This document shows, in pieces, positions 1-64,000 of a stretch of 64,000 nt of DNA. How positions within the stretch are numbered: the first letter of the stretch is position 1; each line of letters begins with the position of its first letter. This DNA is from Hyalangium gracile (GTDB lineage: Bacteria; Myxococcota; Myxococcia; Myxococcales; Myxococcaceae): assembly GCF_020103725.1 (NCBI RefSeq), contig NZ_JAHXBG010000038.1:1-64000 (forward strand), in the 5' to 3' direction. The notes under the pieces were generated by a model that worked only from the letters and a program-made list of their open reading frames with translations, ran no database searches and had not been told where the DNA came from. The position numbers and the translations under genes were made by a program.

Positions 1-740
1 GGAGTCCCCGTGCTCGCGCTGAGCGCGCAAGAGGGCACCGGGCTCGAGGAGCTGCTCGCACGGCTCCCCCCGGGGAAAACCGGGGCGTTGCTCGGCTCCT
101 CGGGAGTGGGCAAGTCCACGCTCGTCAACCGGCTCCTGGGAGAGGCGCGGCTGGCCACCCAGGCCGTCCGGGAGGATGACTCCAGGGGGCGCCACACCAC
201 CACGCACCGGGAGCTCTTCGTGCTACCTCATGGAGGGCTGCTCATCGACGGGCCGGGGATGCGCGAGCTCGGGCTGTGGGGGATGAGGAGGAGGGCCTGA
301 GTCAGGCGTTCTCCGACATCCTCGCGCTGGCCACCGACTGCCGCTTCTCGGACTGCGCCCACCGGGGCGAGCCGGGGTGCGCGGTCCGAGCCGCCCTGGA
401 AGCAGGGGGCCTCTCGCGAGAGCGGCTCCAGAGCTTCGAGAAGCTCCAGCGCGAGCAGGCCTACCAGGCGCGCCAGGCCAGCAGCTCCGCGCAGCGAGAG
501 CACAAGCGCAGATACGCGCGTCGTAAGTCGAGGCGTTTCCGTCCAGAATGGGCGCTGACATGCCGAGCACTTCCAGCCAGGGGGGCGGGCCCGAGCAGCC
601 CGGTGCCCGCGTTCCATCGGAGACGCACTCCTGGCGCATTCTCCCGTGGTTGGACGGCTTTCTCTCGGAGGCGCTGCGTCGTGCACCGCCCGCGGAGCTC
701 GGCCGTGCCAGGGTGGTGGCTGGCACGACCATCGCCTTGA
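1..740 (+). pseudogene. rsgA: RsgA ribosome-maturation GTPase, 3' part, apparent frameshift
   Basis: This is the C-terminal half of the circularly permuted GTPase RsgA (30S subunit maturation); its 5' end lies before the window. Frame 1 (1-300) shows the P-loop GSSGVGKST, the switch region [12 protein letters not shown] and a G3 motif written DGPG (usually DTPG), then stops right after GLWG. From about 276 the next frame continues the protein as [11 protein letters not shown] followed by the zinc-binding Cys/His cluster (DCRFSDCAHRGEPGC). A single G missing from the G-run at about 278-283 would explain this. The second frame stays open to 740, past the expected RsgA C-terminus and into the next gene, so the natural stop also seems lost. 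It could be a real pseudogene, a programmed shift or an assembly error. The family assignment is secure; the lesion's origin is not. Confidence 0.72.
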
Positions 741-2119
741 TCGTGCTCGCCGGGCTGATCTTGATCACCACCCTGAGCGGGGAGCTGCCCGCGGGCTATG
801 TCGTGGGGACCACCGGCACCCTGGTCGGCTATGCGGGCATCCTGTGGATCTTGCGCGGGGCCTCCTCGTCCCGTCTCCCGGCGCTGCTCCTGAGCGCGCT
901 CATGGCGTCCACCATCCTCCTGGTCTCCCTCCACGAGGGCGACTCCTTTCTCGCCGCCAGCGCGGCGATGATGTTGGTCACGATCCTGTCGGAATACCTG
1001 CTGGGGCCGCGCCTGGGCCTCGTCATCCTCATCCCCGTCCTCTTGATCGTCGGAGTCGTCTGCCCGCTCTGGATTCAGTTCCGGGACGCCGAGCCGCTCG
1101 TCATGACCAATGGCCATCGGTGGGGGATCCACATCATCGCCGCGCTCTGCATCCTGGCGGGGTGGGCGGTCGGGGGGCTGTACAGCAGCGCGCATGCCTC
1201 CACGCGTGCCGCGCTCGAGCGGGACATCCAGGCTCGCAAGGAGGCCGAGGCCAAGCTGGGGGAGCTGCACCGCACCTTGCTGGATGTCTCGCGCCAGGCG
1301 GGGATGACGGAGATCGCCACGGGCGTGCTGCACAACGTGGGCAACACGCTCAACAGCCTCAACATCTCGGTGGGCATCGTCACCGACAGGCTGCGCGGCT
1401 CACGCATCTCCATGCTGAGTCACGTCAGCGGGCTGCTGAACGAGCACGCCGCGGACCTCGCGTCCTTCCTCACCACCGATCCTCGCGGCTCCAAGCTGCC
1501 CATCTACATCAGCGCGCTGTCGACGCAGCTGGCGTCCGAGCGCGAAGCGCTCCTGGAGGAGATGCGGGCGCTCAACCAGAGCGTGGAGCACATCAAGTCC
1601 ATCGTTCTCATGCAGCAGGAGCACGCCCGGTACGGTGGATTGGTGGAGCGGATCCTGGTGCCCCAGCTCATCGACGACGCGCTGCGCCTGGACGCCAGCT
1701 CCTTCGAGCAGCTGGGCATCGTCGTGTGGCGGGACTACGCGGAGGTGCCTTCCATCGAGGTGGATCGGCACAAGCTGCTGCAGATCCTCCTCAACCTGCT
1801 GAGCAATGCCCGGCATGCGCTGGTGGAGAGCGATGCGCCGGACAAGTCCCTGATGATCCGCGTCGGCCTCGACGAGAAGGGGGAGAAGCTGCGCATCGAG
1901 GTGGGGGACAACGGGGTGGGCATCGAGACCGAGAACCTGACGCGCATCTTCTCCCAGGGCTTCACCACGAAGAAGACGGGGCACGGCTTCGGCCTGCACA
2001 TCAGCGCCCTGGCCGCGCAGGAACTGCGAGGGCGGCTCTACGTGGCGAGCGCCGGACGGGGCCACGGCGCCACTTTCACCATCGAGCTGCCCCTTCAGAG
2101 CGAGGAGCCCGCACGCTAG
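548..2119 (+). CDS. Membrane-anchored sensor histidine kinase
   Basis: A 523-residue kinase. Several hydrophobic segments (about residues 58-215) form a membrane module with no recognisable extracellular sensor domain, followed by a short coiled coil (about 220-250). The phospho-acceptor region is the atypical H-box GVLHNVGNTLNSL with His262. The ATPase domain shows the N box NLLSNARHAL, G1 DNGVGI, and G2 GHGFGLH. There is no receiver domain and no response regulator beside it, so it is probably an orphan. The 5' end lies inside the rsgA-derived open frame, and upstream ribosome-binding signals are weak (ATG at 548 or 560). Its stop interlocks with that of the convergent P450 gene through a shared CTAG. 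The class is certain; the signal is unknown. Confidence 0.9.
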   Translation: MGADMPSTSSQGGGPEQPGARVPSETHSWRILPWLDGFLSEALRRAPPAELGRARVVAGTTIALIVLAGLILITTLSGELPAGYVVGTTGTLVGYAGILWILRGASSSRLPALLLSALMASTILLVSLHEGDSFLAASAAMMLVTILSEYLLGPRLGLVILIPVLLIVGVVCPLWIQFRDAEPLVMTNGHRWGIHIIAALCILAGWAVGGLYSSAHASTRAALERDIQARKEAEAKLGELHRTLLDVSRQAGMTEIATGVLHNVGNTLNSLNISVGIVTDRLRGSRISMLSHVSGLLNEHAADLASFLTTDPRGSKLPIYISALSTQLASEREALLEEMRALNQSVEHIKSIVLMQQEHARYGGLVERILVPQLIDDALRLDASSFEQLGIVVWRDYAEVPSIEVDRHKLLQILLNLLSNARHALVESDAPDKSLMIRVGLDEKGEKLRIEVGDNGVGIETENLTRIFSQGFTTKKTGHGFGLHISALAAQELRGRLYVASAGRGHGATFTIELPLQSEEPAR

Positions 2120-3468
2120 GGAGCCGCGCGTGCGCGGAGCTTCATGGGCATCCCGTGTCTGGGGCGCAGTGTGATCGAGGGGAGCAGCGGCACCGCTCCT
2201 TCCCGCGTGCGCTCCAGCCGGAAGTGCTGGGCGAGGGTGGCCAGCACGAGCCGTGCTTCCATGAGCGCGAAGCTTTGTCCGATGCACAGCCGCGGGCCGC
2301 CGCCGAAGGGGAACCAGGCGAAGCGCGGCAGGCGGCGCTCCAGCCCGTCCGCCCAGCGCTGGGGACGGAACGCCAGCGGCTCCTCATAGAAGCGGGGATC
2401 CCGCTGCACCGTCCACGGGTTCAGCCACACCGCGGCGCCCGCCGGGATGCGCCAGCCCGCCACGGTGTCCTCCTTCACGGACTCCCGGCTCAAGGACCAG
2501 GCCGGCGGATAGAGCCGCAGGGACTCCTTCACCACGTACTCCGTGAAGGGCAGGGCGGGCAGATCCTCCACCGTGGGTGCTCTTCCGCCCAGCACCGAGT
2601 CCAGCTCCTGGTGCAGCGTGGCCTCGGCTTCCGGGGTCCGGGACAGCAGATCCCAACAGAAGCTCAGGGTGATGGCCGTCGTCTCATGGCCCGCCAGCAT
2701 CAGCGTCACCGCCTCGTCGCGGATCTGCTGGTCGCTCATCCGGCTGCCGTCCTCGTCCTGGACCTGGAGGAGCATCGACAGCAGATCGCCGGTGTCGCGG
2801 CCCTCCACGCGCCGCTGCTGGATGATGCCGTCCACGACGCGGTAGAGCCGCCGGATCGCGAGCTTGTAGCCCACGTTCTCAGGGGTGGGGATCCAGCCGG
2901 GCACCACCAGCGCCTGCAGCTTCGAGAAGTGGTCGATGACCCGCCCGAGCGCCGGTCCCACCTGGGCCGTCGCTCCATCTCCCATCTCGAGGCCGAAGAG
3001 GCTCTGGACGACGATGTCGAGGGTGACCTTCATCATGTCCTCGGCGATGTCGCGGACCTCTCCCTCCCGCCAGGTGGCCAGCATGCGCCGGGCGTGCTCG
3101 GCCATCACCTGCCCGTAGGCGGCGATGCGCTGGCGGTGGAAGGCGGGCTGCATGAGCCGGCGCTGCCGCAGCCAGAAGTCTCCTTCGCTGACCAGCAGGC
3201 CCTGGCCCAGGAACCCCCGGAGCAGCACGCGCTGGAGCTTGTCCTTGACGTAGTTGCGCTGCGCCGTCACGAGGACGTGCTCGATGTGCTCCGGGAGGTT
3301 GAGCACGTACGTGGGCTGCCCCAGGAAGGTGAGGTACGCCACGTCGCCGTAGCCGCCCCAGGCGCAGTCCTCGAGGAAGGCCAGGGGCGCCCGCGCGTAG
3401 TCGACGACACTCCCCACGAGGGAGCGAGGGCGGGGGCCTTTGGGATGCGTCGCGGGGGTGGAGCTCAT
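2116..3468 (-). CDS. Cytochrome P450
   Basis: A 450-residue heme-thiolate monooxygenase with all the P450 landmarks in order: I-helix oxygen-activation motif AGHETT, the K-helix ExxR (ESLRLYPP), the PERF-like FRPQRW, and the heme loop FPFGGGPRLCIG with axial ligand Cys395. The length is normal for a soluble bacterial P450, and it has no membrane anchor or fused reductase. The AGHETT and FGGGPRLCIG motifs place it among the CYP102/CYP4-like bacterial enzymes that often hydroxylate fatty acids or other lipids, but the substrate is not deducible. No ferredoxin or reductase gene is adjacent. It stands alone between convergent and co-directional genes. Confidence 0.95.
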   Translation of the reverse strand: MSSTPATHPKGPRPRSLVGSVVDYARAPLAFLEDCAWGGYGDVAYLTFLGQPTYVLNLPEHIEHVLVTAQRNYVKDKLQRVLLRGFLGQGLLVSEGDFWLRQRRLMQPAFHRQRIAAYGQVMAEHARRMLATWREGEVRDIAEDMMKVTLDIVVQSLFGLEMGDGATAQVGPALGRVIDHFSKLQALVVPGWIPTPENVGYKLAIRRLYRVVDGIIQQRRVEGRDTGDLLSMLLQVQDEDGSRMSDQQIRDEAVTLMLAGHETTAITLSFCWDLLSRTPEAEATLHQELDSVLGGRAPTVEDLPALPFTEYVVKESLRLYPPAWSLSRESVKEDTVAGWRIPAGAAVWLNPWTVQRDPRFYEEPLAFRPQRWADGLERRLPRFAWFPFGGGPRLCIGQSFALMEARLVLATLAQHFRLERTREGAVPLLPSITLRPRHGMPMKLRARAAP

Positions 3469-3493
3469 GCGCCCAGTCTAGAGGCGCCTGTGC

Positions 3494-4693
3494 CTACGTC
3501 GTCAGCACGAGTTTGACGAGCTCGGGCGGGCTGCCGAAGCGCATGGGCGGGCCCCAGAAGCCACACCCGCGGCTCACATAGATGTGGGAAGCGCCGTGCC
3601 GGTAGAGCCCCGCAGAGTGCTCCCAGATCATGCCGATGAAGGCCGTCATCGGGAAGAGCTGCCCGCCGTGGGTGTGACCGGAGATCTGAAGGTCCACGCC
3701 CTGCTCCGCCGCGACCCGGAAGTTGGAGGGCTGGTGCGCCAGCAGCACTGCGGCGCGGTCCGGGTTCCTGCCCTCGAGCGCCCGGTCGAGATCGTAGCCC
3801 GGCCTGCCGCGCCGCCTGCCGCCGCTCCAGTCGTCCACGCCCACCAGGTCCAGCGAGCCCCCCGCGTCGCCGATGCTCACCCGACGGTTGCGCAGCACCT
3901 GGATGTCCAGCGTCTGGAGGAACTCCACCCAGGGATCCTCGCCGGAGATGTACTCGTGGTTGCCCGTGACGAAGAATCGGCCGAAGCGCGCCTTCAGGTT
4001 CCCGAGCGCCGCCACGGCGGGGCCGAGCGTCGCCACGTCCCCGTCCACGAGATCCCCGGTGACGGCGACCAGATCGGGCCGGAGCGCGTTGGCGCGCTGG
4101 ACCAGCTCGTCCATGAACCGGCGCTGGATGAAGGCTCCCACGTGGATGTCCGTGAGCTGGACGATGCTGAGGCCGTCCAGGGCTCGCGGCAACTTGGGAA
4201 TCCGGATCGCCAGCTCGGTCACCAGCGGTGGAGCGAAGGCGCGCCAGCTGCCGTAGGCGGCCATTCCGGTTCCCAGGAAGGCGGCACTTCCCGCCACCGT
4301 TCGCGCGAGGAAGCGGCGCCGCTCCTCGTCCACGACGGGCTGAGGGAGAGGCTCGCTGGCCGCCGCGGGTCTCCGCAGCCTGCGTCCCACCGTCAGGACG
4401 CCACGGGTGAGATCCACGGCCAGGAGCGCGAGCACCAGGAAGAGCGCGACGCCCATCCACGTGTACGTCGCCACGGAGGCCGTCTCGGCGACTCCCTCGG
4501 GGAGGAAGTCGCCCAGCCTGCGCCGGTTGATCATCGCCAGCGTCATGAGCACGAGCACGGCCAGCACCAGCAGCCGGAGCGCGAGGCTCCGCACCGTCGT
4601 CCACACCAGGCGCCGGTACAGATAGATGTGGCCCAGGGTCGCCCCGAGCAGGATGAGGAGCGAGAAGGAGAACCGCAGCGACATGGACGGCAT
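3494..4693 (-). CDS. Membrane-anchored metallophosphoesterase (YkuE-like)
   Basis: A 399-residue protein. About four hydrophobic segments in residues 1-110 are followed by an Arg-rich twin-arginine-like stretch (RRRFLARTVAGSAAFLG) and a calcineurin-like phosphoesterase domain (about 170-399). Metal-binding motifs are visible in order: LTDIHVG, VTGDLVDG, GNHEY, and SGHTHGGQLFP. The family includes UDP-2,3-diacylglucosamine-type and YkuE-type phosphohydrolases; the substrate cannot be named. The domain most likely faces the periplasm. An upstream GGAGAGA just before the first ATG supports this start; ATG at 4684 is an alternative. The gene is co-directional with the permease gene upstream (4725-5882), with a gap of about 30 bases. 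Confidence 0.9.
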   Translation of the reverse strand: MPSMSLRFSFSLLILLGATLGHIYLYRRLVWTTVRSLALRLLVLAVLVLMTLAMINRRRLGDFLPEGVAETASVATYTWMGVALFLVLALLAVDLTRGVLTVGRRLRRPAAASEPLPQPVVDEERRRFLARTVAGSAAFLGTGMAAYGSWRAFAPPLVTELAIRIPKLPRALDGLSIVQLTDIHVGAFIQRRFMDELVQRANALRPDLVAVTGDLVDGDVATLGPAVAALGNLKARFGRFFVTGNHEYISGEDPWVEFLQTLDIQVLRNRRVSIGDAGGSLDLVGVDDWSGGRRRGRPGYDLDRALEGRNPDRAAVLLAHQPSNFRVAAEQGVDLQISGHTHGGQLFPMTAFIGMIWEHSAGLYRHGASHIYVSRGCGFWGPPMRFGSPPELVKLVLTT

Positions 4694-4724
4694 TCTCTCC
4701 GAAGTGGTTCGAGGGGAGCAGCCT

Positions 4725-5882
4725 TCAGTGGTGCAACGGCTCCTCGGTGTCTGCTGTTCCCCGCGGGGCCTCGCCCTTGCTCTCTGGAGGCGGTGGCATC
4801 CCCGGGGCCGTCGTGACGGGCGCGGGAGCCAGCGCTCGGGCCTCCTGCTCCCACTGGGTGTTGCGCTGCTCGCGCACCCGCTGCAGGAGCACCTGGAGCG
4901 CGGCGGCGAGCGGCAGGGCCAGCACGGCGCCCAGCACTCCCATCACCATGGCGCCCCCGACGACGACGATGGCGATGAGCAGCGGGTTCATCTTCAGCGT
5001 CCGCCGCTGGATGAGCGGCTGGAGCACGTTGCCCTCGAGCTGCTGATAGACGAGGAACAGCCCCAGCGCGATCAGCGCGCGGCGGAAGCCCACCGTGGCC
5101 AGCGTCGTCACCGAGACGGTAATGGCCACCAGCAGGCTGCCGATGTACGGGATGAACCCGAGCACCAGGTACATGAGCCCCAGCGCGAGGAAGAAGGGCA
5201 CCCCGAGCGCCCAGGTGATGACGCCCGTCACCACGCCGCCCAGCGCGCAGACGAGGAACGCTCCCACGAGGTAGCCGCTCACGGCCCGGTTCATGTCCAG
5301 CAGCAGCGAGCGCAGCTCGGCGCGCCGGTCCGGCTTCACCCAGAGCATGGACTGCTCGAAGAGCTGCTCGCCGAAGAGCAGGCCGAACACGGTGATGGTG
5401 AACACGGTGATCGCCGTGAGCAGCACCCCCACCGAGGAGCTCAGCACCTCCAGGATCGGCCCGGCGATGGTGGCCGGCAGCTGCGGCAGCCTGTCCTCCA
5501 CGGAGCGCATCACGCTGAATCGCTCGTCGAGCGAGCGCAGCCACTCGGCCTCGCGCAGCTGGGTGACGAACCCCGGCAGCGCCGAGATGAGGTGGCTCAG
5601 CTGGTCCACCAGCATGGGGATGATCGACAGGCCCATGAACGTGAAGAGCCCCAGCACCGAGAGGACGGTCAGCATCACGCTCCAGCCGCGCTTGAGCCGG
5701 AGGCGCTCGAACAGGCGCACCAGCGGCTCCAGGGCCAGCGCCAGCATCAGGGCGAGCGCCAGGAGCACCAGCAGCGGGCGTAGCTGGTAGAGGATCAGCC
5801 CCAAGGCCGCGAGGGCCAGCACGTGGAGGCCCACCGTCCACACGGTGCGAGGGGCGACCTGGGAAGGGCGGGACGGAGCCAT
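4725..5882 (-). CDS. AI-2E family permease (PerM/YdiK-like)
   Basis: A 385-residue polytopic protein. It has the family layout: paired N-terminal helices (LHVLALAALGLILYQL, LLVLLALALMLALAL), a periplasmic loop region, and a C-terminal bundle with the hallmark segments GFIPYIGSLLVAI and YQQLEGNVLQPLI. The AI-2E exporter superfamily (PF01594) includes transporters for autoinducer-2 and ions, and many members have no known substrate. The Pro-rich hydrophilic C-terminus (about 350-385) is extra. It may share a transcript with the downstream metallophosphoesterase. The family is certain and the substrate unknown. Confidence 0.93.
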   Translation of the reverse strand: MAPSRPSQVAPRTVWTVGLHVLALAALGLILYQLRPLLVLLALALMLALALEPLVRLFERLRLKRGWSVMLTVLSVLGLFTFMGLSIIPMLVDQLSHLISALPGFVTQLREAEWLRSLDERFSVMRSVEDRLPQLPATIAGPILEVLSSSVGVLLTAITVFTITVFGLLFGEQLFEQSMLWVKPDRRAELRSLLLDMNRAVSGYLVGAFLVCALGGVVTGVITWALGVPFFLALGLMYLVLGFIPYIGSLLVAITVSVTTLATVGFRRALIALGLFLVYQQLEGNVLQPLIQRRTLKMNPLLIAIVVVGGAMVMGVLGAVLALPLAAALQVLLQRVREQRNTQWEQEARALAPAPVTTAPGMPPPPESKGEAPRGTADTEEPLHH

Positions 5883-5920
5883 GGCGGCCCCTAAGGTGCG
5901 GCCTCGCCGCGCCGCTGCAT

Positions 5921-6100
5921 CGGTTCGCGGGACGGAACGTCCACTGGCGGGAACTGGCGGGCCGGCTGCGCACGCTTCTCGACACTGGGCTGCACTGGAT
6001 TGGCGTCACGGTGTGGCTGCTGGCGGTGGGATGTGCCCATGAAGATGCGAGCACCGGCGAGGCGTTCGCCACCCTGAGCCTCCCCTTCGAGCTGCGCTGA
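5921..6100 (+). pseudogene. Probable remnant of a coding sequence
   Basis: Between two minus-strand genes, frame 2 of the + strand reads as convincing protein for about 60 codons: HRFAGRNVHWRELAGRL, then a Trp/Leu-rich stretch (TGLHWIGVTVWLLAVGC), ending GEAFATLSLPFELR and TGA. It has no ATG, GTG or TTG at its upstream end (the first GTG is at 6011) and no ribosome-binding site. The amino-acid composition does not look like antisense noise. I infer the 3' end of a gene whose 5' part has been deleted; the family was not recognised. Confidence 0.4.
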
Positions 6101-6104
6101 GGGG

Positions 6105-7025
6105 TCAGGTCCAGGTCCCGTTGCCCTCGGACTTGTTGACGATGGACTTGAAGCGATCCTTGACCTGCTTGAGGGGCTCGTACTTCAGGTCCTTCGCGAC
6201 ATGGATGTACTCCTCGAGCACCCGCTCATCGAGCTTTCGCGCCTTCTCGAAGAGCGCGCGGACCTTCTTGTCCCGCAGCGACGCCAGGAGCGCCACGTAG
6301 TCATCGCGGAACGCGTACCAGAGCCTGGGCCAGGTCTTGGTGGTGTACTCCTTGGCGATGTGGATGCCGCGGATCGAGTCGATGTAGGCCAGGACCATCC
6401 CCCGGCCCGCCTCCTCGACGACAGCGTCCGTGTCGTTGTACCGCGTCTCCAGGTCCGTCACCGTGGCGTGCAGCGCGCCGAGCACCAGCTTGACCCGCTT
6501 GGCCACGGCCGGTGCGCAGGTCGCGAGCTTCGGAAGCTCGTAGAGGTAGTGCCAGGTCTTCCCTTCATCGGACGAGACGATCAGCGACGCGATGAGCTGG
6601 TGCGCCGCTTCGCGGGTGCTGCCGATCACCTGTCCCCGCTCGTTGTAGATCTTGTGGCCTGTCGCCTTGCCTTGCTGCAGCGGGGCGGAGTTCCACACGA
6701 TCTGATCGAGCGGGGCGATGATCCCGCGCTCCAGCATCCACGCGTAGATGTGGAGGATGCGGAACTGGATGCGAAGGCGGCCCTCTGCATGCAGGGCCAC
6801 GTTCTGGGAGATGGCGTCCATTCGCTTGAGCTGGACCACCTTGAAGGGCTCCTTGCGCCCGTCGATCTTGGGATAAGGCACGGGGTTGACCGTGCCGTGA
6901 AAGGTCTCCACCTTCGCGTAGTAGTTCTTCATCGTGGAGAACTGGAGATCGTAGCGGCAGGCCATGTTCTTGCACTGGGCCAGCCCATCCTCGTTCTCCT
7001 CGTCACAGATGGGACACGTGATCAC
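6105..7025 (-). CDS. Zinc-ribbon protein of unknown function
   Basis: A 306-residue protein starting with a four-cysteine zinc ribbon (CPIC at residues 4-7, then Cys18 and Cys23), followed by a mostly alpha-helical body with no recognised domain. I chose the GTG at 7023-7025 because GGAG lies five bases before it and the Cys cluster follows at once; the open frame extends upstream to 7160, but that part looks non-coding (Arg/Pro-rich). Repeated acidic/basic helices in the C-terminal third suggest an all-helical fold. It may bind nucleic acid or a protein partner through the ribbon. It stands alone and I do not recognise the family. Confidence 0.7.
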   Translation of the reverse strand: MITCPICDEENEDGLAQCKNMACRYDLQFSTMKNYYAKVETFHGTVNPVPYPKIDGRKEPFKVVQLKRMDAISQNVALHAEGRLRIQFRILHIYAWMLERGIIAPLDQIVWNSAPLQQGKATGHKIYNERGQVIGSTREAAHQLIASLIVSSDEGKTWHYLYELPKLATCAPAVAKRVKLVLGALHATVTDLETRYNDTDAVVEEAGRGMVLAYIDSIRGIHIAKEYTTKTWPRLWYAFRDDYVALLASLRDKKVRALFEKARKLDERVLEEYIHVAKDLKYEPLKQVKDRFKSIVNKSEGNGTWT

Positions 7026-7346
7026 GGGAGCTCCGGAAGCGACGGGTGAGAAGCGGTCACGACAGCTGCGTGGCTTCGATTTTCTCTTGGAATCGCGGAG
7101 TGGAGCAAGATGGGGCCTTCGAAGTGGGGCTCCCTCACCCGCTGCGTAGGCCGCTGGCATGTGCTCCAGGCTCGGACCGGAGGGCAGGTCAGAGCTGTCT
7201 GGTGAGCATCAGCGGCGAATCGACGATGGTTGGCCGCGTGGCTGCGTTGGGTCCCGACCAGAGAGGTCGGGGCGTCATGGCGGGCGGGAGGAGGCCTCGG
7301 TATCACTGGCGACGCGCTGAGCTTGGTGCATGGGGGGAGAGGCGAC
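7026..7346. promoter_or_regulatory. Divergent intergenic region with hairpin
   Basis: These 321 bases separate the divergently transcribed zinc-ribbon and monooxygenase genes and must hold promoters for both. The only clear element is a perfect 7-bp hairpin, CCCGACC-agaga-GGTCGGG, at 7253-7271, about 75 bases before the monooxygenase start. It has no T-run, so it is more likely a protein-binding or mRNA-leader element than a terminator. Nothing else was recognised. Confidence 0.35.
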
Positions 7347-8612
7347 ATGCGAATCGTCTGTATCGGCGGAGGCCCCGCGGGCTTGTACTTCTCCATCCTG
7401 GCGAAGCGAGCTCACGGCAATCACGACATTACCGTGGTGGAGCGGAATCCCGCTGGGGTGACCCACGGGTGGGGCGTCGTGTTCTGGGAGGATCTCCTCG
7501 AGGCCCTCTACCGGCACGATTTCGAGAGCGCTCGGGAGATCTCGGAGAGCGCTGCCCGCTGGGATCAGCAGGAAGTGCACATCCACGGGCAGCGGGCCAT
7601 CCACATCGGCGGCCATGGGTTCAGCATCGGCCGGGAGCGCCTGCTGGAGATCCTCACCCGGCGAGCCGTGGAACTCGGGGTGGATGTCCAGTTCCAGCGC
7701 GAGGCCGAGGCTCCGTCCGAGTTCGCTGACGCGGACCTGATCGTCGCGTGCGATGGCGTCAACAGCAAGGTCCGCCTGCTGCACGCCCACCAGTTCCAGC
7801 CCCGCGTCGAGGAGGGGAGGAACAAGTACATCTGGCTGGGGACCAACAAGGTGTTCGATGCCTTCACGTTCGCCTTCGAGGAGACCCCCGCCGGCTGGCT
7901 CTGGTTCCATGCCTACCGGTTCAACCGGGAGACCAGCACCTGCATCGTGGAGTGTCCGCTGGAGACCTGGCAGGGGCTCGGCTTCGACACGCTCGGGCCC
8001 GACGAGACCCTCCGGCGACTGGAGGGCATCTTCTGGCGCCACCTGGCGGGGCACTCGTTGTTCAACCAGCGGCGCGGACTCGGCAAGACGCCCTGGCTCC
8101 ACTTCAAGACCATCACCAACGAGCGCTGGTCTCACGGCAACATCGCCCTCATGGGTGACGCCGCCCACACCACGCACTTCTCGATCGGCTCGGGGACGAA
8201 GCTGGCGATCCAGGATGCGATCGGGCTGGCCGGGAAGCTGCGCGAACACCTGGACATCCCGACCGCGCTGAGGGCTTACGAGGAGGAGCGGCGTACCTCC
8301 CTGGTCACGCTGCAGCGCGCGGCACGCAGCAGCGCGGCGTGGTTCGAGAGCGTGCCCCAGCGGGTCGATCAATCCACCCTGCAGTTTGCCTACGCCCTCT
8401 TGAGCCGCAGGGGGGCTCCGTTCTGGAGCTACCCTCTCTACCTCGCCACCCAGAACGAGGTGCTCAGGGGACTGCTGCGCTCGCTCCATGCCGCCAGGAG
8501 GTGGGTGCGCACGGGAAGCGGGCTCAGGCCGCCTTGGGCCGAGGAGGCTGGCGGCGAGCCGAGCCGAGGACGGAGGCGACGAGCCCCGCCAGCGCGAGCA
8601 GGGACACGGTGA
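7347..8612 (+). CDS. FAD-dependent aromatic monooxygenase
   Basis: A 421-residue flavoprotein hydroxylase of the PHBH fold. The N-terminal dinucleotide motif is IGGGPAGLYFSIL; VERNPAG and HGWGVVF follow as in anthraniloyl-/salicylyl-CoA hydroxylases and VioD-like enzymes. The central DG motif is ACDGVNSKVR, and the FAD-pyrophosphate GD motif is ALMGDAAHTTHFSIGSGTKLA. The ATG at 7347 is chosen because a GGGGGGAGAGG element lies 5 bases upstream and the GxGxxG motif follows immediately. The last 30 residues are Arg/Pro-rich and run antisense over the 3' end of the yfhO gene (89 bases), suggesting the original stop was lost. Substrate unknown; no CoA ligase or biosynthetic cluster adjoins it. 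Confidence 0.88.
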   Translation: MRIVCIGGGPAGLYFSILAKRAHGNHDITVVERNPAGVTHGWGVVFWEDLLEALYRHDFESAREISESAARWDQQEVHIHGQRAIHIGGHGFSIGRERLLEILTRRAVELGVDVQFQREAEAPSEFADADLIVACDGVNSKVRLLHAHQFQPRVEEGRNKYIWLGTNKVFDAFTFAFEETPAGWLWFHAYRFNRETSTCIVECPLETWQGLGFDTLGPDETLRRLEGIFWRHLAGHSLFNQRRGLGKTPWLHFKTITNERWSHGNIALMGDAAHTTHFSIGSGTKLAIQDAIGLAGKLREHLDIPTALRAYEEERRTSLVTLQRAARSSAAWFESVPQRVDQSTLQFAYALLSRRGAPFWSYPLYLATQNEVLRGLLRSLHAARRWVRTGSGLRPPWAEEAGGEPSRGRRRRAPPARAGTR

Positions 8613-10788
8613 GCCCCACTCGGAAGCTCAGGGGCGCGTACTCGAAGCGGACGCGGTGGGGGCCTGGAGGGACGCGCACGGCGCGCAGCGCGAAGTCGGC
8701 GCGGTGGATCTCCGTGGCGTTCCCATCCAGCGTCGCGCGCCAGCCGGGGTAGTGGCTGTCGCTGACCACCAGGTAGCTCTCGTCACACGCGTCCACCTCC
8801 ACCTCCAGGCGCTGAGCGCCCGAGCCCACCACCCGCGCGCTGCCTCCACACGACGCGCGGTCCAGGGCTTCCCCCGTGGCCAGGTACGCGGTGTGTCGGA
8901 AGGGCTGCGCCGGATCCAGCACCGCCTTCAGCGCATCCGCGTCCGGCGTCACCAGGGCCTTCTGGACGAGGAAGGCGCGGGGCATGGCCGTCTTCGAGCG
9001 GGAGAGCGTCGTGCCGTCCTCCAGCTTCTGGAGCACCTCCAGATCGTCGAAGGGCGGCGGCCCGTGGCGCACGTACCAGGTGACGCCCGCCAGGTCATAG
9101 ACGCTCCGCTCCCCGGCCAGGTGGAACACGTCGCTCCGGGCGGGCTCGGGGGCGCCGTAGCCCTCCAGCGCGGGCAGCCGCTCCTCGACGAAGCGGTTGG
9201 GGATGAGCCGATCGCGGCTCAGCTCGATGGTGCGCGACACCGCGTTGGGCACCTGGGTCGGGTCCGCCGGGCCCTCGATGTCCGCGCTGATGCGCCCGTC
9301 GAGCGCCTCCGGCATCCGCTGCCGGATCACCGAGGTGCGCGCGAGCGGCTCATGGGCCGAGTACTTTGGCACGGTGAGCAGGTGGTGCGCCGCCACCAGC
9401 TCCAGCACCGCGAGCGTCGCCAGTGCGTGGCGCAGCCGGCGCGGGCGGGCGAAGGTGTCCCGGAGGACGAAGAGGAAGACGGTCGCCAGCCCCAGGAAGA
9501 GCAGGGGCCAGGTGATGCCGGCCTCGGCGGACTCTCGCATGGGCAGACGTTTGACGATGGGCCCCGCCACGCCGATGGCCACGCCCATTACCACGAACGC
9601 CGCCACCGCGCGAAGGAGCGAAGGGCGGATGCGCCGGGCGAAACGGCCCATGGCCTCCAGCCCGAAGCCGGACAGCAGGGCGATGCAGAACGCGGCCCCC
9701 ACGAAGTACTTGGCTGGATAGCGGAATAGCGAGAAGGGCGGTACGTGCAGCAGCGCGGCGGCGGGAGGGAAGTGCCGGCCGAGGCTGAGCAGCGCGAACA
9801 GCAGGGCGCCCACCGCGAAGGGCCGCGCCCGTCGAGGACCCGCGAGCGCGCCCACCACCGCCAGCGCGCACGCCACCGAGCCGAGGAACTGGTTGAGGAT
9901 GAACCACTGATCCTCGCCCCAGTACGGCCCTCGGGGCCAGTCCGCCAGCGGCCACACCATGGACAGGAGCTGAGGCCATGACACGGACCATGCCAGGCGC
10001 TCGCTGGCGAACCCCGCGGAGCGCGTGCGCAGGGAGTTCATCGCGAACTCGGCGGCGGGCAGCAGCACCAGGGCCGACAGGGCTCCCGCCAGCGCCAGCC
10101 CGCCCACCACGCGCGCCGCTCCGTTCCAGCGCGCCGCCCCGGGCTTGTTGGGAGCCGCCACCCCGCGTGGACGCAGGCCCCACAGCGCCAGGAGCGCCAG
10201 CATGCCCTGCCAGAGCGTCGTCTCCGGCGAGCCGGCCAGCAGGGACAGCGTCGCGAACACGGCGAGCCGGGCGATGGGCGCGGGGCCCGGCCGGAGCGCG
10301 GCGTCCCGAGCCGCCGCCAGGATGAAGCCGCTCCAAGCCGCCGCGTCGACGACGTTCTGCTGGATGCCCAGGTCCGTCATCATCGGCGACACGCCGAACA
10401 CGGCCCCCACGAGCACCGAGGCGCTCCAGGCCAGCCGGAGCCGCCGGGCCAGGAGGAACGCGCCCACGGCCGCCACCCCGGCGTGGAACACCTGCATCAC
10501 CGTCATCGACGCGATGGGCCCGGTGAGCACCACCGCCACCCAGCGCGGCGGGTAGAAGACCTGCGAGTAGAGCGTGGCCGCGAACGGCTGCCCCAGCCGC
10601 ATGTACGGGTTCCACAGGGGCAGCTCGCCCGTGCGCAGGGACTCGAGGAGGAAGGCCGAGTCCGGGAAGAAGATGCGGAACACGTCCCGCCCGGCCAGCA
10701 GCTGGCCGGAGAATACCGAGCGGTAGATGAGGGCCAGGATGGCCAGCAGGCCGCAGACGGTGAGCGCGTTTCGCGTGGAGCATTTCAT
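8524..10788 (-). CDS. YfhO-like polytopic membrane protein (GT-C type)
   Basis: A 754-residue membrane protein matching the YfhO family: start ...GRDVFRIFFPDSAFLLESL, the motif LPLWNPYMRLGQPF (an acidic loop followed by WNP) and a chain of about 12 hydrophobic segments, then a large beta-rich periplasmic C-terminal domain (about 540-740) with DSHYPGWRATLDGN. YfhO proteins are GT-C-fold glycosyltransferase relatives implicated in glycosylating cell-wall polymers. The start overlaps the upstream gene's stop by four bases (ATGA), indicating translational coupling to the 10785-12260 protein. The context with MBOAT and SGNH genes suggests surface-glycan modification. The family is confident; the reaction is inferred. 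Confidence 0.85.
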   Translation of the reverse strand: MKCSTRNALTVCGLLAILALIYRSVFSGQLLAGRDVFRIFFPDSAFLLESLRTGELPLWNPYMRLGQPFAATLYSQVFYPPRWVAVVLTGPIASMTVMQVFHAGVAAVGAFLLARRLRLAWSASVLVGAVFGVSPMMTDLGIQQNVVDAAAWSGFILAAARDAALRPGPAPIARLAVFATLSLLAGSPETTLWQGMLALLALWGLRPRGVAAPNKPGAARWNGAARVVGGLALAGALSALVLLPAAEFAMNSLRTRSAGFASERLAWSVSWPQLLSMVWPLADWPRGPYWGEDQWFILNQFLGSVACALAVVGALAGPRRARPFAVGALLFALLSLGRHFPPAAALLHVPPFSLFRYPAKYFVGAAFCIALLSGFGLEAMGRFARRIRPSLLRAVAAFVVMGVAIGVAGPIVKRLPMRESAEAGITWPLLFLGLATVFLFVLRDTFARPRRLRHALATLAVLELVAAHHLLTVPKYSAHEPLARTSVIRQRMPEALDGRISADIEGPADPTQVPNAVSRTIELSRDRLIPNRFVEERLPALEGYGAPEPARSDVFHLAGERSVYDLAGVTWYVRHGPPPFDDLEVLQKLEDGTTLSRSKTAMPRAFLVQKALVTPDADALKAVLDPAQPFRHTAYLATGEALDRASCGGSARVVGSGAQRLEVEVDACDESYLVVSDSHYPGWRATLDGNATEIHRADFALRAVRVPPGPHRVRFEYAPLSFRVGLTVSLLALAGLVASVLGSARRQPPRPKAA

Positions 10789-12260
10789 CGCGAGGTGGAG
10801 CGGGTGCGGACCCAGAGGACGTACTGGCCCTCCCGGGCCTCCTCGCGCCAGCCGCCGGCCTTCCGGAGCTGATCGAGGAGGATGTTGCCCGGATTCTCCT
10901 CATCCCACAGGAGGTAGTCCGGATCGTAGCGGGCGAGCGACTCCTCCCAGCCGGGCTCCGACCAGAGGATCCGCATGTAGTCGTCGTGGATGGGCTGGGG
11001 GAAGGGATCGTTCCGGCTGTCGATGAACACCTTGTAGTCCGGGCCCGCGAAGTACGAGACGGCACCTCCGATGGTGAAGCGGTTGAGCACCTTGCCCGGA
11101 GGCAGGTTGCGCAGCGCCTCGAAGCAGGTGAGCGGAAAGCGCGAGCGCAGCACACCCTGCTCCACGGGCACGGGGTTCTGCCAGCTCACCCCCGCCAGCA
11201 GGACGAGCGCCAGCGCCGGCCAGAGGCCACCACCGGCTCCGGCGCTCCAGCGCGCGAAGAGCGCATCCAGCGCCTGGGCGGGACGGCGGAGGAGCTCCGG
11301 CCACACGAGCCCGCGCACCGGCGCCGCGTGCTCCAAGAACGCCAGCGCCACGAGCACCGCCGCGAAGGGTGCATGGCGCTGCACCTTCAGCGCCGCGAGC
11401 CCCAGGCCCAGGGTGGGCAGGAGGATGGCGATGCGCCGCACCGGGGCCTGCCCCACGACGAAGAGCGCCATGCCGACCAGCGCCAGGTACGCCCAGCTCC
11501 AGCCCACCGCGAGATCGAGCGGCACCCACTCGTTGATGTTCTGCGTGGACTTCAGCAGCGAGTGGTGGAGTGGGTAGAGCCAGATGCTCGGGCCGCTGGG
11601 CGACAGCGCCGACACGAGGAACATGGCCACGCCGGCGACGACCGCGCGCACGGCCCGCGGGCGCTGCTCGGGAGTGTCCAGCGCCTGGCCCACCGCCGTG
11701 GCTCCGAGCAGGGCCGGGCCCAGCAGCCAGCTGCCGTGCAGGTTGGCCCAGGCCACGCCCAGCAGGGGCGCGAACCACAGCACCCGATCATTCCCCGCTC
11801 GCCAGGCCTGGACGCCGAGCACCGCGAGGGCGAACAGCAGGTGTCCCACGTGGAAGGGGCGCTCCTGGCTCCAGGTGGGGGACTGGACGATGAGGACCAG
11901 GGCGAGCACCCCGAGCGTCACCAGCCCCCGGCGAGGCGCCGCGCGGCCGAACGCCGCCCAGAGCAGCAGCACGTTGGAGGCGACGAGCGCTCCGGTGAGC
12001 AGCGCCGGGCCCGCCGCGCCCAGCAGCTTCACCAGCAGCACGGAGAGCACGCCGAAGCCCCACTCGTGGGGCACCCAGCCCGCGGTGCCCGTCACGCTGA
12101 AGGGGTCCACGCGGTTGAAGCCATGCTCCAGCACGTAGCGCCCACCCGCGAGGTGGAAGAAGAGATCGTAGTGCTTGAGCGGCGACAGCCCCAGCTTCAC
12201 CCCGAAGTAGAGGGCGAGCAGCGCGGCCGGTCCAGGGAGCAGCAGGGCCCGACGGCTCAC
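10785..12260 (-). CDS. Polytopic membrane protein, GT-C-like
   Basis: A 491-residue protein with about 10 hydrophobic helices and a soluble C-terminal region (about 375-491). The first loop carries HYDLFFHLAGGRYVLEHG and a conserved-looking VPHEWGF; WANLHGSW lies in mid-protein. This layout, with a short acidic or polar first periplasmic loop, many helices and a C-terminal periplasmic domain, is that of GT-C lipid-linked-sugar transferases and of myxobacterial proteins paired with YfhO. The stop overlaps the yfhO start, and the gap to the upstream gene (ends at 12267) is 6 bases, so it sits within the operon. No catalytic residues can be named. Confidence 0.75.
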   Translation of the reverse strand: MSRRALLLPGPAALLALYFGVKLGLSPLKHYDLFFHLAGGRYVLEHGFNRVDPFSVTGTAGWVPHEWGFGVLSVLLVKLLGAAGPALLTGALVASNVLLLWAAFGRAAPRRGLVTLGVLALVLIVQSPTWSQERPFHVGHLLFALAVLGVQAWRAGNDRVLWFAPLLGVAWANLHGSWLLGPALLGATAVGQALDTPEQRPRAVRAVVAGVAMFLVSALSPSGPSIWLYPLHHSLLKSTQNINEWVPLDLAVGWSWAYLALVGMALFVVGQAPVRRIAILLPTLGLGLAALKVQRHAPFAAVLVALAFLEHAAPVRGLVWPELLRRPAQALDALFARWSAGAGGGLWPALALVLLAGVSWQNPVPVEQGVLRSRFPLTCFEALRNLPPGKVLNRFTIGGAVSYFAGPDYKVFIDSRNDPFPQPIHDDYMRILWSEPGWEESLARYDPDYLLWDEENPGNILLDQLRKAGGWREEAREGQYVLWVRTRSTSR

Positions 12261-12266
12261 GGCACG

Positions 12267-13520
12267 CTATCCCACGCTCGCCACGGGTGGCATCGCGGCA
12301 CTCGGGGCGGCGGGAGTCGCCGGAGCGCTGGCCGGCGCCGCCGGGGGCGCGAAGCCGAGCCGACGCAGCATCACCTTGCGGATGCTCGGGATGCGGAACC
12401 GGTAGATGAACGCATCCGCGAAGTAGTGGGCCAGCACCACCCCGAGGCTCAGGGAGGTGACGACGCGGAGGATCGTGTGCGAGCTGCTCCCGGTGGGATC
12501 GGCCGTGCCCAGGGTGCCTCGGCCCGCGCCGTCCAGCAGCAGCCCGTGGATGACGCCCAGCGCCAGCAGCGGCAGCATGGACAGGATCATCAGCGGCCAG
12601 ATCCACGCGCGCCCCAGCCGGGCCGGCGGATCTCCCTCGCGAGGCTCCATCATCCGCGCGGTGATCATGTAGTACTCGAGGCCGTGCATGGCGGGCAGCA
12701 TCACGTTGCCCCACATGGGAGCCACCAGCGTCAGCCCCGTCGCAGTGGCCACCGCGAGCAGGTACAGCACCTTGGGCCCGCTGGCGTTGCCCGCGCGCAG
12801 CACGGTGCGGAACAGCAGCGCGAAGAAGCCCAGCCACACGGCGAGGATCACCGCCAGCGCGCCATGGGGCAGCAGCGCGCCCTGGCCCACGTCCAGGTAC
12901 GGCGTGGCGCCCGGGGCGGCCGAGTCGGGGACGAAGAAGAGGCGCACCAGGATGAGGGTGAGCACCAGCGGCACGTAGGTCTGCTGCAGCGTGCGCTCCC
13001 GAGGGTTGCCGGACCCGAGCCCGGCCTGGTGGCCGCGCAGCGTGTGCAGCGCCCAGAAGCCCTTGTGCTGCGACAGCGTGTGGTGCAGCCCGAAGATGTT
13101 GAAGAGGACGCCCACGATGTACACGTGGGCATCCTTGTTCATGTAGTACGTGAGGATGAACGCCGCGCCCACCGCGAGCATGGCCAGCGTGCCCGCAAGG
13201 ATGATGCGGGGCTGCTTCGGCTCGGCGGTGAGCACGTCCCGGTGCACCGCGAAGAGCAGGTAGGTGAGCACCACGTGGGTGCCGTTGCCGAGGATGTTCT
13301 GCGCCGTCCACACCGCGAGCCGGTTCACCTCGTCCGCCGCCCGCAGCCCCACCAGCGCGCTCACCACCGCCGAGCCCACCGTGAGCAGGATGGGCAGCGT
13401 GAGGAACGCCGCGTCCGCCCGCGGCGAGAAGAGCCACAGCCCCCGGAACGGCAGGCTCCCGCGCGACGCGGGGGTGGACGTGGCGGGCCCGTGGGCCAGG
13501 GTGGGGGTCGACGCGGTCAT
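12267..13520 (-). CDS. Polytopic membrane protein of unknown function
   Basis: A 417-residue protein with about 10 hydrophobic segments. Histidine-rich membrane-edge motifs stand out: NGTHVVLTYLLFAVHRD, FGLHHTLSQHKGFWALH, and MHGLEYYMITARMM; clustered His in helices recalls desaturase-like or carotenoid-oxygenase-like membrane enzymes, but the family was not recognised. The C-terminal 35 residues are Ala/Pro-rich. I chose the ATG at 13518-13520, with GGGAG just upstream, rather than the one at 13580, which would add a basic 20-residue leader and overlap the upstream gene. It lies in the MBOAT/SGNH operon, transcribed right to left. Confidence 0.72.
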   Translation of the reverse strand: MTASTPTLAHGPATSTPASRGSLPFRGLWLFSPRADAAFLTLPILLTVGSAVVSALVGLRAADEVNRLAVWTAQNILGNGTHVVLTYLLFAVHRDVLTAEPKQPRIILAGTLAMLAVGAAFILTYYMNKDAHVYIVGVLFNIFGLHHTLSQHKGFWALHTLRGHQAGLGSGNPRERTLQQTYVPLVLTLILVRLFFVPDSAAPGATPYLDVGQGALLPHGALAVILAVWLGFFALLFRTVLRAGNASGPKVLYLLAVATATGLTLVAPMWGNVMLPAMHGLEYYMITARMMEPREGDPPARLGRAWIWPLMILSMLPLLALGVIHGLLLDGAGRGTLGTADPTGSSSHTILRVVTSLSLGVVLAHYFADAFIYRFRIPSIRKVMLRRLGFAPPAAPASAPATPAAPSAAMPPVASVG

Positions 13521-13554
13521 CACTCCCAGTATACCCGCCCTCTGGGGCGAGCGA

Positions 13555-14784
13555 TCAGGGAGCCGCGTCTTCCGCGACACCCCGGCCCCCTGGGTCGGCC
13601 ACCGCCTCCGCGAGCCGCCGGGACAGCTTGGGCCGGCCGCTGGACTCGTTGAGGTGCGTCACGTCGATGAAGTCCTCCGGGCCGAACTCCGGGCTCTCGG
13701 CCAGGTCCAGCACCGGCACCCCCGCCTCCCGCTCGATGCGCGCCAGGACAGCAGCCAGGCGGGCACGGCCCTCGGGGGTAGGCTGGTTCCAGGCCCGGTT
13801 CCGGGGCGCCAGCACCACCCGCGTCTCGAGGGACACGGCGGCCAGGGCGCGCACGGCCTGGATGAAGGCCGTCACCTGCGCGTCGTCGAAGCGCAGCTCC
13901 AGCATGTCGGCTGTCTCCACCCTCCACTCCCGCTCCGACTCCAGCACCTCCGGCACGCTGCGCAGCCGGGCCCAGGCCAGGTAGGCCTCGCGCGTCTCGT
14001 CGAAGATCCAGCGCACCTCGCCTCTGCGGACGGGATCCCACTCGGGGACCTGCCGGCGCTCGATGGCGGCCCGGCCCTCGTGGATGCGCGACACCCAGGC
14101 CTTGCGCTCCGCGCTCGGGTCCTCGGGCGGAGGCACCGGCCACCAGGCGGGGGGCGGCGCGTCGAAGAGGCGGGTCTCCAGCAGGGACGTCACCGAGAGC
14201 GACGAGGTGCCCCCCATCAGCCGCAGCGCTCCCAGGTGCGAGGCCTCCTCCGGCGAGCGGCGCGCCTCCTGGGCGAGCGTGAGGAGATCGGCCAGCAGGG
14301 CCTTCTTCACGGCGGACTGCTCCCGGTACCAGGGGGAGCGGCCACGCGCCAGGGTGGCCTGGAAGGGGGTGAACTCCACCAGGGAGAGCCGGGCCTTGCG
14401 GCCACTGCGCTCGAAGGCGTCCGCTACTCGGCGGGCGAGCAGGGCCTGCATCTCGGGATCCACACCGGGGAAGCCGAGGTTGTACGCGGTGGCGGGCGAC
14501 GGGAGGTGCTTCTCGAAGGTCTCCGGAGAGAAGCCGTGCTGGATGAGCGACGAGCCGAAGACGAGCACCGCGTCCTCACGCTGGGCCAGCTCGGGCAGCG
14601 CTCCGAGGAACTCCTCCAGCCGGATGGAGCCCTCGGTGAACTGGGCGCGCAGCTCCGGAGAGGTGGTGCGCACCAGCAGGGAGACGAACCCGCGCGCCAG
14701 CCCGAGCGCGGCCACCAGCAGCACGAGCCCCACCCCGAGGGTCCGGGCGGCGATCCGATCGCTGGAGGGGGAGGGCGAGGGCAC
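13555..14784 (-). CDS. SGNH-hydrolase-like partner of MBOAT (DltD/AlgJ-like)
   Basis: About 409 residues. An N-terminal membrane anchor (ARTLGVGLVLLVAALGLARG) is followed by a periplasmic domain with SGNH-type landmarks: VLVFGSSLIQHGFS (the block I Ser) and, near the end, FIDVTHLNESSGRPKLSRRL (block V Asp/His). This pairing with the MBOAT gene just upstream is the standard arrangement for O-acylation of exported polysaccharides (AlgI/AlgJ, DltB/DltD). The GTG at 14782-14784 starts 8 bases after the MBOAT stop; ribosome-binding signals are weak and a GTG further in is possible. It probably transfers acetyl groups from the MBOAT protein to a surface glycan. Confidence 0.75.
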   Translation of the reverse strand: MPSPSPSSDRIAARTLGVGLVLLVAALGLARGFVSLLVRTTSPELRAQFTEGSIRLEEFLGALPELAQREDAVLVFGSSLIQHGFSPETFEKHLPSPATAYNLGFPGVDPEMQALLARRVADAFERSGRKARLSLVEFTPFQATLARGRSPWYREQSAVKKALLADLLTLAQEARRSPEEASHLGALRLMGGTSSLSVTSLLETRLFDAPPPAWWPVPPPEDPSAERKAWVSRIHEGRAAIERRQVPEWDPVRRGEVRWIFDETREAYLAWARLRSVPEVLESEREWRVETADMLELRFDDAQVTAFIQAVRALAAVSLETRVVLAPRNRAWNQPTPEGRARLAAVLARIEREAGVPVLDLAESPEFGPEDFIDVTHLNESSGRPKLSRRLAEAVADPGGRGVAEDAAP

Positions 14785-14792
14785 GGGCGGGC

Positions 14793-16190
14793 TCAGAACT
14801 GGAAGTAGATGAAGCTGTGCCCCGGCATCCCGATGGCGATGGCCACGGCCAGGCAGGTGGCCACCACGGGCCACAGGGCGAAGGGACGCTGACGCAGCTC
14901 GGTCTTCTCCGCGAGCGCGGAGGCCGCGTGGCACAGGACGAGCCCCACCACCACGAACAGCAGGGTGAGCACGGCGGGCCAGGTGAAGGAGGAGGGCACC
15001 GCGGGCACGTGCATGCCCCGCAGCACCCGGAGCGCCGCGGGCAGGCTCTCCGCGCGGAACAGCACCCACCCGAGCACCACCAGGTAGAGCGTGCCCAGCC
15101 GCTTCAGCCAGCGCACCGCGGCCGAGGGCGTCTGCTTCAGCGCGGGGAAGCGCCCCACCAGCAGGTGCGCCACCACCAGCAGCAGCCCGTGGTACAGGCC
15201 CCAGAGGACGAACGTCCAGTTGGCCCCGTGCCACAGCCCGCCCAGCAGCATGGTGAACACCAGGTTGCGGTAGCGGCCCGTGCGGTTCCCGCCCAGCGGG
15301 ATGTAGAGGTAGTCGCGCAGCCACGTGGACAAGGACAGGTGCCAGCGGCGCCAGAAGTCGATGGGCGAGGTGGCCAGGTACGGCAGATCGAAGTTCGGTG
15401 GCAGCACGAAGCCCAGCAGCAAGGCCACGCCGATGGCGATGTCCGTGTAGCCCGAGAAGTCCGCGTAGATCTGCCCCGTGAAGGCGAGCGCCCCCGTCCA
15501 GGCCTCCAGCGCGCTCGTGGCCCCCGAGGCCTGGAAGAGCGCATCCGAGGGCGCCGCGAGCAGGTCCGCCACCGTCTTCTTGAAGAGCCCCACCGCGATG
15601 AGCAGGTAGCCGCGCCGCACCTGCTCCCAGCGGGGTGGCTCCATCGTCTCGAACTGCGGCAGCAGCACGGAGGCGCGGATGATGGGCCCGGCCACCAGGT
15701 GCGGGAAGAACGACACCGCCGCCAGGAACTCCTCGGGACGCTCGCGAGCGGGCAGCTCCCGGCGGTACACGTCGATGGTGTAGCTCATGCTCTGGAACGT
15801 GTAGAAGGAGATGCCCGCCGGGAGCAGGAGCGAGAAGGTGGGCTCGGGCACCGAGACGCCCAGCGCGCCGAGCAGCCCGTGCGCCGAGTCCGCGAAGAAT
15901 CGCGCGTACTTGAAGAAGGCCAGCACCCCCAGGTTGGCGACGATGCTCACCACCAGGAGTGCCCGGCGGCGGCGCTCGTCCTGGGAGCGGGACAGGCGCA
16001 GGGCGATCCAGAAGTCCAGCAGCGCCGTGCCGAGCAGCAGCGGCACGCAGCGCACATCCCACGCCCCGTAGAAGAGCAGGCTGCCGCCCACCACGAGCCA
16101 CAGCTTCGCCCCCCGCGTCCGCGCGGCGAAGTGGAACGCCACGAAGAAGGCGATGAAGAACAGCCAGAACAGGGCGGTGTTGAAGAGCAT
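14793..16190 (-). CDS. MBOAT-family O-acyltransferase (AlgI-like)
   Basis: A 465-residue polytopic membrane protein. Diagnostic motifs are LPAGISFYTFQSMSYTIDVY, FFPHLVAGPI, YADFSGYTDIAIG, PIDFWRRWHLSLS-WLRDYLY, and LLGGLWHGANWTFVLWG carrying the catalytic His. The family length and order match AlgI/PatA-type acyltransferases that move acetyl groups across the inner membrane for polysaccharide O-acetylation. It is the first gene of a five-gene minus-strand operon (MBOAT, SGNH, membrane protein, GT-C-like, YfhO). The start ATG at 16188-16190 is divergent from the amidohydrolase-like gene, with 89 bases between that must hold both promoters. Confidence 0.94.
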   Translation of the reverse strand: MLFNTALFWLFFIAFFVAFHFAARTRGAKLWLVVGGSLLFYGAWDVRCVPLLLGTALLDFWIALRLSRSQDERRRRALLVVSIVANLGVLAFFKYARFFADSAHGLLGALGVSVPEPTFSLLLPAGISFYTFQSMSYTIDVYRRELPARERPEEFLAAVSFFPHLVAGPIIRASVLLPQFETMEPPRWEQVRRGYLLIAVGLFKKTVADLLAAPSDALFQASGATSALEAWTGALAFTGQIYADFSGYTDIAIGVALLLGFVLPPNFDLPYLATSPIDFWRRWHLSLSTWLRDYLYIPLGGNRTGRYRNLVFTMLLGGLWHGANWTFVLWGLYHGLLLVVAHLLVGRFPALKQTPSAAVRWLKRLGTLYLVVLGWVLFRAESLPAALRVLRGMHVPAVPSSFTWPAVLTLLFVVVGLVLCHAASALAEKTELRQRPFALWPVVATCLAVAIAIGMPGHSFIYFQF

Positions 16191-16279
16191 GCGGAACGGG
16201 CGCCACCCGGAGCCGGGCGCATCATCGCCCGTGCGCCGCTGGGGACGCTACCCTCGGGCCGTGCTAAGAGAGGGCACGC

Positions 16280-17605
16280 ATGGAAGGCCGCCTGCTGCTC
16301 AAGAACTGCGCCATCTTCCGAGCGGACGGACGCGTCCGCACCGGCATGGCCCTGGTGGTGCAGGACGGGCTCATCCGCCGCGTCGCCCCGGATGCCGACG
16401 TCCCCGTCCTTCCCGGAGACTGGGAGGTGGCCTGCCGGGGACGGCTGGTGGCTCCCGGGCTGGTGGACTGTCACACCCACCTCGTGGGCGGGCAGACCCT
16501 GCCCCCCACCGGCAATTTCCTCCTGAGGGCGCCGGACACCCGCCAGGATCGGCGCAAGCACGTGGCCTCGCTGCTGACGGCCGGCGAGGTGGAGGCCCTC
16601 TCCCGGTTCGCCCTGGCCCGGGCGCTGCGGGACGGCATCACCCTGGTGGTGGAGCACGTGGAGGCTCCCTCCGACGTGGCCGGAGCGCTCGAGGCCCAGG
16701 CGCGCGTGGCCGAGCAGCTCGGCGTCCGGCTGGTGACGGGCCACATCACCCACAGCCTCTCGGGAGACGCCCCCGCCCAGGCCTGCCTCGAGGCCAACGC
16801 GGACTTCGTTCGGCGCTACCGCTCCCACCCGCTGGTGCGTGGCGCGCTGGGCTTCCAGTCCTCCCACTCCTGTGAGGACAGCCTCCTGCGCCGCGTGAGC
16901 GCGCTGTCCGAGGAGCTCCAGGCCCCCATCCTCTTCCACCTGGCCGAGGGGGAGGACGATCTCGCCGCCACCTACGCCCGGCACGGCAAGCGCGTCGTCC
17001 CCCGGCTGGAGGAGCTGGGCCTGCTGGGCCCTCGCGCCATCGCCGCGCGGGCGCGGAGCATCAACACACAGGAGGCCGAGCGGCTGGCGGCCGTCGGCGC
17101 CTTCGTGGCGCTCAGCCCGCGCGCCCACCTCACCTCCGAGCCCACGGGCGAGTCGCTGGAGGCGGTCCTCTCCCGGCACCACATGGTGGGGCTGGGCACC
17201 AGCGGACATGGGACGCTCTGGGACGAGGTGCTGGCCGCCTTCATCGGGCTGATGCGCATCGCTCGCTCCGGCCGCCTGCCGGATCCGGACGGCGCCCTGT
17301 CGCAGCTGCTGGTGAGCGGCCCCGCGGAGCTCGTGACCCGCCTCTTCAATGCGCCCTCGGGCAGGGTGGAGGAGGGCGACATCGCCGACCTGGCGGTATA
17401 CGACTACGTCCCCGCGGCGGACCCGGAGACGGGCTACTCGCCGCACCTGCTCGGCCAGCTGGCCCGCTCGCGGGTGGCCTGGACCATCGTCAACGGCCGC
17501 GTCGCCGTGCGCGAGGGGCAGCTGCTCGGCACGGACTTCGCGGAGCTGGCCACCGCCGCCACCGCCGCTCTGGCCAGCGTGTGGACCCGCGCCCGCCTCG
17601 GATGA
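16280..17605 (+). CDS. Amidohydrolase-fold protein (SsnA-like), metal site degenerate
   Basis: A 441-residue TIM-barrel amidohydrolase relative of the SsnA/chlorohydrolase group. The N-terminal beta domain leads to VAPGLVDCHTHLVGG (His65, His67), and ILFHLAEG supplies His220/Glu223. However, the strand-6 region, normally MAHC..., reads IAARARSINTQEAE with Arg257 in the His position, and the strand-8 GTDG is GTSGHG (Ser308 replacing the catalytic Asp). Loss of these ligands suggests an inactive or altered enzyme. The C-terminal beta domain is intact. GAGAGGG lies before the ATG, and its stop overlaps the next start (ATGA), coupling it to the methyltransferase. Confidence 0.85.
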   Translation: MEGRLLLKNCAIFRADGRVRTGMALVVQDGLIRRVAPDADVPVLPGDWEVACRGRLVAPGLVDCHTHLVGGQTLPPTGNFLLRAPDTRQDRRKHVASLLTAGEVEALSRFALARALRDGITLVVEHVEAPSDVAGALEAQARVAEQLGVRLVTGHITHSLSGDAPAQACLEANADFVRRYRSHPLVRGALGFQSSHSCEDSLLRRVSALSEELQAPILFHLAEGEDDLAATYARHGKRVVPRLEELGLLGPRAIAARARSINTQEAERLAAVGAFVALSPRAHLTSEPTGESLEAVLSRHHMVGLGTSGHGTLWDEVLAAFIGLMRIARSGRLPDPDGALSQLLVSGPAELVTRLFNAPSGRVEEGDIADLAVYDYVPAADPETGYSPHLLGQLARSRVAWTIVNGRVAVREGQLLGTDFAELATAATAALASVWTRARLG

Positions 17606-18588
17606 GCTCCTCGCCCGTCTCCCTCGTCGAACGGCTTCGCGCCGCCCGGGAGCGGCGGGGGGCCCTGCTCACCGACGCGAGCACCACCGCCCTCCGCCTG
17701 GTGAATGGCGCCCCGGACGGAGTGCCCGACGTCACCGTGGACTCCTACGCGGGCGTCCATGTCGTGAGCCTCTACCGGGACTTCGCTCCCTCCGAGGAGG
17801 AGGCCCTGCTCGCCGCCGCCCACGAGGCCTGGGCGCCGCGCAGCCTCTACCTGAAGCGCCGCCCGCGCGAGGCCCGCGTGGTGGCCAACACCGCTCGGGA
17901 CGTGGTGGCGCCGGAGCAGCCCGCCCGGGGCGAGCCGGTGGAGTCCCTCGAGGCGCTGGAGAACGGCCTGCGCTTCCTGATCCGCCCGGCGCAGGGGCTC
18001 TCGGTGGGGCTGTACCTGGACATGCGCGAGACGCGGGCCTGGCTGCTGGGGCAGGTGAAGGGCCTCTCCGTGCTCAACCTCTTCTCCTACACCTGTGCCT
18101 TCGGCGTGGTGGCTACCGCGGGAGGCGCCCGGCGCGTGCTCAACATCGACACCAGCCGCCGCGTGCTGGACTGGGGCGAGGAGAACGCCCGCCTGAACGC
18201 TCAGGCCGTGGACCGCTACGACTATGTAGCAGGGGACGTCTTCGACTGGCTGGGGCGGCTGGCGAAGAAGGGGCAGGGGTTCGATGTCGTCATCTCGGAC
18301 CCACCCTCCTTCTCCACCACCCGCACCACCCGCTTCTCCGCGGCGAAGGACTACCCGCTGCTGGCCGAGGCCGCCGCGCGCGTGGTGGCCCCCGGGGGGC
18401 GGCTGGTGGCCTGCTGCAACCTCTCCACCCTGCCGCCTCGGCGCTTCGAGGCCATGGTGGCCGAGGGCCTGGGGCGCGCGGGCCGGCAGGGGCGCTCCGT
18501 CCTCTCGCTCGGCCCCTCTCCGATCGACTTCCCGTCCTCCCCGGAGGCCCCTCCCGGTCTCAAGGTGAACGTCGTTCAACTGCGTTAG
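17602..18588 (+). CDS. Class I SAM-dependent methyltransferase, RlmI-like
   Basis: A 328-residue protein matching the catalytic part of 23S rRNA m5C1962 methyltransferase RlmI/YccW. It has the RFLIRPAQGLSVGLYLDMRETR segment split over about residues 125-150, SAM motif I VLNLFSYTCAFGVVA, the acidic motif LNIDTSRRVLDW, DPPSFS (motif IV), and a C-terminal ending in LKVNVVQLR. RlmI is normally about 390 residues with an N-terminal PUA domain; here the N-terminal region is shorter and the PUA domain is not apparent. ATG at 17602 overlaps the previous stop as ATGA. The target may be rRNA but could differ. Confidence 0.85.
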   Translation: MSSSPVSLVERLRAARERRGALLTDASTTALRLVNGAPDGVPDVTVDSYAGVHVVSLYRDFAPSEEEALLAAAHEAWAPRSLYLKRRPREARVVANTARDVVAPEQPARGEPVESLEALENGLRFLIRPAQGLSVGLYLDMRETRAWLLGQVKGLSVLNLFSYTCAFGVVATAGGARRVLNIDTSRRVLDWGEENARLNAQAVDRYDYVAGDVFDWLGRLAKKGQGFDVVISDPPSFSTTRTTRFSAAKDYPLLAEAAARVVAPGGRLVACCNLSTLPPRRFEAMVAEGLGRAGRQGRSVLSLGPSPIDFPSSPEAPPGLKVNVVQLR

Positions 18589-18631
18589 AGTCGCGGCTCT
18601 GTCACGCTTATCGGCTATTGTTCCGAGCCCG

Positions 18632-19822
18632 ATGTCCTCCAGCCCCGCGACCCGAGACTCCAGCCGCTTCGGCAAGTACCGACTCATCGACCGCATCGCG
18701 GTGGGCGGGATGGCGGAGATCTTCCTGGCGCACCAGGTGGATGGCGAGGGGCTGGAGCGGCCCGTCGTCATCAAGCGCATCCGCCCGCACCTGTCCAAGC
18801 ACGCCACCTTCGTGAAGATGTTCCTCAACGAGGCGCGGCTGGCGGCGCAGCTCAACCACCCCAACATCGTGCAGATCCACGACCTGGGGAAGATCGGTGA
18901 GAGCTACTTCATCGCCATGGAGTACATCTTCGGCCGGGACATGCGGAAGGTGATCCCCAAGGCCGAGGAGCTGGGGATTGCCTTCCCGCTGGTGTACGCG
19001 CTGCGGATCGCCTCGGACGTGTGCTCGGGGTTGCACTACGCGCACAAGAAGGTGGACCTGTACGGCAACCCGCTGAACATCGTCCACCGGGACGTGACGC
19101 CCGAGAACATCTTCGTGTCCTTCGATGGCACGGTGAAGCTGCTGGACTTCGGCATCGCCAAGGCCGCCAACCAGGTGGAGCAGACGCGCTCGGGCGAGCT
19201 CAAGGGCAAGCTCAGCTACATGAGCCCCGAGCAGTGCCACGGCAAGCCCCTGGACTGCCGCAGCGACATCTTCTCGGTGGGCGTGGTGCTCTACGAGTGG
19301 CTCACGGGCTTCAGGCTCTTCACCGGCGAGTCCGAGGTGGCGGTGATGCGCAGCATCACCGATGGGAAGATCTACGCCCCGTCCTACTTCAAGGCGGACA
19401 TCCCCGAGCCCGTCGAGGCCATCCTGATGAAGGCGCTCGAGAAGGATCGGGATCGGCGCTACCAGACGGCGGGGGAGATGCGCGCGGCGATCGACGCGTT
19501 CCTGAGCACCTACGAGTTCACCCCCACGCCGCTGCACCTGTCGAACTTCCTGCGGCAGCTGTTCCACGACGAGCTGCGCGAGGAGCAGGGCCGGCTGGTG
19601 AAGCAGACCACCAGCTCGGACGAGGTGCTGGTGCTGGATGACGAGGTGACGCCCATGGCGGCCAACCCCATGCGAGAGGGCCGCAGCCCCTCCGAGCGGC
19701 TCCTCAGCCTCACCCTCCCCGGGGAGCAGGTCGAGGCGCTCGAGGCCATCGCGCAGCGCAGCGGCGTGAGCGTGAACAAGATGGTGGGAGAGCTGCTCGC
19801 GGCCTGGCTCAAGTACCGCTAG
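18632..19822 (+). CDS. Ser/Thr protein kinase with ribbon-helix-helix-like tail
   Basis: A 396-residue Hanks-type kinase (domain about residues 13-285). The glycine loop is IAVGGMAEIF, the VAIK motif is VVIKRI, the catalytic loop is HRDVTPENIF (Val-Thr replacing the usual Leu-Lys, common in myxobacterial kinases, so the catalytic Lys is absent at its usual place), and then DFGIAKA and MSPEQ. A linker follows, and the last 45 residues, LSLTLPGEQVEALEAIA and SVNKMVGELLAAWL, resemble a ribbon-helix-helix DNA-binding fold. There is no transmembrane segment, so it is cytosolic. Such a fusion could couple phosphorylation to DNA binding. The truA gene starts 23 bases downstream. Confidence 0.9.
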   Translation: MSSSPATRDSSRFGKYRLIDRIAVGGMAEIFLAHQVDGEGLERPVVIKRIRPHLSKHATFVKMFLNEARLAAQLNHPNIVQIHDLGKIGESYFIAMEYIFGRDMRKVIPKAEELGIAFPLVYALRIASDVCSGLHYAHKKVDLYGNPLNIVHRDVTPENIFVSFDGTVKLLDFGIAKAANQVEQTRSGELKGKLSYMSPEQCHGKPLDCRSDIFSVGVVLYEWLTGFRLFTGESEVAVMRSITDGKIYAPSYFKADIPEPVEAILMKALEKDRDRRYQTAGEMRAAIDAFLSTYEFTPTPLHLSNFLRQLFHDELREEQGRLVKQTTSSDEVLVLDDEVTPMAANPMREGRSPSERLLSLTLPGEQVEALEAIAQRSGVSVNKMVGELLAAWLKYR

Positions 19823-19845
19823 GTCGACGGAGGCTGCTGGACGCC

Positions 19846-20643
19846 ATGCCTCGCGTGAAGCTGGTCCTCGAGTATGACGGAACGCGTTATGTGGGCTGGC
19901 AGGTGCAGCCCAACGGGCGCTCCATCCAGGCGGAGCTGCGGGAGGCGCTGGGCCGGCTGCTGGGCGCTCCGGTGGAGGTGGCGGCGGCGGGGCGGACGGA
20001 CTCGGGAGTGCACGCGACGGGGCAGGTGGTGTGCTTCGACACGGAGCGCCAGCTGCCCCTCAAGGCGTACTTCATGGGGCTCAACGGCCTGCTGCCCGAG
20101 GACATCGCCGTGGTGCGCGCGGAGGAGGTGCCGGCCGCGTTCGATCCGAGGCGCTGGTCTCGCGGCAAGCGCTATCGGTACCGGGTGAGCAACCGGCCCA
20201 CGCGCTCGCCGCTGCGGCGGCACACGCACTGGGAGATCTACGCTCCGCTCCAGGTGGAGGCCATGGCGCGCGCGGCCACGCACCTGCTGGGGCGGCATGA
20301 CTTCTCGGCGTTCCGGGCGTCGGACTGCCAGGCGGCGCACGCGGTGCGCGAGGTGCGCCGGCTGGCCGTGGAGGGCACGGCGGGGGACGCGGTGTTCTTC
20401 GTGGTGGAGGGCACGGCGTTCCTCAAGCACATGGTGCGCAACCTGGTGGGGACGCTGGTGGAGGTGGGCAAGGGGCGCAAGCCGGAGGCATGGGTGGCCG
20501 AGGTGCTGGCGTCTCGGGACAGGACGCGGGCGGGGCCCACGGCGCCACCGCAGGGGCTGGTGCTGGAGGAGGTGTTCTACGGAGAGGGGCCGCCTCCTCG
20601 CACGGCTGGGGACTCGGCGGACGTGTTCGACGACGAGCCGTGA
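19846..20643 (+). CDS. truA: tRNA pseudouridine synthase A
   Basis: A 265-residue enzyme that isomerises U38-U40 in the tRNA anticodon stem. Family motifs are YDGTRYVGWQVQPNGRSIQ, the catalytic GRTDSGVHATGQV with Asp52, FDPRRWSRGKRYRYRV, HDFSAFRASDC, and FLKHMVRNLVGTLVEVGKG. Length is normal, with a short acidic C-terminal extension (ADVFDDEP). It follows the kinase gene closely and may be co-transcribed. Identification is secure. Confidence 0.97.
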   Translation: MPRVKLVLEYDGTRYVGWQVQPNGRSIQAELREALGRLLGAPVEVAAAGRTDSGVHATGQVVCFDTERQLPLKAYFMGLNGLLPEDIAVVRAEEVPAAFDPRRWSRGKRYRYRVSNRPTRSPLRRHTHWEIYAPLQVEAMARAATHLLGRHDFSAFRASDCQAAHAVREVRRLAVEGTAGDAVFFVVEGTAFLKHMVRNLVGTLVEVGKGRKPEAWVAEVLASRDRTRAGPTAPPQGLVLEEVFYGEGPPPRTAGDSADVFDDEP

Positions 20644-20679
20644 CGCCTGCGGGCCGGGCTTGGGCTAGGCTCCGGCGGC

Positions 20680-21399
20680 GTGAGCTCCAAGCCGCCCAAG
20701 GTTCTAGACTCGCTGCGCGTCCGTGTTCGCCGCCTCCAGTTCATCGTGGGGATGGGTTTCCTCTCGCTGGTGGTCGGCTCGGTGCTCACCGTGAGCCTGA
20801 CGGTGCGGCTGAGCGAGCGTGTCCAGGGGATGCAGGTGGAGCCCCTGCGCGTGCTCATCGCCATCGTGCTGGAGCACCTGTGGGTGCTCGGGGTGCTGCC
20901 GGTGATGTGCTACGGCGCCGCGCGCATCCTCGAGCTCAGGCCTCTGTCGACTTCGTTGGGGGCGGCGTTCTCGGGACAGCTCTTCGTCTTCGCGCTCTCG
21001 TTCGTCCGGGATGGCTTCGAGGGGCTGTGGGCGGGGTGGTTCTACACCTCGCTGCGAGTCATCGCGTTCTCCGCGGGAGTGTTCCTGTCCCATAGGGCGG
21101 TGGTGCGTGGGCGTGCCGCGGCGGCCCAGGGCGCGGCCAAGGCACAGAAGCAGGCCGAGGAGCGGAAGGCCGAGTACATGGAGTTCCTGAAGGATGCCGA
21201 GCGCGGAGCGGAGAAGTCCGCGCAGCGTGAGGCGGAGCGGGCCGCGGCGGCGGCTTCGGTGGGTGGGGCGGCGGTGGCTTCGGCGCCGGCAGTGGAGAGC
21301 ACTGCTCCCGCGATGGGCGCTACCGTGGAGCCTGCCGCTCCGAGCGCGGCGAGCCCCGAAGCTCCCGCGGAGACGAAGGCCCCGACGGCGGAGGGGTGA
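20680..21399 (+). CDS. Four-helix membrane protein with Ala-rich cytosolic tail
   Basis: A 239-residue protein of no recognised family. Four hydrophobic segments (about residues 20-42, 60-80, 88-108 and 118-138) are followed by a charged, Ala/Lys/Glu-rich coiled-coil-like stretch (about 140-195) and a low-complexity Ala/Pro/Glu tail to the end. The start is GTG at 20680, 36 bases after truA. The tail composition resembles flexible linkers of envelope proteins. It precedes the toxin gene by 56 bases on the same strand, but a functional link is not implied. Confidence 0.65.
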   Translation: MSSKPPKVLDSLRVRVRRLQFIVGMGFLSLVVGSVLTVSLTVRLSERVQGMQVEPLRVLIAIVLEHLWVLGVLPVMCYGAARILELRPLSTSLGAAFSGQLFVFALSFVRDGFEGLWAGWFYTSLRVIAFSAGVFLSHRAVVRGRAAAAQGAAKAQKQAEERKAEYMEFLKDAERGAEKSAQREAERAAAAASVGGAAVASAPAVESTAPAMGATVEPAAPSAASPEAPAETKAPTAEG

Positions 21400-21455
21400 G
21401 CTGGCGGCGAGGCGGTCCTCCAACCTGAGTCCTCCTCGTAGGAAGGGGGTGCCCG

Positions 21456-22820
21456 ATGGGGCCGTGGCAGGTGCTGTGGAAGGCCGAAGCGCTGGTTCTG
21501 GCGGTCATGGTGCTCGGGTGCAGCGGCACGCCGCAGCGGGTCCGGGTGGAAACCGGAGCCGGGGGAGAAGGCATCGTCCTTCTTCCTCGCACCGTTACCG
21601 TGGAACCGGTGGAGGTGACGCCGGAGGAAACCACCCGTGCCATCCAGAGATTGGCGCGAGAGGTGCGGCTTCTCGGCTCCCCACGTGAGACGGCGGAGCG
21701 GTTGTTCCAGCTCGACGCGCTGTACGGCGATTACCTGTACCTGCTGCGAGAACGGAAGCTGGTCCCGCTCGATTCAGGCGCGCCCCTGGAAGGGACGCTG
21801 ACGGAGGCGGAGCAGCAGTGGGTCCGCCGGTACAAGGGCTGGTGTCAGAGCGCCCATGGCGTCGAGGGCGATTGCCTGGGAGGCGCGCTCATTGGCGGGA
21901 AGTACCTGGATCTGCAGGGCCGCTACATGTGGGCGATGGCTCTGAGCAAGAGCCCGGTGCTGGAGGAGTTCGAGAAGGCGCTGGGGGAGATGGTGAGCCT
22001 GCAGGCCGTCATGCAGGCGGCGACGTGGACAGTGGTGACGCTGCTGTTCCTGCTGGCGCTGCCCGAGCCTGTCACGAAGTTCATCGCCGCGTGGGCGACG
22101 GCGGCGCTCATTCTCTGGGTGGGTGCCCGGACGCTCTACAACCTGGTGACGGGCTGGTTCCAGCTGATGGAAGAGGTGAAGGCTGCGCGCACCTTCGAGG
22201 AACTGCGTGAGGCGGGAGAGAAGTTCGGCAGGTTGTTCTCGAGAGAGGCGGCTCAGGCGTTCGCCATGATGGCGATGGCGGTGCTGACGCACACGACGGC
22301 AGGATTCGCCAAGCAGGTGGGGACGCTGCCCGGTTCAGCGCAGGTGTCGATGCGGGCTGTTGGCCAGGAAGGCCTCCTGCTGTCCGAGGTGGGAGCAGTG
22401 GAGTCGGTGGCGGTGACGGCGGAGGGGTTCGTCGTCACGCTGCCCCCGGGCGCGGTGGCGATGGCGGCACGCGGTGGGCGAGGCGACCGCACGCAGAAAC
22501 ATCACATCGCGACCGTTGCTAATGAGAAATCCACCTTGCGTGGAGGCCCTTGGACTCCGCGATTCCGGGAGCTTTTCGCCAAGGCCGGATTGCGGCTGAA
22601 GGATCTGGAGAATGTGGTGCCCATTCCAGGGCACAAGGGCCCTCACCCCGAGCGTTACCATCGGCTCGTCTACACGCGACTGGACGATGCAACGAGAGGC
22701 TGTCGTAGCATCGCCGAATGCCGAGCGAGGCTGACGCGGGCACTCGACAGGCTGGCTCAGGAGATAGCTGCGCCAGGCACCGAGCTGAACCAGCTCGTCA
22801 CCCAAGGTAGGCCACGATGA
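21456..22820 (+). CDS. SitA-like lipoprotein toxin with AHH-type nuclease domain
   Basis: A 454-residue predicted lipoprotein. The signal peptide ends at the lipobox VLGC (Cys22). A conserved helical middle region includes two hydrophobic segments (about 190-225). The C-terminal 110 residues carry an AHH/HNH-like nuclease signature: QKHHIATV (His349-His350), PWTPRFRELFAKAGL, ENVVPIPGHKGPHPERYH. This layout (lipoprotein N-part plus variable toxin tip, immunity gene directly downstream) is that of the polymorphic SitA toxins which Myxococcus passes between kin by TraA/TraB outer-membrane exchange. The stop overlaps an ATG of the immunity frame (ATGA). The nuclease assignment rests on motif and context; its target is unknown. 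Confidence 0.75.
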   Translation: MGPWQVLWKAEALVLAVMVLGCSGTPQRVRVETGAGGEGIVLLPRTVTVEPVEVTPEETTRAIQRLAREVRLLGSPRETAERLFQLDALYGDYLYLLRERKLVPLDSGAPLEGTLTEAEQQWVRRYKGWCQSAHGVEGDCLGGALIGGKYLDLQGRYMWAMALSKSPVLEEFEKALGEMVSLQAVMQAATWTVVTLLFLLALPEPVTKFIAAWATAALILWVGARTLYNLVTGWFQLMEEVKAARTFEELREAGEKFGRLFSREAAQAFAMMAMAVLTHTTAGFAKQVGTLPGSAQVSMRAVGQEGLLLSEVGAVESVAVTAEGFVVTLPPGAVAMAARGGRGDRTQKHHIATVANEKSTLRGGPWTPRFRELFAKAGLRLKDLENVVPIPGHKGPHPERYHRLVYTRLDDATRGCRSIAECRARLTRALDRLAQEIAAPGTELNQLVTQGRPR

Positions 22821-22828
22821 GGGGGTCC

Positions 22829-23392
22829 ATGCCCAAGCGCTTCTTCGAACTCCACGACGATCTGTATGTCCGAGGGCGTTGGCACCTGAAGAACCCCACT
22901 GATGGCAAAGGCCGCAAGCTGGACGATTGGGACTTCAGGCTCGGTACGCCCGTGCATGTCGAGGGGCGGTTGAAGATCCGCATCGAACAAGAGGGAAAAC
23001 CACTGGACTTCTCCGAGACGAACTCCCGGATCCCTGTGGTTCACGTCAGGGTCGCAACAGCCTTCCTGGAACTGGCTCCTGACGACGTGCAACTCATCCC
23101 CGTGGATATCGAACGCCAGCCAGAGCAGTACCTGGTCCTGGTCGCCACACGCTTGATTCGATGCATCGACGAGAAGACCTCGAAGGTGCAGTTCTGGCAA
23201 CCGGAGGATGGTCTTCCCGAGAAGGTGGGCCAGTACTACGCCGTGGACCACATGCGTGTGGACAAGGCGAAGATTGGAGACGCTCGGGTATTTCGTCCCG
23301 ATGGGTGGCCCGGCAGCCTCATCGTCTCCGAGGAGATCAAGGACGCCTTGGAGCGCATGGGCGCCACCGGCGCGAAGTTCGAGGAGGTCTGA
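22829..23392 (+). CDS. Imm11-family immunity protein (MXAN_0049-type)
   Basis: A 187-residue protein of the Imm11 family (DUF1629, prototype MXAN_0049). Family features are the opening KRFFELHDDLYVRGRWHL, the LDDWDFRLGTPV segment, LDFSETNSRIPVV, LAPDDVQLIPVDI, and an ending with RPDGWPGSLIVSEEIKDAL. I prefer ATG at 22829, preceded by AGGGGG at three bases' distance and giving the family's usual MPxRFFEL start; ATG at 22817, overlapping the toxin stop, would add four residues. It should neutralise the upstream SitA-like toxin in the cytosol of sibling cells. Lower GC codons in this pair (for example tca, aaa, gat) differ from flanking genes, consistent with transfer of a toxin/immunity cassette. 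Confidence 0.85.
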   Translation: MPKRFFELHDDLYVRGRWHLKNPTDGKGRKLDDWDFRLGTPVHVEGRLKIRIEQEGKPLDFSETNSRIPVVHVRVATAFLELAPDDVQLIPVDIERQPEQYLVLVATRLIRCIDEKTSKVQFWQPEDGLPEKVGQYYAVDHMRVDKAKIGDARVFRPDGWPGSLIVSEEIKDALERMGATGAKFEEV

Positions 23393-23596
23393 CGACCACG
23401 GAGCGTGAGGTGATCCGCCACACCCATGGCTTTTCGCGACGATGAAGCCTGGAGTGCTGGCCGCGTGCCACGTCATTCCAGCTATTTGGGCCCAATCCCT
23501 CGGTGTTCCAGGTCTGGCGTGCTTCCTGCTCTGAAGGGGAGCGCTGCCACAACCTGCTGGAAGGCCCGCTGAGTCCGGCTCGCCAGGGAGGGTGAC

Positions 23597-25363
23597 GTGT
23601 CGCGCCGCCTCATCCACCTCCGTCTCGCCCATGTCCTCCTGCCCTTGCTGCTGTGCTCCTGGGCCGCGGTGGCCGCCGAGCCCACGGGCTCCAACGCCGC
23701 CGCCCTCGAGCCGGCGGCTTCGGCTCCGGGCCTGCTGCCGCGCAAGAAGTCCTCGCCCGCCGCGGCTCCCCGGCCCGCAAGCCCCTCCCGCTCACCGGTC
23801 TGCTCCCCCGTCAGTGACTACCCGGACAACCGCTGCATGGCCCGGCAGCCGCTGTGCGAGCAGGATCTCGCCATCGGCCGCACGGCCTGGAAGTACTTCG
23901 AGAACAACCTCCAGCCGCAGACAGGGCTGGTCAACGCCGCGGACAACTTCCCGTCCACCACCATGTGGGACCTGGCCTCGTCGCTGGCCGGCACCATCGC
24001 CGCCGAGCAGCTGGGCTTCATCACCCGCAAGCAGTTCGACGATCGCGTCACCCCCATGCTGGCCTCCCTGTTGGCGCTGCGGCTCTACCAGGACGAGCTG
24101 CCCAACAAGGTCTACAACACCGTCACCGGCGAGCTGACGGACTACGTCAACAAGCCCTCGAAGGATGGCGTCGGGTACTCGGCGCTGGACATGGCGCGGA
24201 TGCTCTCCTGGCTGCAGCTGCTGGGCTGCATGTATCCGAAGTACGTCCCGCCCGTGCGCAACATCGTCCAGCGGTGGAAGTTCCACCGCATGGTGCGCGA
24301 CGGCCAGCTCTACGGCGCCGCCATGAACGCCTCCACTCGCAAGGATGTCTCCATACAGGAGGGCCGCCGGGGCTATGAGCAGTACGCGGGGAAGATGTTC
24401 GCGCGCCTGGGCTTCGATCAGCGCATCTCGGCCACCTATCGCAACGCCTTCGCCAGCTCGGTGGACATCTACGGCGTGCAGGTGCCCATCGATACGCGGG
24501 ACCCGCGCATGCTGGGGGCCTACAACTTCGTGGTCACCGAGTCCTATGTGCTGGACGTGCTCGAGTTCGGCCTGGATGAGGAGAATGGCTCGCTGATCAA
24601 CGCCATCTACGAGGTGCAGAAGCGGCGCTGGCAGCAGACCGGCATCGCCACGGCGGTCTCCGAGGACAACATCGATCGGTCGCCCTACTTCATCTACAAC
24701 AGCATCTATGCCGCCGGCACGGCGTGGGCCTCCCTCACGGACAAGGGCGTGCGCCACGACGGGCTGAAGACGATCTCCACCAAGGCGGCGCTGTCGCTGG
24801 CGACCCTCTTCCCCCAGGATCCGTACTCCGCCGTGCTGCTCAACGCGGTGGGCAGCGCGTACTCCCCGGAGCGCGGCTGGTACTCCGGCGTCTACGAGAG
24901 CGGGCTCGGCTACAACAAGGCCATCACCGCCAACACCAACGGCATCATCCTCGAGGCGCTGCTCTACAAGGCCGTGGGTCCACTCCACGAGATGTGCGCC
25001 CGGTGCCGTCGCACGCCGGAGGTGGTGGCGCCTCAGGTGGTGGAGGCCAGCCGCAACTTCGCCGAGTATGCCTCCGCCGCCGCGTACGCCCCTTCCTTGC
25101 CGCAGCCCACGTATGTCCTCGTGGCCGCGCCCGACCCCGCGCCCGCAGCAGCTCCCCCGGCAGCTTCGAAGCCCGCGCCCGCGGGTGCCAGCCCCGCCTC
25201 CGCGGCTCCCAAGCCCGCGCCCGCGGGTGCCAGCCCCGCGCCCGCGGCTCCCAAGTCCGCGCCCGCGCCAGGCGGCGCCTCCCCGCAGGTGGCGGCCTCT
25301 CCGTCCGCTCCGGCTGCTGCTCCTCGGGTCGTCCCCGCGTCCGCTCCCGCCCCCGCGAAATGA
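23597..25363 (+). CDS. Secreted DUF3131 protein with Ala/Pro repeat tail
   Basis: A 588-residue protein. A signal peptide (HVLLPLLLCSWAAVAAEP) is followed by an Ala/Pro linker, a DUF3131 domain (about residues 90-465) and an Ala/Pro/Lys-rich tail (about 500-588). DUF3131 motifs are AWKYFENNLQPQTGLVN, FPSTTMWDLAS, ELPNKVYNT, GYSALDMAR, QEGRRGYEQYA, and ITANTNGIILEALLYK. The all-helical pattern suggests an alpha/alpha toroid like glycoside hydrolases, but no activity is established. The start is GTG at 23597. A paralogue (35831-37177) is encoded in the GT2 operon nearby, so both likely act on the same exported polysaccharide, this one in the periplasm or outside. Confidence 0.88.
   Translation: MSRRLIHLRLAHVLLPLLLCSWAAVAAEPTGSNAAALEPAASAPGLLPRKKSSPAAAPRPASPSRSPVCSPVSDYPDNRCMARQPLCEQDLAIGRTAWKYFENNLQPQTGLVNAADNFPSTTMWDLASSLAGTIAAEQLGFITRKQFDDRVTPMLASLLALRLYQDELPNKVYNTVTGELTDYVNKPSKDGVGYSALDMARMLSWLQLLGCMYPKYVPPVRNIVQRWKFHRMVRDGQLYGAAMNASTRKDVSIQEGRRGYEQYAGKMFARLGFDQRISATYRNAFASSVDIYGVQVPIDTRDPRMLGAYNFVVTESYVLDVLEFGLDEENGSLINAIYEVQKRRWQQTGIATAVSEDNIDRSPYFIYNSIYAAGTAWASLTDKGVRHDGLKTISTKAALSLATLFPQDPYSAVLLNAVGSAYSPERGWYSGVYESGLGYNKAITANTNGIILEALLYKAVGPLHEMCARCRRTPEVVAPQVVEASRNFAEYASAAAYAPSLPQPTYVLVAAPDPAPAAAPPAASKPAPAGASPASAAPKPAPAGASPAPAAPKSAPAPGGASPQVAASPSAPAAAPRVVPASAPAPAK
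25169..25252 (+). repeat. Two tandem 42-bp units inside the DUF3131 tail
   Basis: Two near-identical 42-bp units (25169-25210 and 25211-25252) each encode KPAPAGASPA(S/P)AAP, and a third, degenerate unit follows. They build the flexible C-terminal tail of the secreted DUF3131 protein. In-frame repeats like this change copy number easily, so tail length may vary between strains. Confidence 0.85.
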
Positions 25364-25495
25364 GACGCCTCGCGGCGGCCCGGCAGCCCACGGCCCGGGG
25401 CGAGCGGCTCGCTCTTCTGCCTGGCGCGCTCCGGGGCATGGGTCGCTCCTCGGGCGCGGCTTCGAAGGCGACCCCTCGACAGGAGCGGAACTCGG

Positions 25496-26614
25496 ATGAA
25501 CACACTGGTCTTGACGGTCGGTCTGGTGCTCCACCTGGGGGAGACGGGGAGCCCGGCGGTACAGGTGTCTCCCTATGCGAGCGAGCTTCGGTTCTCCGGA
25601 CGGGTCGATCGCACCGACCCCGAGGGGCCTCGCTTCGCCTGGTCCGGGACTCGGTTCGAGCTGCGCTTCACCGGCACCTCGGTCCGGGTCCGGCTGCGCG
25701 ATCTGCCCAAGATTCCGGATCCGCACGGGAAGATCTGGCCCAACCGCTTCCAGGTGACGCTCGACGATCAGCCGCCCCGGCAGCGCATGGCCAGTGACAG
25801 CTCCGAGGTGCTCTTCGAGCAGTCAGGCCTGTCTCCGGGGCCCCACCGGCTGGAGGTCTACAAGCAGACCGAGGCATTCGTGGGAGAGGCCCAGCTGCTG
25901 GGGCTCGAGCTGGCCCCGGGGGCGCGGCTGCTCCCTCCGAGCCCCGCGCCGGCCAGGCGCATCGAGTTCTTCGGAGACTCCGTCACCGCCGGCTATGGCA
26001 ACGAAGGCCCGGACAGCAGCTGCCACTTCTCCGCCGACGTCCAGAACCACAGCGTGACCTACGGAGAGCTCACCGCGCGGGCGCTCGACGCCGAGTCCGT
26101 GACGGTCGCCTGGTCCGGCCGTGGAGTGATTCGCAACAACGATGCGCCGGAGGGGGCACCGGTGCTGCCCCAGCTCTGGGATCGCACCCTGCCTGCGCGC
26201 GACGGGGCCCGCTGGGACTTCACGTCGTGGAAGCCGGATGTCGTCGTGGTGAACCTGGGGGCCAACGACTTCGCGGGCGGCGATCCCGGGAGAGCGGCGT
26301 TCGAGGCGGGCTATGAGGCGTTCCTCTCCGGCATCCGAGCTCGTTACCCGGAGGCGCTCCTCGTGGTCTGCCTGGGCCCCACCATGAGCGACAGCTGGCC
26401 GGTGGGCGTGCAGGCCCGGACGAAGGCGCGGCGCTACCTGGAGTCCTCCGTCCAGCGCCTGCGGAAGCGGGGAGACTCCCGCGTCTTCTTCCTGGAGTTC
26501 GCGACACAGCGGCCCGTCGATGGCTACGGCTGCGACTACCACCCCAACCGGGTGACGCATCGGGCGATGGCGACGACGCTCACCGCCCGATTGCGCGAGC
26601 TGCTCGGCTGGTAG
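25496..26614 (+). CDS. SGNH/GDSL esterase, CE2-like acetylxylan esterase
   Basis: A 372-residue protein with a short signal-like N-terminus (NTLVLTVGLVLHLGETGSPA), an N-terminal jelly-roll domain (about 25-145, with RFAWSGTRFELRFTGTSVR) and a C-terminal SGNH hydrolase domain typical of carbohydrate esterase family 2. Block I is FFGDSVTAGYG with nucleophile Ser162, block III is NLGANDFAGG, and the Asp/His pair is in GCDYHPNRVTHRAM. CE2 enzymes remove O-acetyl groups from polysaccharides. It sits beside DUF3131 and acyltransferase genes, so it may trim acetyl groups from the same exopolysaccharide. The stop is two bases from the stop of the convergent acyltransferase. Confidence 0.88.
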   Translation: MNTLVLTVGLVLHLGETGSPAVQVSPYASELRFSGRVDRTDPEGPRFAWSGTRFELRFTGTSVRVRLRDLPKIPDPHGKIWPNRFQVTLDDQPPRQRMASDSSEVLFEQSGLSPGPHRLEVYKQTEAFVGEAQLLGLELAPGARLLPPSPAPARRIEFFGDSVTAGYGNEGPDSSCHFSADVQNHSVTYGELTARALDAESVTVAWSGRGVIRNNDAPEGAPVLPQLWDRTLPARDGARWDFTSWKPDVVVVNLGANDFAGGDPGRAAFEAGYEAFLSGIRARYPEALLVVCLGPTMSDSWPVGVQARTKARRYLESSVQRLRKRGDSRVFFLEFATQRPVDGYGCDYHPNRVTHRAMATTLTARLRELLGW

Positions 26615-26616
26615 CC

Positions 26617-27813
26617 TCAGGCCGAGGGTGCGGGGCTCTCGGCCGGGGTCTGCTGGCCCTGCGCTGGCGCCGGAGCCAGCCGCGGCTCGGCAGCCCGCTC
26701 GAGACCGATCAGGAAGGCCAGCGGCTTGAGCTTCCCGAACCCGTAGGCCAGGGCGAAGGAGCCCGGGACGACGAGGGCGAACTTCGAGAAGATCATCACC
26801 AGCGGGGAGAGGTCCCAGCGCTCGGTGAAGGCCACGATGTCGAAGAGATCGATCAGGATGGGGTGCAGCAGGTAGACACCGAAGGTGTACGGGGACAGCC
26901 TGCTGAAGAGGGGCGACCAGTTGAGGTGCGAGGCCGCCATGAAGGCGCCGAACACCAGGACGGGCATCAGGCGGTTGGCGTAGAACGCGCCGCCGTTCCG
27001 GTCGACCCAGCTGCCCGCCTTCGCCACGGAGAAGGCGTAGACCAGCGTCGTCAGGAAGGCCAGGCCCACCAGCAGGAGCAGCAGCCGCAAGAGGTCCCGG
27101 GACTCCTCGCGGTCCGCCCCCCGCTTCCACCAGGCATAGAGGCTGAACGCCTGCATGCCGTAGCCGAGGTAGCCGAGATCCTTCACCCCCTGCAGGGCCA
27201 TGACTCGCATGAACGGGTCGGTGATGGCGCCCCACATCCAGCGCTGCACGAAGTCCATGAGGTACAGCAGGGGAATGAGCAGCAGGCCCAGGATGGGGTA
27301 GCGCCGGGCCATCCGCATGCAGGGATACGCCAGGATGAGGATGAAGAGGGTGGGCAGGAAGTGCAGGTGGTACTGCGCCGAGCCCGTGAGCAGGTAGCCC
27401 ACCCACGAGCGCGCTGCCTGGAGCTCGTTCCAGATGGCCTCGCTGTAGCCAAAGGCCGAGGCCTTCAACAGACGGAAGAACGCGAAGAACAGCGTCCAGA
27501 TCAAGAAGGGGAGCAGCAGTCGCTTCGCCTGACCCAGGACGATGGAGCCGTAGGCCGTGTCCCCCTTCTCCAGCTTGTGGGCCAGCAGGAACAGGGAGAA
27601 CACCAGGAAGATCTCGGCGCTGGAGATCTCCGCGACGCTGCGGACGAACGCGGTGGCCAGGTTCATCAGCGGGTCGGGGCTCTTGAAGGGAGCTCCGCTG
27701 AAGTTCGTCGAGCTGTGAATCAGGACGATGCCTACGGCGGCCAGGATGCGATTGGCATCGAGCCAGACCATGCGGTGTGAGGGAGTCGCTGGAGGGGGAG
27801 AGGCGCTTGTCAT
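26617..27813 (-). CDS. Acyltransferase 3 family membrane protein
   Basis: A 398-residue integral membrane O-acyltransferase of the acyltransferase-3 (OafA/WecH-like) family. The first helix carries RMVWLDANRILAAVGIVLIHSSTNF with the conserved His, followed by AEIFLVFSLFLLAHKL; about ten helices end in FGVYLLHPILIDLF and ALAYGFGKL. The family transfers acyl groups to sugars of lipids or exopolysaccharides. I chose ATG at 27811-27813 with GGAG six bases ahead; an upstream in-frame ATG at 27840 lacks a comparable signal. It is convergent with the CE2-like esterase and divergent from the 28123 gene, and could supply acetyl groups that the esterase removes. Confidence 0.88.
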   Translation of the reverse strand: MTSASPPPATPSHRMVWLDANRILAAVGIVLIHSSTNFSGAPFKSPDPLMNLATAFVRSVAEISSAEIFLVFSLFLLAHKLEKGDTAYGSIVLGQAKRLLLPFLIWTLFFAFFRLLKASAFGYSEAIWNELQAARSWVGYLLTGSAQYHLHFLPTLFILILAYPCMRMARRYPILGLLLIPLLYLMDFVQRWMWGAITDPFMRVMALQGVKDLGYLGYGMQAFSLYAWWKRGADREESRDLLRLLLLLVGLAFLTTLVYAFSVAKAGSWVDRNGGAFYANRLMPVLVFGAFMAASHLNWSPLFSRLSPYTFGVYLLHPILIDLFDIVAFTERWDLSPLVMIFSKFALVVPGSFALAYGFGKLKPLAFLIGLERAAEPRLAPAPAQGQQTPAESPAPSA

Positions 27814-28122
27814 GGACTGCTCCTTTTCGTGCGGATGCATCCGCTCGTCGTGTCGGGCACAGTGGCCCCGTGGCCAGGCCTGGAGGCAGGTTCAGCATCC
27901 GGTGTGCCAGGGTCGGTGCCTGGCGAGGGCGAAGGCCGGAGGCGCTGCCGAGCCCGGGGGAGGGCAGCGACGTCCGCACGGGAAGCATGGGACTGCGACA
28001 CACGTGGCGTTTCGCCACAGCGGCTCACGAGGCGGACGACAGGGCCGTGCCGGCCTTTCGGGCACTTCGAGGGACGGAGCCCGGCTGCGAGGACTGGCCT
28101 GTTTCCTGCTCAGTGTCTGCCC
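27814..28122. promoter_or_regulatory. Divergent intergenic region
   Basis: These 309 bases lie between the divergent acyltransferase-3 and 28123 genes. The only visible element is a 6-bp hairpin GCCAGG-gtcggtg-CCTGGC at 27906-27924. Promoters for both genes must be here, but none is recognisable. Confidence 0.3.
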
Positions 28123-29523
28123 ATGAGCCGCCGCGCTCTCATCGTCGTGACGGTCCTCCTGTCGCTCGGCGGTGCCGCCGCGGAGGCCCAGTCCCTGCCG
28201 CTGCTCGCCCGGGCGCGGCAGCTGGCCTGCGCGCCAGAGGCGCAGGAGGCTCGCGAGGCGGTGCTCGCCCTGCGCTCGGCGGACACCCTGGCCCTGGGCT
28301 TTCCGGACGAGCAGCTCTCCTCCCAGGGACAGCGGACGCTGCACGCGAGCGTGCTGGACATCCTCCTGGCGGCGCTGGCGCTGGGCGTGCGCAGACACCC
28401 CGAGCTCGAGCCGGAGGTGGCGGCGCTGGTGAGCTCGTGGAACGCCTGCGCCCTCATCGACGAGGGAGAGGCCTACGACGTCGTCCGGGGAGAGGGCTCG
28501 CCGCGACGGCGGCGACTCGTTCTTCCCCTGCCGCTGGGAGGCGACGGGCTGCGCGCCTGGAAGCTGCTTCCCGAGCCCTCCGGTGACGGCCCCCAGGTCG
28601 CTGGCCAGGGCCCGGCCTCACTCGAGCAGCTGTGCGCGGACGGCATCGAGGGAACCTCCCTCTTCGACTTCGTGCCGGGAGTGCCCTCGGGGCCGATGCG
28701 TGTCGCGCCGCCGGCACCCGAGGTGGCTGCCGACTGCCTCGTGCCGCCTCCGCTGCTTCCTCTCCCCGCGTCCCCCAAGCCAGCGCCTCTCCCGGAGCCC
28801 TCCGCGCCACCTGCTCCTGAGCTTGCCAAGGAGGAGCCCCTCACCTCGAACCTCCTGCTGCCTCCGCCGGGCACGCCCGTCGACGCGGTGCCCCTCGTCG
28901 CGGCGCCAGGCGGCCATGGCTGGACCACCGGCGTGTCCTACTCCCAGGGGCTGCAGGGGCAGGGGTCGCTGAGCGCCATCGGCCTCTTCTCTCCCGTGCG
29001 TGGGCTCACCTTGAGGGTGGGCGCCGGCTTTGGTCTGCTGCGCGAGTTCCGACCCTCCCGTCAGGTGCAGCGCCTGACGCTCTCCTGGGGCGTGGGCTAC
29101 TCCGGGGGAAAGCCGGGGACCTGGTCCCTGCAGCTCGACAACTGGGGACCGCTGGATCCCACCGCTCCCAGGGACTTCCTCCGCGGCGTGGCCTTCGACA
29201 TCGGCTACCAGGCGAGGCTCCCCGCGCTGCTGGAGCGGGTGCTCTCCACAAGCTTCAAGCTCACCCTCCCGCGCGCAGGCTCGCCGTCCACCTCTGCCGT
29301 GTTCGTCGTGAGGCCGGCTCCCGGCGGCTTTGCCTCGGTGGCCCTGCGCTTCTCACCGCTGGAGCGCACGCCGCTCACCTGGTCCTACTCCGCGGGCTAT
29401 GCGCTGACCTGGAGCCCCCGCACCTTCTCCCTCACGTACGCCCACTGGGGAGCTACCCCCGCCTTCGAGTTCGATCCCCTGAAGGGAGGCGCGCTCACCG
29501 CCAGCGTCACCTGGAGCTTGTGA
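28123..29523 (+). CDS. Secreted protein with C-terminal outer-membrane-barrel-like region
   Basis: A 466-residue protein of no recognised family. A Sec signal peptide (MSRRALIVVTVLLSLGGAAA, likely cut after AEA) leads to a helical domain (about 25-130), a Pro/Ala-rich linker (about 205-265) and a C-terminal region of about 190 residues rich in alternating hydrophobic/polar strands (VGAGFGLLREF, LTLSWGVGYSGG, VALRFSPLERT, FSLTYAHWG), ending TASVTWSL, as in outer-membrane beta barrels. I therefore infer an outer-membrane protein. ATG at 28123 is chosen for the signal peptide; ribosome-binding signals are weak. It overlaps the convergent anti-sigma-type gene by 17 bases. Confidence 0.65.
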   Translation: MSRRALIVVTVLLSLGGAAAEAQSLPLLARARQLACAPEAQEAREAVLALRSADTLALGFPDEQLSSQGQRTLHASVLDILLAALALGVRRHPELEPEVAALVSSWNACALIDEGEAYDVVRGEGSPRRRRLVLPLPLGGDGLRAWKLLPEPSGDGPQVAGQGPASLEQLCADGIEGTSLFDFVPGVPSGPMRVAPPAPEVAADCLVPPPLLPLPASPKPAPLPEPSAPPAPELAKEEPLTSNLLLPPPGTPVDAVPLVAAPGGHGWTTGVSYSQGLQGQGSLSAIGLFSPVRGLTLRVGAGFGLLREFRPSRQVQRLTLSWGVGYSGGKPGTWSLQLDNWGPLDPTAPRDFLRGVAFDIGYQARLPALLERVLSTSFKLTLPRAGSPSTSAVFVVRPAPGGFASVALRFSPLERTPLTWSYSAGYALTWSPRTFSLTYAHWGATPAFEFDPLKGGALTASVTWSL

Positions 29524-29956
29524 GCGAGCGGCGCCGCACCAGCCGCATCCGGTTGCCGCTGGGGAGCGCCTCGTAGGCCACCTCGTCCATCAGCTCGCGC
29601 AGGATGTACAGCCCCCAGCCTCCCTCTGGCAGCGTGTCTCGAGCCTCCGGGTCCACAGCCGGCAGGGAAGGCCGGCTCAGCGCTCCGGCGGGAAGTGACG
29701 CGCCCTCATCGCGCAGCTCGAGCACCAGCCCGCTCGCATCCTTCCAGGCCTTCAGCTCGAAGGGCTGCCCCGGGCGCGAGCCGTACGCGTGCTCGATGAC
29801 GTTGTTCATGGCCTCCACCGCGCACAGCTCGATCTCGGCCATGGCCTCCGGGCCGCACCCGAGCGCCGAGAGCAGCGCGCGCAATGCCTCCGCCGCCTTC
29901 CTCACGGAGTCGGGCTCGCTCGTGAGGGCGAGGTGGAGCTGTGTGGGTGGCTGCAT
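29507..29956 (-). CDS. RsbW/SpoIIAB-like ATP-binding serine kinase (anti-sigma type)
   Basis: A 149-residue GHKL ATPase of the HATPase_c_2 type. It has N box EAMNNVIEHAYG, G1 box ELRDEGASL, and G2 loop GGWGLYILREL. These proteins phosphorylate STAS antagonists and sequester a partner such as a sigma factor. I chose ATG at 29954-29956, with GGAG seven bases ahead; an upstream ATG at 29974 is poorly spaced. It is divergent from the receiver-SpoIIE gene and close to the STAS gene, completing a partner-switching set. No sigma factor is adjacent, so the partner it controls could be a non-sigma protein. Confidence 0.85.
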   Translation of the reverse strand: MQPPTQLHLALTSEPDSVRKAAEALRALLSALGCGPEAMAEIELCAVEAMNNVIEHAYGSRPGQPFELKAWKDASGLVLELRDEGASLPAGALSRPSLPAVDPEARDTLPEGGWGLYILRELMDEVAYEALPSGNRMRLVRRRSLTSSR

Positions 29957-30079
29957 CTCAGGGCTCCAGTTCATCCTTCCACGACAAGCTCTGCGAGGAG
30001 CATGCCGGCCAGCGCTCACACGGCGTCCCGAATCTTGCATGGAGTGCCCTCGATCGGAATTTCCCGAGCAGGAGAGGTC

Positions 30080-31297
30080 ATGGACCTGGAGAGCGATGAT
30101 GTCCCTCGCGGCAACTCCCCCGAGGAAGCGTCAGGACCGAGGAGGGAGCCGCACCTCGCCCACCCGCAGCCCCGGACGGCCAGGCGTCCACGGCGCGTGC
30201 TGGTGGTGGATGATGCGCCCACCACCTGTGCCCTCTTCTCCGGCATGCTCGAGCGGGAGGGCATGGCCGTGAGCGTGGCCACCTCCGGCTACGAGGCGGT
30301 GGCCATGGCCCAGGCCGACCCTCCGGATCTGGTCCTGCTGGACTACATGATGCCGGACATCACGGGCATGGCCGTGGCGCGGCGCATGCGCGCGGACCCA
30401 CGTCTGCGCGAGGTGCCCATCATCCTCGTCACCGCCTCCTCGCTCGAGAGCACCATGGAGGAGGCTTTCGCCGCGGGGGCCGATGACTATCTCATCAAGC
30501 CCGTCGCGCGCCCCCTGCTGCTGGCGCGAGTCGAGGCGGCCATCCGCGCCCACGAGAGCCGCATCGCCGCGCGCAGCGCGAACGCGCTCCTCCAGGATCT
30601 GCAGGAGGCCCGGCGTGTACAGCAGTCGCTGCTGCCCAGGCTGCCGGTGGACTTCGAGGGCTGGCACATCAGCGGGGCGGTGGTGCCCTGCTCCCTGGTG
30701 GGAGGGGACATGGTGGACGTGATGCCCGGCATGGGCGGGGCGAAGGTGGTGTCCCTGGTGGACGTGGCGGGGCACGGCATGGCGGCGGCCCTGGTCGCGG
30801 CGCAGGTCTCCAGCGAGCTGCGCATGCTGGTGGAGACGCGGCCGCTCGACGAGGCGATGATGGCGCTCAGCTTCCACATGTTCCACCGTGGCACCGAGCG
30901 CTATGCGTGCGTGGCGGCCATCGAGATACGGGGCGGCAAGGTCACCGTCATCAACGCGGGCCTGCCTCCGGTGTGCGTCCTGCGGCGGGGAGCGCTCCGT
31001 GAGACCGTCTCGGCGAGCGCGGTGCCGCCAGGGCTCTTCGAGGACCCCACGGTCATCCCCACGCACCTGACGATCGATCCGGGGGACTGCGTGGTGATGC
31101 TCAGCGACGGGCTGACGGAGCCCTTCGGACGCGCGGACTCCGTGGCACCGGGGCTCACCGCGCTCGGGCTGCAGGGCATGAGGGGGCTCGCGCCGGCCCC
31201 GCCGGCCCTCGTCCAGCGGATCCTGGAGTGCGTGGGCGACTCGCAGCGAGACGACGCCACGCTGCTCGTGCTCGACCGCGTGCCCGGCGGGCAGTGA
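30080..31297 (+). CDS. Response regulator with SpoIIE/RsbU-type PP2C phosphatase
   Basis: A 405-residue protein. After a 38-residue charged leader comes a receiver domain (about 40-155: VLVVDDAPTT, phospho-acceptor Asp88 in VLLDYMMPD, the Thr of VTAS and Lys of LIKPV), then a coiled linker (ANALLQDLQEARRVQQSLLP) and a SpoIIE phosphatase domain with metal-binding VGGDMVDVM, VDVAGHGMAAALVAAQ and MLSDGLTEP and a terminal DDATLLVL. RsbU-like phosphatases dephosphorylate STAS proteins when activated. ATG at 30080 has GGAGAGG at 3 bases' distance. It is the upstream gene of the + strand run that reaches the STAS and polysaccharide genes, and probably acts on the STAS protein at 31526 in response to an unidentified histidine kinase. 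Confidence 0.92.
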   Translation: MDLESDDVPRGNSPEEASGPRREPHLAHPQPRTARRPRRVLVVDDAPTTCALFSGMLEREGMAVSVATSGYEAVAMAQADPPDLVLLDYMMPDITGMAVARRMRADPRLREVPIILVTASSLESTMEEAFAAGADDYLIKPVARPLLLARVEAAIRAHESRIAARSANALLQDLQEARRVQQSLLPRLPVDFEGWHISGAVVPCSLVGGDMVDVMPGMGGAKVVSLVDVAGHGMAAALVAAQVSSELRMLVETRPLDEAMMALSFHMFHRGTERYACVAAIEIRGGKVTVINAGLPPVCVLRRGALRETVSASAVPPGLFEDPTVIPTHLTIDPGDCVVMLSDGLTEPFGRADSVAPGLTALGLQGMRGLAPAPPALVQRILECVGDSQRDDATLLVLDRVPGGQ

Positions 31298-31525
31298 GGG
31301 CCCTGGCGGGGCCTGTGGTGGGACACGGCGGTGAACGCGTGGAGCGAGGGAATCCGCCACAGCCCAGCGCGGCGAGCGCGCGCACCCCCCAGCAGCACCC
31401 GCTCGGTGTGGCACGGCACGGACGTTGCTCAAGCTTCGAGGAGAACCCTGAGCCGAGAGGCGGACAGGGGCTGGCTGGGAGCCTCCACACGAAGGCCTGG
31501 CCCCATTCCCTGAACCGGAGATGCC

Positions 31526-31852
31526 ATGGACCTGAAGACCGAGTGGCTCGAGGACACACTCATCATCACCCCGCATCTGGACCGCCTGGATGCCCTGGCG
31601 GCCGTGGAGTTCCGCAAGGAGGTGCTGCAGCACGTCGCGGACGGCAAGCGCGTCGTGCTCAACATGATCTTCATCACCTTCGTGGACAGCTCCGGCCTGG
31701 CGAGCCTCGTCTCGGTGCTCAAGGGCCTGCCGCCCGGAGGCTCCCTGCGGCTCGTCCATGTGCACTCGAACGTCCGGGCGCTGCTGCAGCTCACCCGGCT
31801 GGTGAAGGTCTTCTCCACCTTCCCGAGCATCCGGGAAGCCATCGAGGCCTGA
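31526..31852 (+). CDS. STAS-domain anti-sigma-factor antagonist
   Basis: A 108-residue single-domain STAS protein (SpoIIAA/RsbV type). The signature TFVDSSGLASLV has Ser55 and Ser56 at the site phosphorylated by RsbW-type kinases. It lies 228 bases after the receiver-SpoIIE gene and only 12 bases before the GH2 gene, with the four following genes tightly linked. I infer that its phosphorylation is set by the ATPase at 29507 and the phosphatase at 30080 and that it controls the polysaccharide machinery, directly (as SypA/SypE do in Vibrio) or through a sigma factor. Confidence 0.92.
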   Translation: MDLKTEWLEDTLIITPHLDRLDALAAVEFRKEVLQHVADGKRVVLNMIFITFVDSSGLASLVSVLKGLPPGGSLRLVHVHSNVRALLQLTRLVKVFSTFPSIREAIEA

Positions 31853-31864
31853 AGGCGCGCGCCC

Positions 31865-33976
31865 ATGTCCCTGCTTCCGCTCACCGCCATGTGCTCCGCC
31901 CTGCTCGCCGCTGCCTCCGTGGGCCGCGCCGGAGCCCTGTCCCTGGAGGGCCGCTGGATCGCCAGTGAGCAGGAGCTCACGCAGGCGCCTCGCTCCCTTC
32001 CCGAGGGCAGGGAGATGCCGGTGCCCTCCAACTGGTACCGGCACGGCATCGATCGGGGCGGCGTGGTGTGGTTCTCCCGCGAGGTGCGCCTGCCCACGGA
32101 CGGGCACTTCCGGCTCGAGTTCGGCGGCGTGGATTATGAGGGGCAGGTCTTCTGGGATGGCCAGAAGGTGGGTGGGCACCGCGGGTACTTCGCACCCTTC
32201 TCGCTGAAGCTGCCACCAGGCCGGGCCGGCTCCCGTCACCTGCTGGCGGTGCGGGTGGACAGCCCCCTCGAGTCTCCGGAGGACTTCAGTCAGTTCAAGA
32301 CCCTCATCAAGGGCGTGCTTTCGCACCACGACACGCGCCCCGGAGGGGCGTGGTCGCCGCGAGGCCAGGAGGCGAATACGGGCGGTATCTGGGGGGCGGT
32401 GCGGCTCGTGCCCGTCCGGGCCGCGTGGATTGGCGACGCGCGGGTGCGCACGCTCGGGGCCAGCGCACGCAGGGCCCGCCTGCGCGTGGAGATCCAGCTC
32501 GACGAGGTGCTCGAGCCCGAGGCGCTCCTGGACTTCGTGCTCCGGGAGCCCGGGGGCACCGTGGTGGCGCGCGTGGAGCTCGGCAGGGTGGGCCAGCAGC
32601 GGCGCTTCGAGCGTGAGGTGTGGCTTGCCCGTCCCCGCCTGTGGTGGCCGCGCGAGCTGGGAGAGCCGGCGCTCCATGACCTCGAGGTACGCGTGCGAGG
32701 CCAGGCCGGAGAGGATCGGCTCGCCCGCCGCGTCGGGATCCGCACGGTGCGCCAGGACGCGGGCCGGCGCCTGATCGTCAATGGCGTCCCCCTCTTCGTG
32801 CGCGGCACCAACTACATCGGCAGCCTCTACCTCGCGGAGCTGGACCGGGGGATGGCGGCGAGAGACCTGGCGTTGATGGAAGCGGCCCACATCAACGCGG
32901 TGCGGGTGCACGCGCACCTCTCGTCGCCCGCCTTCTACGACGAGGCGGACGCGCGCGGAATGCTGGTGTGGCAGGACTTCCCGCTGCAGTGGGGCTACGA
33001 CGACAGCCCCGCCTTCGCCCAGGAGGCCCGCCGCCAGGTGGGGGAGATGCTCTCGGCGTTCGGGCACCACCCGTCCATCGTCTTCTGGACGGGACACAAC
33101 GAGGCGCCCTGGTCCTCGGAGTGGATGGTCTACAAGTACGGGGCGCGCTACAACCCGGACCAGAACCGCGAGCTGGCCCGGGCCCTGGCGGAGGCGCTGA
33201 GCGCCGACACGACCCGGCCCCACCAGGTGAACTCCCCGCCAGCCGAGCACGCCTGGGCGGGCTGGTACTTCGGCAGCTACCGCGAGTTCTCCCGGCCCGC
33301 CGCCCACCCGGTGCTCACCGAGTTCGGAGCCCAGGCGGTGCCCGCGCGGGCCACGCTGGAGACCTTCCTGCGCCCCGAGCAGCTGTGGCCCCTGGAGGGC
33401 AGCAACCTCGAGCTCTGGACGCACCACAACTTCCAGCTGCGCGAGCTGCGCGACCTGGCCCGGGTGCCGACGGGCGGCTCGGTGGACGAGCTCATCGAGA
33501 ACTCCCAGCGCTACCAGGCGCGGCTGCTGCAGTTCGCCGCGGAGCAGCTGCGCCGGCAGAAGTGGCAGCCGGTGACGGCGCTCTTCCAGTTCATGTTCGT
33601 CGAGCACTGGCCCTCCATGAACTGGGGGATGCTGGACCATCTCCGCCAGCCGAAGCAGGGGTACGCCGCGCTGGCGCGGGCCTACCAGCCGGTGCTGGCG
33701 GTGGCCTCCCGGCCGCGCAAGGACGGGCCGCTGCGGCTGAGCCTCGTGAACGACCGCCAGTCCGCGCTGCCGGGCCTCTCGCTGCGGGTGCGCTTCGGGG
33801 AGGACGACACGCGGACGCGCGAGCTGCGCGTGGACGTGCCCGCCAACGGAGTCCTGGAGCTCCCCGAGGAGCTGCCGCCGCCAGCGCCCACCGAGTCCCT
33901 TCGCCTCACCCTCATCGAAGCATCGGGTGCCGCCCTCTCCGACAACCACTACGCCCCTGGGTACTTCACGCCATGA
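31865..33976 (+). CDS. Glycoside hydrolase family 2 protein
   Basis: A 703-residue secreted protein: a signal peptide (LTAMCSALLAAASVGRAGA), a sugar-binding jelly roll (about 30-185), an immunoglobulin-like domain (about 190-295) and a TIM barrel (about 295-620). GH2 landmarks are GVPLFVRGTNYIG, AVRVHAHLSSPAFYDEAD, the acid/base Glu413 in FWTGHNEAPW and a likely nucleophile Glu486 in VLTEFGAQA. Known GH2 enzymes are beta-mannosidases, beta-galactosidases and glucuronidases; the linkage here is not deducible. Its stop overlaps the GT2 start (ATGA), so it is translated with the synthase and may edit or clear the polymer in the periplasm. Confidence 0.9.
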   Translation: MSLLPLTAMCSALLAAASVGRAGALSLEGRWIASEQELTQAPRSLPEGREMPVPSNWYRHGIDRGGVVWFSREVRLPTDGHFRLEFGGVDYEGQVFWDGQKVGGHRGYFAPFSLKLPPGRAGSRHLLAVRVDSPLESPEDFSQFKTLIKGVLSHHDTRPGGAWSPRGQEANTGGIWGAVRLVPVRAAWIGDARVRTLGASARRARLRVEIQLDEVLEPEALLDFVLREPGGTVVARVELGRVGQQRRFEREVWLARPRLWWPRELGEPALHDLEVRVRGQAGEDRLARRVGIRTVRQDAGRRLIVNGVPLFVRGTNYIGSLYLAELDRGMAARDLALMEAAHINAVRVHAHLSSPAFYDEADARGMLVWQDFPLQWGYDDSPAFAQEARRQVGEMLSAFGHHPSIVFWTGHNEAPWSSEWMVYKYGARYNPDQNRELARALAEALSADTTRPHQVNSPPAEHAWAGWYFGSYREFSRPAAHPVLTEFGAQAVPARATLETFLRPEQLWPLEGSNLELWTHHNFQLRELRDLARVPTGGSVDELIENSQRYQARLLQFAAEQLRRQKWQPVTALFQFMFVEHWPSMNWGMLDHLRQPKQGYAALARAYQPVLAVASRPRKDGPLRLSLVNDRQSALPGLSLRVRFGEDDTRTRELRVDVPANGVLELPEELPPPAPTESLRLTLIEASGAALSDNHYAPGYFTP

Positions 33977-35829
33977 CCATCGCCACCGTTCGACAACCAT
34001 CGCTCGAGTCGGACAGCGCTCCTCCCCGGGAGGAGGTCCGCTCCGGCTCCATCGAGGAACGCCAGCCTCCCGAGCCCATGCCCCACAGCGCGGCGCGCGA
34101 GGCGCTCTTCCAGTCGCTCGCGACGGCCTCCGTGGTCTTCGGGCTGTGGTACCTGGACTGGCGCTGGACCAGCTCGGTGAACTGGGAGGCGTGGTGGTTC
34201 TCCGTGCCCCTGCTGCTGGCCGAGACCCTGGCCTTCGTCGGCACCTGCCTCTTCATGCTCAACCTCTGGCGCACGGAGGACACGCCGCGGAGCCCGCCGC
34301 CGGCGACGGTCGCGGACATCCTGGAGAGGAAGCCCAAGCAGGATCGCCCGCTCATCGTCGACGTCTTCGTCGCCACGTACAGCGAGGATCCGGAGCTGGT
34401 CCGGCTGTCCCTGCGGGACGCCCGGAAGCTGCGCTACCCGCACCCCATCGACTTGCGCGTCCACGCGCTGGACGATGGGCGGCGCCCCGCCATGCGGGCC
34501 GTGGCCGAGCAGGAGGGGGTGGGCTACATCACCCGCGGGGACAACGTCGGCTTCAAGGCGGGCAACATCCGCAACGCGCTCGAGCAGACCCAGGGCGACC
34601 TGGTGGTCATCTGCGACGCGGACACGCGCCCCTTCCCGGAACTGCTCGAGGAGACGCTCGGCTACTTCCGCGATCCGCGGGTGGCGTGGGTGCAGACCCC
34701 GCAGTGGTTCTATGATCTGGACGAGGGAACGCCGCTGCCCGACTTGCTCTCGCGCTCCCTGCGGCTCGGCCGGGTGGGCCGCGCGCTGGGCCGCGGCGTC
34801 GAGGCGCTCATCGGCCCGGTGCGCGTGGGCGCGGACCTGTTCGGCAATGATCCGGCGCTCTTCTACGACGTCATCCAGCGGCGCCGGAACTGGTGCAACG
34901 CCTCGTTCTGCTGCGGCGCGGGCAGCGTGCACCGCCGTGACGCGGTGATGGAGGCGGCGCTCCGGGCCTACGGCGAGCAGGTGGCCAGCGCGGTGGAGCA
35001 GATCACCCAGGAGGTAAAGGACACGCGGCTGCGCGCCGATCTCTCCGAGGTCATGTCCGGCGAGGCCGCGCGCGAGTTCGAGCTCACCCCCTACAAGTTC
35101 CACGTGTCGGAGGACATCTACACGAGCATCGTGCTGCACTCGGACTGCCAGCGGCGGTGGAAGTCCGTCTACCACCCGCGCGTGCTCACCCGGATGCTCT
35201 CCCCGCAGGACCTGCTGGCGTGGACCATCCAGCGCTTCAAGTACGCGGGGGGCACGCTGGACATCTTCTGGAACGACAACCCGCTGCGCCGCGCGGGGCT
35301 CAGCATCTGGCAGAAGCTGATGTACGGGACGACCATCTACTCGTACCTCGCGCCGCTGTGGACGGTGGTCTTCCTGCTCTGGCCCATCCTCTACCTCTTC
35401 ACCGGCCTGAGCCCCGTGGAGGCCTACGACACGGACTTCTACATGCACCTGGTGCCCTTCGTGGTGCTGAACAAGGTGGCCTTCGCCGTGGGCACCTGGG
35501 GCGTGCCCGCCTGGCGCGGCGAGCAGTACTACCTGTCGTTCTTCTGGCTCAACATCAAGGCCATCGCGGACGTGATGAGGGGCAGGCCCATCAAGTTCCA
35601 CGTCACGCCGAAGACGCGGCAGGCGGGCACCTTCCTGTCGCTCGTCTGGCCCCACGTCGCGCTCATCGCGCTGACGCTGCTGGGCCTGGTGGTGATGGGC
35701 GTGCGCGTCTTCGTCCTCCGCACGGAGGGCCTGGACGCCTACCTGGCCAACGCCTTCTGGGGGCTCAACAACGTCCTGGCGCTGTCCGCGATCGTGTTCG
35801 CGGCGCTGCGCAAGGAGAAGGGGAACTGA
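33973..35829 (+). CDS. BcsA-like processive glycosyltransferase family 2
   Basis: A 618-residue inner-membrane synthase. Two N-terminal helices (about 52-95) lead to a GT2 domain with the D,D,D,Q motifs: DDG at Asp167-Asp168, DAD at 215-217, the catalytic Asp in SEDIYTS (Asp381), and QRFKY at 420-424, a variant of QxxRW that retains a basic Lys for Arg. A His/Cys-rich loop RNWCNASFCCGAGSV precedes the TED-like motif as in cellulose synthases. Five to six C-terminal helices form the channel; no PilZ domain is present. ATG at 33973 overlaps the GH2 stop, and the DUF3131 gene follows after one base. It polymerises an unknown sugar nucleotide. Confidence 0.92.
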   Translation: MTIATVRQPSLESDSAPPREEVRSGSIEERQPPEPMPHSAAREALFQSLATASVVFGLWYLDWRWTSSVNWEAWWFSVPLLLAETLAFVGTCLFMLNLWRTEDTPRSPPPATVADILERKPKQDRPLIVDVFVATYSEDPELVRLSLRDARKLRYPHPIDLRVHALDDGRRPAMRAVAEQEGVGYITRGDNVGFKAGNIRNALEQTQGDLVVICDADTRPFPELLEETLGYFRDPRVAWVQTPQWFYDLDEGTPLPDLLSRSLRLGRVGRALGRGVEALIGPVRVGADLFGNDPALFYDVIQRRRNWCNASFCCGAGSVHRRDAVMEAALRAYGEQVASAVEQITQEVKDTRLRADLSEVMSGEAAREFELTPYKFHVSEDIYTSIVLHSDCQRRWKSVYHPRVLTRMLSPQDLLAWTIQRFKYAGGTLDIFWNDNPLRRAGLSIWQKLMYGTTIYSYLAPLWTVVFLLWPILYLFTGLSPVEAYDTDFYMHLVPFVVLNKVAFAVGTWGVPAWRGEQYYLSFFWLNIKAIADVMRGRPIKFHVTPKTRQAGTFLSLVWPHVALIALTLLGLVVMGVRVFVLRTEGLDAYLANAFWGLNNVLALSAIVFAALRKEKGN

Positions 35830-35830
35830 G

Positions 35831-37177
35831 ATGCGACACTCGAGAGGGTTCATCGCCGCGCGCTCGCACGCGGCTTTTCTCATCGGGCTGATGGCGGCGC
35901 TGGGAGTCATCTTCTTCCTGCGCTACCGCATGCCCACCGTCCGGCCGGGAGTGGTGGACTACGCGCGGCTGCTCGAGGATCGGCCCGAGGCCGCGCCGCT
36001 GCATCCGACGGGGGTGCCGCTCTCCGAGCAGGAGCGCGCGTGGGCGCGGATTGCCTGGACCTACTTCGAGCGCAACTACCAGCCGAAGACGGGCCTGGTG
36101 AACTCGGTGGATGCGTACCCCTCCACCACGCTCTGGGACCTGGGCTCGTACATGATGGCGCTGCTGGCCGCCGAGGACCTGAAGCTCATCGGCGGGCCGG
36201 AGTTCGAGTCGCGCATGAACGCGCTGCTGGCCTCGCTCGCCGCGCTGCCGCTCGTGGACGGCCGGCTCCCCAACAAGGCCTACCACACCGCCACGCTCGC
36301 CATGGTGGACTACGACAACTCCGAGTCCCGGAATGGCGTGGGCTGGTCCGCGCTGGACGTGGCGCGCTTCGCGGTGCCCGCCACGCTGATCACCTGGCGC
36401 CACCCTCGCTACACGCCCGCGGTGCGCGCCGTCCTCCAGGCCTGGGGGCTGGAAGACATGGCGCGGGACGGGCAGATGATGGGCAGCCACCGCTCCAGGG
36501 AGGACGGGGGGCTCGTGCTCGTCCAGGAGGGGCGCTTCGGCTACGAGCAGTACGGCGCCAAGTCGCTCTTCCTGCTCGGGTTGGATGTGAGCCGGGCCCT
36601 GCGCTACGAGGTGGGCGTGGACGTGATGGAGGTGGCGGGGCAGCGCGTCGCCTACGACGCGCGGCTGCCGGAGGATCATGCGGGCACGCAGAACGCCGTG
36701 CTCTCGGAGCCCTACGTGCTGGAGGCGCTCGAGTTCGGCCTCAACTCCACCACGCTGCCCCTGGCGCGCGCCGTCTTCCACGCGCAGGCGGGGCGCTTCG
36801 AGGACACGGGCATCCTCACCGCGGTGTCCGAGGACAACATCGATCGGCCTCCGTACTTCGTCTACAACAGCGTCCTCAACGGCAGGCGCGAGTGGGCGGC
36901 CTTCGCTCCGGATGGCAGCGACGCCTCCGCGCACCGCAGCCTCTCGCTGAAGGCGGCGTTCGGCTGGGCCTACATCTTCGCCGGTGACTACTCCGGGCGC
37001 CTGCTCCAGGGGGTGGCGGCGCTGAACGATCCGCAGAAGGGCTGGTACTCCGGGCGCTACGAGGCGGACGGGAAGGTGAACACCGCCATCACCGCCAACA
37101 CCAACGCCCTGGTGCTCGAGGCACTCTGGTACCGGGCCCGGGGCCCCCTGCTGCCGGCGGCGAGGGCACTGCGATGA
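35831..37177 (+). CDS. Membrane-anchored DUF3131 protein
   Basis: A 448-residue protein with one N-terminal helix (SHAAFLIGLMAALGVIFFL) and a DUF3131 domain (about 65-440). It shares with the 23597 paralogue the motifs AWTYFERNYQPKTGLVN, YPSTTLWDLGS, RLPNKAYHTAT, GWSALDVAR, QEGRFGYEQYGAK, SEDNIDRPPYFVYNS, and ITANTNALVLEALWY. The likely fold is an alpha/alpha toroid facing the periplasm, a plausible polysaccharide lyase or hydrolase or a scaffold for the synthase. It begins one base after the GT2 stop and ends in an ATGA overlap with the OpgC-like gene, so it is firmly part of the synthase operon. Confidence 0.92.
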   Translation: MRHSRGFIAARSHAAFLIGLMAALGVIFFLRYRMPTVRPGVVDYARLLEDRPEAAPLHPTGVPLSEQERAWARIAWTYFERNYQPKTGLVNSVDAYPSTTLWDLGSYMMALLAAEDLKLIGGPEFESRMNALLASLAALPLVDGRLPNKAYHTATLAMVDYDNSESRNGVGWSALDVARFAVPATLITWRHPRYTPAVRAVLQAWGLEDMARDGQMMGSHRSREDGGLVLVQEGRFGYEQYGAKSLFLLGLDVSRALRYEVGVDVMEVAGQRVAYDARLPEDHAGTQNAVLSEPYVLEALEFGLNSTTLPLARAVFHAQAGRFEDTGILTAVSEDNIDRPPYFVYNSVLNGRREWAAFAPDGSDASAHRSLSLKAAFGWAYIFAGDYSGRLLQGVAALNDPQKGWYSGRYEADGKVNTAITANTNALVLEALWYRARGPLLPAARALR

Positions 37178-38406
37178 GCCTTCGAGTGGTTGAGCCCATC
37201 ATGCCCGCGACGGAGGCGCCCCCTCCACGCGCGAGCTGGGCCTACGTCGCAGAGCCCGGCGAGAGGGATTCGCGGGTGGACTTCCTGCGTGGCGTGGCGA
37301 TGGTCAGCGTCGTCATCGTGCACGTGGAGTTCTTCTCCCTGTTCAACTTCGTCGCCTGGGAGAGGGTGGGTGGGGTGAGCTCCGCCGAGTTCTTCGTCGT
37401 CCTCTCGGGCTTCGTGCTCGGCGAGGTGTCCCGCCGGCGCGTGGCACGAGAGGGGCTGGGAGGCGCCTGCTGGAAGCTGTGGGAGCGCGCGGCCCAGCTC
37501 TACGGCGTCCTGCTGGGCGTCGCCTTGCTGGGGGCGCTGGTGGCGAGCATGCCCTACTGGGACTCCAGCGCCCTCACCACCTTCGTGGACCGGGGCTCCG
37601 GCACCGTCTACCCCCTCTACCCGGGGACGGGTGCGAGCCTGCAGCAGTGGGTCGGCCGGTGGCTCCTGCTGCGCATGGGACCGTACCAGGTGCAGATCCT
37701 CGGCCTCTACGCCGCCCTCTTCCTCGTGGCCCCCGCGGCCCTCTACCTGCTGTCCGCGGGCAGGACGCGCTGGCTGCTGGTGCTCTCGTGGGTGGGCTAC
37801 TGCTCCCGGTGGGTGGTGCCCTCCAAGCCCACGGGAGCGCTGTTCGAGCACGCCTTCCCGCTGCTCACCTGGCAGCTGCTCTTCTGCCATGGGCTGGCGG
37901 CGGGCTATCACCGGCAGAAGCTTCTGGCCCTCTACGCGCGCTACCGCACGCCCGTGCTGGGCGCGGCGGTGCTGCTCGGCGCGGCCTTCTTCTTCTTCGC
38001 CCAGAACAACCCCAATCCCCTGGTCCCCGAGTACGCGCGTCTGTCCCTCATTCCCCGGGGCAGCTTCTATCGCCTCTACTGGCAGTTCTTCTCGAAGAGC
38101 GAGCTGGGCCTGCTGCGCATCCTCAACGTCGCGGTGCTCCTGGTGCTGGGCGGCGAGCTGCTCACCCGCGCCTGGGGGCCGCTGCGGGCCGCGCTCGGAG
38201 GCTTCTTCATCCCCCTGGGCCAGGCCTCGCTCTACGTCTTCGCGCTGCACGTCCCGGTGGTGTTCATCGTCTCGAACCTCATCCCCTTCGGCTACGCCGC
38301 CTCGGGGGGCGCGTTGCTCCTCAACACGCTGGGGCACCTGGGGTGCCTGGCCGTGCTCTGGCTGCTGGTGCGCTACCGCTTCCTCTACCGCTGGATCCCT
38401 CACTGA
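37174..38406 (+). CDS. OpgC-like glucan acyltransferase
   Basis: A 410-residue membrane protein of the OpgC family (acyltransferase-3 clan). It has DSRVDFLRGVAMVSVVIVHVEFFS with the conserved Arg and His, SSAEFFVVLSGFVLGEV, and about ten helices ending in LGQASLYVFALHVPVVF. OpgC succinylates osmoregulated periplasmic glucans in proteobacteria, so succinylation or another acylation of the polymer made by this operon is plausible. Its ATG overlaps the DUF3131 stop. The downstream H-NOX gene begins 17 bases later with GAGGTGAC before its ATG, so both could be on one transcript. Confidence 0.9.
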   Translation: MSLRVVEPIMPATEAPPPRASWAYVAEPGERDSRVDFLRGVAMVSVVIVHVEFFSLFNFVAWERVGGVSSAEFFVVLSGFVLGEVSRRRVAREGLGGACWKLWERAAQLYGVLLGVALLGALVASMPYWDSSALTTFVDRGSGTVYPLYPGTGASLQQWVGRWLLLRMGPYQVQILGLYAALFLVAPAALYLLSAGRTRWLLVLSWVGYCSRWVVPSKPTGALFEHAFPLLTWQLLFCHGLAAGYHRQKLLALYARYRTPVLGAAVLLGAAFFFFAQNNPNPLVPEYARLSLIPRGSFYRLYWQFFSKSELGLLRILNVAVLLVLGGELLTRAWGPLRAALGGFFIPLGQASLYVFALHVPVVFIVSNLIPFGYAASGGALLLNTLGHLGCLAVLWLLVRYRFLYRWIPH

Positions 38407-38423
38407 CGCGCCCGAGGTGACAC

Positions 38424-38981
38424 ATGTACGGACTGGTGAATCGCGCAATCGAGGAGATGGTGTGTGGCAGTCAGGGGGAGGAGACCTGGGAGCGCATCAA
38501 GTGCGAGGCCGGGGTCGACACGGACGTCTTCATCGGCAACCAGGGCTATGACGACGCCATCACCTACCGGCTGGTGGGCGCGGCCAGCCAGGTGCTCGGG
38601 CTCCCGCCGGAGCGCATCCTCGAGGCCTTCGGTGAGCACTGGGTGCTGAAGACCGCGCGGGATGGGTATGGCGAGCTGCTGACCGCGGGGGGCTCCTCCT
38701 TGAGCGAGTTCCTCCAGAACCTCCCGAGCCTCCACGCCCGCATCAACCTCATGTTCCCCCACCTGACCCCGCCCTCGTTCTCGTGCACGAACGTCACGGC
38801 GGAGTCGATGGACTTCCACTATCGCTCGAAGCGGCAGGGGCTGGCCCCGTTCATGGTGGGGCTGCTCCGGGGGCTCGGCAAGCTGTTCGACACGGAGGTC
38901 TACATAGAGCACATCGAGGCGCGGAGCGCGGGGGCGGACCATGACGTCTACCACCTGCGGTGGAGAAGGACGCAGCCGTGA
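38424..38981 (+). CDS. H-NOX heme nitric-oxide sensor
   Basis: A 185-residue heme-NO-binding (HNOB) protein. Proximal heme ligand His104 lies in NLPSLHARINLMFP, and the heme-propionate motif YxSxR is Tyr133-Arg-Ser135-Lys-Arg137. The distal position that carries Tyr140 in the O2-binding Thermoanaerobacter protein aligns with Pro142 here (my alignment), so it is predicted to bind NO and reject O2. Stand-alone H-NOX proteins regulate a partner kinase or cyclase; the partner is the next gene, which starts inside this gene's end (GTGA overlap). It follows the polysaccharide operon by 17 bases. Confidence 0.95.
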   Translation: MYGLVNRAIEEMVCGSQGEETWERIKCEAGVDTDVFIGNQGYDDAITYRLVGAASQVLGLPPERILEAFGEHWVLKTARDGYGELLTAGGSSLSEFLQNLPSLHARINLMFPHLTPPSFSCTNVTAESMDFHYRSKRQGLAPFMVGLLRGLGKLFDTEVYIEHIEARSAGADHDVYHLRWRRTQP

Positions 38982-41557
38982 GCCCGGGGCTCCACCTCGG
39001 GCTCGCCCCGGAGCAGTTCGCCCAGGCCTTCCCGTTTCACGTGGCCTTCGACGAACGGCTCGTCGTGGTGCAGACCGGCCCCTCCCTGCACAAACTCTGT
39101 CCCGGGCTGCGGGCAGGCTCGCGGCTCGGGGAGCACCTCCGGCTCCGAGGCGATGCGCCGACGCTCAGCTTCGAGCTCCTCCGCTCCGTCTCCTCGCGCC
39201 TGGTGGTCATGGAGACGCTGTGCGAGCAGGTGCCGATACGCGGTCAGCTCCTCTTGTCCGAGGCTGGAGATTGCATCGTGTTCCTCTGCTCACCGTGGCT
39301 GACGGAGCCCGCCTCCATGCGCAAGCTGGGGCTCGGGGTGGGGGACTTCGCGCTGCATGATCCGGTGGTGGACCTGCTCCACCTCATGCAGTCACAGACG
39401 ATGTCGCTGGCGGACGCGAACCGCCTGGCGGAGAAGCTGACCGCCCAGCGCGCGGAGCTCCGCTCGGCGAACGCCCGCCTCGCCACCCGGTACTCCGTGA
39501 CGCGCGCGCTGGCACAGGCGGCCCGCATCGAGGATGCGGCCTCCAGCATCCTCGCCAGCGTGTGCGAGCTGGGCGCATGGGACATGGCCGTCATCTGGCT
39601 GCGCGAGGAGGAGCCGCGCTCCTTCTCGTTGGTGAAAGGTCCCCTGGCCGGGACGCCGGGCGCCTCCGCCTTCGAGGCCTACCTTCGCGGCACCCCCCCG
39701 GGGCTGGAGGTGGACCCCGCGGGGAGCGCCCTGCGCACCGGCGCGGCCGACTGGGCGGAGGATCTGAACCGACTCTTGAGCTCCAGCCGCTCCCGCTCCG
39801 CCGTGAAGGCGGGGTTCCGGGGCGCCTGCGCCTTCCCCCTGCCTGGCGTTCATGGGAGCGCGGGCCTCTGCGAGCTGTATGCCGCGCAGCCTCGAGTCCG
39901 CGACGCGCGCCTGCTGGCGGCGCTCGAGGAGATCGGCGCCTGCATCGGGCAGTTCATTGACAGGTACCGCACGGAGCAGGAGCTGCGAGAGTCGAAGAAG
40001 GCCGCCGAGGCCGCGACGGTGGCCAAGAGCCAGTTCCTGGCGCGCATGAGCCATGAGATCCGCACGCCCATCAACGGCGTCATCGGCATGATCGAGCTGG
40101 CCTTGCGCTCGCCCCTCACGGCGAGCCAGCGCGAGCACCTCGAGACGGCCCAGTCCTCCGCCGAGCTGCTGCTCCAGCTCGTCAGTGACGTGCTCGACTT
40201 CTCGAAGATCGAGGCGGGTCAGCTCCACCTCGCGGAGTCACGCTTCTCGCTGCGGGAGTGTCTCGAGCGTCCCCTCCGGGGACTCGCGGCCAGGGCTCGC
40301 GACAAGGGCCTGCGCTTCACGGTGGAGCTGCCGGAGGATCTCCCGGACGCGGTGAGGGGAGATCCCCTCCGGCTCTCGCAGGTGCTCATCAACCTGGTGG
40401 GCAACGCGGTGAAGTTCACCCACCAGGGAGAGGTCCGCGTGGAGACGCGCGTCCAGGAGCGCTCCGCCGGCTTCTGCCAGCTCGCCCTCGCCGTGAGTGA
40501 CACCGGCATCGGCATCGACCCCGTGAAGCAGCGGCACATCTTCGAGGCCTTCGCCCAGGCGGACGCCGAGACGGCGCAGTTCTATGGCGGTACGGGCCTG
40601 GGGCTGGCGATCTGCCAGCAGCTCGTGCAGATGATGGGAGGGACGATCTCGGTGGAGAGCAGCCCCGGGAGGGGCAGCTGCTTCCTCTTCACGGCGCGGC
40701 TGGGGATCGACGAGAGCGCGAGCAGCGCCGCGGCGCCGGAGCCTCCACGCCACCGGGGGCGAGCCCAGCGGGGGCTGCGCATCCTGGTGGTCGAGGACAA
40801 CGTGGTGAACCAGCTGGTGACCCGAGGGCTCCTCGAGCTGGAGGGCCACGTGGTGGAGACCGTGGACCGGGGAGAGGCGGCCCTGGCGCGCACCCGGAGC
40901 ACGCGCTTCGACCTCATCCTGATGGACATCCAGATGCCGGAGCTGGACGGGCTCCAGGTGACGCGACGGATCCGCGAGGAGGAGGGATGGACCGGTGCGC
41001 CGCGGACGCCCATCGTGGGCCTGACGGCGCAGTCCGTCGTGGGAGACCGCGAGAAGGGGCTCGAGGCGGGCATGGACGAGTACCTGGCCAAGCCGGTTCG
41101 CGGACGCCAGCTCGCGGAGGCGATCGACCGTGTCCTCGGCCAGCGCCAGGCGGACAGTGGCCCTCCGGCTCCCGAGGCGCCCCGCAGCCTGGATCGGGCG
41201 GCGCTGGAGGAGCTGGTCGGCGGAGAGTCGGTGCTCCTGGCTCGGATCGTGAGCGTGTTCCTCCGGTACGGGCCGGAGATGCGGGATGCGGTGCTGGCGG
41301 CCCTCTCCGGGGAGGACTCGAAGGAGCTGGTGGCCGCGGCGCACAAGCTGAAGGGCTCCCTGGGCGATCTCGCGGCGCGGTCCGCCTTCGCGGTGTGTGG
41401 CCGCATCGAGCTGCTGGCCCGGCGCGGGGAGCTCACGGCGGCCCGCGCGGAGCGGGAGCCGCTGGAGCGAGAGCTCGCCCAGCTCTTCAACGAGCTGCGG
41501 GAGCTCGAGGCGCAGCTGTCCCTCGGCGGACGGGATGCCATGGGTCGTGGGCACTGA
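38978..41557 (+). CDS. HNOBA-domain hybrid histidine kinase with REC and HPT
   Basis: An 859-residue cytosolic hybrid kinase. In order: an H-NOX-associated domain (about 1-145, FPFHVAFDERLVVVQTGPSL), a coiled coil, a GAF-like domain (about 165-325), HisKA with His359 in MSHEIRTPINGV, HATPase (NLVGNAVKFTH, DTGIGID, GGTGLGLAI), a receiver with Asp650 in LILMDIQMPELDG, and a C-terminal HPT domain with His789 in AHKLKGSLGDL. The GTG at 38978 overlaps the H-NOX stop and has GGAGAAGG ahead; GTG at 38960 is an in-frame alternative. NO-bound H-NOX should inhibit or switch autophosphorylation. The complete relay ends in HPT, so an external response regulator elsewhere (or the receiver-SpoIIE protein) is expected as output. 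Confidence 0.95.
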   Translation: MSPGLHLGLAPEQFAQAFPFHVAFDERLVVVQTGPSLHKLCPGLRAGSRLGEHLRLRGDAPTLSFELLRSVSSRLVVMETLCEQVPIRGQLLLSEAGDCIVFLCSPWLTEPASMRKLGLGVGDFALHDPVVDLLHLMQSQTMSLADANRLAEKLTAQRAELRSANARLATRYSVTRALAQAARIEDAASSILASVCELGAWDMAVIWLREEEPRSFSLVKGPLAGTPGASAFEAYLRGTPPGLEVDPAGSALRTGAADWAEDLNRLLSSSRSRSAVKAGFRGACAFPLPGVHGSAGLCELYAAQPRVRDARLLAALEEIGACIGQFIDRYRTEQELRESKKAAEAATVAKSQFLARMSHEIRTPINGVIGMIELALRSPLTASQREHLETAQSSAELLLQLVSDVLDFSKIEAGQLHLAESRFSLRECLERPLRGLAARARDKGLRFTVELPEDLPDAVRGDPLRLSQVLINLVGNAVKFTHQGEVRVETRVQERSAGFCQLALAVSDTGIGIDPVKQRHIFEAFAQADAETAQFYGGTGLGLAICQQLVQMMGGTISVESSPGRGSCFLFTARLGIDESASSAAAPEPPRHRGRAQRGLRILVVEDNVVNQLVTRGLLELEGHVVETVDRGEAALARTRSTRFDLILMDIQMPELDGLQVTRRIREEEGWTGAPRTPIVGLTAQSVVGDREKGLEAGMDEYLAKPVRGRQLAEAIDRVLGQRQADSGPPAPEAPRSLDRAALEELVGGESVLLARIVSVFLRYGPEMRDAVLAALSGEDSKELVAAAHKLKGSLGDLAARSAFAVCGRIELLARRGELTAARAEREPLERELAQLFNELRELEAQLSLGGRDAMGRGH

Positions 41558-41560
41558 GGC

Positions 41561-41580
41561 CGCTCGCGCTCCTGCGAGCG
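41561..41580. terminator. Hairpin between convergent genes
   Basis: A perfect 7-bp stem, CGCTCGC-gctcct-GCGAGCG, lies four bases after the hybrid kinase stop, in the 51-base gap before the convergent argC stop. It has no T-run, so intrinsic termination is uncertain, but its position suits ending transcription from either side. Confidence 0.4.
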
Positions 41581-41608
41581 ACCTCCGTGCGATGTCCGGG
41601 CCCTGGGC

Positions 41609-42679
41609 TCAGCAGGGGAAGCAGGCAGCCTGACGCAGCGCCGTGTCCTCGGGGAGGCCGAGCGCCACGTTGAGGTTCTGCACCGCCTGGCCGGCCATGC
41701 CCTTGACCAGGTTGTCCAGCGCCACCATGACGGCCACCGTGCGGCCGCGCGTGGCGACGGAGATGTCGCAGAAGTTGCTGCCCACCACCGAGGCCAGCCG
41801 AGGCGTGCCCTCCACCACGCGCACCATGGGAGAGGTGGCGTAGTAGCGGCGGTAGAGCTCGGTGAGGGAGGCGGTGCTCACGCCGCCCGCGTTCTCCGGC
41901 CACTCGAACTGCACGGTGGCGAAGATGCCGCGCACCAGGGGCGCCGAGTGGGGGATGAACGTCAGCCGGTGGCGCGAGGCCTTGTGCGCCACGAGCATCA
42001 CGTCCATCTCCGCCTCCTGCGGGTGCTCCAGGGGCTTGTAGACGCGGAAGTCATGCGCGCGGGTGGGGTGGTGGGTGCCCTCGCCCGGCAGCACGCCCGA
42101 GCCGGACGAGCCCGTCACCGCCGTGGCCGCGATCAGCCCCAGCCCCGGGGTGGACGCCACCGGCAGCAGCGCGAGCTGCACCGCGGTGGCGAAGCAGCCT
42201 GGGTTCGCGATGCGCTTCGCGCCCTTGAGCTTGTCCCGGCGCCACTCGGGCAGTCCGTACACGAAGCGCTCGAGCAGGTCGGGCGCCAGGTGGGGACGGC
42301 CATGCGTGGCGGCGTAGCGGCCCGGGTGGTCCAGCCGGAAGTCCGAGGACAGGTCCATCAGCACCAGCCGCTCGGACAGCCCCAGCTCGGCCCACTTCTT
42401 CTCCAGCGCGGGGAGCTGCTTCGCCAGCTCCTCGTCATCCATCACGGAGAAGACCACCGGCTGCGGCGAGTCCGTGAGCCAGCGCCAGTCCGGCTCCGAG
42501 TCGAACTTGCCCTCCACCAGCCCGCGCAGGTGCGGATGCAGCGCGTGGAAGGGCATGTCCGCGTGCGGCTTGGACACCGCGCGCACCGCGGCCACCGCCG
42601 GGTGACCGGACAGCAGCCGCAGCAGCTCTCCACCACCGAAGCCCGAGGCTCCCAGGATGTAGGCGTGAACCCGTGTCAT
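41609..42679 (-). CDS. argC: N-acyl-gamma-glutamyl-phosphate reductase
   Basis: A 356-residue NADPH-dependent reductase of the arginine pathway that turns acylglutamyl phosphate into the semialdehyde. Motifs are ILGASGFGGGELLRLL (nucleotide binding), the catalytic Cys162 in ANPGCFATAVQL, and a His-containing TFIPHSAPLVRGI. It is the last gene of the seven-gene minus-strand arginine operon and its ATG overlaps the stop of the P-loop gene by four bases. Given the succinyl-type transcarbamylase in the same operon, it may work on the N-succinyl intermediate. Confidence 0.95.
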   Translation of the reverse strand: MTRVHAYILGASGFGGGELLRLLSGHPAVAAVRAVSKPHADMPFHALHPHLRGLVEGKFDSEPDWRWLTDSPQPVVFSVMDDEELAKQLPALEKKWAELGLSERLVLMDLSSDFRLDHPGRYAATHGRPHLAPDLLERFVYGLPEWRRDKLKGAKRIANPGCFATAVQLALLPVASTPGLGLIAATAVTGSSGSGVLPGEGTHHPTRAHDFRVYKPLEHPQEAEMDVMLVAHKASRHRLTFIPHSAPLVRGIFATVQFEWPENAGGVSTASLTELYRRYYATSPMVRVVEGTPRLASVVGSNFCDISVATRGRTVAVMVALDNLVKGMAGQAVQNLNVALGLPEDTALRQAACFPC

Positions 42680-43737
42680 GCGCTCTTCCTCCCCGCGATA
42701 CGCGGCGCGACCTTCTCCAGGATGAGACCGCCCAGGCCGGCGGCGTCGGCTCGGGCGTTGTGCGCGGGCAGCCCCACCTCGCGCTCCACGAAGCGGATGC
42801 CCACGCGGTTGTCCGTGGCGGGCCCGGCCACCACGTCCACCTGGATGCCGTACGTCTCCTTCAGGTGGCGCACGCCGCCCGAGGCGCCCACGGGATCATT
42901 GGCGCACAGCACCCACGCGCCGCCCATCCCGCGCAGCTCCGGATCCTCGAGGATGGACTGCACGCCGTACTCGCCCATGATGCCGTCACCCGTCTCGGCG
43001 ACGATGACGTCCACCTCGGCGGCGGCCAGCTCGGAGAGGATGATGCGGGACACCTGGGCGGCCGTCTTCGGGCTGGTGCACACGGTGCCCGCGTCGGTGA
43101 AGTCCATCACCACCTCCGCGCCCGAGTCCCTCATGCTCAGCGTGTCGCGCATCAGCGACACGCCGGTGAGCTTGGCGCCGCCCACGCGGAAGCCGGCCTG
43201 GGCCAGCCGGCGCACCATGGCGCAGGCCGCGTAGGTCTTCCCCGCGTTCATGCAGGTGCCCACCACGTACACCACCGGCACGGACACCGGCTGCTGCGAG
43301 CCCTTGAGCGCTCCGGCGCGGACGTGGGCCGGCTGACCGGCGCGCGACTGGAACTCGGGGAACATCAGCACCTGCCCGAGCACCTCCGCCTCGAAGGGAG
43401 TGCCTACGCCCGGGTTGTGCGAGGTGCACTGGCCGATCACCCCGCCCATGTTGAGCATGTGCAGCCGCTGGCCGGGGGCCACCTTGTCTGGCACCACGCC
43501 CTCGTACCCGTGCAGGGCGTTGCGGTGGCCGAGCGCCCCCACGACGATGTCTCCGCCGTGCAGCGTCACCAGCCGGCCGTGCACGTCCTCGAGCTGGTTG
43601 TAGACGGACTTCTCCCCGTGGATGCGGGCGGCGATCACCGCGCCCTCCACCGCCTGGATCTCCTCGGTGAGGTGCACGGTGCGGCCGAGCCGCAGGTTGC
43701 GGGTGACACTGCCTACCTTGTCGACGTGGACCTTCAT
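42676..43737 (-). CDS. P-loop NTPase in the arginine operon, DUF1611/BioD-like
   Basis: A 353-residue protein. A beta-rich N-terminal domain (about 1-145, with GDIVVGALGHRNALHGYEG) precedes a P-loop NTPase domain (about 155-350) with Walker A VGTCMNAGKTYAACAM and a Walker B-like VDVIVAETGDGIMGEYG. The fold resembles dethiobiotin-synthetase/MinD-type enzymes and the DUF1611 family; the reaction is unknown. It overlaps argG upstream and argC downstream by four bases each, so it is made stoichiometrically with arginine enzymes. An ATP-dependent ligase or regulator of this pathway is possible. Not a known step of the classical route. Confidence 0.75.
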   Translation of the reverse strand: MKVHVDKVGSVTRNLRLGRTVHLTEEIQAVEGAVIAARIHGEKSVYNQLEDVHGRLVTLHGGDIVVGALGHRNALHGYEGVVPDKVAPGQRLHMLNMGGVIGQCTSHNPGVGTPFEAEVLGQVLMFPEFQSRAGQPAHVRAGALKGSQQPVSVPVVYVVGTCMNAGKTYAACAMVRRLAQAGFRVGGAKLTGVSLMRDTLSMRDSGAEVVMDFTDAGTVCTSPKTAAQVSRIILSELAAAEVDVIVAETGDGIMGEYGVQSILEDPELRGMGGAWVLCANDPVGASGGVRHLKETYGIQVDVVAGPATDNRVGIRFVEREVGLPAHNARADAAGLGGLILEKVAPRIAGRKSA

Positions 43738-44924
43738 GGCTTCACCTTGAGGGCCAGGGTCTGGGCCACGCCGTACACCTTGGCGAAGCCGGCGGCCTCG
43801 GCACCCGTCCAGAGATGGTTGGCCTCGCCGTAGCTCGCCACCTTGGCGTCCATCAGCGAGTGCGGGGAGCGCACGCCCTCGACAATCATGGCGCGCGGCT
43901 GCAGCGTCACGCGCACCTCGCCCGTCACGCGGGCCTGCGAGGACTGCAGGTACGCCTCGACGTCCCGGGCCAGCGGATCGAAGAAGTGCCCCTCGTGGAG
44001 CAGCGTGCCGTAGAGGTTGCCCAGCGTCTCCTTCCAGAAGAGCTGCTTGCCGGAGAGCACCAGCTTCTCCAGCTCGCGGTGCGCGGTGATGAGCATCACC
44101 GCCGCCGGGGCGTCGAAGCCCACGCGGCCCTTGATGCCCAGGATGGTGTCACCCAGGTGCACGCCGCGCCCCACGCCGTAGGGCTGGCCCAGCGTGTTGA
44201 GCTGGGCGATCAGCTCCACGGGCGCCATCGCCTGGCCGTCAATCGCCACCGGGCGGCCCTTCTCGAAGCTCAGCACCAGCGTGCGCGGCTTGAGGTCCGA
44301 GGGGATGACGCCGGCCGGGTAGGCGGCCTCCGGCAGGTTGCTCCACGAGTCGTGCGTCTCCTTGCCGCCGACGGAGGTGCCCCACATGCCCTCGTTGATG
44401 GAGTAGGCGCCCGTCTTCGCGGGGAGGTGGATGCCGCGCTCGGCCAGGAAGGACATCTCCTGGGCGCGGCTGAGGCTCAGCTCGCGGATGGGGGTGATGA
44501 GGTCCATGTCCGGCGCCAGCGCGCGGAAGGCCACGTCGAAGCGGACCTGATCGTTGCCCGCGCCGGTGGAGCCGTGGGCCAGGGCCTTGGCGCCCACCTC
44601 GCGGGCCATGCGCACCACCTCGGTGGCCTGGCAGACGCGCTCGGCGGAGACACTCAGCGGGTAGGCCTGGCCGCGCAGCACGTTGCCGGCGAGCAGGTGG
44701 CGCAGGTAGTCCTCGAAGAGCAGCGCGCGAGCGTCCACCGTGTGGTGGGCCACCGCGCCCAGGCGAGCCGCGTGCTCCGGCATCTTCGCCAGCGCCTCGG
44801 CGGTGAAGCCGCCGGTGTCCACGGTGACGGTGGTGACAGCGTGCCCCTGCTCGCGCAGATAGACCACGCAGAAAGAGGTGTCCAAGCCGCCGGAGAAGGC
44901 CAGCACCACGGGTTTCTTGCTCAT
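43734..44924 (-). CDS. argG: Argininosuccinate synthase
   Basis: A 396-residue ATP-dependent ligase joining citrulline and aspartate. The PP-loop SGGLDTS lies at the N-terminus (AFSGGLDTSFCVVYL); other family segments are AHGSTGAGNDQVRFD, SINEGMWGTSVGG, and VGRGVHLGDTILGIKGR. Length is normal. It sits between argH (after a 15-bp repeat region) and the P-loop gene, overlapping the latter by four bases. Confidence 0.96.
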   Translation of the reverse strand: MSKKPVVLAFSGGLDTSFCVVYLREQGHAVTTVTVDTGGFTAEALAKMPEHAARLGAVAHHTVDARALLFEDYLRHLLAGNVLRGQAYPLSVSAERVCQATEVVRMAREVGAKALAHGSTGAGNDQVRFDVAFRALAPDMDLITPIRELSLSRAQEMSFLAERGIHLPAKTGAYSINEGMWGTSVGGKETHDSWSNLPEAAYPAGVIPSDLKPRTLVLSFEKGRPVAIDGQAMAPVELIAQLNTLGQPYGVGRGVHLGDTILGIKGRVGFDAPAAVMLITAHRELEKLVLSGKQLFWKETLGNLYGTLLHEGHFFDPLARDVEAYLQSSQARVTGEVRVTLQPRAMIVEGVRSPHSLMDAKVASYGEANHLWTGAEAAGFAKVYGVAQTLALKVKP

Positions 44925-44949
44925 TGTCTTCGAGGTCTCCTCAGTACCG

Positions 44950-45009
44950 CTGCTGCGTCCACTACAACTGCATTCACGGCTGCTGCATTCACGGCGACTG
45001 CGTCTACGG
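44950..45009. repeat. Four 15-bp tandem repeats between argH and argG
   Basis: Four imperfect 15-bp units occupy 44950-44964, 44965-44979, 44980-44994 and 44995-45009; the consensus on the + strand is about CTGCTGCATTCACGG. Units two and three differ at two positions. The array starts within the argH stop region and fills the only sizeable gap in the operon. As read on the minus strand it resembles a short in-frame coding repeat, but it follows the argH stop. It may be an expanded linker or mRNA-processing or spacing element. Confidence 0.8.
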
Positions 45010-46353
45010 CTGCCAGACGCGCTCGGCGCAGGTGGCCAGGGCGCGGTGGGTCTCGGTGAGCCAGGCTCGGACGCTGCCCAGCTCGGCGCGGAGCTGCTCC
45101 AGCGCGAGGTTGCCGGCGCCGCCCAGGTGGGTGGCCGTCAGCGCGGCCCGGTCCGGACGGAAGGTGCCGTCGGAGAGCTCGCGCGCCACCTCGCGGTAGG
45201 CGTCGCGGAAGGGCAGGCCGCGCCCGACGAGCACGTAGGCGTGGTGGGCGGCGTACAGCGTGTCGTCGCAGGCCCGGGCGGCGGCCTCGGCGCGGATCTG
45301 GATCACGGGGACCAGCCGCGTGAGCACGTCCAGCAGCTCCCGCAGCGAGCCCAGCCCGGAGAGGGTGGGGCGCTTGAGGAGCTGGAAGTCCCGGTGGTAG
45401 CTGGAGGGCAGGCCCCCGGCCACCTCCTCCACCTGTCGCGCAATCCCGCGCAGCTCGCGGCAGCGGGCACGCGCCAGCTCCACCACGTCCGGGTTCTTCT
45501 TCTGCGGCATGATGGACGAGCCGGTGGTGAACGCGTCCGGCAGCGAGAGGAAGCCGAACTCCTCGGTGCTGAAGAGGGACACGTCCCACAGCCACTTCTC
45601 CAGGCCACCCGCCACCGAGCACGCCCACGAGAGCGCCGCCATCTCGTGCCGGCCGCGGCTGTTCTGCACGTCGATGGGGCTGCGCTGCACGCGCGAGAAG
45701 CCGAGCAGGCTTGCCACGTACTCGCGATCGATGGGCAGCGGCACGCCGAAGCCCGCCGCCGCTCCCAGGGGGCTTCGGTCCAGCCGGGCCCACAGGCCGC
45801 GCAGCGCCTCCAGCTCCTCCAGCAGGCCCTCGGCGAAGGCGGCGCCCCACATGCCGAAGGTGCTCGGCATGGCCCGACGCATGTGGGTGTAGCCGGGCAT
45901 CGGCACGCTGGCGTGCGCCTGGGCGAAGTCCAGGAAGGCCCCGGCCAGCTCCGCCGCGTGGGCGCCGAGCACCAGCACCTGCTCGCGCAGCATGAGCCGC
46001 AGGGCCAGCTGCACCTGGTCGTTGCGGGAGCGGCCCAGGTGGATGCGGCGGCCGGCCTCGCCCACCCGCTCCACGAGCGCCGCCTCCAGCGCGGTGTGCC
46101 CGTCCTCCTGCTCCGGACGGATGGTGAACGCGCCCGCCCGCGCCTCGTCATGGAGCGCGCGCAGGGCGGGCACCAGCGCCCGCATATCCTTCTCGGGCAG
46201 CAGCCCCACGCGCGCCAGCATCCGCGCATGGGCCGCGCTGCCGAGCGCGTCGTGCGGCGCCAGCGCCAGGTCCACCTGGGGATCATCCCCGACGGTGAAG
46301 CGGTGGATGGCCGCGTCCAGCGGAAGGCCCTTCGACCAGAGGGTGTCAGCCAC
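45004..46353 (-). CDS. argH: Argininosuccinate lyase
   Basis: A 449-residue enzyme cleaving argininosuccinate to arginine and fumarate. The superfamily signature GSSIMPQKKNPDV is present, as are HLGRSRNDQVQLAL, PGYTHMRRAMPSTFG, and DVQNSRGRHEMAAL (a variable region). The start is GTG at 46353, overlapping the argE stop by eight bases. The sequence between the signature motifs fits the family, slightly shorter than the E. coli enzyme. Confidence 0.95.
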   Translation of the reverse strand: MADTLWSKGLPLDAAIHRFTVGDDPQVDLALAPHDALGSAAHARMLARVGLLPEKDMRALVPALRALHDEARAGAFTIRPEQEDGHTALEAALVERVGEAGRRIHLGRSRNDQVQLALRLMLREQVLVLGAHAAELAGAFLDFAQAHASVPMPGYTHMRRAMPSTFGMWGAAFAEGLLEELEALRGLWARLDRSPLGAAAGFGVPLPIDREYVASLLGFSRVQRSPIDVQNSRGRHEMAALSWACSVAGGLEKWLWDVSLFSTEEFGFLSLPDAFTTGSSIMPQKKNPDVVELARARCRELRGIARQVEEVAGGLPSSYHRDFQLLKRPTLSGLGSLRELLDVLTRLVPVIQIRAEAAARACDDTLYAAHHAYVLVGRGLPFRDAYREVARELSDGTFRPDRAALTATHLGGAGNLALEQLRAELGSVRAWLTETHRALATCAERVWQP

Positions 46354-47416
46354 GGGCCACCTCCTCGAAGTAGCCGCGGATGAGCCGCTGGTAGAAGGCC
46401 ACGCCCGCCTCCAGCTCCACGAGGGCCAGGTACTCGTCCGGCTTGTGCGAGCGCAGCGTGTCGCCGGGGCCCACCTTCACCGCGGGCACCTGCCCCAGGA
46501 AGGCCCAGTCGGACGCCGTGCTCGAGCCCACCGGCCCCACGCCCCCACCGGCCGCCACCGCCGCCCGGACGATGGGCTCGCCCGGAGCCGTGGACTTCGG
46601 CAGGTAGCGCGCGGAGTGGACGATCACCTCGCTGCGCAGCACGCCGGCCAGGTGGGTGGCCACCGCCGCGTGCTCCATGCCCGGCGTGGTGCGGATGTCC
46701 ACGAAGAACTCGCAGCGGTCCGGCACCTGGTTACGGGCCAGGCCGCCCTGGATCTGCGTCACCTGGGCGCGTGCCTCGCCCAGCAGCGGGTGCGCGGGGA
46801 AGCGCAGCTCGGCCAGGGTGGAGATGTCCTGGGCCGCCAGGTGGATGGCGTTCTGCGCCTCGGCTGCCTGCGCGTGCGCCACGTGCGCGGAGCGGCCATG
46901 CGCCACGCAGCGCAGCAGGAGCATCCCGCGCTGGGCGGTGCAGGGCTTCAGCCCGGTGGGCTCACCCACCACGGCCGCGTCCAGCGGCCCGAGCGCCGGC
47001 AACACCGTGCCCAGCCCCGCGCCGCCCGTCTCCTCCTCGGCGGTGAAGGCGAAGACGACCTCACCCCGGCCCTCCAGGGCCTGGGGGTTCTGCAGCAGCT
47101 CGCGGGCCGCCAGCAGCATGGACGCCACGCAGCCCTTGGCGTCATTGCTGCCCAGCCCGTACAGCCGGCCCTCGCGCCACACCGGCACCTGGGGCTCCAG
47201 CGTCCACCCGGCGCACGGGGGCACCGTGTCCAGGTGCGAGTTGACGAGCAGCCGCCGGGGGCCGCTGCCCACGGTGAACCACAGGTTGTGGCCCTGGCGC
47301 TGGACGCGCCCGCCCCAGCCCTCGACCCAGGAAGCCACCTGATCGGCGATGCGTCCCTCCTGTCCGGAGACGCTCGGGGTGGCCACCAGGGCCTCGAGCA
47401 GGGCGGCCGGCGTCAC
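46346..47416 (-). CDS. argE: M20-family N-acyl-citrulline/ornithine deacylase
   Basis: A 356-residue M20 metallopeptidase of the ArgE/DapE family. The dinuclear zinc site is visible: NSHLDTVP, GSNDAKGC, FAFTAEEETGG (general base and ligand Glu), VGEPTG, and the final His in SHKPDEYLAL; the dimerisation domain starts at GMLLLRCVAHGRSAHVAH. In pathways using an acylornithine transcarbamylase, this enzyme removes the acyl group from N-acylcitrulline. It starts with GTG overlapping the argB stop. Whether it prefers succinyl or acetyl substrates cannot be read from sequence. Confidence 0.9.
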   Translation of the reverse strand: MTPAALLEALVATPSVSGQEGRIADQVASWVEGWGGRVQRQGHNLWFTVGSGPRRLLVNSHLDTVPPCAGWTLEPQVPVWREGRLYGLGSNDAKGCVASMLLAARELLQNPQALEGRGEVVFAFTAEEETGGAGLGTVLPALGPLDAAVVGEPTGLKPCTAQRGMLLLRCVAHGRSAHVAHAQAAEAQNAIHLAAQDISTLAELRFPAHPLLGEARAQVTQIQGGLARNQVPDRCEFFVDIRTTPGMEHAAVATHLAGVLRSEVIVHSARYLPKSTAPGEPIVRAAVAAGGGVGPVGSSTASDWAFLGQVPAVKVGPGDTLRSHKPDEYLALVELEAGVAFYQRLIRGYFEEVARG

Positions 47417-48261
47417 GTCCGGGCCCCGGGATTGCGCGCGGCTTCTCGCACTACCATCGTGCCGCTGCCCTCGTTGGTGAAGACCTCCTCCAACAGCGCG
47501 TTCGGCAGCACGCCGCTCACCAGGTGCACGCTGGCCACGCCGCCCACCAGGGCGGAGCGGATGGCGTGGACCTTGGACAGCAGCGCCGCGGACATCTGGC
47601 CCTCCTGCTCCAGCGCCGCCAGGTCCGTGAGCGTGGCCTGGGGAATGAGCGAGGTAGGCTCGTCCGGGCGCCGCAGCAGGCCTGGCGTCGGCAGCAGGAA
47701 GAAGAGCTTCTCGGCGCCCAGCGCCACGGCGACCGACGCGGCCACCGTGTCCGCGCTGGCGCTGTAGACGCCGCCCGACGGATCACCCGCCAGCGGCGCC
47801 ACCACGGGCACGTAGTCCCCGGTGCGCAGGTGCTGGAGCAGGCGCGTGTCCACCGACTCGATGTCGCCCACGGGGCCGTAGTTCCCCGGCCGGTTCCCAT
47901 CCCAGGCGCTCTCCACCATGCCCTCGCCGGGGCGCCGCCGGGCGCGCAGCAGGCCCGCGTCCACGCCGCTCAGGCCCACGCAAGGCACTCCCGCCGCCTG
48001 CAGGTCGGCCAGCAGGTCCATGCGGACCTTGGCGGACATGGCGTCGAAGGGCGTGTCCAGCTCCGGGCCGGCGCCGTGCACCACCACGGGCTGGATGGAG
48101 AAGGTCCACAGCAGGGCGATCTGCTCGCAGGCGGCGCGGCGCAGCCGGGGATCCCCCAGCACCGGGCCATCCACCAGCAGGACGAAGGTCTTCCGGCGGA
48201 ACTGCCGGACGTAGCGCGCGGCGGAGCGGAGCGCGGCGTAGGGATCGGGAGAGAAGGGCAA
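47413..48261 (-). CDS. argB: N-acylglutamate kinase (ArgB-like amino-acid kinase)
   Basis: A 282-residue amino-acid-kinase-family protein. It has the glycine-rich VVVHGAGPELDTPF, in place of VHGGGP, with GLSGVDAGLLRARR, a central variable region, VYSASADTVAASVAVALGAEKLFFLLPTPGLL, and a C-terminal SAALLSKVHAIRSALVGGVASVHLV. It phosphorylates N-acylglutamate, the second committed step. The sequence is divergent from standard acetylglutamate kinases, in keeping with an altered acyl group. It starts 18 bases after the argF' stop and overlaps argE. Confidence 0.88.
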   Translation of the reverse strand: MPFSPDPYAALRSAARYVRQFRRKTFVLLVDGPVLGDPRLRRAACEQIALLWTFSIQPVVVHGAGPELDTPFDAMSAKVRMDLLADLQAAGVPCVGLSGVDAGLLRARRRPGEGMVESAWDGNRPGNYGPVGDIESVDTRLLQHLRTGDYVPVVAPLAGDPSGGVYSASADTVAASVAVALGAEKLFFLLPTPGLLRRPDEPTSLIPQATLTDLAALEQEGQMSAALLSKVHAIRSALVGGVASVHLVSGVLPNALLEEVFTNEGSGTMVVREAARNPGART

Positions 48262-48279
48262 GGGGAGCCTCGAAAGGGG

Positions 48280-49284
48280 TCAGGTGGCCAGGAGCCAGTG
48301 GAGGATGGAGCGCTGGACGTGGAACCGGTTCTCAGCCGTATCGATGACACGACTGGAGGCGTGATCCAACACGTCGTCAGCCACCTCGACGTTGCGGCGC
48401 ACCGGCAGGCAGTGCAGGAAGATGGAGTCCTTGGCGGCCCGCGCCATGGCGCTCCGAGTGGGCATCCACCCCGAGTACGAGGCCAGCAGCGCGGCCACAT
48501 CCCCCGGCGCATGCCCGGCGCGGGTCGCGGGCCCCCACGCCTTGGCGTAGACGGCGCGGCTGCCCTTGAGCGCCTCGGCCTGATCGTGGGTGTAGGTGAC
48601 GCTGCCGCCGGTGGCCTTCGCGTACGCCTCGGCCTCGGCGCGCACCTGCGGGTGCAGCTCGAACCCCGGCGGGTGGGCCACCCGCACCTCGCAGCCCGCG
48701 GCCGCGGCGCTGAGCAGGAACGAGTTGGGCACCGCCTTGGGCAGCGGCTTGATGTGGGGCGCCCACGTGAGCGTCACCGGCACCTTCTTCGTCGAGCCGA
48801 AGTTCTCCCGCAGCGTGAGCATGTCCGCCAGGCCCTGGCAGGGGTGCTCGCGCGCGGACTCCATGCTCACCAGCGGGACGGTGGCGTGCTTGCGGAAGGC
48901 GTTGATGACCGAGTCGAGCTCATCCTCCTCGTCCCCGCCGCCGCCCGAGAAGGCGCGCACCCCGAGCATGTCCACGAAGCGCGACAGCACCGGCGCCGCT
49001 TCCTTGATGTGCTCGGCCCGGTCCCCGTTCATCACCGCCCCGATGCGGTCCTCGAGCTTCCACACGCCGTTGCCCACGTCCAGCACGATGGCGTGCCCGC
49101 CCGAGCGCAGCATCACCGCCTCGAACGAGGTGCGCGTGCGCAGCGACGGGTTGAAGAAGACCATGCCGAGCAGCCGGTTCTGGAAGACGGGGCCGGGGGA
49201 CTGACGCTTCCAGGCGGCCGCCTGCGCGAGGATCGTCTCCACGCCTCCGGGGCCAAGGTCCTGAATGCGGGTGAAGTGCCTCAT
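48280..49284 (-). CDS. N-succinylornithine-type transcarbamylase (ArgF')
   Basis: A 334-residue acylornithine transcarbamylase. The carbamoyl-phosphate site is FFNPSLRTRTSFE, not the STRTR of ordinary ornithine transcarbamylase; the inter-subunit loop GNGVWKLE has Trp75 and the C-terminal motif is HCLPVRRN. The residue that sets acyl specificity (Glu92 in Xanthomonas acetyl-ornithine enzyme, Pro90 in the Bacteroides fragilis succinyl enzyme) is Ala90 here, in NGDRAEHI, and Trp75 aligns without gaps. Mutating that Glu to Ala gave succinyl specificity in the published work I recall. TWAPHIKPLPKAVPNSF and other segments also track the succinyl enzyme. First gene of the operon; GAGGAA lies before the ATG. 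Confidence 0.88.
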   Translation of the reverse strand: MRHFTRIQDLGPGGVETILAQAAAWKRQSPGPVFQNRLLGMVFFNPSLRTRTSFEAVMLRSGGHAIVLDVGNGVWKLEDRIGAVMNGDRAEHIKEAAPVLSRFVDMLGVRAFSGGGGDEEDELDSVINAFRKHATVPLVSMESAREHPCQGLADMLTLRENFGSTKKVPVTLTWAPHIKPLPKAVPNSFLLSAAAAGCEVRVAHPPGFELHPQVRAEAEAYAKATGGSVTYTHDQAEALKGSRAVYAKAWGPATRAGHAPGDVAALLASYSGWMPTRSAMARAAKDSIFLHCLPVRRNVEVADDVLDHASSRVIDTAENRFHVQRSILHWLLAT

Positions 49285-49329
49285 AGCGGTGGGTTCCTCG
49301 CTGGATCTCGAGAGGCCTCCGGGCTGGCT

Positions 49330-49351
49330 GCATATTCATGCATAAATATGC
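49330..49351. promoter_or_regulatory. Likely ArgR operator 1
   Basis: A 22-bp near-perfect palindrome reading GCATATTCATG then CATAAATATGC, two mismatched pairs, 46 bases upstream of the argF' start. It is AT-rich in very GC-rich surroundings. It resembles the TGCAT..ATGCA half-site arrangement of ARG boxes, and lies in the argF'-argR divergent region with the two other sites. Confidence 0.6.
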
Positions 49352-49370
49352 GTTGCCCCGTAGGAGATGC

Positions 49371-49381
49371 GCATAATATGC
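49371..49381. promoter_or_regulatory. Likely ArgR half-site
   Basis: An 11-bp partial palindrome GCATAATATGC sharing the GCATA/TATGC half-sites of the neighbouring operators; together with them it forms a spaced set of three in about 145 bases between argF' and argR. Confidence 0.45.
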
Positions 49382-49454
49382 AGAACGACGCGCAGCGCAA
49401 TCCTTAAATTTCTTGCGGTTTTTTGGCGGCTTTGTTCGATGCCCTAAACGGTTC

Positions 49455-49474
49455 TTGCATGCATATGCATGCAA
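49455..49474. promoter_or_regulatory. Perfect 20-bp palindrome, likely ArgR operator 2
   Basis: TTGCATGCATATGCATGCAA is its own reverse complement over all 20 bases and lies 16 bases upstream of the argR start codon. This position fits autoregulation of argR. With the operator near the argF' start, ArgR could loop or bind both to repress the divergent operon when arginine is plentiful. Confidence 0.6.
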
Positions 49475-49490
49475 AGTGCATCGTGCCGGG

Positions 49491-49919
49491 ATGGGCGCGG
49501 ATCAGGCGTTGGACGAGGCCATCCTCCGGCTGCTGGAGGCGAACGAGATCACCGATCAGGCGGTGCTGCAGCGGCTGCTGACCGCCGAGGGCTTCGCTCC
49601 GAGCCAGTCGACGCTCTCCCGACACCTCAAGCGGCTGTCGATCCAGAAGGTGAGCGGGCGCTACCAGCGCGTGGAGCCGGGGGCGGCGGAGCCCTCGCAG
49701 GCGGTGACGGTGCTCGAGGCGCCTCCCAACATGCTGGTGCTGAAGACGGCGCCGGGCTACGCGCAGGTGGTGGCGGTGATGATCGATCGAGCGCCGGACA
49801 TCCCGGGCCTGGCGGGCACCGTGGCCGGAGACGACACCATCTTCATCGCGGTGCAGGACCCGTCGCTGCTGGCCGACGTGCGCCTCCAGGTGGAGCGGCT
49901 GCTGCGGCTGGTGCCCTGA
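49491..49919 (+). CDS. argR: Arginine repressor
   Basis: A 142-residue ArgR family regulator. An N-terminal winged helix (ALDEAILRLLEANEITDQAV, the SQSTLSRHLKRLSIQKV recognition region) is followed by the C-terminal arginine-binding/oligomerisation domain with LVLKTAPGYAQVVAVMID, PGLAGTVAGDDTIFIAVQD. I use ATG at 49491; the open frame extends 78 bases upstream but those bases contain the palindromic operator. It is divergent from the arginine operon and ends just before a bidirectional terminator. It should repress the operon and itself with arginine bound. Confidence 0.95.
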   Translation: MGADQALDEAILRLLEANEITDQAVLQRLLTAEGFAPSQSTLSRHLKRLSIQKVSGRYQRVEPGAAEPSQAVTVLEAPPNMLVLKTAPGYAQVVAVMIDRAPDIPGLAGTVAGDDTIFIAVQDPSLLADVRLQVERLLRLVP

Positions 49920-49926
49920 AAAGGAA

Positions 49927-49958
49927 GAGGGCCGCGGAGCGCGAGGCTCGCGGCCCTC
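49927..49958. terminator. Bidirectional terminator between argR and clpB
   Basis: A perfect 10-bp GC-rich stem, GAGGGCCGCG / CGCGGCCCTC with a 12-base loop, begins seven bases after the argR stop, followed by a short T-containing tail on the + strand. It sits between the convergent argR and clpB genes and could terminate both. Confidence 0.75.
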
Positions 49959-49978
49959 TCGTTCCATATAAGGAGGGG

Positions 49979-52609
<2,631 letters not shown>

Positions 52610-52756
52610 GCCCTCAACGTAAGGGCCGAACCCCCCTTGGCAAGAAACGCTCGTACAAGCTCCGCGGAATAGTTTGAGGTGCCGGAAATCACAGGGCTTT
52701 CTGGGTTCAGGAGTTGCCAGAAATGAGGCACCCGGCTATACGCCGCGCGCCTTTTC

Positions 52757-52764
52757 GGGGGGAG
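52757..52764 (+). promoter_or_regulatory. Ribosome-binding site deciding a CTG start
   Basis: GGGGGGAG is spaced four bases from a CTG at 52769. The next usable start in the frame, GTG at 52862, has no comparable signal and would discard 31 codons that read as good protein. Confidence 0.6.
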
Positions 52765-52768
52765 TCCA

Positions 52769-53353
52769 CTGGAAGCGCACGGCGGTTACCTCATACGCAT
52801 CGAGTCATTTCAGGGGCTGGAGCTCGTCCGGCTGGCGCGTGAGGCGCTGGCGCTGGACGGAGTGACCGGCGCCCTGCCGAACCTGCACGTCACGGTGATC
52901 CGTCGACGGAAGCTGGTGCGGCTGTCCTTCGTGGGGCTGCCGGCCGCGGGCCGGGGGGCCGCCAGCTGGTACGCCGAGCACCACGCGCTGCCTCGCCTGC
53001 TCTCCCGGGCGGCCAACGCCACCGTCCATACCTATGTCTATGAGCCCGCGGCGGGCGAGCAGGTGATCGCCTACGGCAACGGGCACCGGGTGGGCGGCGA
53101 CCAGGTCATCTACGCCGACGTGGAGATGTCGGGCGAGGAGGAGCAGGACGACGCGGCCTTCACGCGGATGCGCGCCCGGTGGCCGATGGGGCACCTGGCC
53201 TACGTGTTCGGGCTGACGCGCGAGGAGCTGCTGGGCATGCGCCGGACGGCGCCCGGAGTGGTGCTCTCGCTGGAAGCGGCGGACGCGGAGGAGCGGCTGG
53301 AGACGCTGCTGCCCGGCCCGCAGCTGCCCCGCGTCACGCCGGACGCGGCCTGA
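52769..53353 (+). CDS. Unrecognised 194-residue protein with a CTG start
   Basis: A 194-residue soluble protein with no recognised family. From the CTG start it reads LEAHGGYLIRIESFQGLELV, then a basic strand region (LHVTVIRRRKLVRLSF), a Gly/Ala stretch, and an alpha/beta body with WPMGHLAYVFGLTREELLG. The upstream residues keep normal coding composition back to a stop at 52724, and no ATG, GTG or TTG occurs before 52862, so the CTG with its GGGGGGAG signal is the most economical start. It is divergent from clpB and convergent with the 53375 gene. Function unknown. Confidence 0.6.
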   Translation: MEAHGGYLIRIESFQGLELVRLAREALALDGVTGALPNLHVTVIRRRKLVRLSFVGLPAAGRGAASWYAEHHALPRLLSRAANATVHTYVYEPAAGEQVIAYGNGHRVGGDQVIYADVEMSGEEEQDDAAFTRMRARWPMGHLAYVFGLTREELLGMRRTAPGVVLSLEAADAEERLETLLPGPQLPRVTPDAA

Positions 53354-53374
53354 GCGGCCTGGACGCGCTCGCGC

Positions 53375-54007
53375 CTACTCGGCCGGGCCGTCCTGGGCGG
53401 TGACGACCTGGCGCACGCGCTCGCTGCGGAAGTACTGGCCGAGCAGGATGAAGCCGCCGGCCACCAGGGCGGTGAGGCCGATGTAGCCCGCGGCCAGCAC
53501 GGTGGGCGCGAAGCGCTGGATGATCTCGATGCTGGTGGGGTCCTGCCAGGCCGGGAAGGGGCCCTTCACGATGGCGGCGCTCATCTGGTCGACGACGACC
53601 ATCCACTGAGCCCCCTCGATGGTGCGCAGGATGGCCGCGAGGATGGCGGCCCCGCCCAGTAAGCGTCGCATGCCCTCGCGGGGCAGGCCTCCGGGCCGGA
53701 GCATCCGGGCGGCGGCCACGAAGACGAAGGCGCAGACCACGGCCAGCGTGGCGAGCAGGAAGATGCGCGGCTCGCGCATGGGCTCCAGGGCGGAGAACTG
53801 GGCGCGGAGCACGTGCTCGTTGGCCTCGCGGTCTCCGAAGCGGCCCGCGTTCTCGAGCACCGCCTCCCTGTATTCGGAGAACTGCGAGAGGCTCGAGGCC
53901 TCGGTGACGGCGGACATGCCCGTCAGGCCCGCGAGGATGAGGCTGAGCACCGCGGCGATGCGGATGCCGCGGGGCAGGCGCTGGGGCTGTGCGGCGGGGA
54001 CGCTCAA
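53375..54007 (-). CDS. Four-helix membrane protein
   Basis: A 210-residue inner-membrane protein of unknown function. It has four hydrophobic segments (about residues 16-35, 80-100, 115-130 and 170-195) with a large, charged periplasmic loop between the first two. Its ATG overlaps the DUF1844 stop (ATGA), making it the third gene of a three-gene operon with the acidic and DUF1844 proteins. No family is recognised. Confidence 0.7.
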   Translation of the reverse strand: MSVPAAQPQRLPRGIRIAAVLSLILAGLTGMSAVTEASSLSQFSEYREAVLENAGRFGDREANEHVLRAQFSALEPMREPRIFLLATLAVVCAFVFVAAARMLRPGGLPREGMRRLLGGAAILAAILRTIEGAQWMVVVDQMSAAIVKGPFPAWQDPTSIEIIQRFAPTVLAAGYIGLTALVAGGFILLGQYFRSERVRQVVTAQDGPAE

Positions 54008-54315
54008 CGCTTGCTCGCCTCCACGAAGCGCAGGCGCAGATCCGTGAGGAGGGTGGTGAAGAGCTTCTCCTCCTCCTCGGTGAGGTTGCCTCGCGTCTTC
54101 TCGCGCAGCATCGACAGCAGATCGAGGCTCTCGCGGGCCAGCTCCAGGTTGCGTTCCTTGCGGCCCGTCTCGGGGTTGGCCGTGTCACCCAGGTGGATCA
54201 GCGCGGTGGAGGCCAGCCCGATGATGAAGGTGTTGAAGGCGATGGGGCTCTCGGTGGTCGCGGGGCGGGCTTCACCCCGCATCACGAACGTCTCGCCGCG
54301 CTTCTCGTCCGTCAT
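54004..54315 (-). CDS. DUF1844 protein
   Basis: A 103-residue member of DUF1844 (PF08899). It has FNTFIIGLASTALIHLGD, the NLELARESLDLLSMLREKT core and the C-terminal GNLTEEEEKLFTTLLTDLRLRF. The family is common in Deltaproteobacteria and Planctomycetes and is of unknown role. It overlaps both neighbours by four bases (ATGA), so all three proteins are probably made together. Confidence 0.9.
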   Translation of the reverse strand: MTDEKRGETFVMRGEARPATTESPIAFNTFIIGLASTALIHLGDTANPETGRKERNLELARESLDLLSMLREKTRGNLTEEEEKLFTTLLTDLRLRFVEASKR

Positions 54316-54557
54316 GGGGCCTCGGTGTCCTCGGAACCCTCGTCCGCCTCCGCCTCGTCGTCGCCCTCGTCGATATCGTCCTCGTCGGACTCGAACTCGT
54401 CGCCATCCATCGCCGTCTCGACGGGGACAGCCTTCTCGGCCACGTCCGGCAGGCCCTTGATGTGGCGCTCGTACGCCTTCTCGTCGAGCTGGCCGCTGCG
54501 CAGGTAACGCTCGGCGGTGCGCTTATCCAGGTGCTTCGGGTCCAGGGTATCGGCCAT
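54312..54557 (-). CDS. Small acidic protein
   Basis: An 81-residue protein. A folded-looking N-terminal part (HLDKRTAERYLRSGQLDEKA, about 1-40) is followed by a strongly acidic tail of Asp/Glu (about 48-81). AGGA lies upstream of the ATG at 54555-54557, a good distance away. It is the first gene of the operon with DUF1844 and the membrane protein. Function unknown. Confidence 0.75.
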   Translation of the reverse strand: MADTLDPKHLDKRTAERYLRSGQLDEKAYERHIKGLPDVAEKAVPVETAMDGDEFESDEDDIDEGDDEAEADEGSEDTEAP

Positions 54558-54652
54558 GTTCAAATCCTCGGAATCTCTTGTGAAAAGGGCGCGCCACCTT
54601 ATAGCAGAGGCGCAGCCTGTCAACGCCGCCGGACCCGCCACACCAGGAGCCG

Positions 54653-55327
54653 ATGAACGCCCCCGCCCGTCCCATCCTTCCCCGAGGCCCCTATCTGCTC
54701 TGTGACGATACCGTCCGCCCCGAGCTCCCGCTGGGAGAGAAGGCAGCCCGGCTGCTGTCCGGTGGGGCACGCATCCTCCAGCTTCGGATGAAGCGCACCC
54801 CGCCTCGGGAGGCGCTGGCCGCCGCTCGGGAGGTGGTGGCCGCGTGTCGCCGGGCAGGCGCGGTGTGCCTCCTGAACGATCGGGTAGATCTGGCGCTGCT
54901 GTCGGGCGCGGACGGGGTGCATGTAGGAGACGAGGACCTCCCCCCGGAGGCGGCGCGGGAGCTGCTGGGCCCCGGGAAGGTGGTGGGCGTGACGGTGCGG
55001 AACGCGGCGGGGGCTCGGGCGGCGAAGGAGGCCGGGGCGGACTACGTGGGGGTGGGGCCTGTCTTCGGGACGACGACGAAGCAGGTGCCGGCGCCGGTGC
55101 TGGGGTTGGAGGGCTTCGCGGCGGTGGTGCGAGACAGCCCGCTGCCGGTGGTGGGCATTGGCGGGGTGGGGCTGGGGAACATCGCGAAGGTGGCGGAGGC
55201 GGGGGCGCACGGGGCGGCGGTGGTGTCGGACGCCCTGCTGGCCGAGGACATTGCCGAGCGGGTGCGTCGCCTGCTTGCCGCGTTTGACACAGGCGTTCGA
55301 GGGGCTACCCTCGCGGGCTCTCCATGA
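54653..55327 (+). CDS. thiE: Thiamine-phosphate synthase
   Basis: A 224-residue TIM-barrel enzyme joining HMP-PP and thiazole phosphate. Motifs are ILQLRMK, VCLLNDRVDLALLSGADGVHVGDED, GVTVRNAAGARAAKEAGADYVGVGPVFGTTTK, and PVVGIGGVGLGN. Length is normal, with a GGAG three bases before the ATG. It overlaps the following amidotransferase gene by four bases, in an operon ending in thiD. Confidence 0.95.
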   Translation: MNAPARPILPRGPYLLCDDTVRPELPLGEKAARLLSGGARILQLRMKRTPPREALAAAREVVAACRRAGAVCLLNDRVDLALLSGADGVHVGDEDLPPEAARELLGPGKVVGVTVRNAAGARAAKEAGADYVGVGPVFGTTTKQVPAPVLGLEGFAAVVRDSPLPVVGIGGVGLGNIAKVAEAGAHGAAVVSDALLAEDIAERVRRLLAAFDTGVRGATLAGSP

Positions 55328-56091
55328 CTGCTCCTCCGAGACATCACGGCCTGCCGCCGCGGCGGCCCAACATTGGCATCTCCCCGGACTGGACGGGGGT
55401 GGGCCCCGACAACCCCTTCGCCCGCTACGAGCTGAAGGTGCCGTACGCGGACGCGGTGTTGCGGGCCGGCGGGCTGCCATTCGTGCTGCCGTACTCGGAT
55501 GACGCCACGTGCGTGGAGGCCTACCTGGACCGCGTCTCCGGGGTGCTCATCACCGGGGGAGCCTTCGACATTCCGCCCGAGGCCTACGGCGAGACGGCTC
55601 GGGAGGGGATGGGGCCGCTGAAGGAGGGCAGGACGGCCTTCGAGACGGCGCTGATGCGCGCGGCGCTCAAGCGCAACATGCCGGTGCTGGCGGTGTGCGG
55701 CGGCATGCAGCTGCTGAACGTGGTGCTGGGCGGCACGTTGTACCAGGACATCGGGCGCGAGGTGCCGGAGGCGCGCGAGCACGAGCAGAAGCACGATCGC
55801 ACGCAGCCGCAGCACCCGGTGGAAGTGCGCGAGGGCACGCTGCTGGCGGAGGGGGTGGGGAAGGGGCAGCTGATGGTGAACTCCACGCACCACCAGGCGG
55901 TGAAGAAGCTGGGCAACCAGGTGGTGGCGAGCGCCACGTCTCCTGACGGAGTGGTGGAGGCCATCGAGTCCTCTGCGCACGTCTTCGCGCTGGGGGTGCA
56001 GTGGCATCCGGAGTTCATGCTGACGACGCTTCCGGTGCACGGCGGCATCTACAAGGTGTTCGTGCACAAGGCGCGTGACTACCGGCGGTGA
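55324..56091 (+). CDS. Class I glutamine-amidotransferase-like (PuuD-type) hydrolase
   Basis: A 255-residue gamma-glutamyl hydrolase/GATase1 fold protein of the PuuD (gamma-glutamyl-GABA hydrolase) group. Visible are GVLITGGAFDIPPEAYG, the nucleophile Cys in PVLAVCGGMQLLNVVLGG, STHHQAVKKLG, and the catalytic His-Glu in GVQWHPEFM. It is translated between thiE and thiD with four-base overlaps at both ends. No such activity is part of the known thiamine pathway, so its role there is unclear. Confidence 0.88.
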   Translation: MTAPPRHHGLPPRRPNIGISPDWTGVGPDNPFARYELKVPYADAVLRAGGLPFVLPYSDDATCVEAYLDRVSGVLITGGAFDIPPEAYGETAREGMGPLKEGRTAFETALMRAALKRNMPVLAVCGGMQLLNVVLGGTLYQDIGREVPEAREHEQKHDRTQPQHPVEVREGTLLAEGVGKGQLMVNSTHHQAVKKLGNQVVASATSPDGVVEAIESSAHVFALGVQWHPEFMLTTLPVHGGIYKVFVHKARDYRR

Positions 56092-56828
56092 GCGCGCCTG
56101 CTCGAGTGCTGCTGCTCGCGGGCCATGAGCCCACCGGTCGCGCGGGGCTGCTGGCGGACGCGGCCACGGTGCGGGCGCTGGGAGGGGCTCCGGTGGCGGT
56201 GCCCACCGCGCAGACGGCGCAGGGCACCACGACGTTCCTCTGGGAGGCCGCTCCCGCGCGGCTGCTGCGCGCTCAGGTCGCCGCGGCGCGAGAGCTGGGG
56301 CCGCTGCACGCGGTGAAGCTCGGTATGGTGCCGGACGCGGTGCGGCTGAAGGCCCTCCGGGAGGCGCTGGAGGGCGTGGACGCCTGGTGGGTGGTGGATC
56401 CGGTGGTTCGGAGCTCGCGGGGGCAGCGCCTCTCGCGACTCTCCGCCCGGCACTACCTGTCTCTGGCGGGCCCGCGCGTGGTGCTCACGCCGAACCTGGA
56501 CGAGGCGGCGTGGCTGCTGGGGCTGCCCGCGGTGAGCACGGTGGAGGAGGCGGCGGAGGCGGGGCGAGCGCTGGTGGCGCATGGCTTCGGCGCGGTGCTG
56601 GTGAAGGGCGGCCATCGGGAGCACGGCGCCGTGGATGTGCTGTGCATGCCAGGCCGGACGCGGCAGCTCACCGGGGAGAGGCTGCCGAGACCGCCGGAGC
56701 GCCGGGGGACGGGCTGCCGGCTGGCCTCGGCGCTCGCGGTGGAGCTGGGCCGAGGGCGCACGGTGGAGGCCGCCGCGCGCCGGGCCAAGGCTCATGTGGC
56801 GCGCTACCTGCGCACGGGCGCGGGGTAG
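56088..56828 (+). CDS. thiD: Hydroxymethylpyrimidine/phosphomethylpyrimidine kinase
   Basis: A 246-residue ribokinase-family enzyme phosphorylating HMP and HMP-P. It has AGHEPTGRAGLLADAATVRALGG, VDPVVRSSRGQRL, VVLTPNLDEAAWLLG, VLVKGGH, and GTGCRLASALA (usual GTGCTLSSAIA, with anion hole and Asp replaced by Arg-Leu-Ala). The second Gly-rich motif differs: RGTGCRLA lacks the usual Thr/Ser. GTG at 56088 overlaps the preceding stop as GTGA. HMP kinase assignment is good, the substrate assumed from neighbours. Confidence 0.85.
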   Translation: MSAPARVLLLAGHEPTGRAGLLADAATVRALGGAPVAVPTAQTAQGTTTFLWEAAPARLLRAQVAAARELGPLHAVKLGMVPDAVRLKALREALEGVDAWWVVDPVVRSSRGQRLSRLSARHYLSLAGPRVVLTPNLDEAAWLLGLPAVSTVEEAAEAGRALVAHGFGAVLVKGGHREHGAVDVLCMPGRTRQLTGERLPRPPERRGTGCRLASALAVELGRGRTVEAAARRAKAHVARYLRTGAG

Positions 56829-56834
56829 GGCCGC

Positions 56835-57755
56835 CTACTTCTTCTCCGGCTCGCCATCGACGAGGATCTCGCTGAAGCTCAGGTCGAGCTGGCTCTCGAG
56901 CGTGGTGACGAGGCTCTCGAACTCGTTCGAGGACAGGCGGAGGCGCTCCTTGAGGCGGCGCTTCGTGTCCTCATAGACGGCCTGTCGCGCGCCCTTGATC
57001 CAGCGCGAGATCGTCGACTGATCCACGCCGAACAGCGGCGCCATCCGGGTCGTCGGGAGCCGATCGACGAAGTGGAGCCGGAGCAGGTGTCGATGCTCGT
57101 TCGACAGCGCGTCGAAGGCGTCGCGGACGGCCTGGAGGAACATGGGGCGGTAGCGACGCTTGATGAGATCGAGATCCGCATCCGGATCGGGAGACTGCAG
57201 GCTCTCCAGGGCCGCCAGGGCGTTCTCCTCGGAGGTCTCCCGGGTGGGCGGGCCCACTCGGAGCGCCATGCGCGCGGCGATGACACGGATCCAGCTCAGC
57301 AGCGCGCCACGGCCCGTGTACTCCGCCAGCCTCGGCCCGGACTCCGGGGTGCCGAGCAGGAGGTGGATGCGGACCAGCTGGCACAAGTCCTCGAGGACGG
57401 GGGCGGAGAGCTTGAGGTACGCGATCAGCGCCGGCAGCCTGGCCAGGTACTCGCGCTCCAGGGTCTCGGTGGCTTCCGGCACGTTGTGGACGCAAGCGCA
57501 TGCCAGGTACAGGTCCTCGAGCGCGAGCTGGCCGAGCTGCTCCGAGAGAGACGACGCTTCGCTGACCTCGGGCAGAAACCTGGCCAGGTGGCGCACGAAG
57601 ACTTCGGCGGGCAGCGTCACCTGAGGCCACTCGCCTTGGCCCTTCGCCCAGGCGCCGCGGAGCAGAGCCTCGAACTCGGCCATATGGCTCGGCACGTTCA
57701 GCCGTGCCGGCGTGTGCTCGAAGAAGGTGATGGCGAGCTTTAGCGGCTCTTCCAT
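56835..57755 (-). CDS. Myxococcales-type sigma-70 family factor
   Basis: A 306-residue protein matching the Myxococcales sigma-70 group (Sig-70_gmx1, TIGR03001). An N-terminal helical region is followed by a core region-2-like segment (about 130-165, GRGALLSWIRVIAARMALR) and a region-4 helix-turn-helix near the C-terminus (HFVDRLPTTRMAPLFGVDQSTISRWIKG split over 220-250). ATG at 57753-57755 is chosen, and an upstream in-frame ATG at 57836 has Arg-rich residues. It is divergent from the large kinase gene. Members of the group are typically next to Ser/Thr kinases, so the two probably work together. Confidence 0.85.
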   Translation of the reverse strand: MEEPLKLAITFFEHTPARLNVPSHMAEFEALLRGAWAKGQGEWPQVTLPAEVFVRHLARFLPEVSEASSLSEQLGQLALEDLYLACACVHNVPEATETLEREYLARLPALIAYLKLSAPVLEDLCQLVRIHLLLGTPESGPRLAEYTGRGALLSWIRVIAARMALRVGPPTRETSEENALAALESLQSPDPDADLDLIKRRYRPMFLQAVRDAFDALSNEHRHLLRLHFVDRLPTTRMAPLFGVDQSTISRWIKGARQAVYEDTKRRLKERLRLSSNEFESLVTTLESQLDLSFSEILVDGEPEKK

Positions 57756-57866
57756 GGGTTCCAGCCTACCTCTATCGTCCCGTGTCTTCCGCCCGCCGTA
57801 CTGGATGAGACTAGGATAGAGCCGCTGGCGTTCCAACCCGATTCGCAGTCTTTCTCGGAGTCGTTG

Positions 57867-60800
57867 ATGGCGCGTCCTTCCGATCAGGCGGAGTCGTCAT
57901 GTCTGACGGATGAACTCCTGGCTCGACTCATCGACGAACGGCTGGCCGTGGACGAGCTGGCCCGACTCCATCGCCATACCGCGGAGTGCCAGCCCTGCCG
58001 CGCCCTCTTCGTGACGGTCGTCCGCGGAGACCTGCGCATGGAGGACGCCGGTCCGGAGCAATTCGCTCCGGCCGAGACGGCCCCTGTGCCACCGGCCGTC
58101 GGCTGGACACCCCCCACCGAGTTCGACGAGTTCCAGCTCGAGCGTCTGCTGGGGCGCGGCGCCATGGGCGTCGTCTATCTCGCGCACGATCGCTTCCTGG
58201 ATCGGCGGGTGGCGGTGAAGTTCATCGCGGCGCAGCAGCCCAGCGCACGGGTCCGCTCGCGCTTCCACAACGAGGCGCGCGCCATCGCCCGGCTGCAGCA
58301 CCCCAACGTCGTCACCCTGTTTCGCGTGGGCGAGGTGGACGGCCATCCGTATCTCGTCTCCGAGTACCTGGCCGGACAGAGCCTGGCGGGGCTGGCCCTG
58401 CCCCTGCCCTGGCGGCGCGTCCTCAGGCTGGGGCGGGGACTGACGCGAGGGCTCGCGGCGGCGCATCGCCAGGGCGTGCTGCACCGGGACCTCAAGCCGT
58501 CCAACGTCTTCCTCACGGAGGAGGGCGAGGTCAAGCTGCTCGACTTCGGTCTGGCCGAGCTCGTGGATGAGAGCGCGTCCGCGGGAACGAGCGGGGCTCG
58601 CGCCGCCGTGGGCACGCCGCGCTACATGGCGCCCGAGCTCTTTCGTGGAGAGCCGGCGACGCCCCAGAGCGATCTCTACGCTCTCGGCCTCGTGCTCTAC
58701 GAGCTCTGCACGGGCACGCTTCCTCCACAGCAGGTGCCGGGACCGGCTGGGGCGATGGAGCGACCGGAGCAGGGGAGCACTCCTGCGCTCACGGCCGTCG
58801 TGCCGGGCATCGACCTCGACTTCGCGGCGCTCGTGGAGCGGTGCCTCGCCGCCGAGCCGAGCATGCGCTTGGTCTCGGTGGACGCGCTGGGTGCGGAGTT
58901 CGAGCGGCTGGGCGGGATTCGCGAGCCGGAAGTCCTCCCCGCCGAGAACCCCTACCGGGGGCTGGCACCCTTCGAAGCCGAGCACCGCTCGCTCTTCTTC
59001 GGGCGGGATGGCGAGATCCTCGCCGTCCTGGAGCGGTTGCGCAGCCATCCCGTGGTCCTCGTGGCGGGAGACTCGGGCGTGGGGAAGTCCTCGCTCTGTC
59101 GCGCGGGCGTCCTGCCGCGCGTCGAGCAGGGGGCGCTGGGCGAGTATCGCGAGTTCTCCTCGCTGACGCTGTCCCCCGGCCGCCGTCCGCTCGCGAGGCT
59201 TGCGGCGGCACTGGCTCCCATCCTGGGGCGCCCGGAGGCCGAGCTGGGGCACTGGCTCACCGAGACGCCGGAGCGCCTCGGGCCCGCCCTGCGAGCCGTC
59301 CACCAGGAGGGGCGCGGCCTGCTGCTCTTCCTCGACCAGCTCGAGGAGCTGATCACCTTGAGCGAGCCCGCCCAGGCAGCCCGCTTCGCCCGTCTGCTGG
59401 GAGAGCTCGCCCTGCCGGCGGCGGGGGTGCGCGTGCTCCTCGCGGTGCGGGGTGACTTCCTCGCGCGGGTCGGGGCACTGTCGGGCCTGGATGACGTGGT
59501 GGAGCAGGCGCTCTACCTGCTCAAGCCCCTCTCTCCGGAGAAGGTGCGCGAGGCCATCATCGGACCCGCTCGCCGCCGGGGCGTGGTCTTCGAGTCGGAG
59601 GCCCTGGTCCATACCCTGGTCGAGGCCACGGCGCGGGATGCGGGCAGCCTGCCGCTGCTCCAGTTCGCGCTGGCCGAGCTGTGGGAGCGCCGCGACGCCG
59701 CCCGGGGCTGCATCACCCAGGCGGCGCTGGACGAGATGGGCGGCGTGGCTGGCGCGCTCTCCCGTCATGCCGACAGGGTGCTCGCGCAGCTCGGCCAGGC
59801 CGAGCAACAGGCCGCGCGTCGCCTGCTCGGGCGCCTCATCACCGCGGAGGGCACTCGCAGTGAGCGCGGCGAGGAGGAGCTCACCGCGGCCTCGGAGGAG
59901 GCCCGCACCGCCCTGAGAGCGCTCGTCGAGGGGCGCCTGCTGCATGTGCGCAAGGCGGGGGATCGGGCCAGCTACGAGATCGCCCACGAGGCGCTGATCG
60001 CGAGCTGGGGGACGTTGCGGCAGTGGCTCGACGAGGATGCGGGGCAGCGCGCGCTGCGCCAGCGCATCGAGGCCGCCGGGGCCGAGTGGGAGCGCCTCGG
60101 GCGCGCCGAGGATCTGCTCTGGCGAGCGCGTCAGCTCGACGAGGCGAGAGCGCTCGACAGCGTCGCGTTGGGAAGCCGAGAGCAGGACTTCCTCCGGGCT
60201 TCCCGGCGAGCCGTGCGTCGCCAGTCCCGGCGCCGCTGGATTGCCGCGCTGATCCTCGTGCTCCTCGTGGGGGGCTTCTATGGCGTGCCGCGCCTGAAGC
60301 AGCACCAGGAGCTCCGGAGCTTCGTGAGCGCTCGGGTGGCGGAGGCTCGGGACGCGCTCGGCGCGGCGAAGAAGCATGCTCGGCGCGCGAGTGAGGGCCG
60401 CCAGGAAGCGATAGCGCTGTTCACGGGCCAGCATCCCGGCGGCTCGGGGGCTGCGCGGGATCCACAGGAACGCTGGCTCCACGCCGAGGAGGTCTGGGGG
60501 CAGGCGCTCGAGGAGCTCCGGCAGGCCGAGGCCTCCTATTCGGAGGCGGAGCGAGCCATCGAGGACGCGCTCGAGCGCGCCCGCGATGAAGAGGAGGCAA
60601 GACAGCTCCTCATCCAGCTCACCCATGAGCGCATCCTGCTGGCGGAGCGCTTCTATCAGAAGGACGAGCGCACCCGGCTCGTCCAGCGCTTCAGGAGGTT
60701 GACCGTCGAGGGCGAGGCGCCGCGCGACGAGATCGACGCCCCCGCGGAGCTCGTCCTGGTGACCGATCCTCCAGGCGCGAGCGTCGAGGTCACCCGCTAT

Positions 60801-61832
60801 GTGGAGAGCAAGGAGGGACTGCAGCGAGTGCCCCTCCCTCGCCCGGAGACTCTCGGTCCGACGCCGCTCGCGTGGCGGAGCGTGACACCGGGCTCCTATC
60901 AGCTCCACATCTCGCGGGAGGGGAATGCACCGGTCGAGCTGCCCCTCCTGCTCGAGCGAGGAGAGCAGGAGCGCGTCACCCTCGAGCTCCTCTCGGAGGT
61001 GCCCGAGGGCTACGTCTACATCCCGCCCGGCTGCAGCCTCGAGGGGAGCGCGGACGTGGAGGAGCTGCGGACGATGATGGAGAGCGCGCCCCTGCATCCG
61101 AGCTGCCTGGAGGAGGGCTATTTCATCGGGCGGTACGAGGTGACGATGGGGGACTGGCTGACGTACCTCGACACCCTGCCCGCGGAAGCGCCCGAGCGCA
61201 GCTTCCTGGAGAAGCCGAGCTTCAACGGCGACAGCGCGGTGTCGTTGCGGCGGCTGCCTGACGGCGCCTGGAGCTTCTCCCTCCACCTCGTGAGCGGAGC
61301 CGTCCTCACGGCGCGCGCTGGCGAGCCCATCCGCTATCCGGGGCGGAAGGCCCGAGCGGAGCAGGACTGGCGACGCTTCCCCCTCGTGGGCGTCTCCGCG
61401 GACGATCTCGCCGGTTATCTCTCCTGGCTCGATCGCACCGGGAGACTGCCGGGCGCTCGCTTGTGCAGCGAGCTGGAGTGGACGCGTGCGGCCAGGGGCG
61501 CGGACGATCGCAGGTTCCCCCATGGCAACCGGTTCCAGAAGGACGACGCCAACATCGATGCCACCTACGCCTTCCGGCCCGACGCCTACGGCCCTGACGA
61601 GGTGGGCTCCCATCCGGCCTCGGTCAGCCCCTTTGGCCTCGAGGACATGGCCGGCAACGCCTTCGAGATGACCCGGCCCACCCAGGACGGCTTCGGAGAG
61701 ATCGTCCTTCGAGGAGGCGCCTGGTACTACGGCGAGACAGGCGCCCTGGTGGCCAGTCGACAGGCCAGCACCTCCCGCCTCCGAGATGCCCGGATTGGCG
61801 TACGCGTCTGCGCCTCGCTGCCAGCCGAGTGA
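57867..61832 (+). CDS. Ser/Thr kinase-STAND-PEGA-FGE mosaic protein
   Basis: A 1321-residue protein. In order: an N-terminal zinc-finger-like HRHTAECQPC; a Ser/Thr kinase domain (about 90-350) with LLGRGAMGVVY, HRDLKPSN (Asp208) and DFGLAE; a nSTAND-type NTPase (about 375-760) with Walker A GDSGVGKSS (Lys407) and Walker B LLLFLDQLEEL; a helix at about 791-808 (WIAALILVLLVGGFYG); a coiled coil; a PEGA-type repeat (LVTDPPGASVEV); and a C-terminal FGE-sulfatase-modifying domain from about 1047. Kinase and STAND domains are cytosolic; PEGA and FGE lie outside. GGAG lies seven bases ahead of the ATG at 57867. Divergent from the sigma factor. Confidence 0.92.
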   Translation: MARPSDQAESSCLTDELLARLIDERLAVDELARLHRHTAECQPCRALFVTVVRGDLRMEDAGPEQFAPAETAPVPPAVGWTPPTEFDEFQLERLLGRGAMGVVYLAHDRFLDRRVAVKFIAAQQPSARVRSRFHNEARAIARLQHPNVVTLFRVGEVDGHPYLVSEYLAGQSLAGLALPLPWRRVLRLGRGLTRGLAAAHRQGVLHRDLKPSNVFLTEEGEVKLLDFGLAELVDESASAGTSGARAAVGTPRYMAPELFRGEPATPQSDLYALGLVLYELCTGTLPPQQVPGPAGAMERPEQGSTPALTAVVPGIDLDFAALVERCLAAEPSMRLVSVDALGAEFERLGGIREPEVLPAENPYRGLAPFEAEHRSLFFGRDGEILAVLERLRSHPVVLVAGDSGVGKSSLCRAGVLPRVEQGALGEYREFSSLTLSPGRRPLARLAAALAPILGRPEAELGHWLTETPERLGPALRAVHQEGRGLLLFLDQLEELITLSEPAQAARFARLLGELALPAAGVRVLLAVRGDFLARVGALSGLDDVVEQALYLLKPLSPEKVREAIIGPARRRGVVFESEALVHTLVEATARDAGSLPLLQFALAELWERRDAARGCITQAALDEMGGVAGALSRHADRVLAQLGQAEQQAARRLLGRLITAEGTRSERGEEELTAASEEARTALRALVEGRLLHVRKAGDRASYEIAHEALIASWGTLRQWLDEDAGQRALRQRIEAAGAEWERLGRAEDLLWRARQLDEARALDSVALGSREQDFLRASRRAVRRQSRRRWIAALILVLLVGGFYGVPRLKQHQELRSFVSARVAEARDALGAAKKHARRASEGRQEAIALFTGQHPGGSGAARDPQERWLHAEEVWGQALEELRQAEASYSEAERAIEDALERARDEEEARQLLIQLTHERILLAERFYQKDERTRLVQRFRRLTVEGEAPRDEIDAPAELVLVTDPPGASVEVTRYVESKEGLQRVPLPRPETLGPTPLAWRSVTPGSYQLHISREGNAPVELPLLLERGEQERVTLELLSEVPEGYVYIPPGCSLEGSADVEELRTMMESAPLHPSCLEEGYFIGRYEVTMGDWLTYLDTLPAEAPERSFLEKPSFNGDSAVSLRRLPDGAWSFSLHLVSGAVLTARAGEPIRYPGRKARAEQDWRRFPLVGVSADDLAGYLSWLDRTGRLPGARLCSELEWTRAARGADDRRFPHGNRFQKDDANIDATYAFRPDAYGPDEVGSHPASVSPFGLEDMAGNAFEMTRPTQDGFGEIVLRGGAWYYGETGALVASRQASTSRLRDARIGVRVCASLPAE

Positions 61833-61933
61833 GGTCCGCGCCGATGGCGAGTGTTTGCATAGCCCGCCTGCACCTCGCCTCTTCTCGTTATGGTGGCGCA
61901 CTGACTGCATCGCCAGGAACGAGGACGTCCAGG

Positions 61934-62977
61934 ATGAGACACCTTCTGATTCTTTCGTGCATCGTGGTTGCTACAGCAGCCTGGGCGTCCGAGCCCACTC
62001 CGACTCCCCAACCCGCCCAGGTGCCCGCGCCCACCCGAGCCAGGGCCGCCGTGAGAGCACCTCCCTGTCAGCCCCAGGCTCCCGAGCGGAAGGTCTGGCC
62101 GCAGGGCACGCTGCTGTGGGGGACGGGGCGCAAGGACGAGCAGAGCGAGACGAGCAGCATCCTGGCCTCGGTCGACTTGAGGAGTATGCGGCTCGGGGCG
62201 GCAACGGTGAAAGGCGCGCGCCTGGAGGAGGGGAGACTGGTGGCGCCATCGCGCAAACCCGAGGAGCTCGTCGGCGCGGTGCTGCAGGGCCGCTCGAGTG
62301 ACGGTCAACCCGTGGAGGTGGCGCTGTGCGGAGTGGAGGAGGCCGCGGAGGAGCCCGCCATGCGGTGGTATCGGATCCAGATCTGGAACGCGGAGACCTC
62401 GACCTGGGAGAACCCGTGCCTGGCGACCCACCGCGTGCCCTCGCCCCGAGCGTTGGCGGTGCCGGGCGTGTGGGACGAGCAGGGCGCGCGGCATGCGCGG
62501 GCCGGGCAGTTCACCTTCGCCTGCGAGAACGGGGTGATCTCCAAGTGCATCGGGTGGGGCTACAAGCCTTGGGGCAAGAAGGCGGGCCAGTCGCTGGAAG
62601 AGCTGCATCAGGCCTGCACGCGGATGGCGCGAGCGGACTACTGCGGGAACGGACGCAGCCACACGCGAGAGGACATGCCGATCGACATGTACGACGGGCT
62701 GGCGGTGCTGTCGCGGACGAGGGAGGCGGTGGCGGGCTGGGAGCCGGGGCGGGCCTCCTTCGAGGCCGCATGGACGGGCGACGGCGCGTGGTGCCTCTCG
62801 CGGACGCGAGATGGGAGCGCGGTGGAGCTCATCCTGGAGGAATGTCCCGCCCGCTTCGAGGCCGCGGAGAAGGACCTGGGGGAGGGTGACCGCTGCCAGG
62901 TACTCCGCAAGGGGGCTGGCGCCAGCGCGGTGCTGCTGCGAAATCGCTCGTACGAGAGGAGCGCTCCACGGCCATGA
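61934..62977 (+). CDS. Secreted ADYC-domain protein
   Basis: A 347-residue protein with a Sec signal peptide (LLILSCIVVATAAWASEP) and an ADYC domain. The signature is ACTRMARADYCGNGRSHT with conserved Cys pairs on both sides. ADYC-domain proteins are abundant in myxobacteria and have no known function; the paired cysteines suggest disulfides and an envelope or extracellular location. ATG at 61934 has GAGG ahead. The stop overlaps the next start (ATGA), linking it to the TPR lipoprotein. It is 101 bases after the kinase-FGE gene. Confidence 0.85.
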   Translation: MRHLLILSCIVVATAAWASEPTPTPQPAQVPAPTRARAAVRAPPCQPQAPERKVWPQGTLLWGTGRKDEQSETSSILASVDLRSMRLGAATVKGARLEEGRLVAPSRKPEELVGAVLQGRSSDGQPVEVALCGVEEAAEEPAMRWYRIQIWNAETSTWENPCLATHRVPSPRALAVPGVWDEQGARHARAGQFTFACENGVISKCIGWGYKPWGKKAGQSLEELHQACTRMARADYCGNGRSHTREDMPIDMYDGLAVLSRTREAVAGWEPGRASFEAAWTGDGAWCLSRTRDGSAVELILEECPARFEAAEKDLGEGDRCQVLRKGAGASAVLLRNRSYERSAPRP

Positions 62978-64000
62978 AGAGACGCATTCGGCGAGCCCTG
63001 GTGAAGACCGCGTGGCTGCTCCTGAGCTGCGTGGCGTGCGCCACGGTGGACACAGGGGGAGCAGACCCACGCCTGAGCGAGGCGCGGCAGGCCTACGAGC
63101 AAGGCCAGCAGCAGCGGGTGGCGGGCCACTACGTGGAGGCGGCGGCGGCGGCCCAGCGCGCGCTGGAGCTCCGGGAGGCCGTGCTCGGGGACAAGCATCC
63201 AGACGTAGCCCAGTGCCTCCTGCTGCTCGGGAGCATTCACCTGATGCAGGCGAACTACGCGCGAGCCGAGCCCCTGCTCCAGCGTGCACTCGCGATCCGT
63301 GAAGCAGCCTTGGGGCCGCGCCACCGGGACGTCGCCGAGTCGCTCAACGCGCTCGGAACCCTCTCCCTGAAGCAGGGGCATCCCGAGCAGGCCGAGTCGT
63401 TGTACCGGCGGGCGCTCGAGATACGGGAGGAGGTGCTGGGCAAGGACCACCCGGAGGTGGCCTCCCTGCTGAACAATCTGGGCAATCTCGCCTTGATGCA
63501 GGGCCAGCTCGCCAGGGCCGCGGCGATCCACGAACGAGCGCTCGCCGCGCGGGAGAAGGCCCTCCCCAGGAATCATCCGGACATCGCCTTCTCGCTCAAC
63601 AACCTCGCCAGCGTCTACATCAAGCAGGGTCAGTACGCGCGCACCGAGCCGCTGTATGAGCGTGCGATCGCGATCAAGGAAGAGACCCGCGGCAAGGACC
63701 ATCCTGAAGTCGCCCAGTCGCTCAACAACCTCGCCAATGCCTACGTGCACCAGGGAAAGTACCCGCGGGCCGAGTCGCTCTACCGGCGCGCCATCGCGAT
63801 CTGGACCGCGGCGTTCGGTGAGAAGCACCCCGCCATCGCCGACGCGCTCTACAACCTCTCCAACCTCGCCATCAATCAGGGGCATTACGCACAGGCGGAG
63901 CCGCTGCTCCAGCGCACGCTCGCGATTCAGGAAGAGCTCCTGGGCAAGAACCACTCCGAGCTGGTGGATGTGCTCAACGTGCTCTCCCAGCTCGCCACCA
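62974..64000 (+). CDS. TPR lipoprotein, kinesin-light-chain type (truncated by window)
   Basis: The first 342 codons of a protein running beyond the window end. A lipobox-like LLLSCVAC follows a positively charged N-terminus, so it is a probable lipoprotein. From about residue 40 onward there are at least seven tandem 42-residue TPR repeats of kinesin-light-chain type (for example HPDVAQCLLLLGSIHLMQAN, HPEVASLLNNLGNLALMQGQ, HPEVAQSLNNLANAYVHQGK), each encoded by 126 bases. Protein-protein scaffolding is the usual role of such arrays. ATG at 62974 overlaps the ADYC stop by four bases. Confidence 0.88.
   Translation, partial: MKRRIRRALVKTAWLLLSCVACATVDTGGADPRLSEARQAYEQGQQQRVAGHYVEAAAAAQRALELREAVLGDKHPDVAQCLLLLGSIHLMQANYARAEPLLQRALAIREAALGPRHRDVAESLNALGTLSLKQGHPEQAESLYRRALEIREEVLGKDHPEVASLLNNLGNLALMQGQLARAAAIHERALAAREKALPRNHPDIAFSLNNLASVYIKQGQYARTEPLYERAIAIKEETRGKDHPEVAQSLNNLANAYVHQGKYPRAESLYRRAIAIWTAAFGEKHPAIADALYNLSNLAINQGHYAQAEPLLQRTLAIQEELLGKNHSELVDVLNVLSQLAT

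Follow-up and report, generated by a model that had tools for sequence, protein, structure and literature searches.

A probable polysaccharide locus of Hyalangium gracile in which a partner switch and a putative gas-sensing phosphorelay adjoin a distinct BcsA-like synthase

The window analysed here, a stretch of 64,000 nt from the soil myxobacterium Hyalangium gracile (NZ_JAHXBG010000038.1, positions 1-64,000; assembly GCF_020103725.1), probably contains a polysaccharide locus in which a partner switch governs the GT2 synthase and itself receives its input from a gas-sensing phosphorelay. Comparisons of gene content and sequence across genomes give good support to a switch dedicated to the synthase, and its presence beside this type of enzyme in almost all the distant bacteria compared suggests an undescribed control of the production of the bacterial outer sugar coat. 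The genes of the locus are the following.

23597-25363, + strand: DUF3131 protein b (PF11329, 9e-132), with a signal peptide-like start and a Pro/Ala-rich tail
25496-26614, + strand: CE2-type SGNH carbohydrate esterase (Pfam CE2_N, 4e-25; Lipase_GDSL_2, 9e-20)
26617-27771, - strand: acyltransferase, Acyl_transf_3 (Pfam PF01757, 4e-25)
28123-29523, + strand: exported protein with an N-terminal domain, a Pro-rich linker and a putative C-terminal outer-membrane barrel
29507-29956, - strand: RsbW-type serine kinase (HATPase_c_2, 8e-29), with N-box EAMNNVIEHAYG and GGWGLYI
30080-31297, + strand: receiver-SpoIIE phosphatase, Rec-SpoIIE (Response_reg, 1e-28; SpoIIE, 2e-24)
31526-31852, + strand: single-domain STAS protein (STAS, 1e-13), with a candidate phospho-acceptor Ser in FVDSSGLA
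31865-33976, + strand: GH2 glycosidase (Pfam), with the HNE acid/base and TEFG nucleophile motifs retained
33973-35829, + strand: GT2 synthase from a BcsA-like clade of its own (Pfam), with D,D,D and QRFKY and no PilZ
35831-37177, + strand: DUF3131 protein a (PF11329, 9e-132), with an N-terminal TM helix and a predicted GH144/GH189-like (alpha/alpha)6 fold
37174-38406, + strand: OpgC-type acyl/succinyltransferase (OpgC_C, 1e-44)
38424-38981, + strand: H-NOX haem protein (HNOB, 6e-50), with the proximal His in LHAR and a YRSKR motif
38978-41557, + strand: hybrid kinase HNOBA-HisKA-HATPase-Rec-HPt (Pfam), with FLARMSHEIRTP and AHKLKGS

All domains named in the preliminary description of this DNA (RsbW-like kinase, receiver-SpoIIE, STAS, GH2, GT2, DUF3131 and OpgC) were recovered by Pfam, and its account of the tight spacing held on re-reading the sequence: STAS and GH2 are 12 bp apart, GH2 and GT2 share an ATGA overlap (the GT2 ATG is at 33973), GT2 and DUF3131 a are separated by 1 bp, and DUF3131 a and OpgC again share an ATGA overlap. 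A scan of the sequence between STAS and GH2 for consensus terminators found none; a strong terminator there had been named beforehand as evidence against the proposal, which at the level of sequence therefore stands. The limits given for the module, 29507-38406, were too narrow at both ends. On the right, the H-NOX gene begins 17 bp past the end of OpgC and has a GTGA overlap with the hybrid kinase gene, which extends the run to 41557; on the left, the four genes from DUF3131 b to the putative barrel protein (23597-29523) had been missed. The module had also been described as built into a polysaccharide operon. RsbW, however, is encoded on the - strand and points away from Rec-SpoIIE, so that the two are not part of one transcript. 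Since RsbW is on a strand of its own and a gap of 228 bp separates Rec-SpoIIE from STAS, co-expression of the switch genes is not guaranteed.

The arrangement is no local accident, as shown by its conservation. Hyalangium versicolor has the left half (DUF3131 b, the esterase, the acyltransferase and the putative barrel protein) in the same order and keeps the hybrid kinase, while the H-NOX gene and GH2 are absent at the corresponding place, so that neither is essential. Homologues of the acyltransferase are located directly upstream of GT2 in Pseudooceanicola and Paracoccus, and the catalytic motifs of GH2 are retained in an alignment with homologues from other loci. The exported protein at 28123-29523, whose C-terminal region looks by eye like an outer-membrane barrel, had no match in a Pfam search and has strong homologues in genome G102 and loci L115-L117. 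The esterase has an NCBIfam AcxyGlmanDactase match under the cut-off.

The best matches of the window GT2 among PDB profiles are to BcsA, with which it shares the GT2 catalytic core. Its clade is nevertheless separate from BcsA in the tree (support 100/100) and differs in having QxxKY rather than QxxRW (63 of 63 scored sequences), two cytosolic segments that are about 26 and 46 aa longer as judged from motif spacing, and about 170 aa fewer at the C-terminus, without the C-terminal PilZ-type domain for which BcsA has the length; a Pfam search of the window protein likewise found no PilZ. An ordinary BcsA was ruled out by motif spacing, tree and gene neighbourhood.

To compare neighbourhoods, we searched for STAS within 9 kb of GT2 in loci of the clade and in canonical BcsA-like control loci. 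Vibrio-type loci in which STAS had been missed by gene calling were recovered by a six-frame search. STAS was present at 56 of 57 informative clade loci, which come from Myxococcota and Pseudomonadota, and at none of the 14 cellulose-synthase controls. After dereplication at 85% identity the counts were 37 of 38 and 0 of 13 (Fisher p 3e-11), a value that, like the other association p-values given here, is optimistic since related loci are not independent. RsbW was present at 43 of the 57 informative loci. Locus L114 has GT2, Rec-SpoIIE and HPt, and no STAS was detected there; a DNA search of E. coli genomes for the GT2 gave no match. The distance matrices of GT2 and of STAS, RsbW and SpoIIE were correlated with r values of 0.81-0.90 (0 of 2000 permutations), which reflects co-inheritance and not contact. 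The search for the same gene order in other genomes, proposed earlier as a check, thus found the switch and the GT2 clade recurring across both phyla. The enzyme set, earlier not recognised from any described system, is thus not confined to this genome: other Myxococcota have it, as do alpha- and gammaproteobacteria, and a similar list has been printed for Klebsiella pneumoniae (PMC12974863).

The components of the switch have intact motifs. Rec-SpoIIE has the receiver motif DYMMPD and the phosphatase motifs GGDMVD, DVAGHG, SDGLTE and DDATL, which include the metal-binding Asp residues. The kinase is of the GHKL RsbW/SpoIIAB type with an intact N-box, its NCBIfam RsbW/SpoIIAB matches being weak and under the cut-off, and the STAS protein has a phosphorylatable Ser following Asp. 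In alignments, this Ser was retained at all 46 loci with RsbW nearby and lost at 10 of 15 loci without RsbW (p 3e-8; 1e-5 when dereplicated), ANSSG being scored as Ser kept. The replacements were G, A, C, M, R or T and never D or E. Loci without RsbW still have STAS adjoining GT2, and this, together with the frequent loss of the Ser, points to the unphosphorylated form of STAS as the one acting at the synthase.

The founding role of RsbW, STAS and SpoIIE is the control of sigma factors. RsbW could accordingly be the anti-sigma factor of an alternative sigma factor encoded elsewhere, with STAS as antagonist and the polysaccharide genes controlled transcriptionally, and genome G000 has many sigma-70 family genes. 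We consider this unlikely, since no sigma gene was recognised within the locus and none of 17 clade-carrying genomes had a gene over the SigB/F/G cut-off (TIGR02980, which covers the SigB/F/G types only). Moreover, the STAS that remains beside GT2 where RsbW is missing often has a degenerate phosphosite, and STAS-nucleotidyltransferase fusions exist upstream in the GT2 operon (Phaeobacter L057; L119 in genome G266).

STAS could also act through a diguanylate cyclase whose c-di-GMP activates the synthase, as in HsbA-HsbD of Pseudomonas and BgrV-BgrR of Sinorhizobium. There are direct precedents, among them a partner switch over mixed-linkage beta-glucan synthesis in S. meliloti, as cited in PMC8457831. 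This route is nonetheless improbable here, since a GGDEF-like motif was found near only 2 of 65 GT2-clade loci and none within 9 kb of the window GT2, and this GT2 ends without the C-terminal domain that BcsA has. The BgsA candidate on pSymB shares only 27% identity with it, carries an additional domain at its C-terminus and is placed with BcsA in the tree. Least probable is that RsbW itself touches and inhibits the synthase while STAS merely titrates RsbW, a scheme that parallels anti-sigma logic and accords with RsbW at 43 of the 57 loci, but about a quarter of the loci lack RsbW and yet all but one have STAS.

The preferred reading, a switch acting on the synthase, also has a candidate input. 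The window H-NOX has an HNOB domain with the proximal His and YxSxR in an alignment with Alr2278, matches PDB 4iae at 1e-63 and resembles Alr2278, its closest solved relative and an NO-binding H-NOX; NO is for this reason the most likely gas. H-NOX is also present in the Silicimonas locus (L049), and enterobacterial loci (Pantoea, Salmonella, Chimaeribacter) have a globin in its place. In L108, the gene preceding that of the kinase (190 aa) was suspected to be H-NOX but turned out to encode a molybdopterin-domain protein. While the sensor differs among loci (H-NOX, globin, PAS, CHASE3), HPt recurs, and in Paracoccus and Sphingobium it even has a gene of its own. Using an HPt profile trained partly on the GT2-clade loci themselves, we found HPt at 13 of 15 loci with Rec-type SpoIIE and at 0 of 12 with Rec-less SpoIIE, HAMP-type where checked (p 6e-6).

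The DUF3131 proteins, with just three brief mentions in the literature searched, were examined through an AlphaFold model of protein a, which reached a pLDDT of 88.6 from a 21-sequence alignment compared with 34 from the single sequence. The model has a GH144/GH189-like (alpha/alpha)6 fold, with Z of 28-35 across matches to these families: 35.0 for the cyclization domain of cyclic beta-1,2-glucan synthase (8wy1; rmsd 2.8 over 350 residues) and about 31 for GH144 enzymes. The likeness to the GH144 endo-beta-1,2-glucanases and the GH189 synthase domain rests on the fold, as identity is about 13% and the sequence match to 8wy1 is weak (1e-5). Residues E233, E239, D276, E301 and E334 are invariant in DUF3131. 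Unlike the GH144/GH189 proteins, DUF3131 here is a protein in its own right, TM-anchored or exported, next to GT2.

Taken as a pathway, H-NOX would, judging from its family, bind a diatomic gas and so modulate the HNOBA hybrid kinase. Phosphate would then pass from His to Asp to HPt and on to the receiver of Rec-SpoIIE, as is suggested by the co-occurrence of Rec and HPt. From their intact motifs, Rec-SpoIIE is predicted to remove the phosphate that STAS-P carries on the first Ser in FVDSSGLA and RsbW to oppose it. The unphosphorylated STAS, the presumed active form, would have the synthase complex as its target; most likely it would contact GT2 at the cytosolic insertions absent from BcsA and so substitute for the PilZ/c-di-GMP input that this GT2 lacks. 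The DUF3131 and GH2 proteins may trim or rearrange the polymer, probably a beta-glucan, to which OpgC and the acyltransferase may add acyl groups. The most specific version, in which STAS is a dedicated regulatory subunit of a hitherto unrecognised GT2 clade, binds the insertions and replaces the PilZ/c-di-GMP input, while its phosphorylation is governed, via the HPt-to-Rec-SpoIIE relay, by haem gas sensors (H-NOX or globin), is put forward tentatively, at somewhat below even chances. Of the original proposal that the switch controls exopolysaccharide post-translationally, the dedication of the switch to the synthase draws good support from conservation in two phyla and tree-like co-inheritance, and post-translational control itself is a plausible inference.

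Several single-domain STAS proteins, including SypA, control biofilm, and their targets are called unknown in reviews. In the loci compared here, a single STAS type goes with a single synthase clade in two phyla, with natural variants in which the kinase is lost, the phosphosite is lost or a fusion is gained, which makes the question of the STAS target directly testable in harmless strains from soil and sea. If the mechanism is true, sensing of NO or oxygen would be linked to polysaccharide output without c-di-GMP.

SypE is a single kinase-receiver-phosphatase protein, whereas RsbW and Rec-SpoIIE are separate genes in the window. In the syp system of V. fischeri, a receiver-linked phosphatase and an RsbW-like kinase set the state of a single-domain STAS protein, SypA, the unphosphorylated form of which promotes biofilm and the target of which is not among the known sigma factors (PMC8256260, PMC4517449); NO acts on V. 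fischeri biofilm via HnoX, according to a title cited in PMC11112999. The parallel to SypA/SypE drawn earlier is therefore a functional analogy, since the syp locus is not built around this GT2 clade, while the window switch adjoins a BcsA-like GT2 with DUF3131 proteins and has its kinase/HPt input within the locus. In S. meliloti, BgrUWV-BgrR/BgsBA is a partner switch with STAS that controls a BcsA-like beta-glucan synthase (work cited in PMC8457831), but it operates through the diguanylate cyclase BgrR, a gene not typical of GT2-clade loci, and the pSymB BgsA candidate falls outside the clade in the tree. The only prior mention of such a locus in the literature searched is accessory block 3b of K. 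pneumoniae, given in a population-genomics paper as a gene list with no mechanism (PMC12974863). Compared by this printed list alone, the block agrees with the enterobacterial loci, and the mechanism, if true, would provide a function both for DUF3131 and for this block.

The preliminary description placed a partner-switching module within a polysaccharide operon, and each of the domains it named was borne out by Pfam. The RsbW gene is located on the minus strand, divergent from Rec-SpoIIE; Rec-SpoIIE ends at 31297 and STAS starts at 31526. The sequence joints agree with the 12 bp noted between STAS and GH2 and with the overlapping or nearly touching genes thereafter: GH2 and GT2 (ATG at 33973) share an ATGA overlap, GT2 and DUF3131 are separated by 1 bp, and DUF3131 and OpgC share another ATGA. 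OpgC is followed after 17 bp by the H-NOX gene, which overlaps (GTGA) with an HNOBA-HisKA-HATPase-Rec-HPt kinase gene that ends at 41557. Genes on the left side encode another DUF3131 protein, a CE2 esterase and an acyltransferase, as well as a putative barrel protein.

23597-25363, plus strand, second DUF3131 protein (DUF3131b)
28123-29523, plus strand, putative barrel protein
35831-37177, plus strand, DUF3131 protein after GT2

The active-site motifs of RsbW, receiver, SpoIIE, STAS, kinase and HPt are intact in the window, and the GH2 acid/base and nucleophile motifs are conserved in the alignment of the compared loci, within the extent of the available copies. The locus adjoins a probable toxin-immunity pair (21456-23392), consisting of a lipoprotein-like protein with a C-terminal AHH nuclease domain and then an Imm11 immunity protein; two unrelated genes occupy this position in Hyalangium versicolor.

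The best profile-search match of the GT2 was BcsA, yet in the tree its clade is set apart from BcsA by a long, fully supported stem. Every scored clade GT2 has QxxKY and BcsA has QxxRW; two cytosolic segments are longer than in BcsA (medians 69 vs 43 and 70 vs 24 residues) and the C-terminus is about 170 residues shorter. A candidate for S. meliloti BgsA, picked from pSymB by similarity rather than annotation, showed only 27% identity and grouped with BcsA. The DUF3131 model (pLDDT 88.6) scored Z 35 against the cyclization domain of a cyclic beta-1,2-glucan synthase and about Z 31 against endo-beta-1,2-glucanases, accompanied by a weak sequence match, and GH16 replaces GH2 in Anaeromyxobacter and Sphingobium loci. 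The polymer is most likely a substituted beta-glucan.

The data show directly the conservation of the locus, its motifs and the co-occurrence of its parts. Six-frame profile searches covered 65 loci of the clade and 19 BcsA-like control loci, of which 57 and 14 had enough flank for counting. STAS was present in 56/57 clade loci and RsbW and SpoIIE in 43/57 each, whereas the same search detected neither STAS nor RsbW in any of the 14 controls. Three associations, the p-values of which overstate their strength because the loci are related by descent and some of them went into the HPt profile, were STAS in 37/38 clade vs 0/13 control loci after dereplication at 85% GT2 identity (p 3e-11), HPt alongside SpoIIE in 13/15 Rec-type vs 0/12 Rec-less loci (p 6e-6), and the STAS phospho-serine in 46/46 loci with RsbW vs 5/15 without (p 3e-8; dereplicated, 1e-5). 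The replacing residues were G, A, C, M, R and T, never acidic, as expected if unphosphorylated STAS is the active form. GT2 pairwise distances correlated with those of STAS, RsbW and SpoIIE (r 0.81-0.90).

In broad draws, the clade was present in 11/195 Myxococcota and 15/398 Pseudomonadota genomes, and when the GT2 alignment was searched against 84,980 genomes it yielded 44 loci, most of them alphaproteobacterial. The gene order for which the preliminary description proposed a search was recovered in part: in H. versicolor the genes between DUF3131b and the kinase, these two included, stand in the same order, except that GH2 and H-NOX are missing. Anaeromyxobacter-type genomes contain just STAS-GT2-DUF3131-DUF3131-GH16, with STAS and GT2 abutting or almost so and neither RsbW nor SpoIIE nearby, which shows that, among the switch parts, STAS has the closest tie to the synthase. 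In genomes G058 and G056 and loci L039 and L060, the reading frame of the second Anaeromyxobacter DUF3131 gene also fits the profile of the window's putative barrel protein, which suggests a natural fusion. Two PAP2-like membrane proteins, one of them weak, are encoded upstream of STAS-GT2 in L115 (537-1872), and genes of similar size hold this position in L113, L116 and L117.

Among Pseudomonadota, Pseudooceanicola and Paracoccus have a single run of Rec-SpoIIE, STAS, RsbW, HPt (within a hybrid kinase or stand-alone), DUF3131, acyltransferase, GT2 and DUF3131. In Microvirga, Devosia and others, GT2 is accompanied by RsbW-STAS-SpoIIE genes in convergent orientation, and the SpoIIE of those checked is HAMP-linked. 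Eight Microvirga loci (L030, L032, L035-L038, L040, L055) have a second STAS (FIDSTGLG) and a partner gene directly after GT2, the latter a PIG-L-type deacetylase in L030. On Pantoea, Salmonella and Chimaeribacter plasmids, RsbW-STAS-RecSpoIIE-OpgC faces GT2-DUF3131 (three copies)-globin-hybrid kinase-GH2, the P. agglomerans version being without globin. The switch of Pantoea stewartii DC283 (L068, 2150-6380) looks broken, since SpoIIE is separated by an IS66 element from a STAS of reduced length, and the OpgC gene is split. Vibrio-type loci (L070, 7307-8431, called from sequence in L070; L109-L111) have a separate sugar nucleotidyltransferase gene between STAS and RsbW. L114 (genome G404), a member of the clade, has GT2, DUF3131 and Rec-SpoIIE together with a stand-alone HPt, but six-frame searches detected no STAS or RsbW within 9 kb.

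The window H-NOX is alignable over its length with Alr2278, an NO-binding H-NOX, and Silicimonas provides a second instance of H-NOX with a hybrid kinase. In Enterobacterales, its place is taken by a globin with weak likeness to PA3967. The occupation of one position by two unrelated haem folds suggests that the signal is a diatomic gas. Most likely, the gas sensor would act through the hybrid kinase, HPt and Rec-SpoIIE on STAS, with RsbW opposing the Rec-SpoIIE branch, and unphosphorylated STAS would promote synthase activity, presumably by contact. Sugar nucleotidyltransferases with hexapeptide repeats carry an N-terminal STAS in L057 (Phaeobacter, 8486-9976), L119 (genome G266, 11481-12980) and L120 (11181-12674), the Pfam check covering the first two; the fusions are located upstream within the GT2 operon, and RsbW and SpoIIE are absent near them. 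Such fusions next to GT2 suggest that STAS is part of the synthase assembly, in which its contact could be the sugar-nucleotide enzyme instead of GT2.

Our literature search, which covered few subscription journals, found no paper that ties partner switching to this synthase type, and beyond one published gene list the window locus is a form of such control for which we found no description. Earlier examples in which a STAS-type protein steers an enzyme are HsbA-HsbD, BgrV-BgrR and SiaC-SiaD (PMC8457831), and in Anabaena the glycosyltransferase all4160 carries a STAS domain at its N-terminus (PMC8256260). The gene list in question is that of K. pneumoniae block 3b (PMC12974863), which, judged by its genes, looks like a locus of this type.

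Follow-up and report, generated by a model that had tools for sequence, protein, structure and literature searches.

A P-loop protein as candidate N-succinylglutamate synthase in a predicted succinyl-type arginine operon of a myxobacterium

In the arginine operon of Xanthomonas, a knotted transcarbamylase stands in place of ornithine transcarbamylase and the acyl group is removed after carbamoylation; in the succinyl pathway of Bacteroides, a knotted transcarbamylase of the succinyl type (SOTCase) is combined with ArgB-, ArgC-, ArgG- and ArgH-type steps and a desuccinylase, and the proposed N-succinylglutamate synthase of Bacteroidetes is a GNAT protein, ArgA2 (BT3761) (PMC9026213). Three positions separate the two kinds of transcarbamylase: Glu92, Asn185 and Lys302 are the acetyl discriminators, and the succinyl enzyme carries Ala/Ser/Pro/Val/Gln, Pro and Val/Ile/Glu, respectively (review by Shi et al., PMC4581275); Ser, Pro, Ala or Val at the Glu92 position is reported to cause a preference for the succinyl substrate (GapMind paper, PMC7311316). 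The enzymes described for the preceding N-acylglutamate step are GNAT proteins (ArgA, ArgA2), ArgJ, a NAT-kinase fusion, and the deacetylase-like ArgA3 (PMC9026213; PMC1865377).

Genome-based predictions of the amino-acid requirements of bacteria repeatedly come up short at the first step of arginine synthesis. Here we describe an operon in the window (the whole 64,000-nucleotide stretch of Hyalangium gracile DNA that was analysed) that shares the knotted transcarbamylase, a predicted late deacylation and the ArgB-, ArgC-, ArgG- and ArgH-type genes with these systems, but that differs from Xanthomonas in having Ala/Pro/Glu at the discriminating positions and a stand-alone kinase instead of Glu92/Asn185/Lys302 and a NAT-kinase fusion, and from both in carrying a gene, here called P3, whose product has another fold than the GNAT protein ArgA2. 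P3, argR and the loss of catalytic residues by the operon kinase were all absent from the earlier note on this DNA, which dealt with the transcarbamylase and its kinase neighbour.

Operon layout and transcarbamylase

The operon runs on the minus strand in the order transcarbamylase, ArgB-like kinase, M20 deacylase, argH, argG, P3, argC (Table 1), with overlaps of 4–8 bases at four of six junctions, among them those of P3 with argG and with argC (4 bases each). The region between argR and the transcarbamylase contains palindromes rich in TGCAT/ATGCA, and related genera carry the same words ahead of their transcarbamylase gene; because argR is divergent and these palindromes carry recurring words, this is very likely an arginine operon regulated by arginine. 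A minus-strand open frame upstream of the transcarbamylase (49404-49967), first taken for a gene, was rejected because it matches no family and lies antisense to argR. An ArgD-type aminotransferase over cut-off is encoded in the window genome, unlinked to the operon; no ArgJ was found in that genome, and no GNAT gene of the kind expected from Bacteroides ArgA2 was found in the operon, where P3 is present instead.

Table 1. Features of the operon and of the region upstream of it (window coordinates)
Feature	Position	Strand	Remarks
Transcarbamylase, N-succinyl-L-ornithine-type (knotted)	48280..49284	-	W75, A90, P at Asn185 position, E at Lys302 position; acyl preference predicted
ArgB-like amino-acid kinase, probable pseudokinase	47413..48261	-	TTG start; Lys8, Gly10, Gly44, Asn158, Asn160 replaced, Arg66 loop deleted; Asp162, Lys217 kept
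M20 deacylase (ArgE/DapE class), predicted N-succinylcitrulline desuccinylase	46346..47416	-	role predicted from position
argH, argininosuccinate lyase	45004..46353	-	TIGR00838 over cut-off
argG, argininosuccinate synthase	43734..44924	-	TIGR00032 over cut-off
P3, unnamed P-loop protein, candidate N-succinylglutamate synthase	42676..43737	-	all-beta N-domain and BioD/CTP-synthetase/DUF1611-like P-loop domain
argC, N-acyl-gamma-glutamyl-phosphate reductase	41609..42679	-	TIGR01850 over cut-off
argR, arginine repressor, divergent from operon	49491..49919	+	PF01316, PF02863
Inverted repeat, operator-like	49330..49351	.	GCATATTCATG/CATAAATATGC
Perfect palindrome, 20-bp, operator-like	49455..49474	.	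TTGCATGCATATGCATGCAA

The transcarbamylase frame is intact (334 aa; Pfam domains OTCace_N and OTCace) and is the sole ornithine-type transcarbamylase found in the window genome. It had been proposed that its Trp75 and Ala90 match Trp75 and Pro90 of the B. fragilis enzyme, where the Xanthomonas enzyme has Glu92. The proposal holds: Trp75 aligns in register with the substrate tryptophan, Trp75, of the B. fragilis reference, the sequence of which was verified against PDB 1js1, and Ala, not Glu, falls at the position of X. campestris Glu92 in the alignment to PDB chains and in MAFFT alignments. The top PDB match, 3l02, also has Ala there. At the three published discriminators the window enzyme reads Ala, Pro and Glu, succinyl-type at 3/3, and the same trio occurs in 14 other core-family genomes, so that it is fixed in the 15 of 15 read. 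Acyl specificity is what we infer from residues, and a succinyl specificity is well supported by these three positions together with their fixation. The published rule admits Ala at 92 together with Glu at 302, and a succinyl-type transcarbamylase in a myxobacterium may therefore be no novelty in itself.

The further claim of a likeness to the succinyl enzyme in overall motifs is borne out locally (WKLE; WAPH..PLP..VPN, with PLPKAVPN as the loop) but not over the whole length: identity is nearly equal to the acetyl (40.2%) and succinyl (39.8%) references, phmmer gives ~238 bits to acetyl enzymes vs ~209 to succinyl ones, and the NCBIfam acetyl model scores over its cut-off (436 vs 288 bits). 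Automatic annotation would therefore name the enzyme acetyl, and so would misread transcarbamylases of this type as acetyl-specific. Among the three succinyl-anchoring residues, the histidine and Arg278 are kept, and B. fragilis Arg178 is replaced by Lys, the same residue as in the acetyl enzyme.

Predicted pathway and the operon kinase

Of the N-succinyl arginine route proposed in the earlier note, the transcarbamylase specificity is now supported at three published positions, and the whole-pathway reading is probable: judged from sequence, we somewhat favour an ArgR-linked arginine operon that works on N-succinyl intermediates. Counting for it are the three succinyl-type positions, the presence of deacylase, argH, argG and argC in the operon, and the conservation of P3 with succinyl-type transcarbamylases; counting against it are the Arg178-to-Lys replacement, the partial agreement with the three-residue rule in some P3 lineages, and the lack of a P3 relative of known activity at sequence level, as well as the Myxococcus xanthus deacetylase assignment and the GNAT gene discussed below. 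In the proposed pathway, P3 would succinylate L-glutamate at its alpha-amino group, with succinyl-CoA or succinate plus ATP as the source (its sequence may be compatible with either, and the ATP-using option is raised because every member has an intact P-loop); N-succinylglutamate would be phosphorylated by an ArgB, in the window genus probably the one encoded intact on a different contig, since the operon copy lacks the catalytic lysine; ArgC would reduce the phosphorylated intermediate; the unlinked ArgD-type enzyme would carry out transamination; the transcarbamylase would produce N-succinylcitrulline; the M20 enzyme would remove succinate from it; and ArgG and ArgH would catalyse the final steps to arginine.

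The operon kinase had been called divergent, and its divergence is stronger than claimed. Residue numbers follow the E. coli ArgB sequence, in which Lys8, Arg66, Asn158, Asp162 and Lys217 are among the site residues. The kinase is like ArgB (N-acetylglutamate kinase) in fold family and in Asp162 and Lys217, but, unlike ArgB, the copies of the window clade have lost much of the site: in seven genomes (the window genus and one sister genus) Lys8, Gly10, Gly44, the Arg66 loop and Asn160 are gone, with Asp162 and Lys217 kept, and compared with the site set of active kinases the window copy lacks Lys8, Arg66 and Asn158 and retains Asp162 and Lys217. All other P3-operon kinases that were aligned keep every site residue. 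The degenerate kinases are full open frames with a median dN/dS of 0.35 (0.10 for the two closest copies), and are therefore under purifying selection. The window copy is a probable pseudokinase, and its retention is a second oddity of the operon besides P3.

The window genome and its clade have an intact argB beside a second argC on another contig, and genome G028 has an intact operon kinase and no second full argB. We suggest that the unlinked ArgB would do the kinase chemistry and that the operon copy may now be a partner or sensor. The second argC-argB pair lies at L130 9083-10992 (G000:C9 ~89.1-91.0 kb), with a divergent GNAT gene at 11206-11712 of the same locus, and such a pair occurs in ArgJ-type relatives too. 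In genome G022, the second ArgB-like gene belongs to a LysX/LysY/LysZ/LysK-like cluster of the amino-group-carrier type (L132 6044-11584).

The GNAT gene bears on the alternative that survives best, in our view an unlikely one: an acetyl-based pathway, in which the transcarbamylase would use N-acetylornithine despite Ala90 and a GNAT protein encoded elsewhere would make N-acetylglutamate. The over-cut-off NCBIfam acetyl model and the equal overall identity to both references agree with it, as do the GNAT gene adjoining the intact second argC-argB pair and two papers that, following older literature, credit Myxococcus xanthus with an acetylornithine deacetylase; this assignment could be explained by a deacylase of broad specificity or by a genuine acetyl route. 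Against it, every core-family genome read has the succinyl-type residue at each of the three discriminating positions, and the GNAT is present in ArgJ-type genomes too and has no close match in the operon-bearing G022, G188, G192 and G193. The GNAT could be an N-acetylglutamate synthase in the window genome; as the first enzyme of the succinyl pathway it was rejected, being unlinked to the succinyl operon across genomes.

P3 as a candidate N-succinylglutamate synthase

P3 (353 aa) belongs to no named family; the 51 members examined give only matches below threshold, to the DUF1611 and MobB P-loop models. For Pfam PF07755 (DUF1611) the window protein reaches 21.7 bits against a gathering cut-off of 25, and the best E-value among the 51 members is 1.5e-4. 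A profile of these members searched against PDB sequences returned only BioD (E 1.4), so that no sequence-level relative of known activity was found there. The motifs GxxMxxGKT (P-loop) and ExGDG are kept in 51/51 members. The predicted model (mean pLDDT 91.8) has two domains, the N-terminal one all-beta and the other of the P-loop kind. The latter aligns with the DUF1611 proteins 2g0t (TM0796; Z 17.2) and 2obn (Z 15.8) and with 7xrj (DgcN; Z 15.1), as expected of the same fold, though not clearly above CTP synthetases (~16) and dethiobiotin synthetases (~15). PDB 7xrj is titled as the N-acetyltransferase DgcN, which reportedly acylates the amino group of D-glutamate. P3 is thus like the DUF1611 proteins in its predicted P-loop domain (Z 15-17), but unlike them in falling below the Pfam cut-off and in its all-beta N-domain, which by itself gave no clear structural match, though it may have a known fold. 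We rejected membership of DUF1611/DgcN: the PF07755 cut-off is missed and other P-loop families are just as close. Identity with ArgA2 or ArgA3 was likewise rejected, these being a GNAT and a deacetylase-like protein, respectively (PMC9026213); P3 is none of ArgA, ArgA2, ArgJ, the NAT-kinase fusion or ArgA3. In the literature on DUF1611, N-succinylglutamate and myxobacterial arginine synthesis, no description of P3 was found.

A scan with the P3 alignment, one genome per species, gave at least 512 confirmed relatives, and 80 loci were kept; by record titles, and mostly from metagenome-assembled genomes, these belong to Myxococcota, Planctomycetota, Acidobacteriota, Armatimonadota and Gammaproteobacteria. 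argC directly follows P3 in 80/80, and argG (76/80), the transcarbamylase (70/80), the kinase (68/80) and argH (64/80) are usually present, the absences falling mostly at contig ends; in most loci examined, a class III aminotransferase (ArgD type) occupies the interval from argC to the transcarbamylase. At the Glu92 position of the P3-linked transcarbamylases, Glu occurs in 0/67, with 62 Ala, 3 Val and 2 Gln; in some P3 lineages Lys remains at 302 or position 185 is Ala/Thr, so that only part of the set follows the three-residue rule in full. In the tree, the P3-linked transcarbamylases fall into two distinct clusters (with some doubt about where the long B. fragilis branch belongs), and the link to P3 is therefore present in two lineages. 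Two ~30%-identical relatives on Rhodobacterales plasmids (L230 5965-7062; L231 5887-6939), annotated DUF1611, lie outside arginine operons, and in both cases the next gene is one for an ABC transporter.

Within Myxococcota, P3 and the knotted transcarbamylase coincide in 10/10 genomes vs 0/49 others among 59 relatives, and in a sample of 195 Myxococcota genomes the knotted transcarbamylase is present in every one of the 53 core-family genomes that carry P3. In the deeper lineages G188, G189, G192 and G193, P3 stands beside argC, the kinase and the transcarbamylase in varying gene orders; in G189 (L072 7960-11941) the order is transcarbamylase-kinase-P3-argC, and the transcarbamylase has Thr at the Glu92 position. 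ArgJ occurs in 0/59 genomes with a bona fide P3 vs 90/136 others of the 195 (Fisher p ~5e-21, a statistic that ignores shared ancestry); G074, with a single 32%-identical P3 match, was placed among the 136. Five Glu92 transcarbamylases read in Myxococcota (L084, L085, L086, L088, L090) have no P3 nearby and none in their genomes. In two Glu92 operons that were read, the kinase carries the NAT domain of N-acetylglutamate synthase as a fusion, a domain found in four Glu92 genomes vs 0/11 P3 genomes, and no ArgA over cut-off was found in the 10 P3 genomes searched.

Because the fuller operons hold every arginine step except N-acylglutamate synthesis, and P3 is the only gene there without a role, we propose P3 as a candidate new N-succinylglutamate synthase, a chemistry that is suggested by elimination and gene linkage. 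With moderate confidence we extend this proposal to a new class of N-acylglutamate synthase, neither GNAT nor ArgJ, built on a P-loop and possibly ATP-dependent, that would open a succinyl arginine route in at least five phyla, with the operon kinase of the window genus as a retained pseudokinase that perhaps regulates, as its partner, the ArgB made from the other locus. P3 is in this way a concrete candidate for the first-step gap in hundreds of genomes, and the predicted succinyl route would reach well beyond Bacteroidetes.

Two other roles for P3 were weighed. It might be a regulator or an assembly NTPase of the operon and not a pathway enzyme, which we regard as improbable: the P-loop domain is equally like BioD, CTP synthetase, MobB and SRP GTPases, and the plasmid relatives adjoin ABC transporter genes and not arginine genes, but the 82 invariant columns spread over both domains, a dN/dS of P3 similar to that of the catalytic genes, and the mutual exclusion of P3 and other synthases fit a needed enzyme better. 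Least probable of all is a transacylase that, like ArgJ in the acetyl cycle, returns the acyl group from N-acylcitrulline to glutamate, since, although P3 and ArgJ exclude each other and in most gammaproteobacterial P3 operons no M20 deacylase is visible from the kinase to argH, the window operon and 16/80 kept loci have such a deacylase together with P3, and a pure transacylase needs a priming synthase, none of which was found in the deep lineages by ArgA and NAT-domain searches.

In another Myxococcota family, f11, two transcarbamylases (L087 9720-10721; L089 3453-4454) have lost three residues of the AOTCase/SOTCase site: the substrate Trp, His180 and Arg298. In two relatives (L134 10236-12323; L143 9845-11920), ArgJ is fused to an ArgB-like kinase in a protein of ~690 aa, and site residues are also gone from the kinase half of these fusions (GGG to GES, Asn158, Asn160 and the Arg66 loop).
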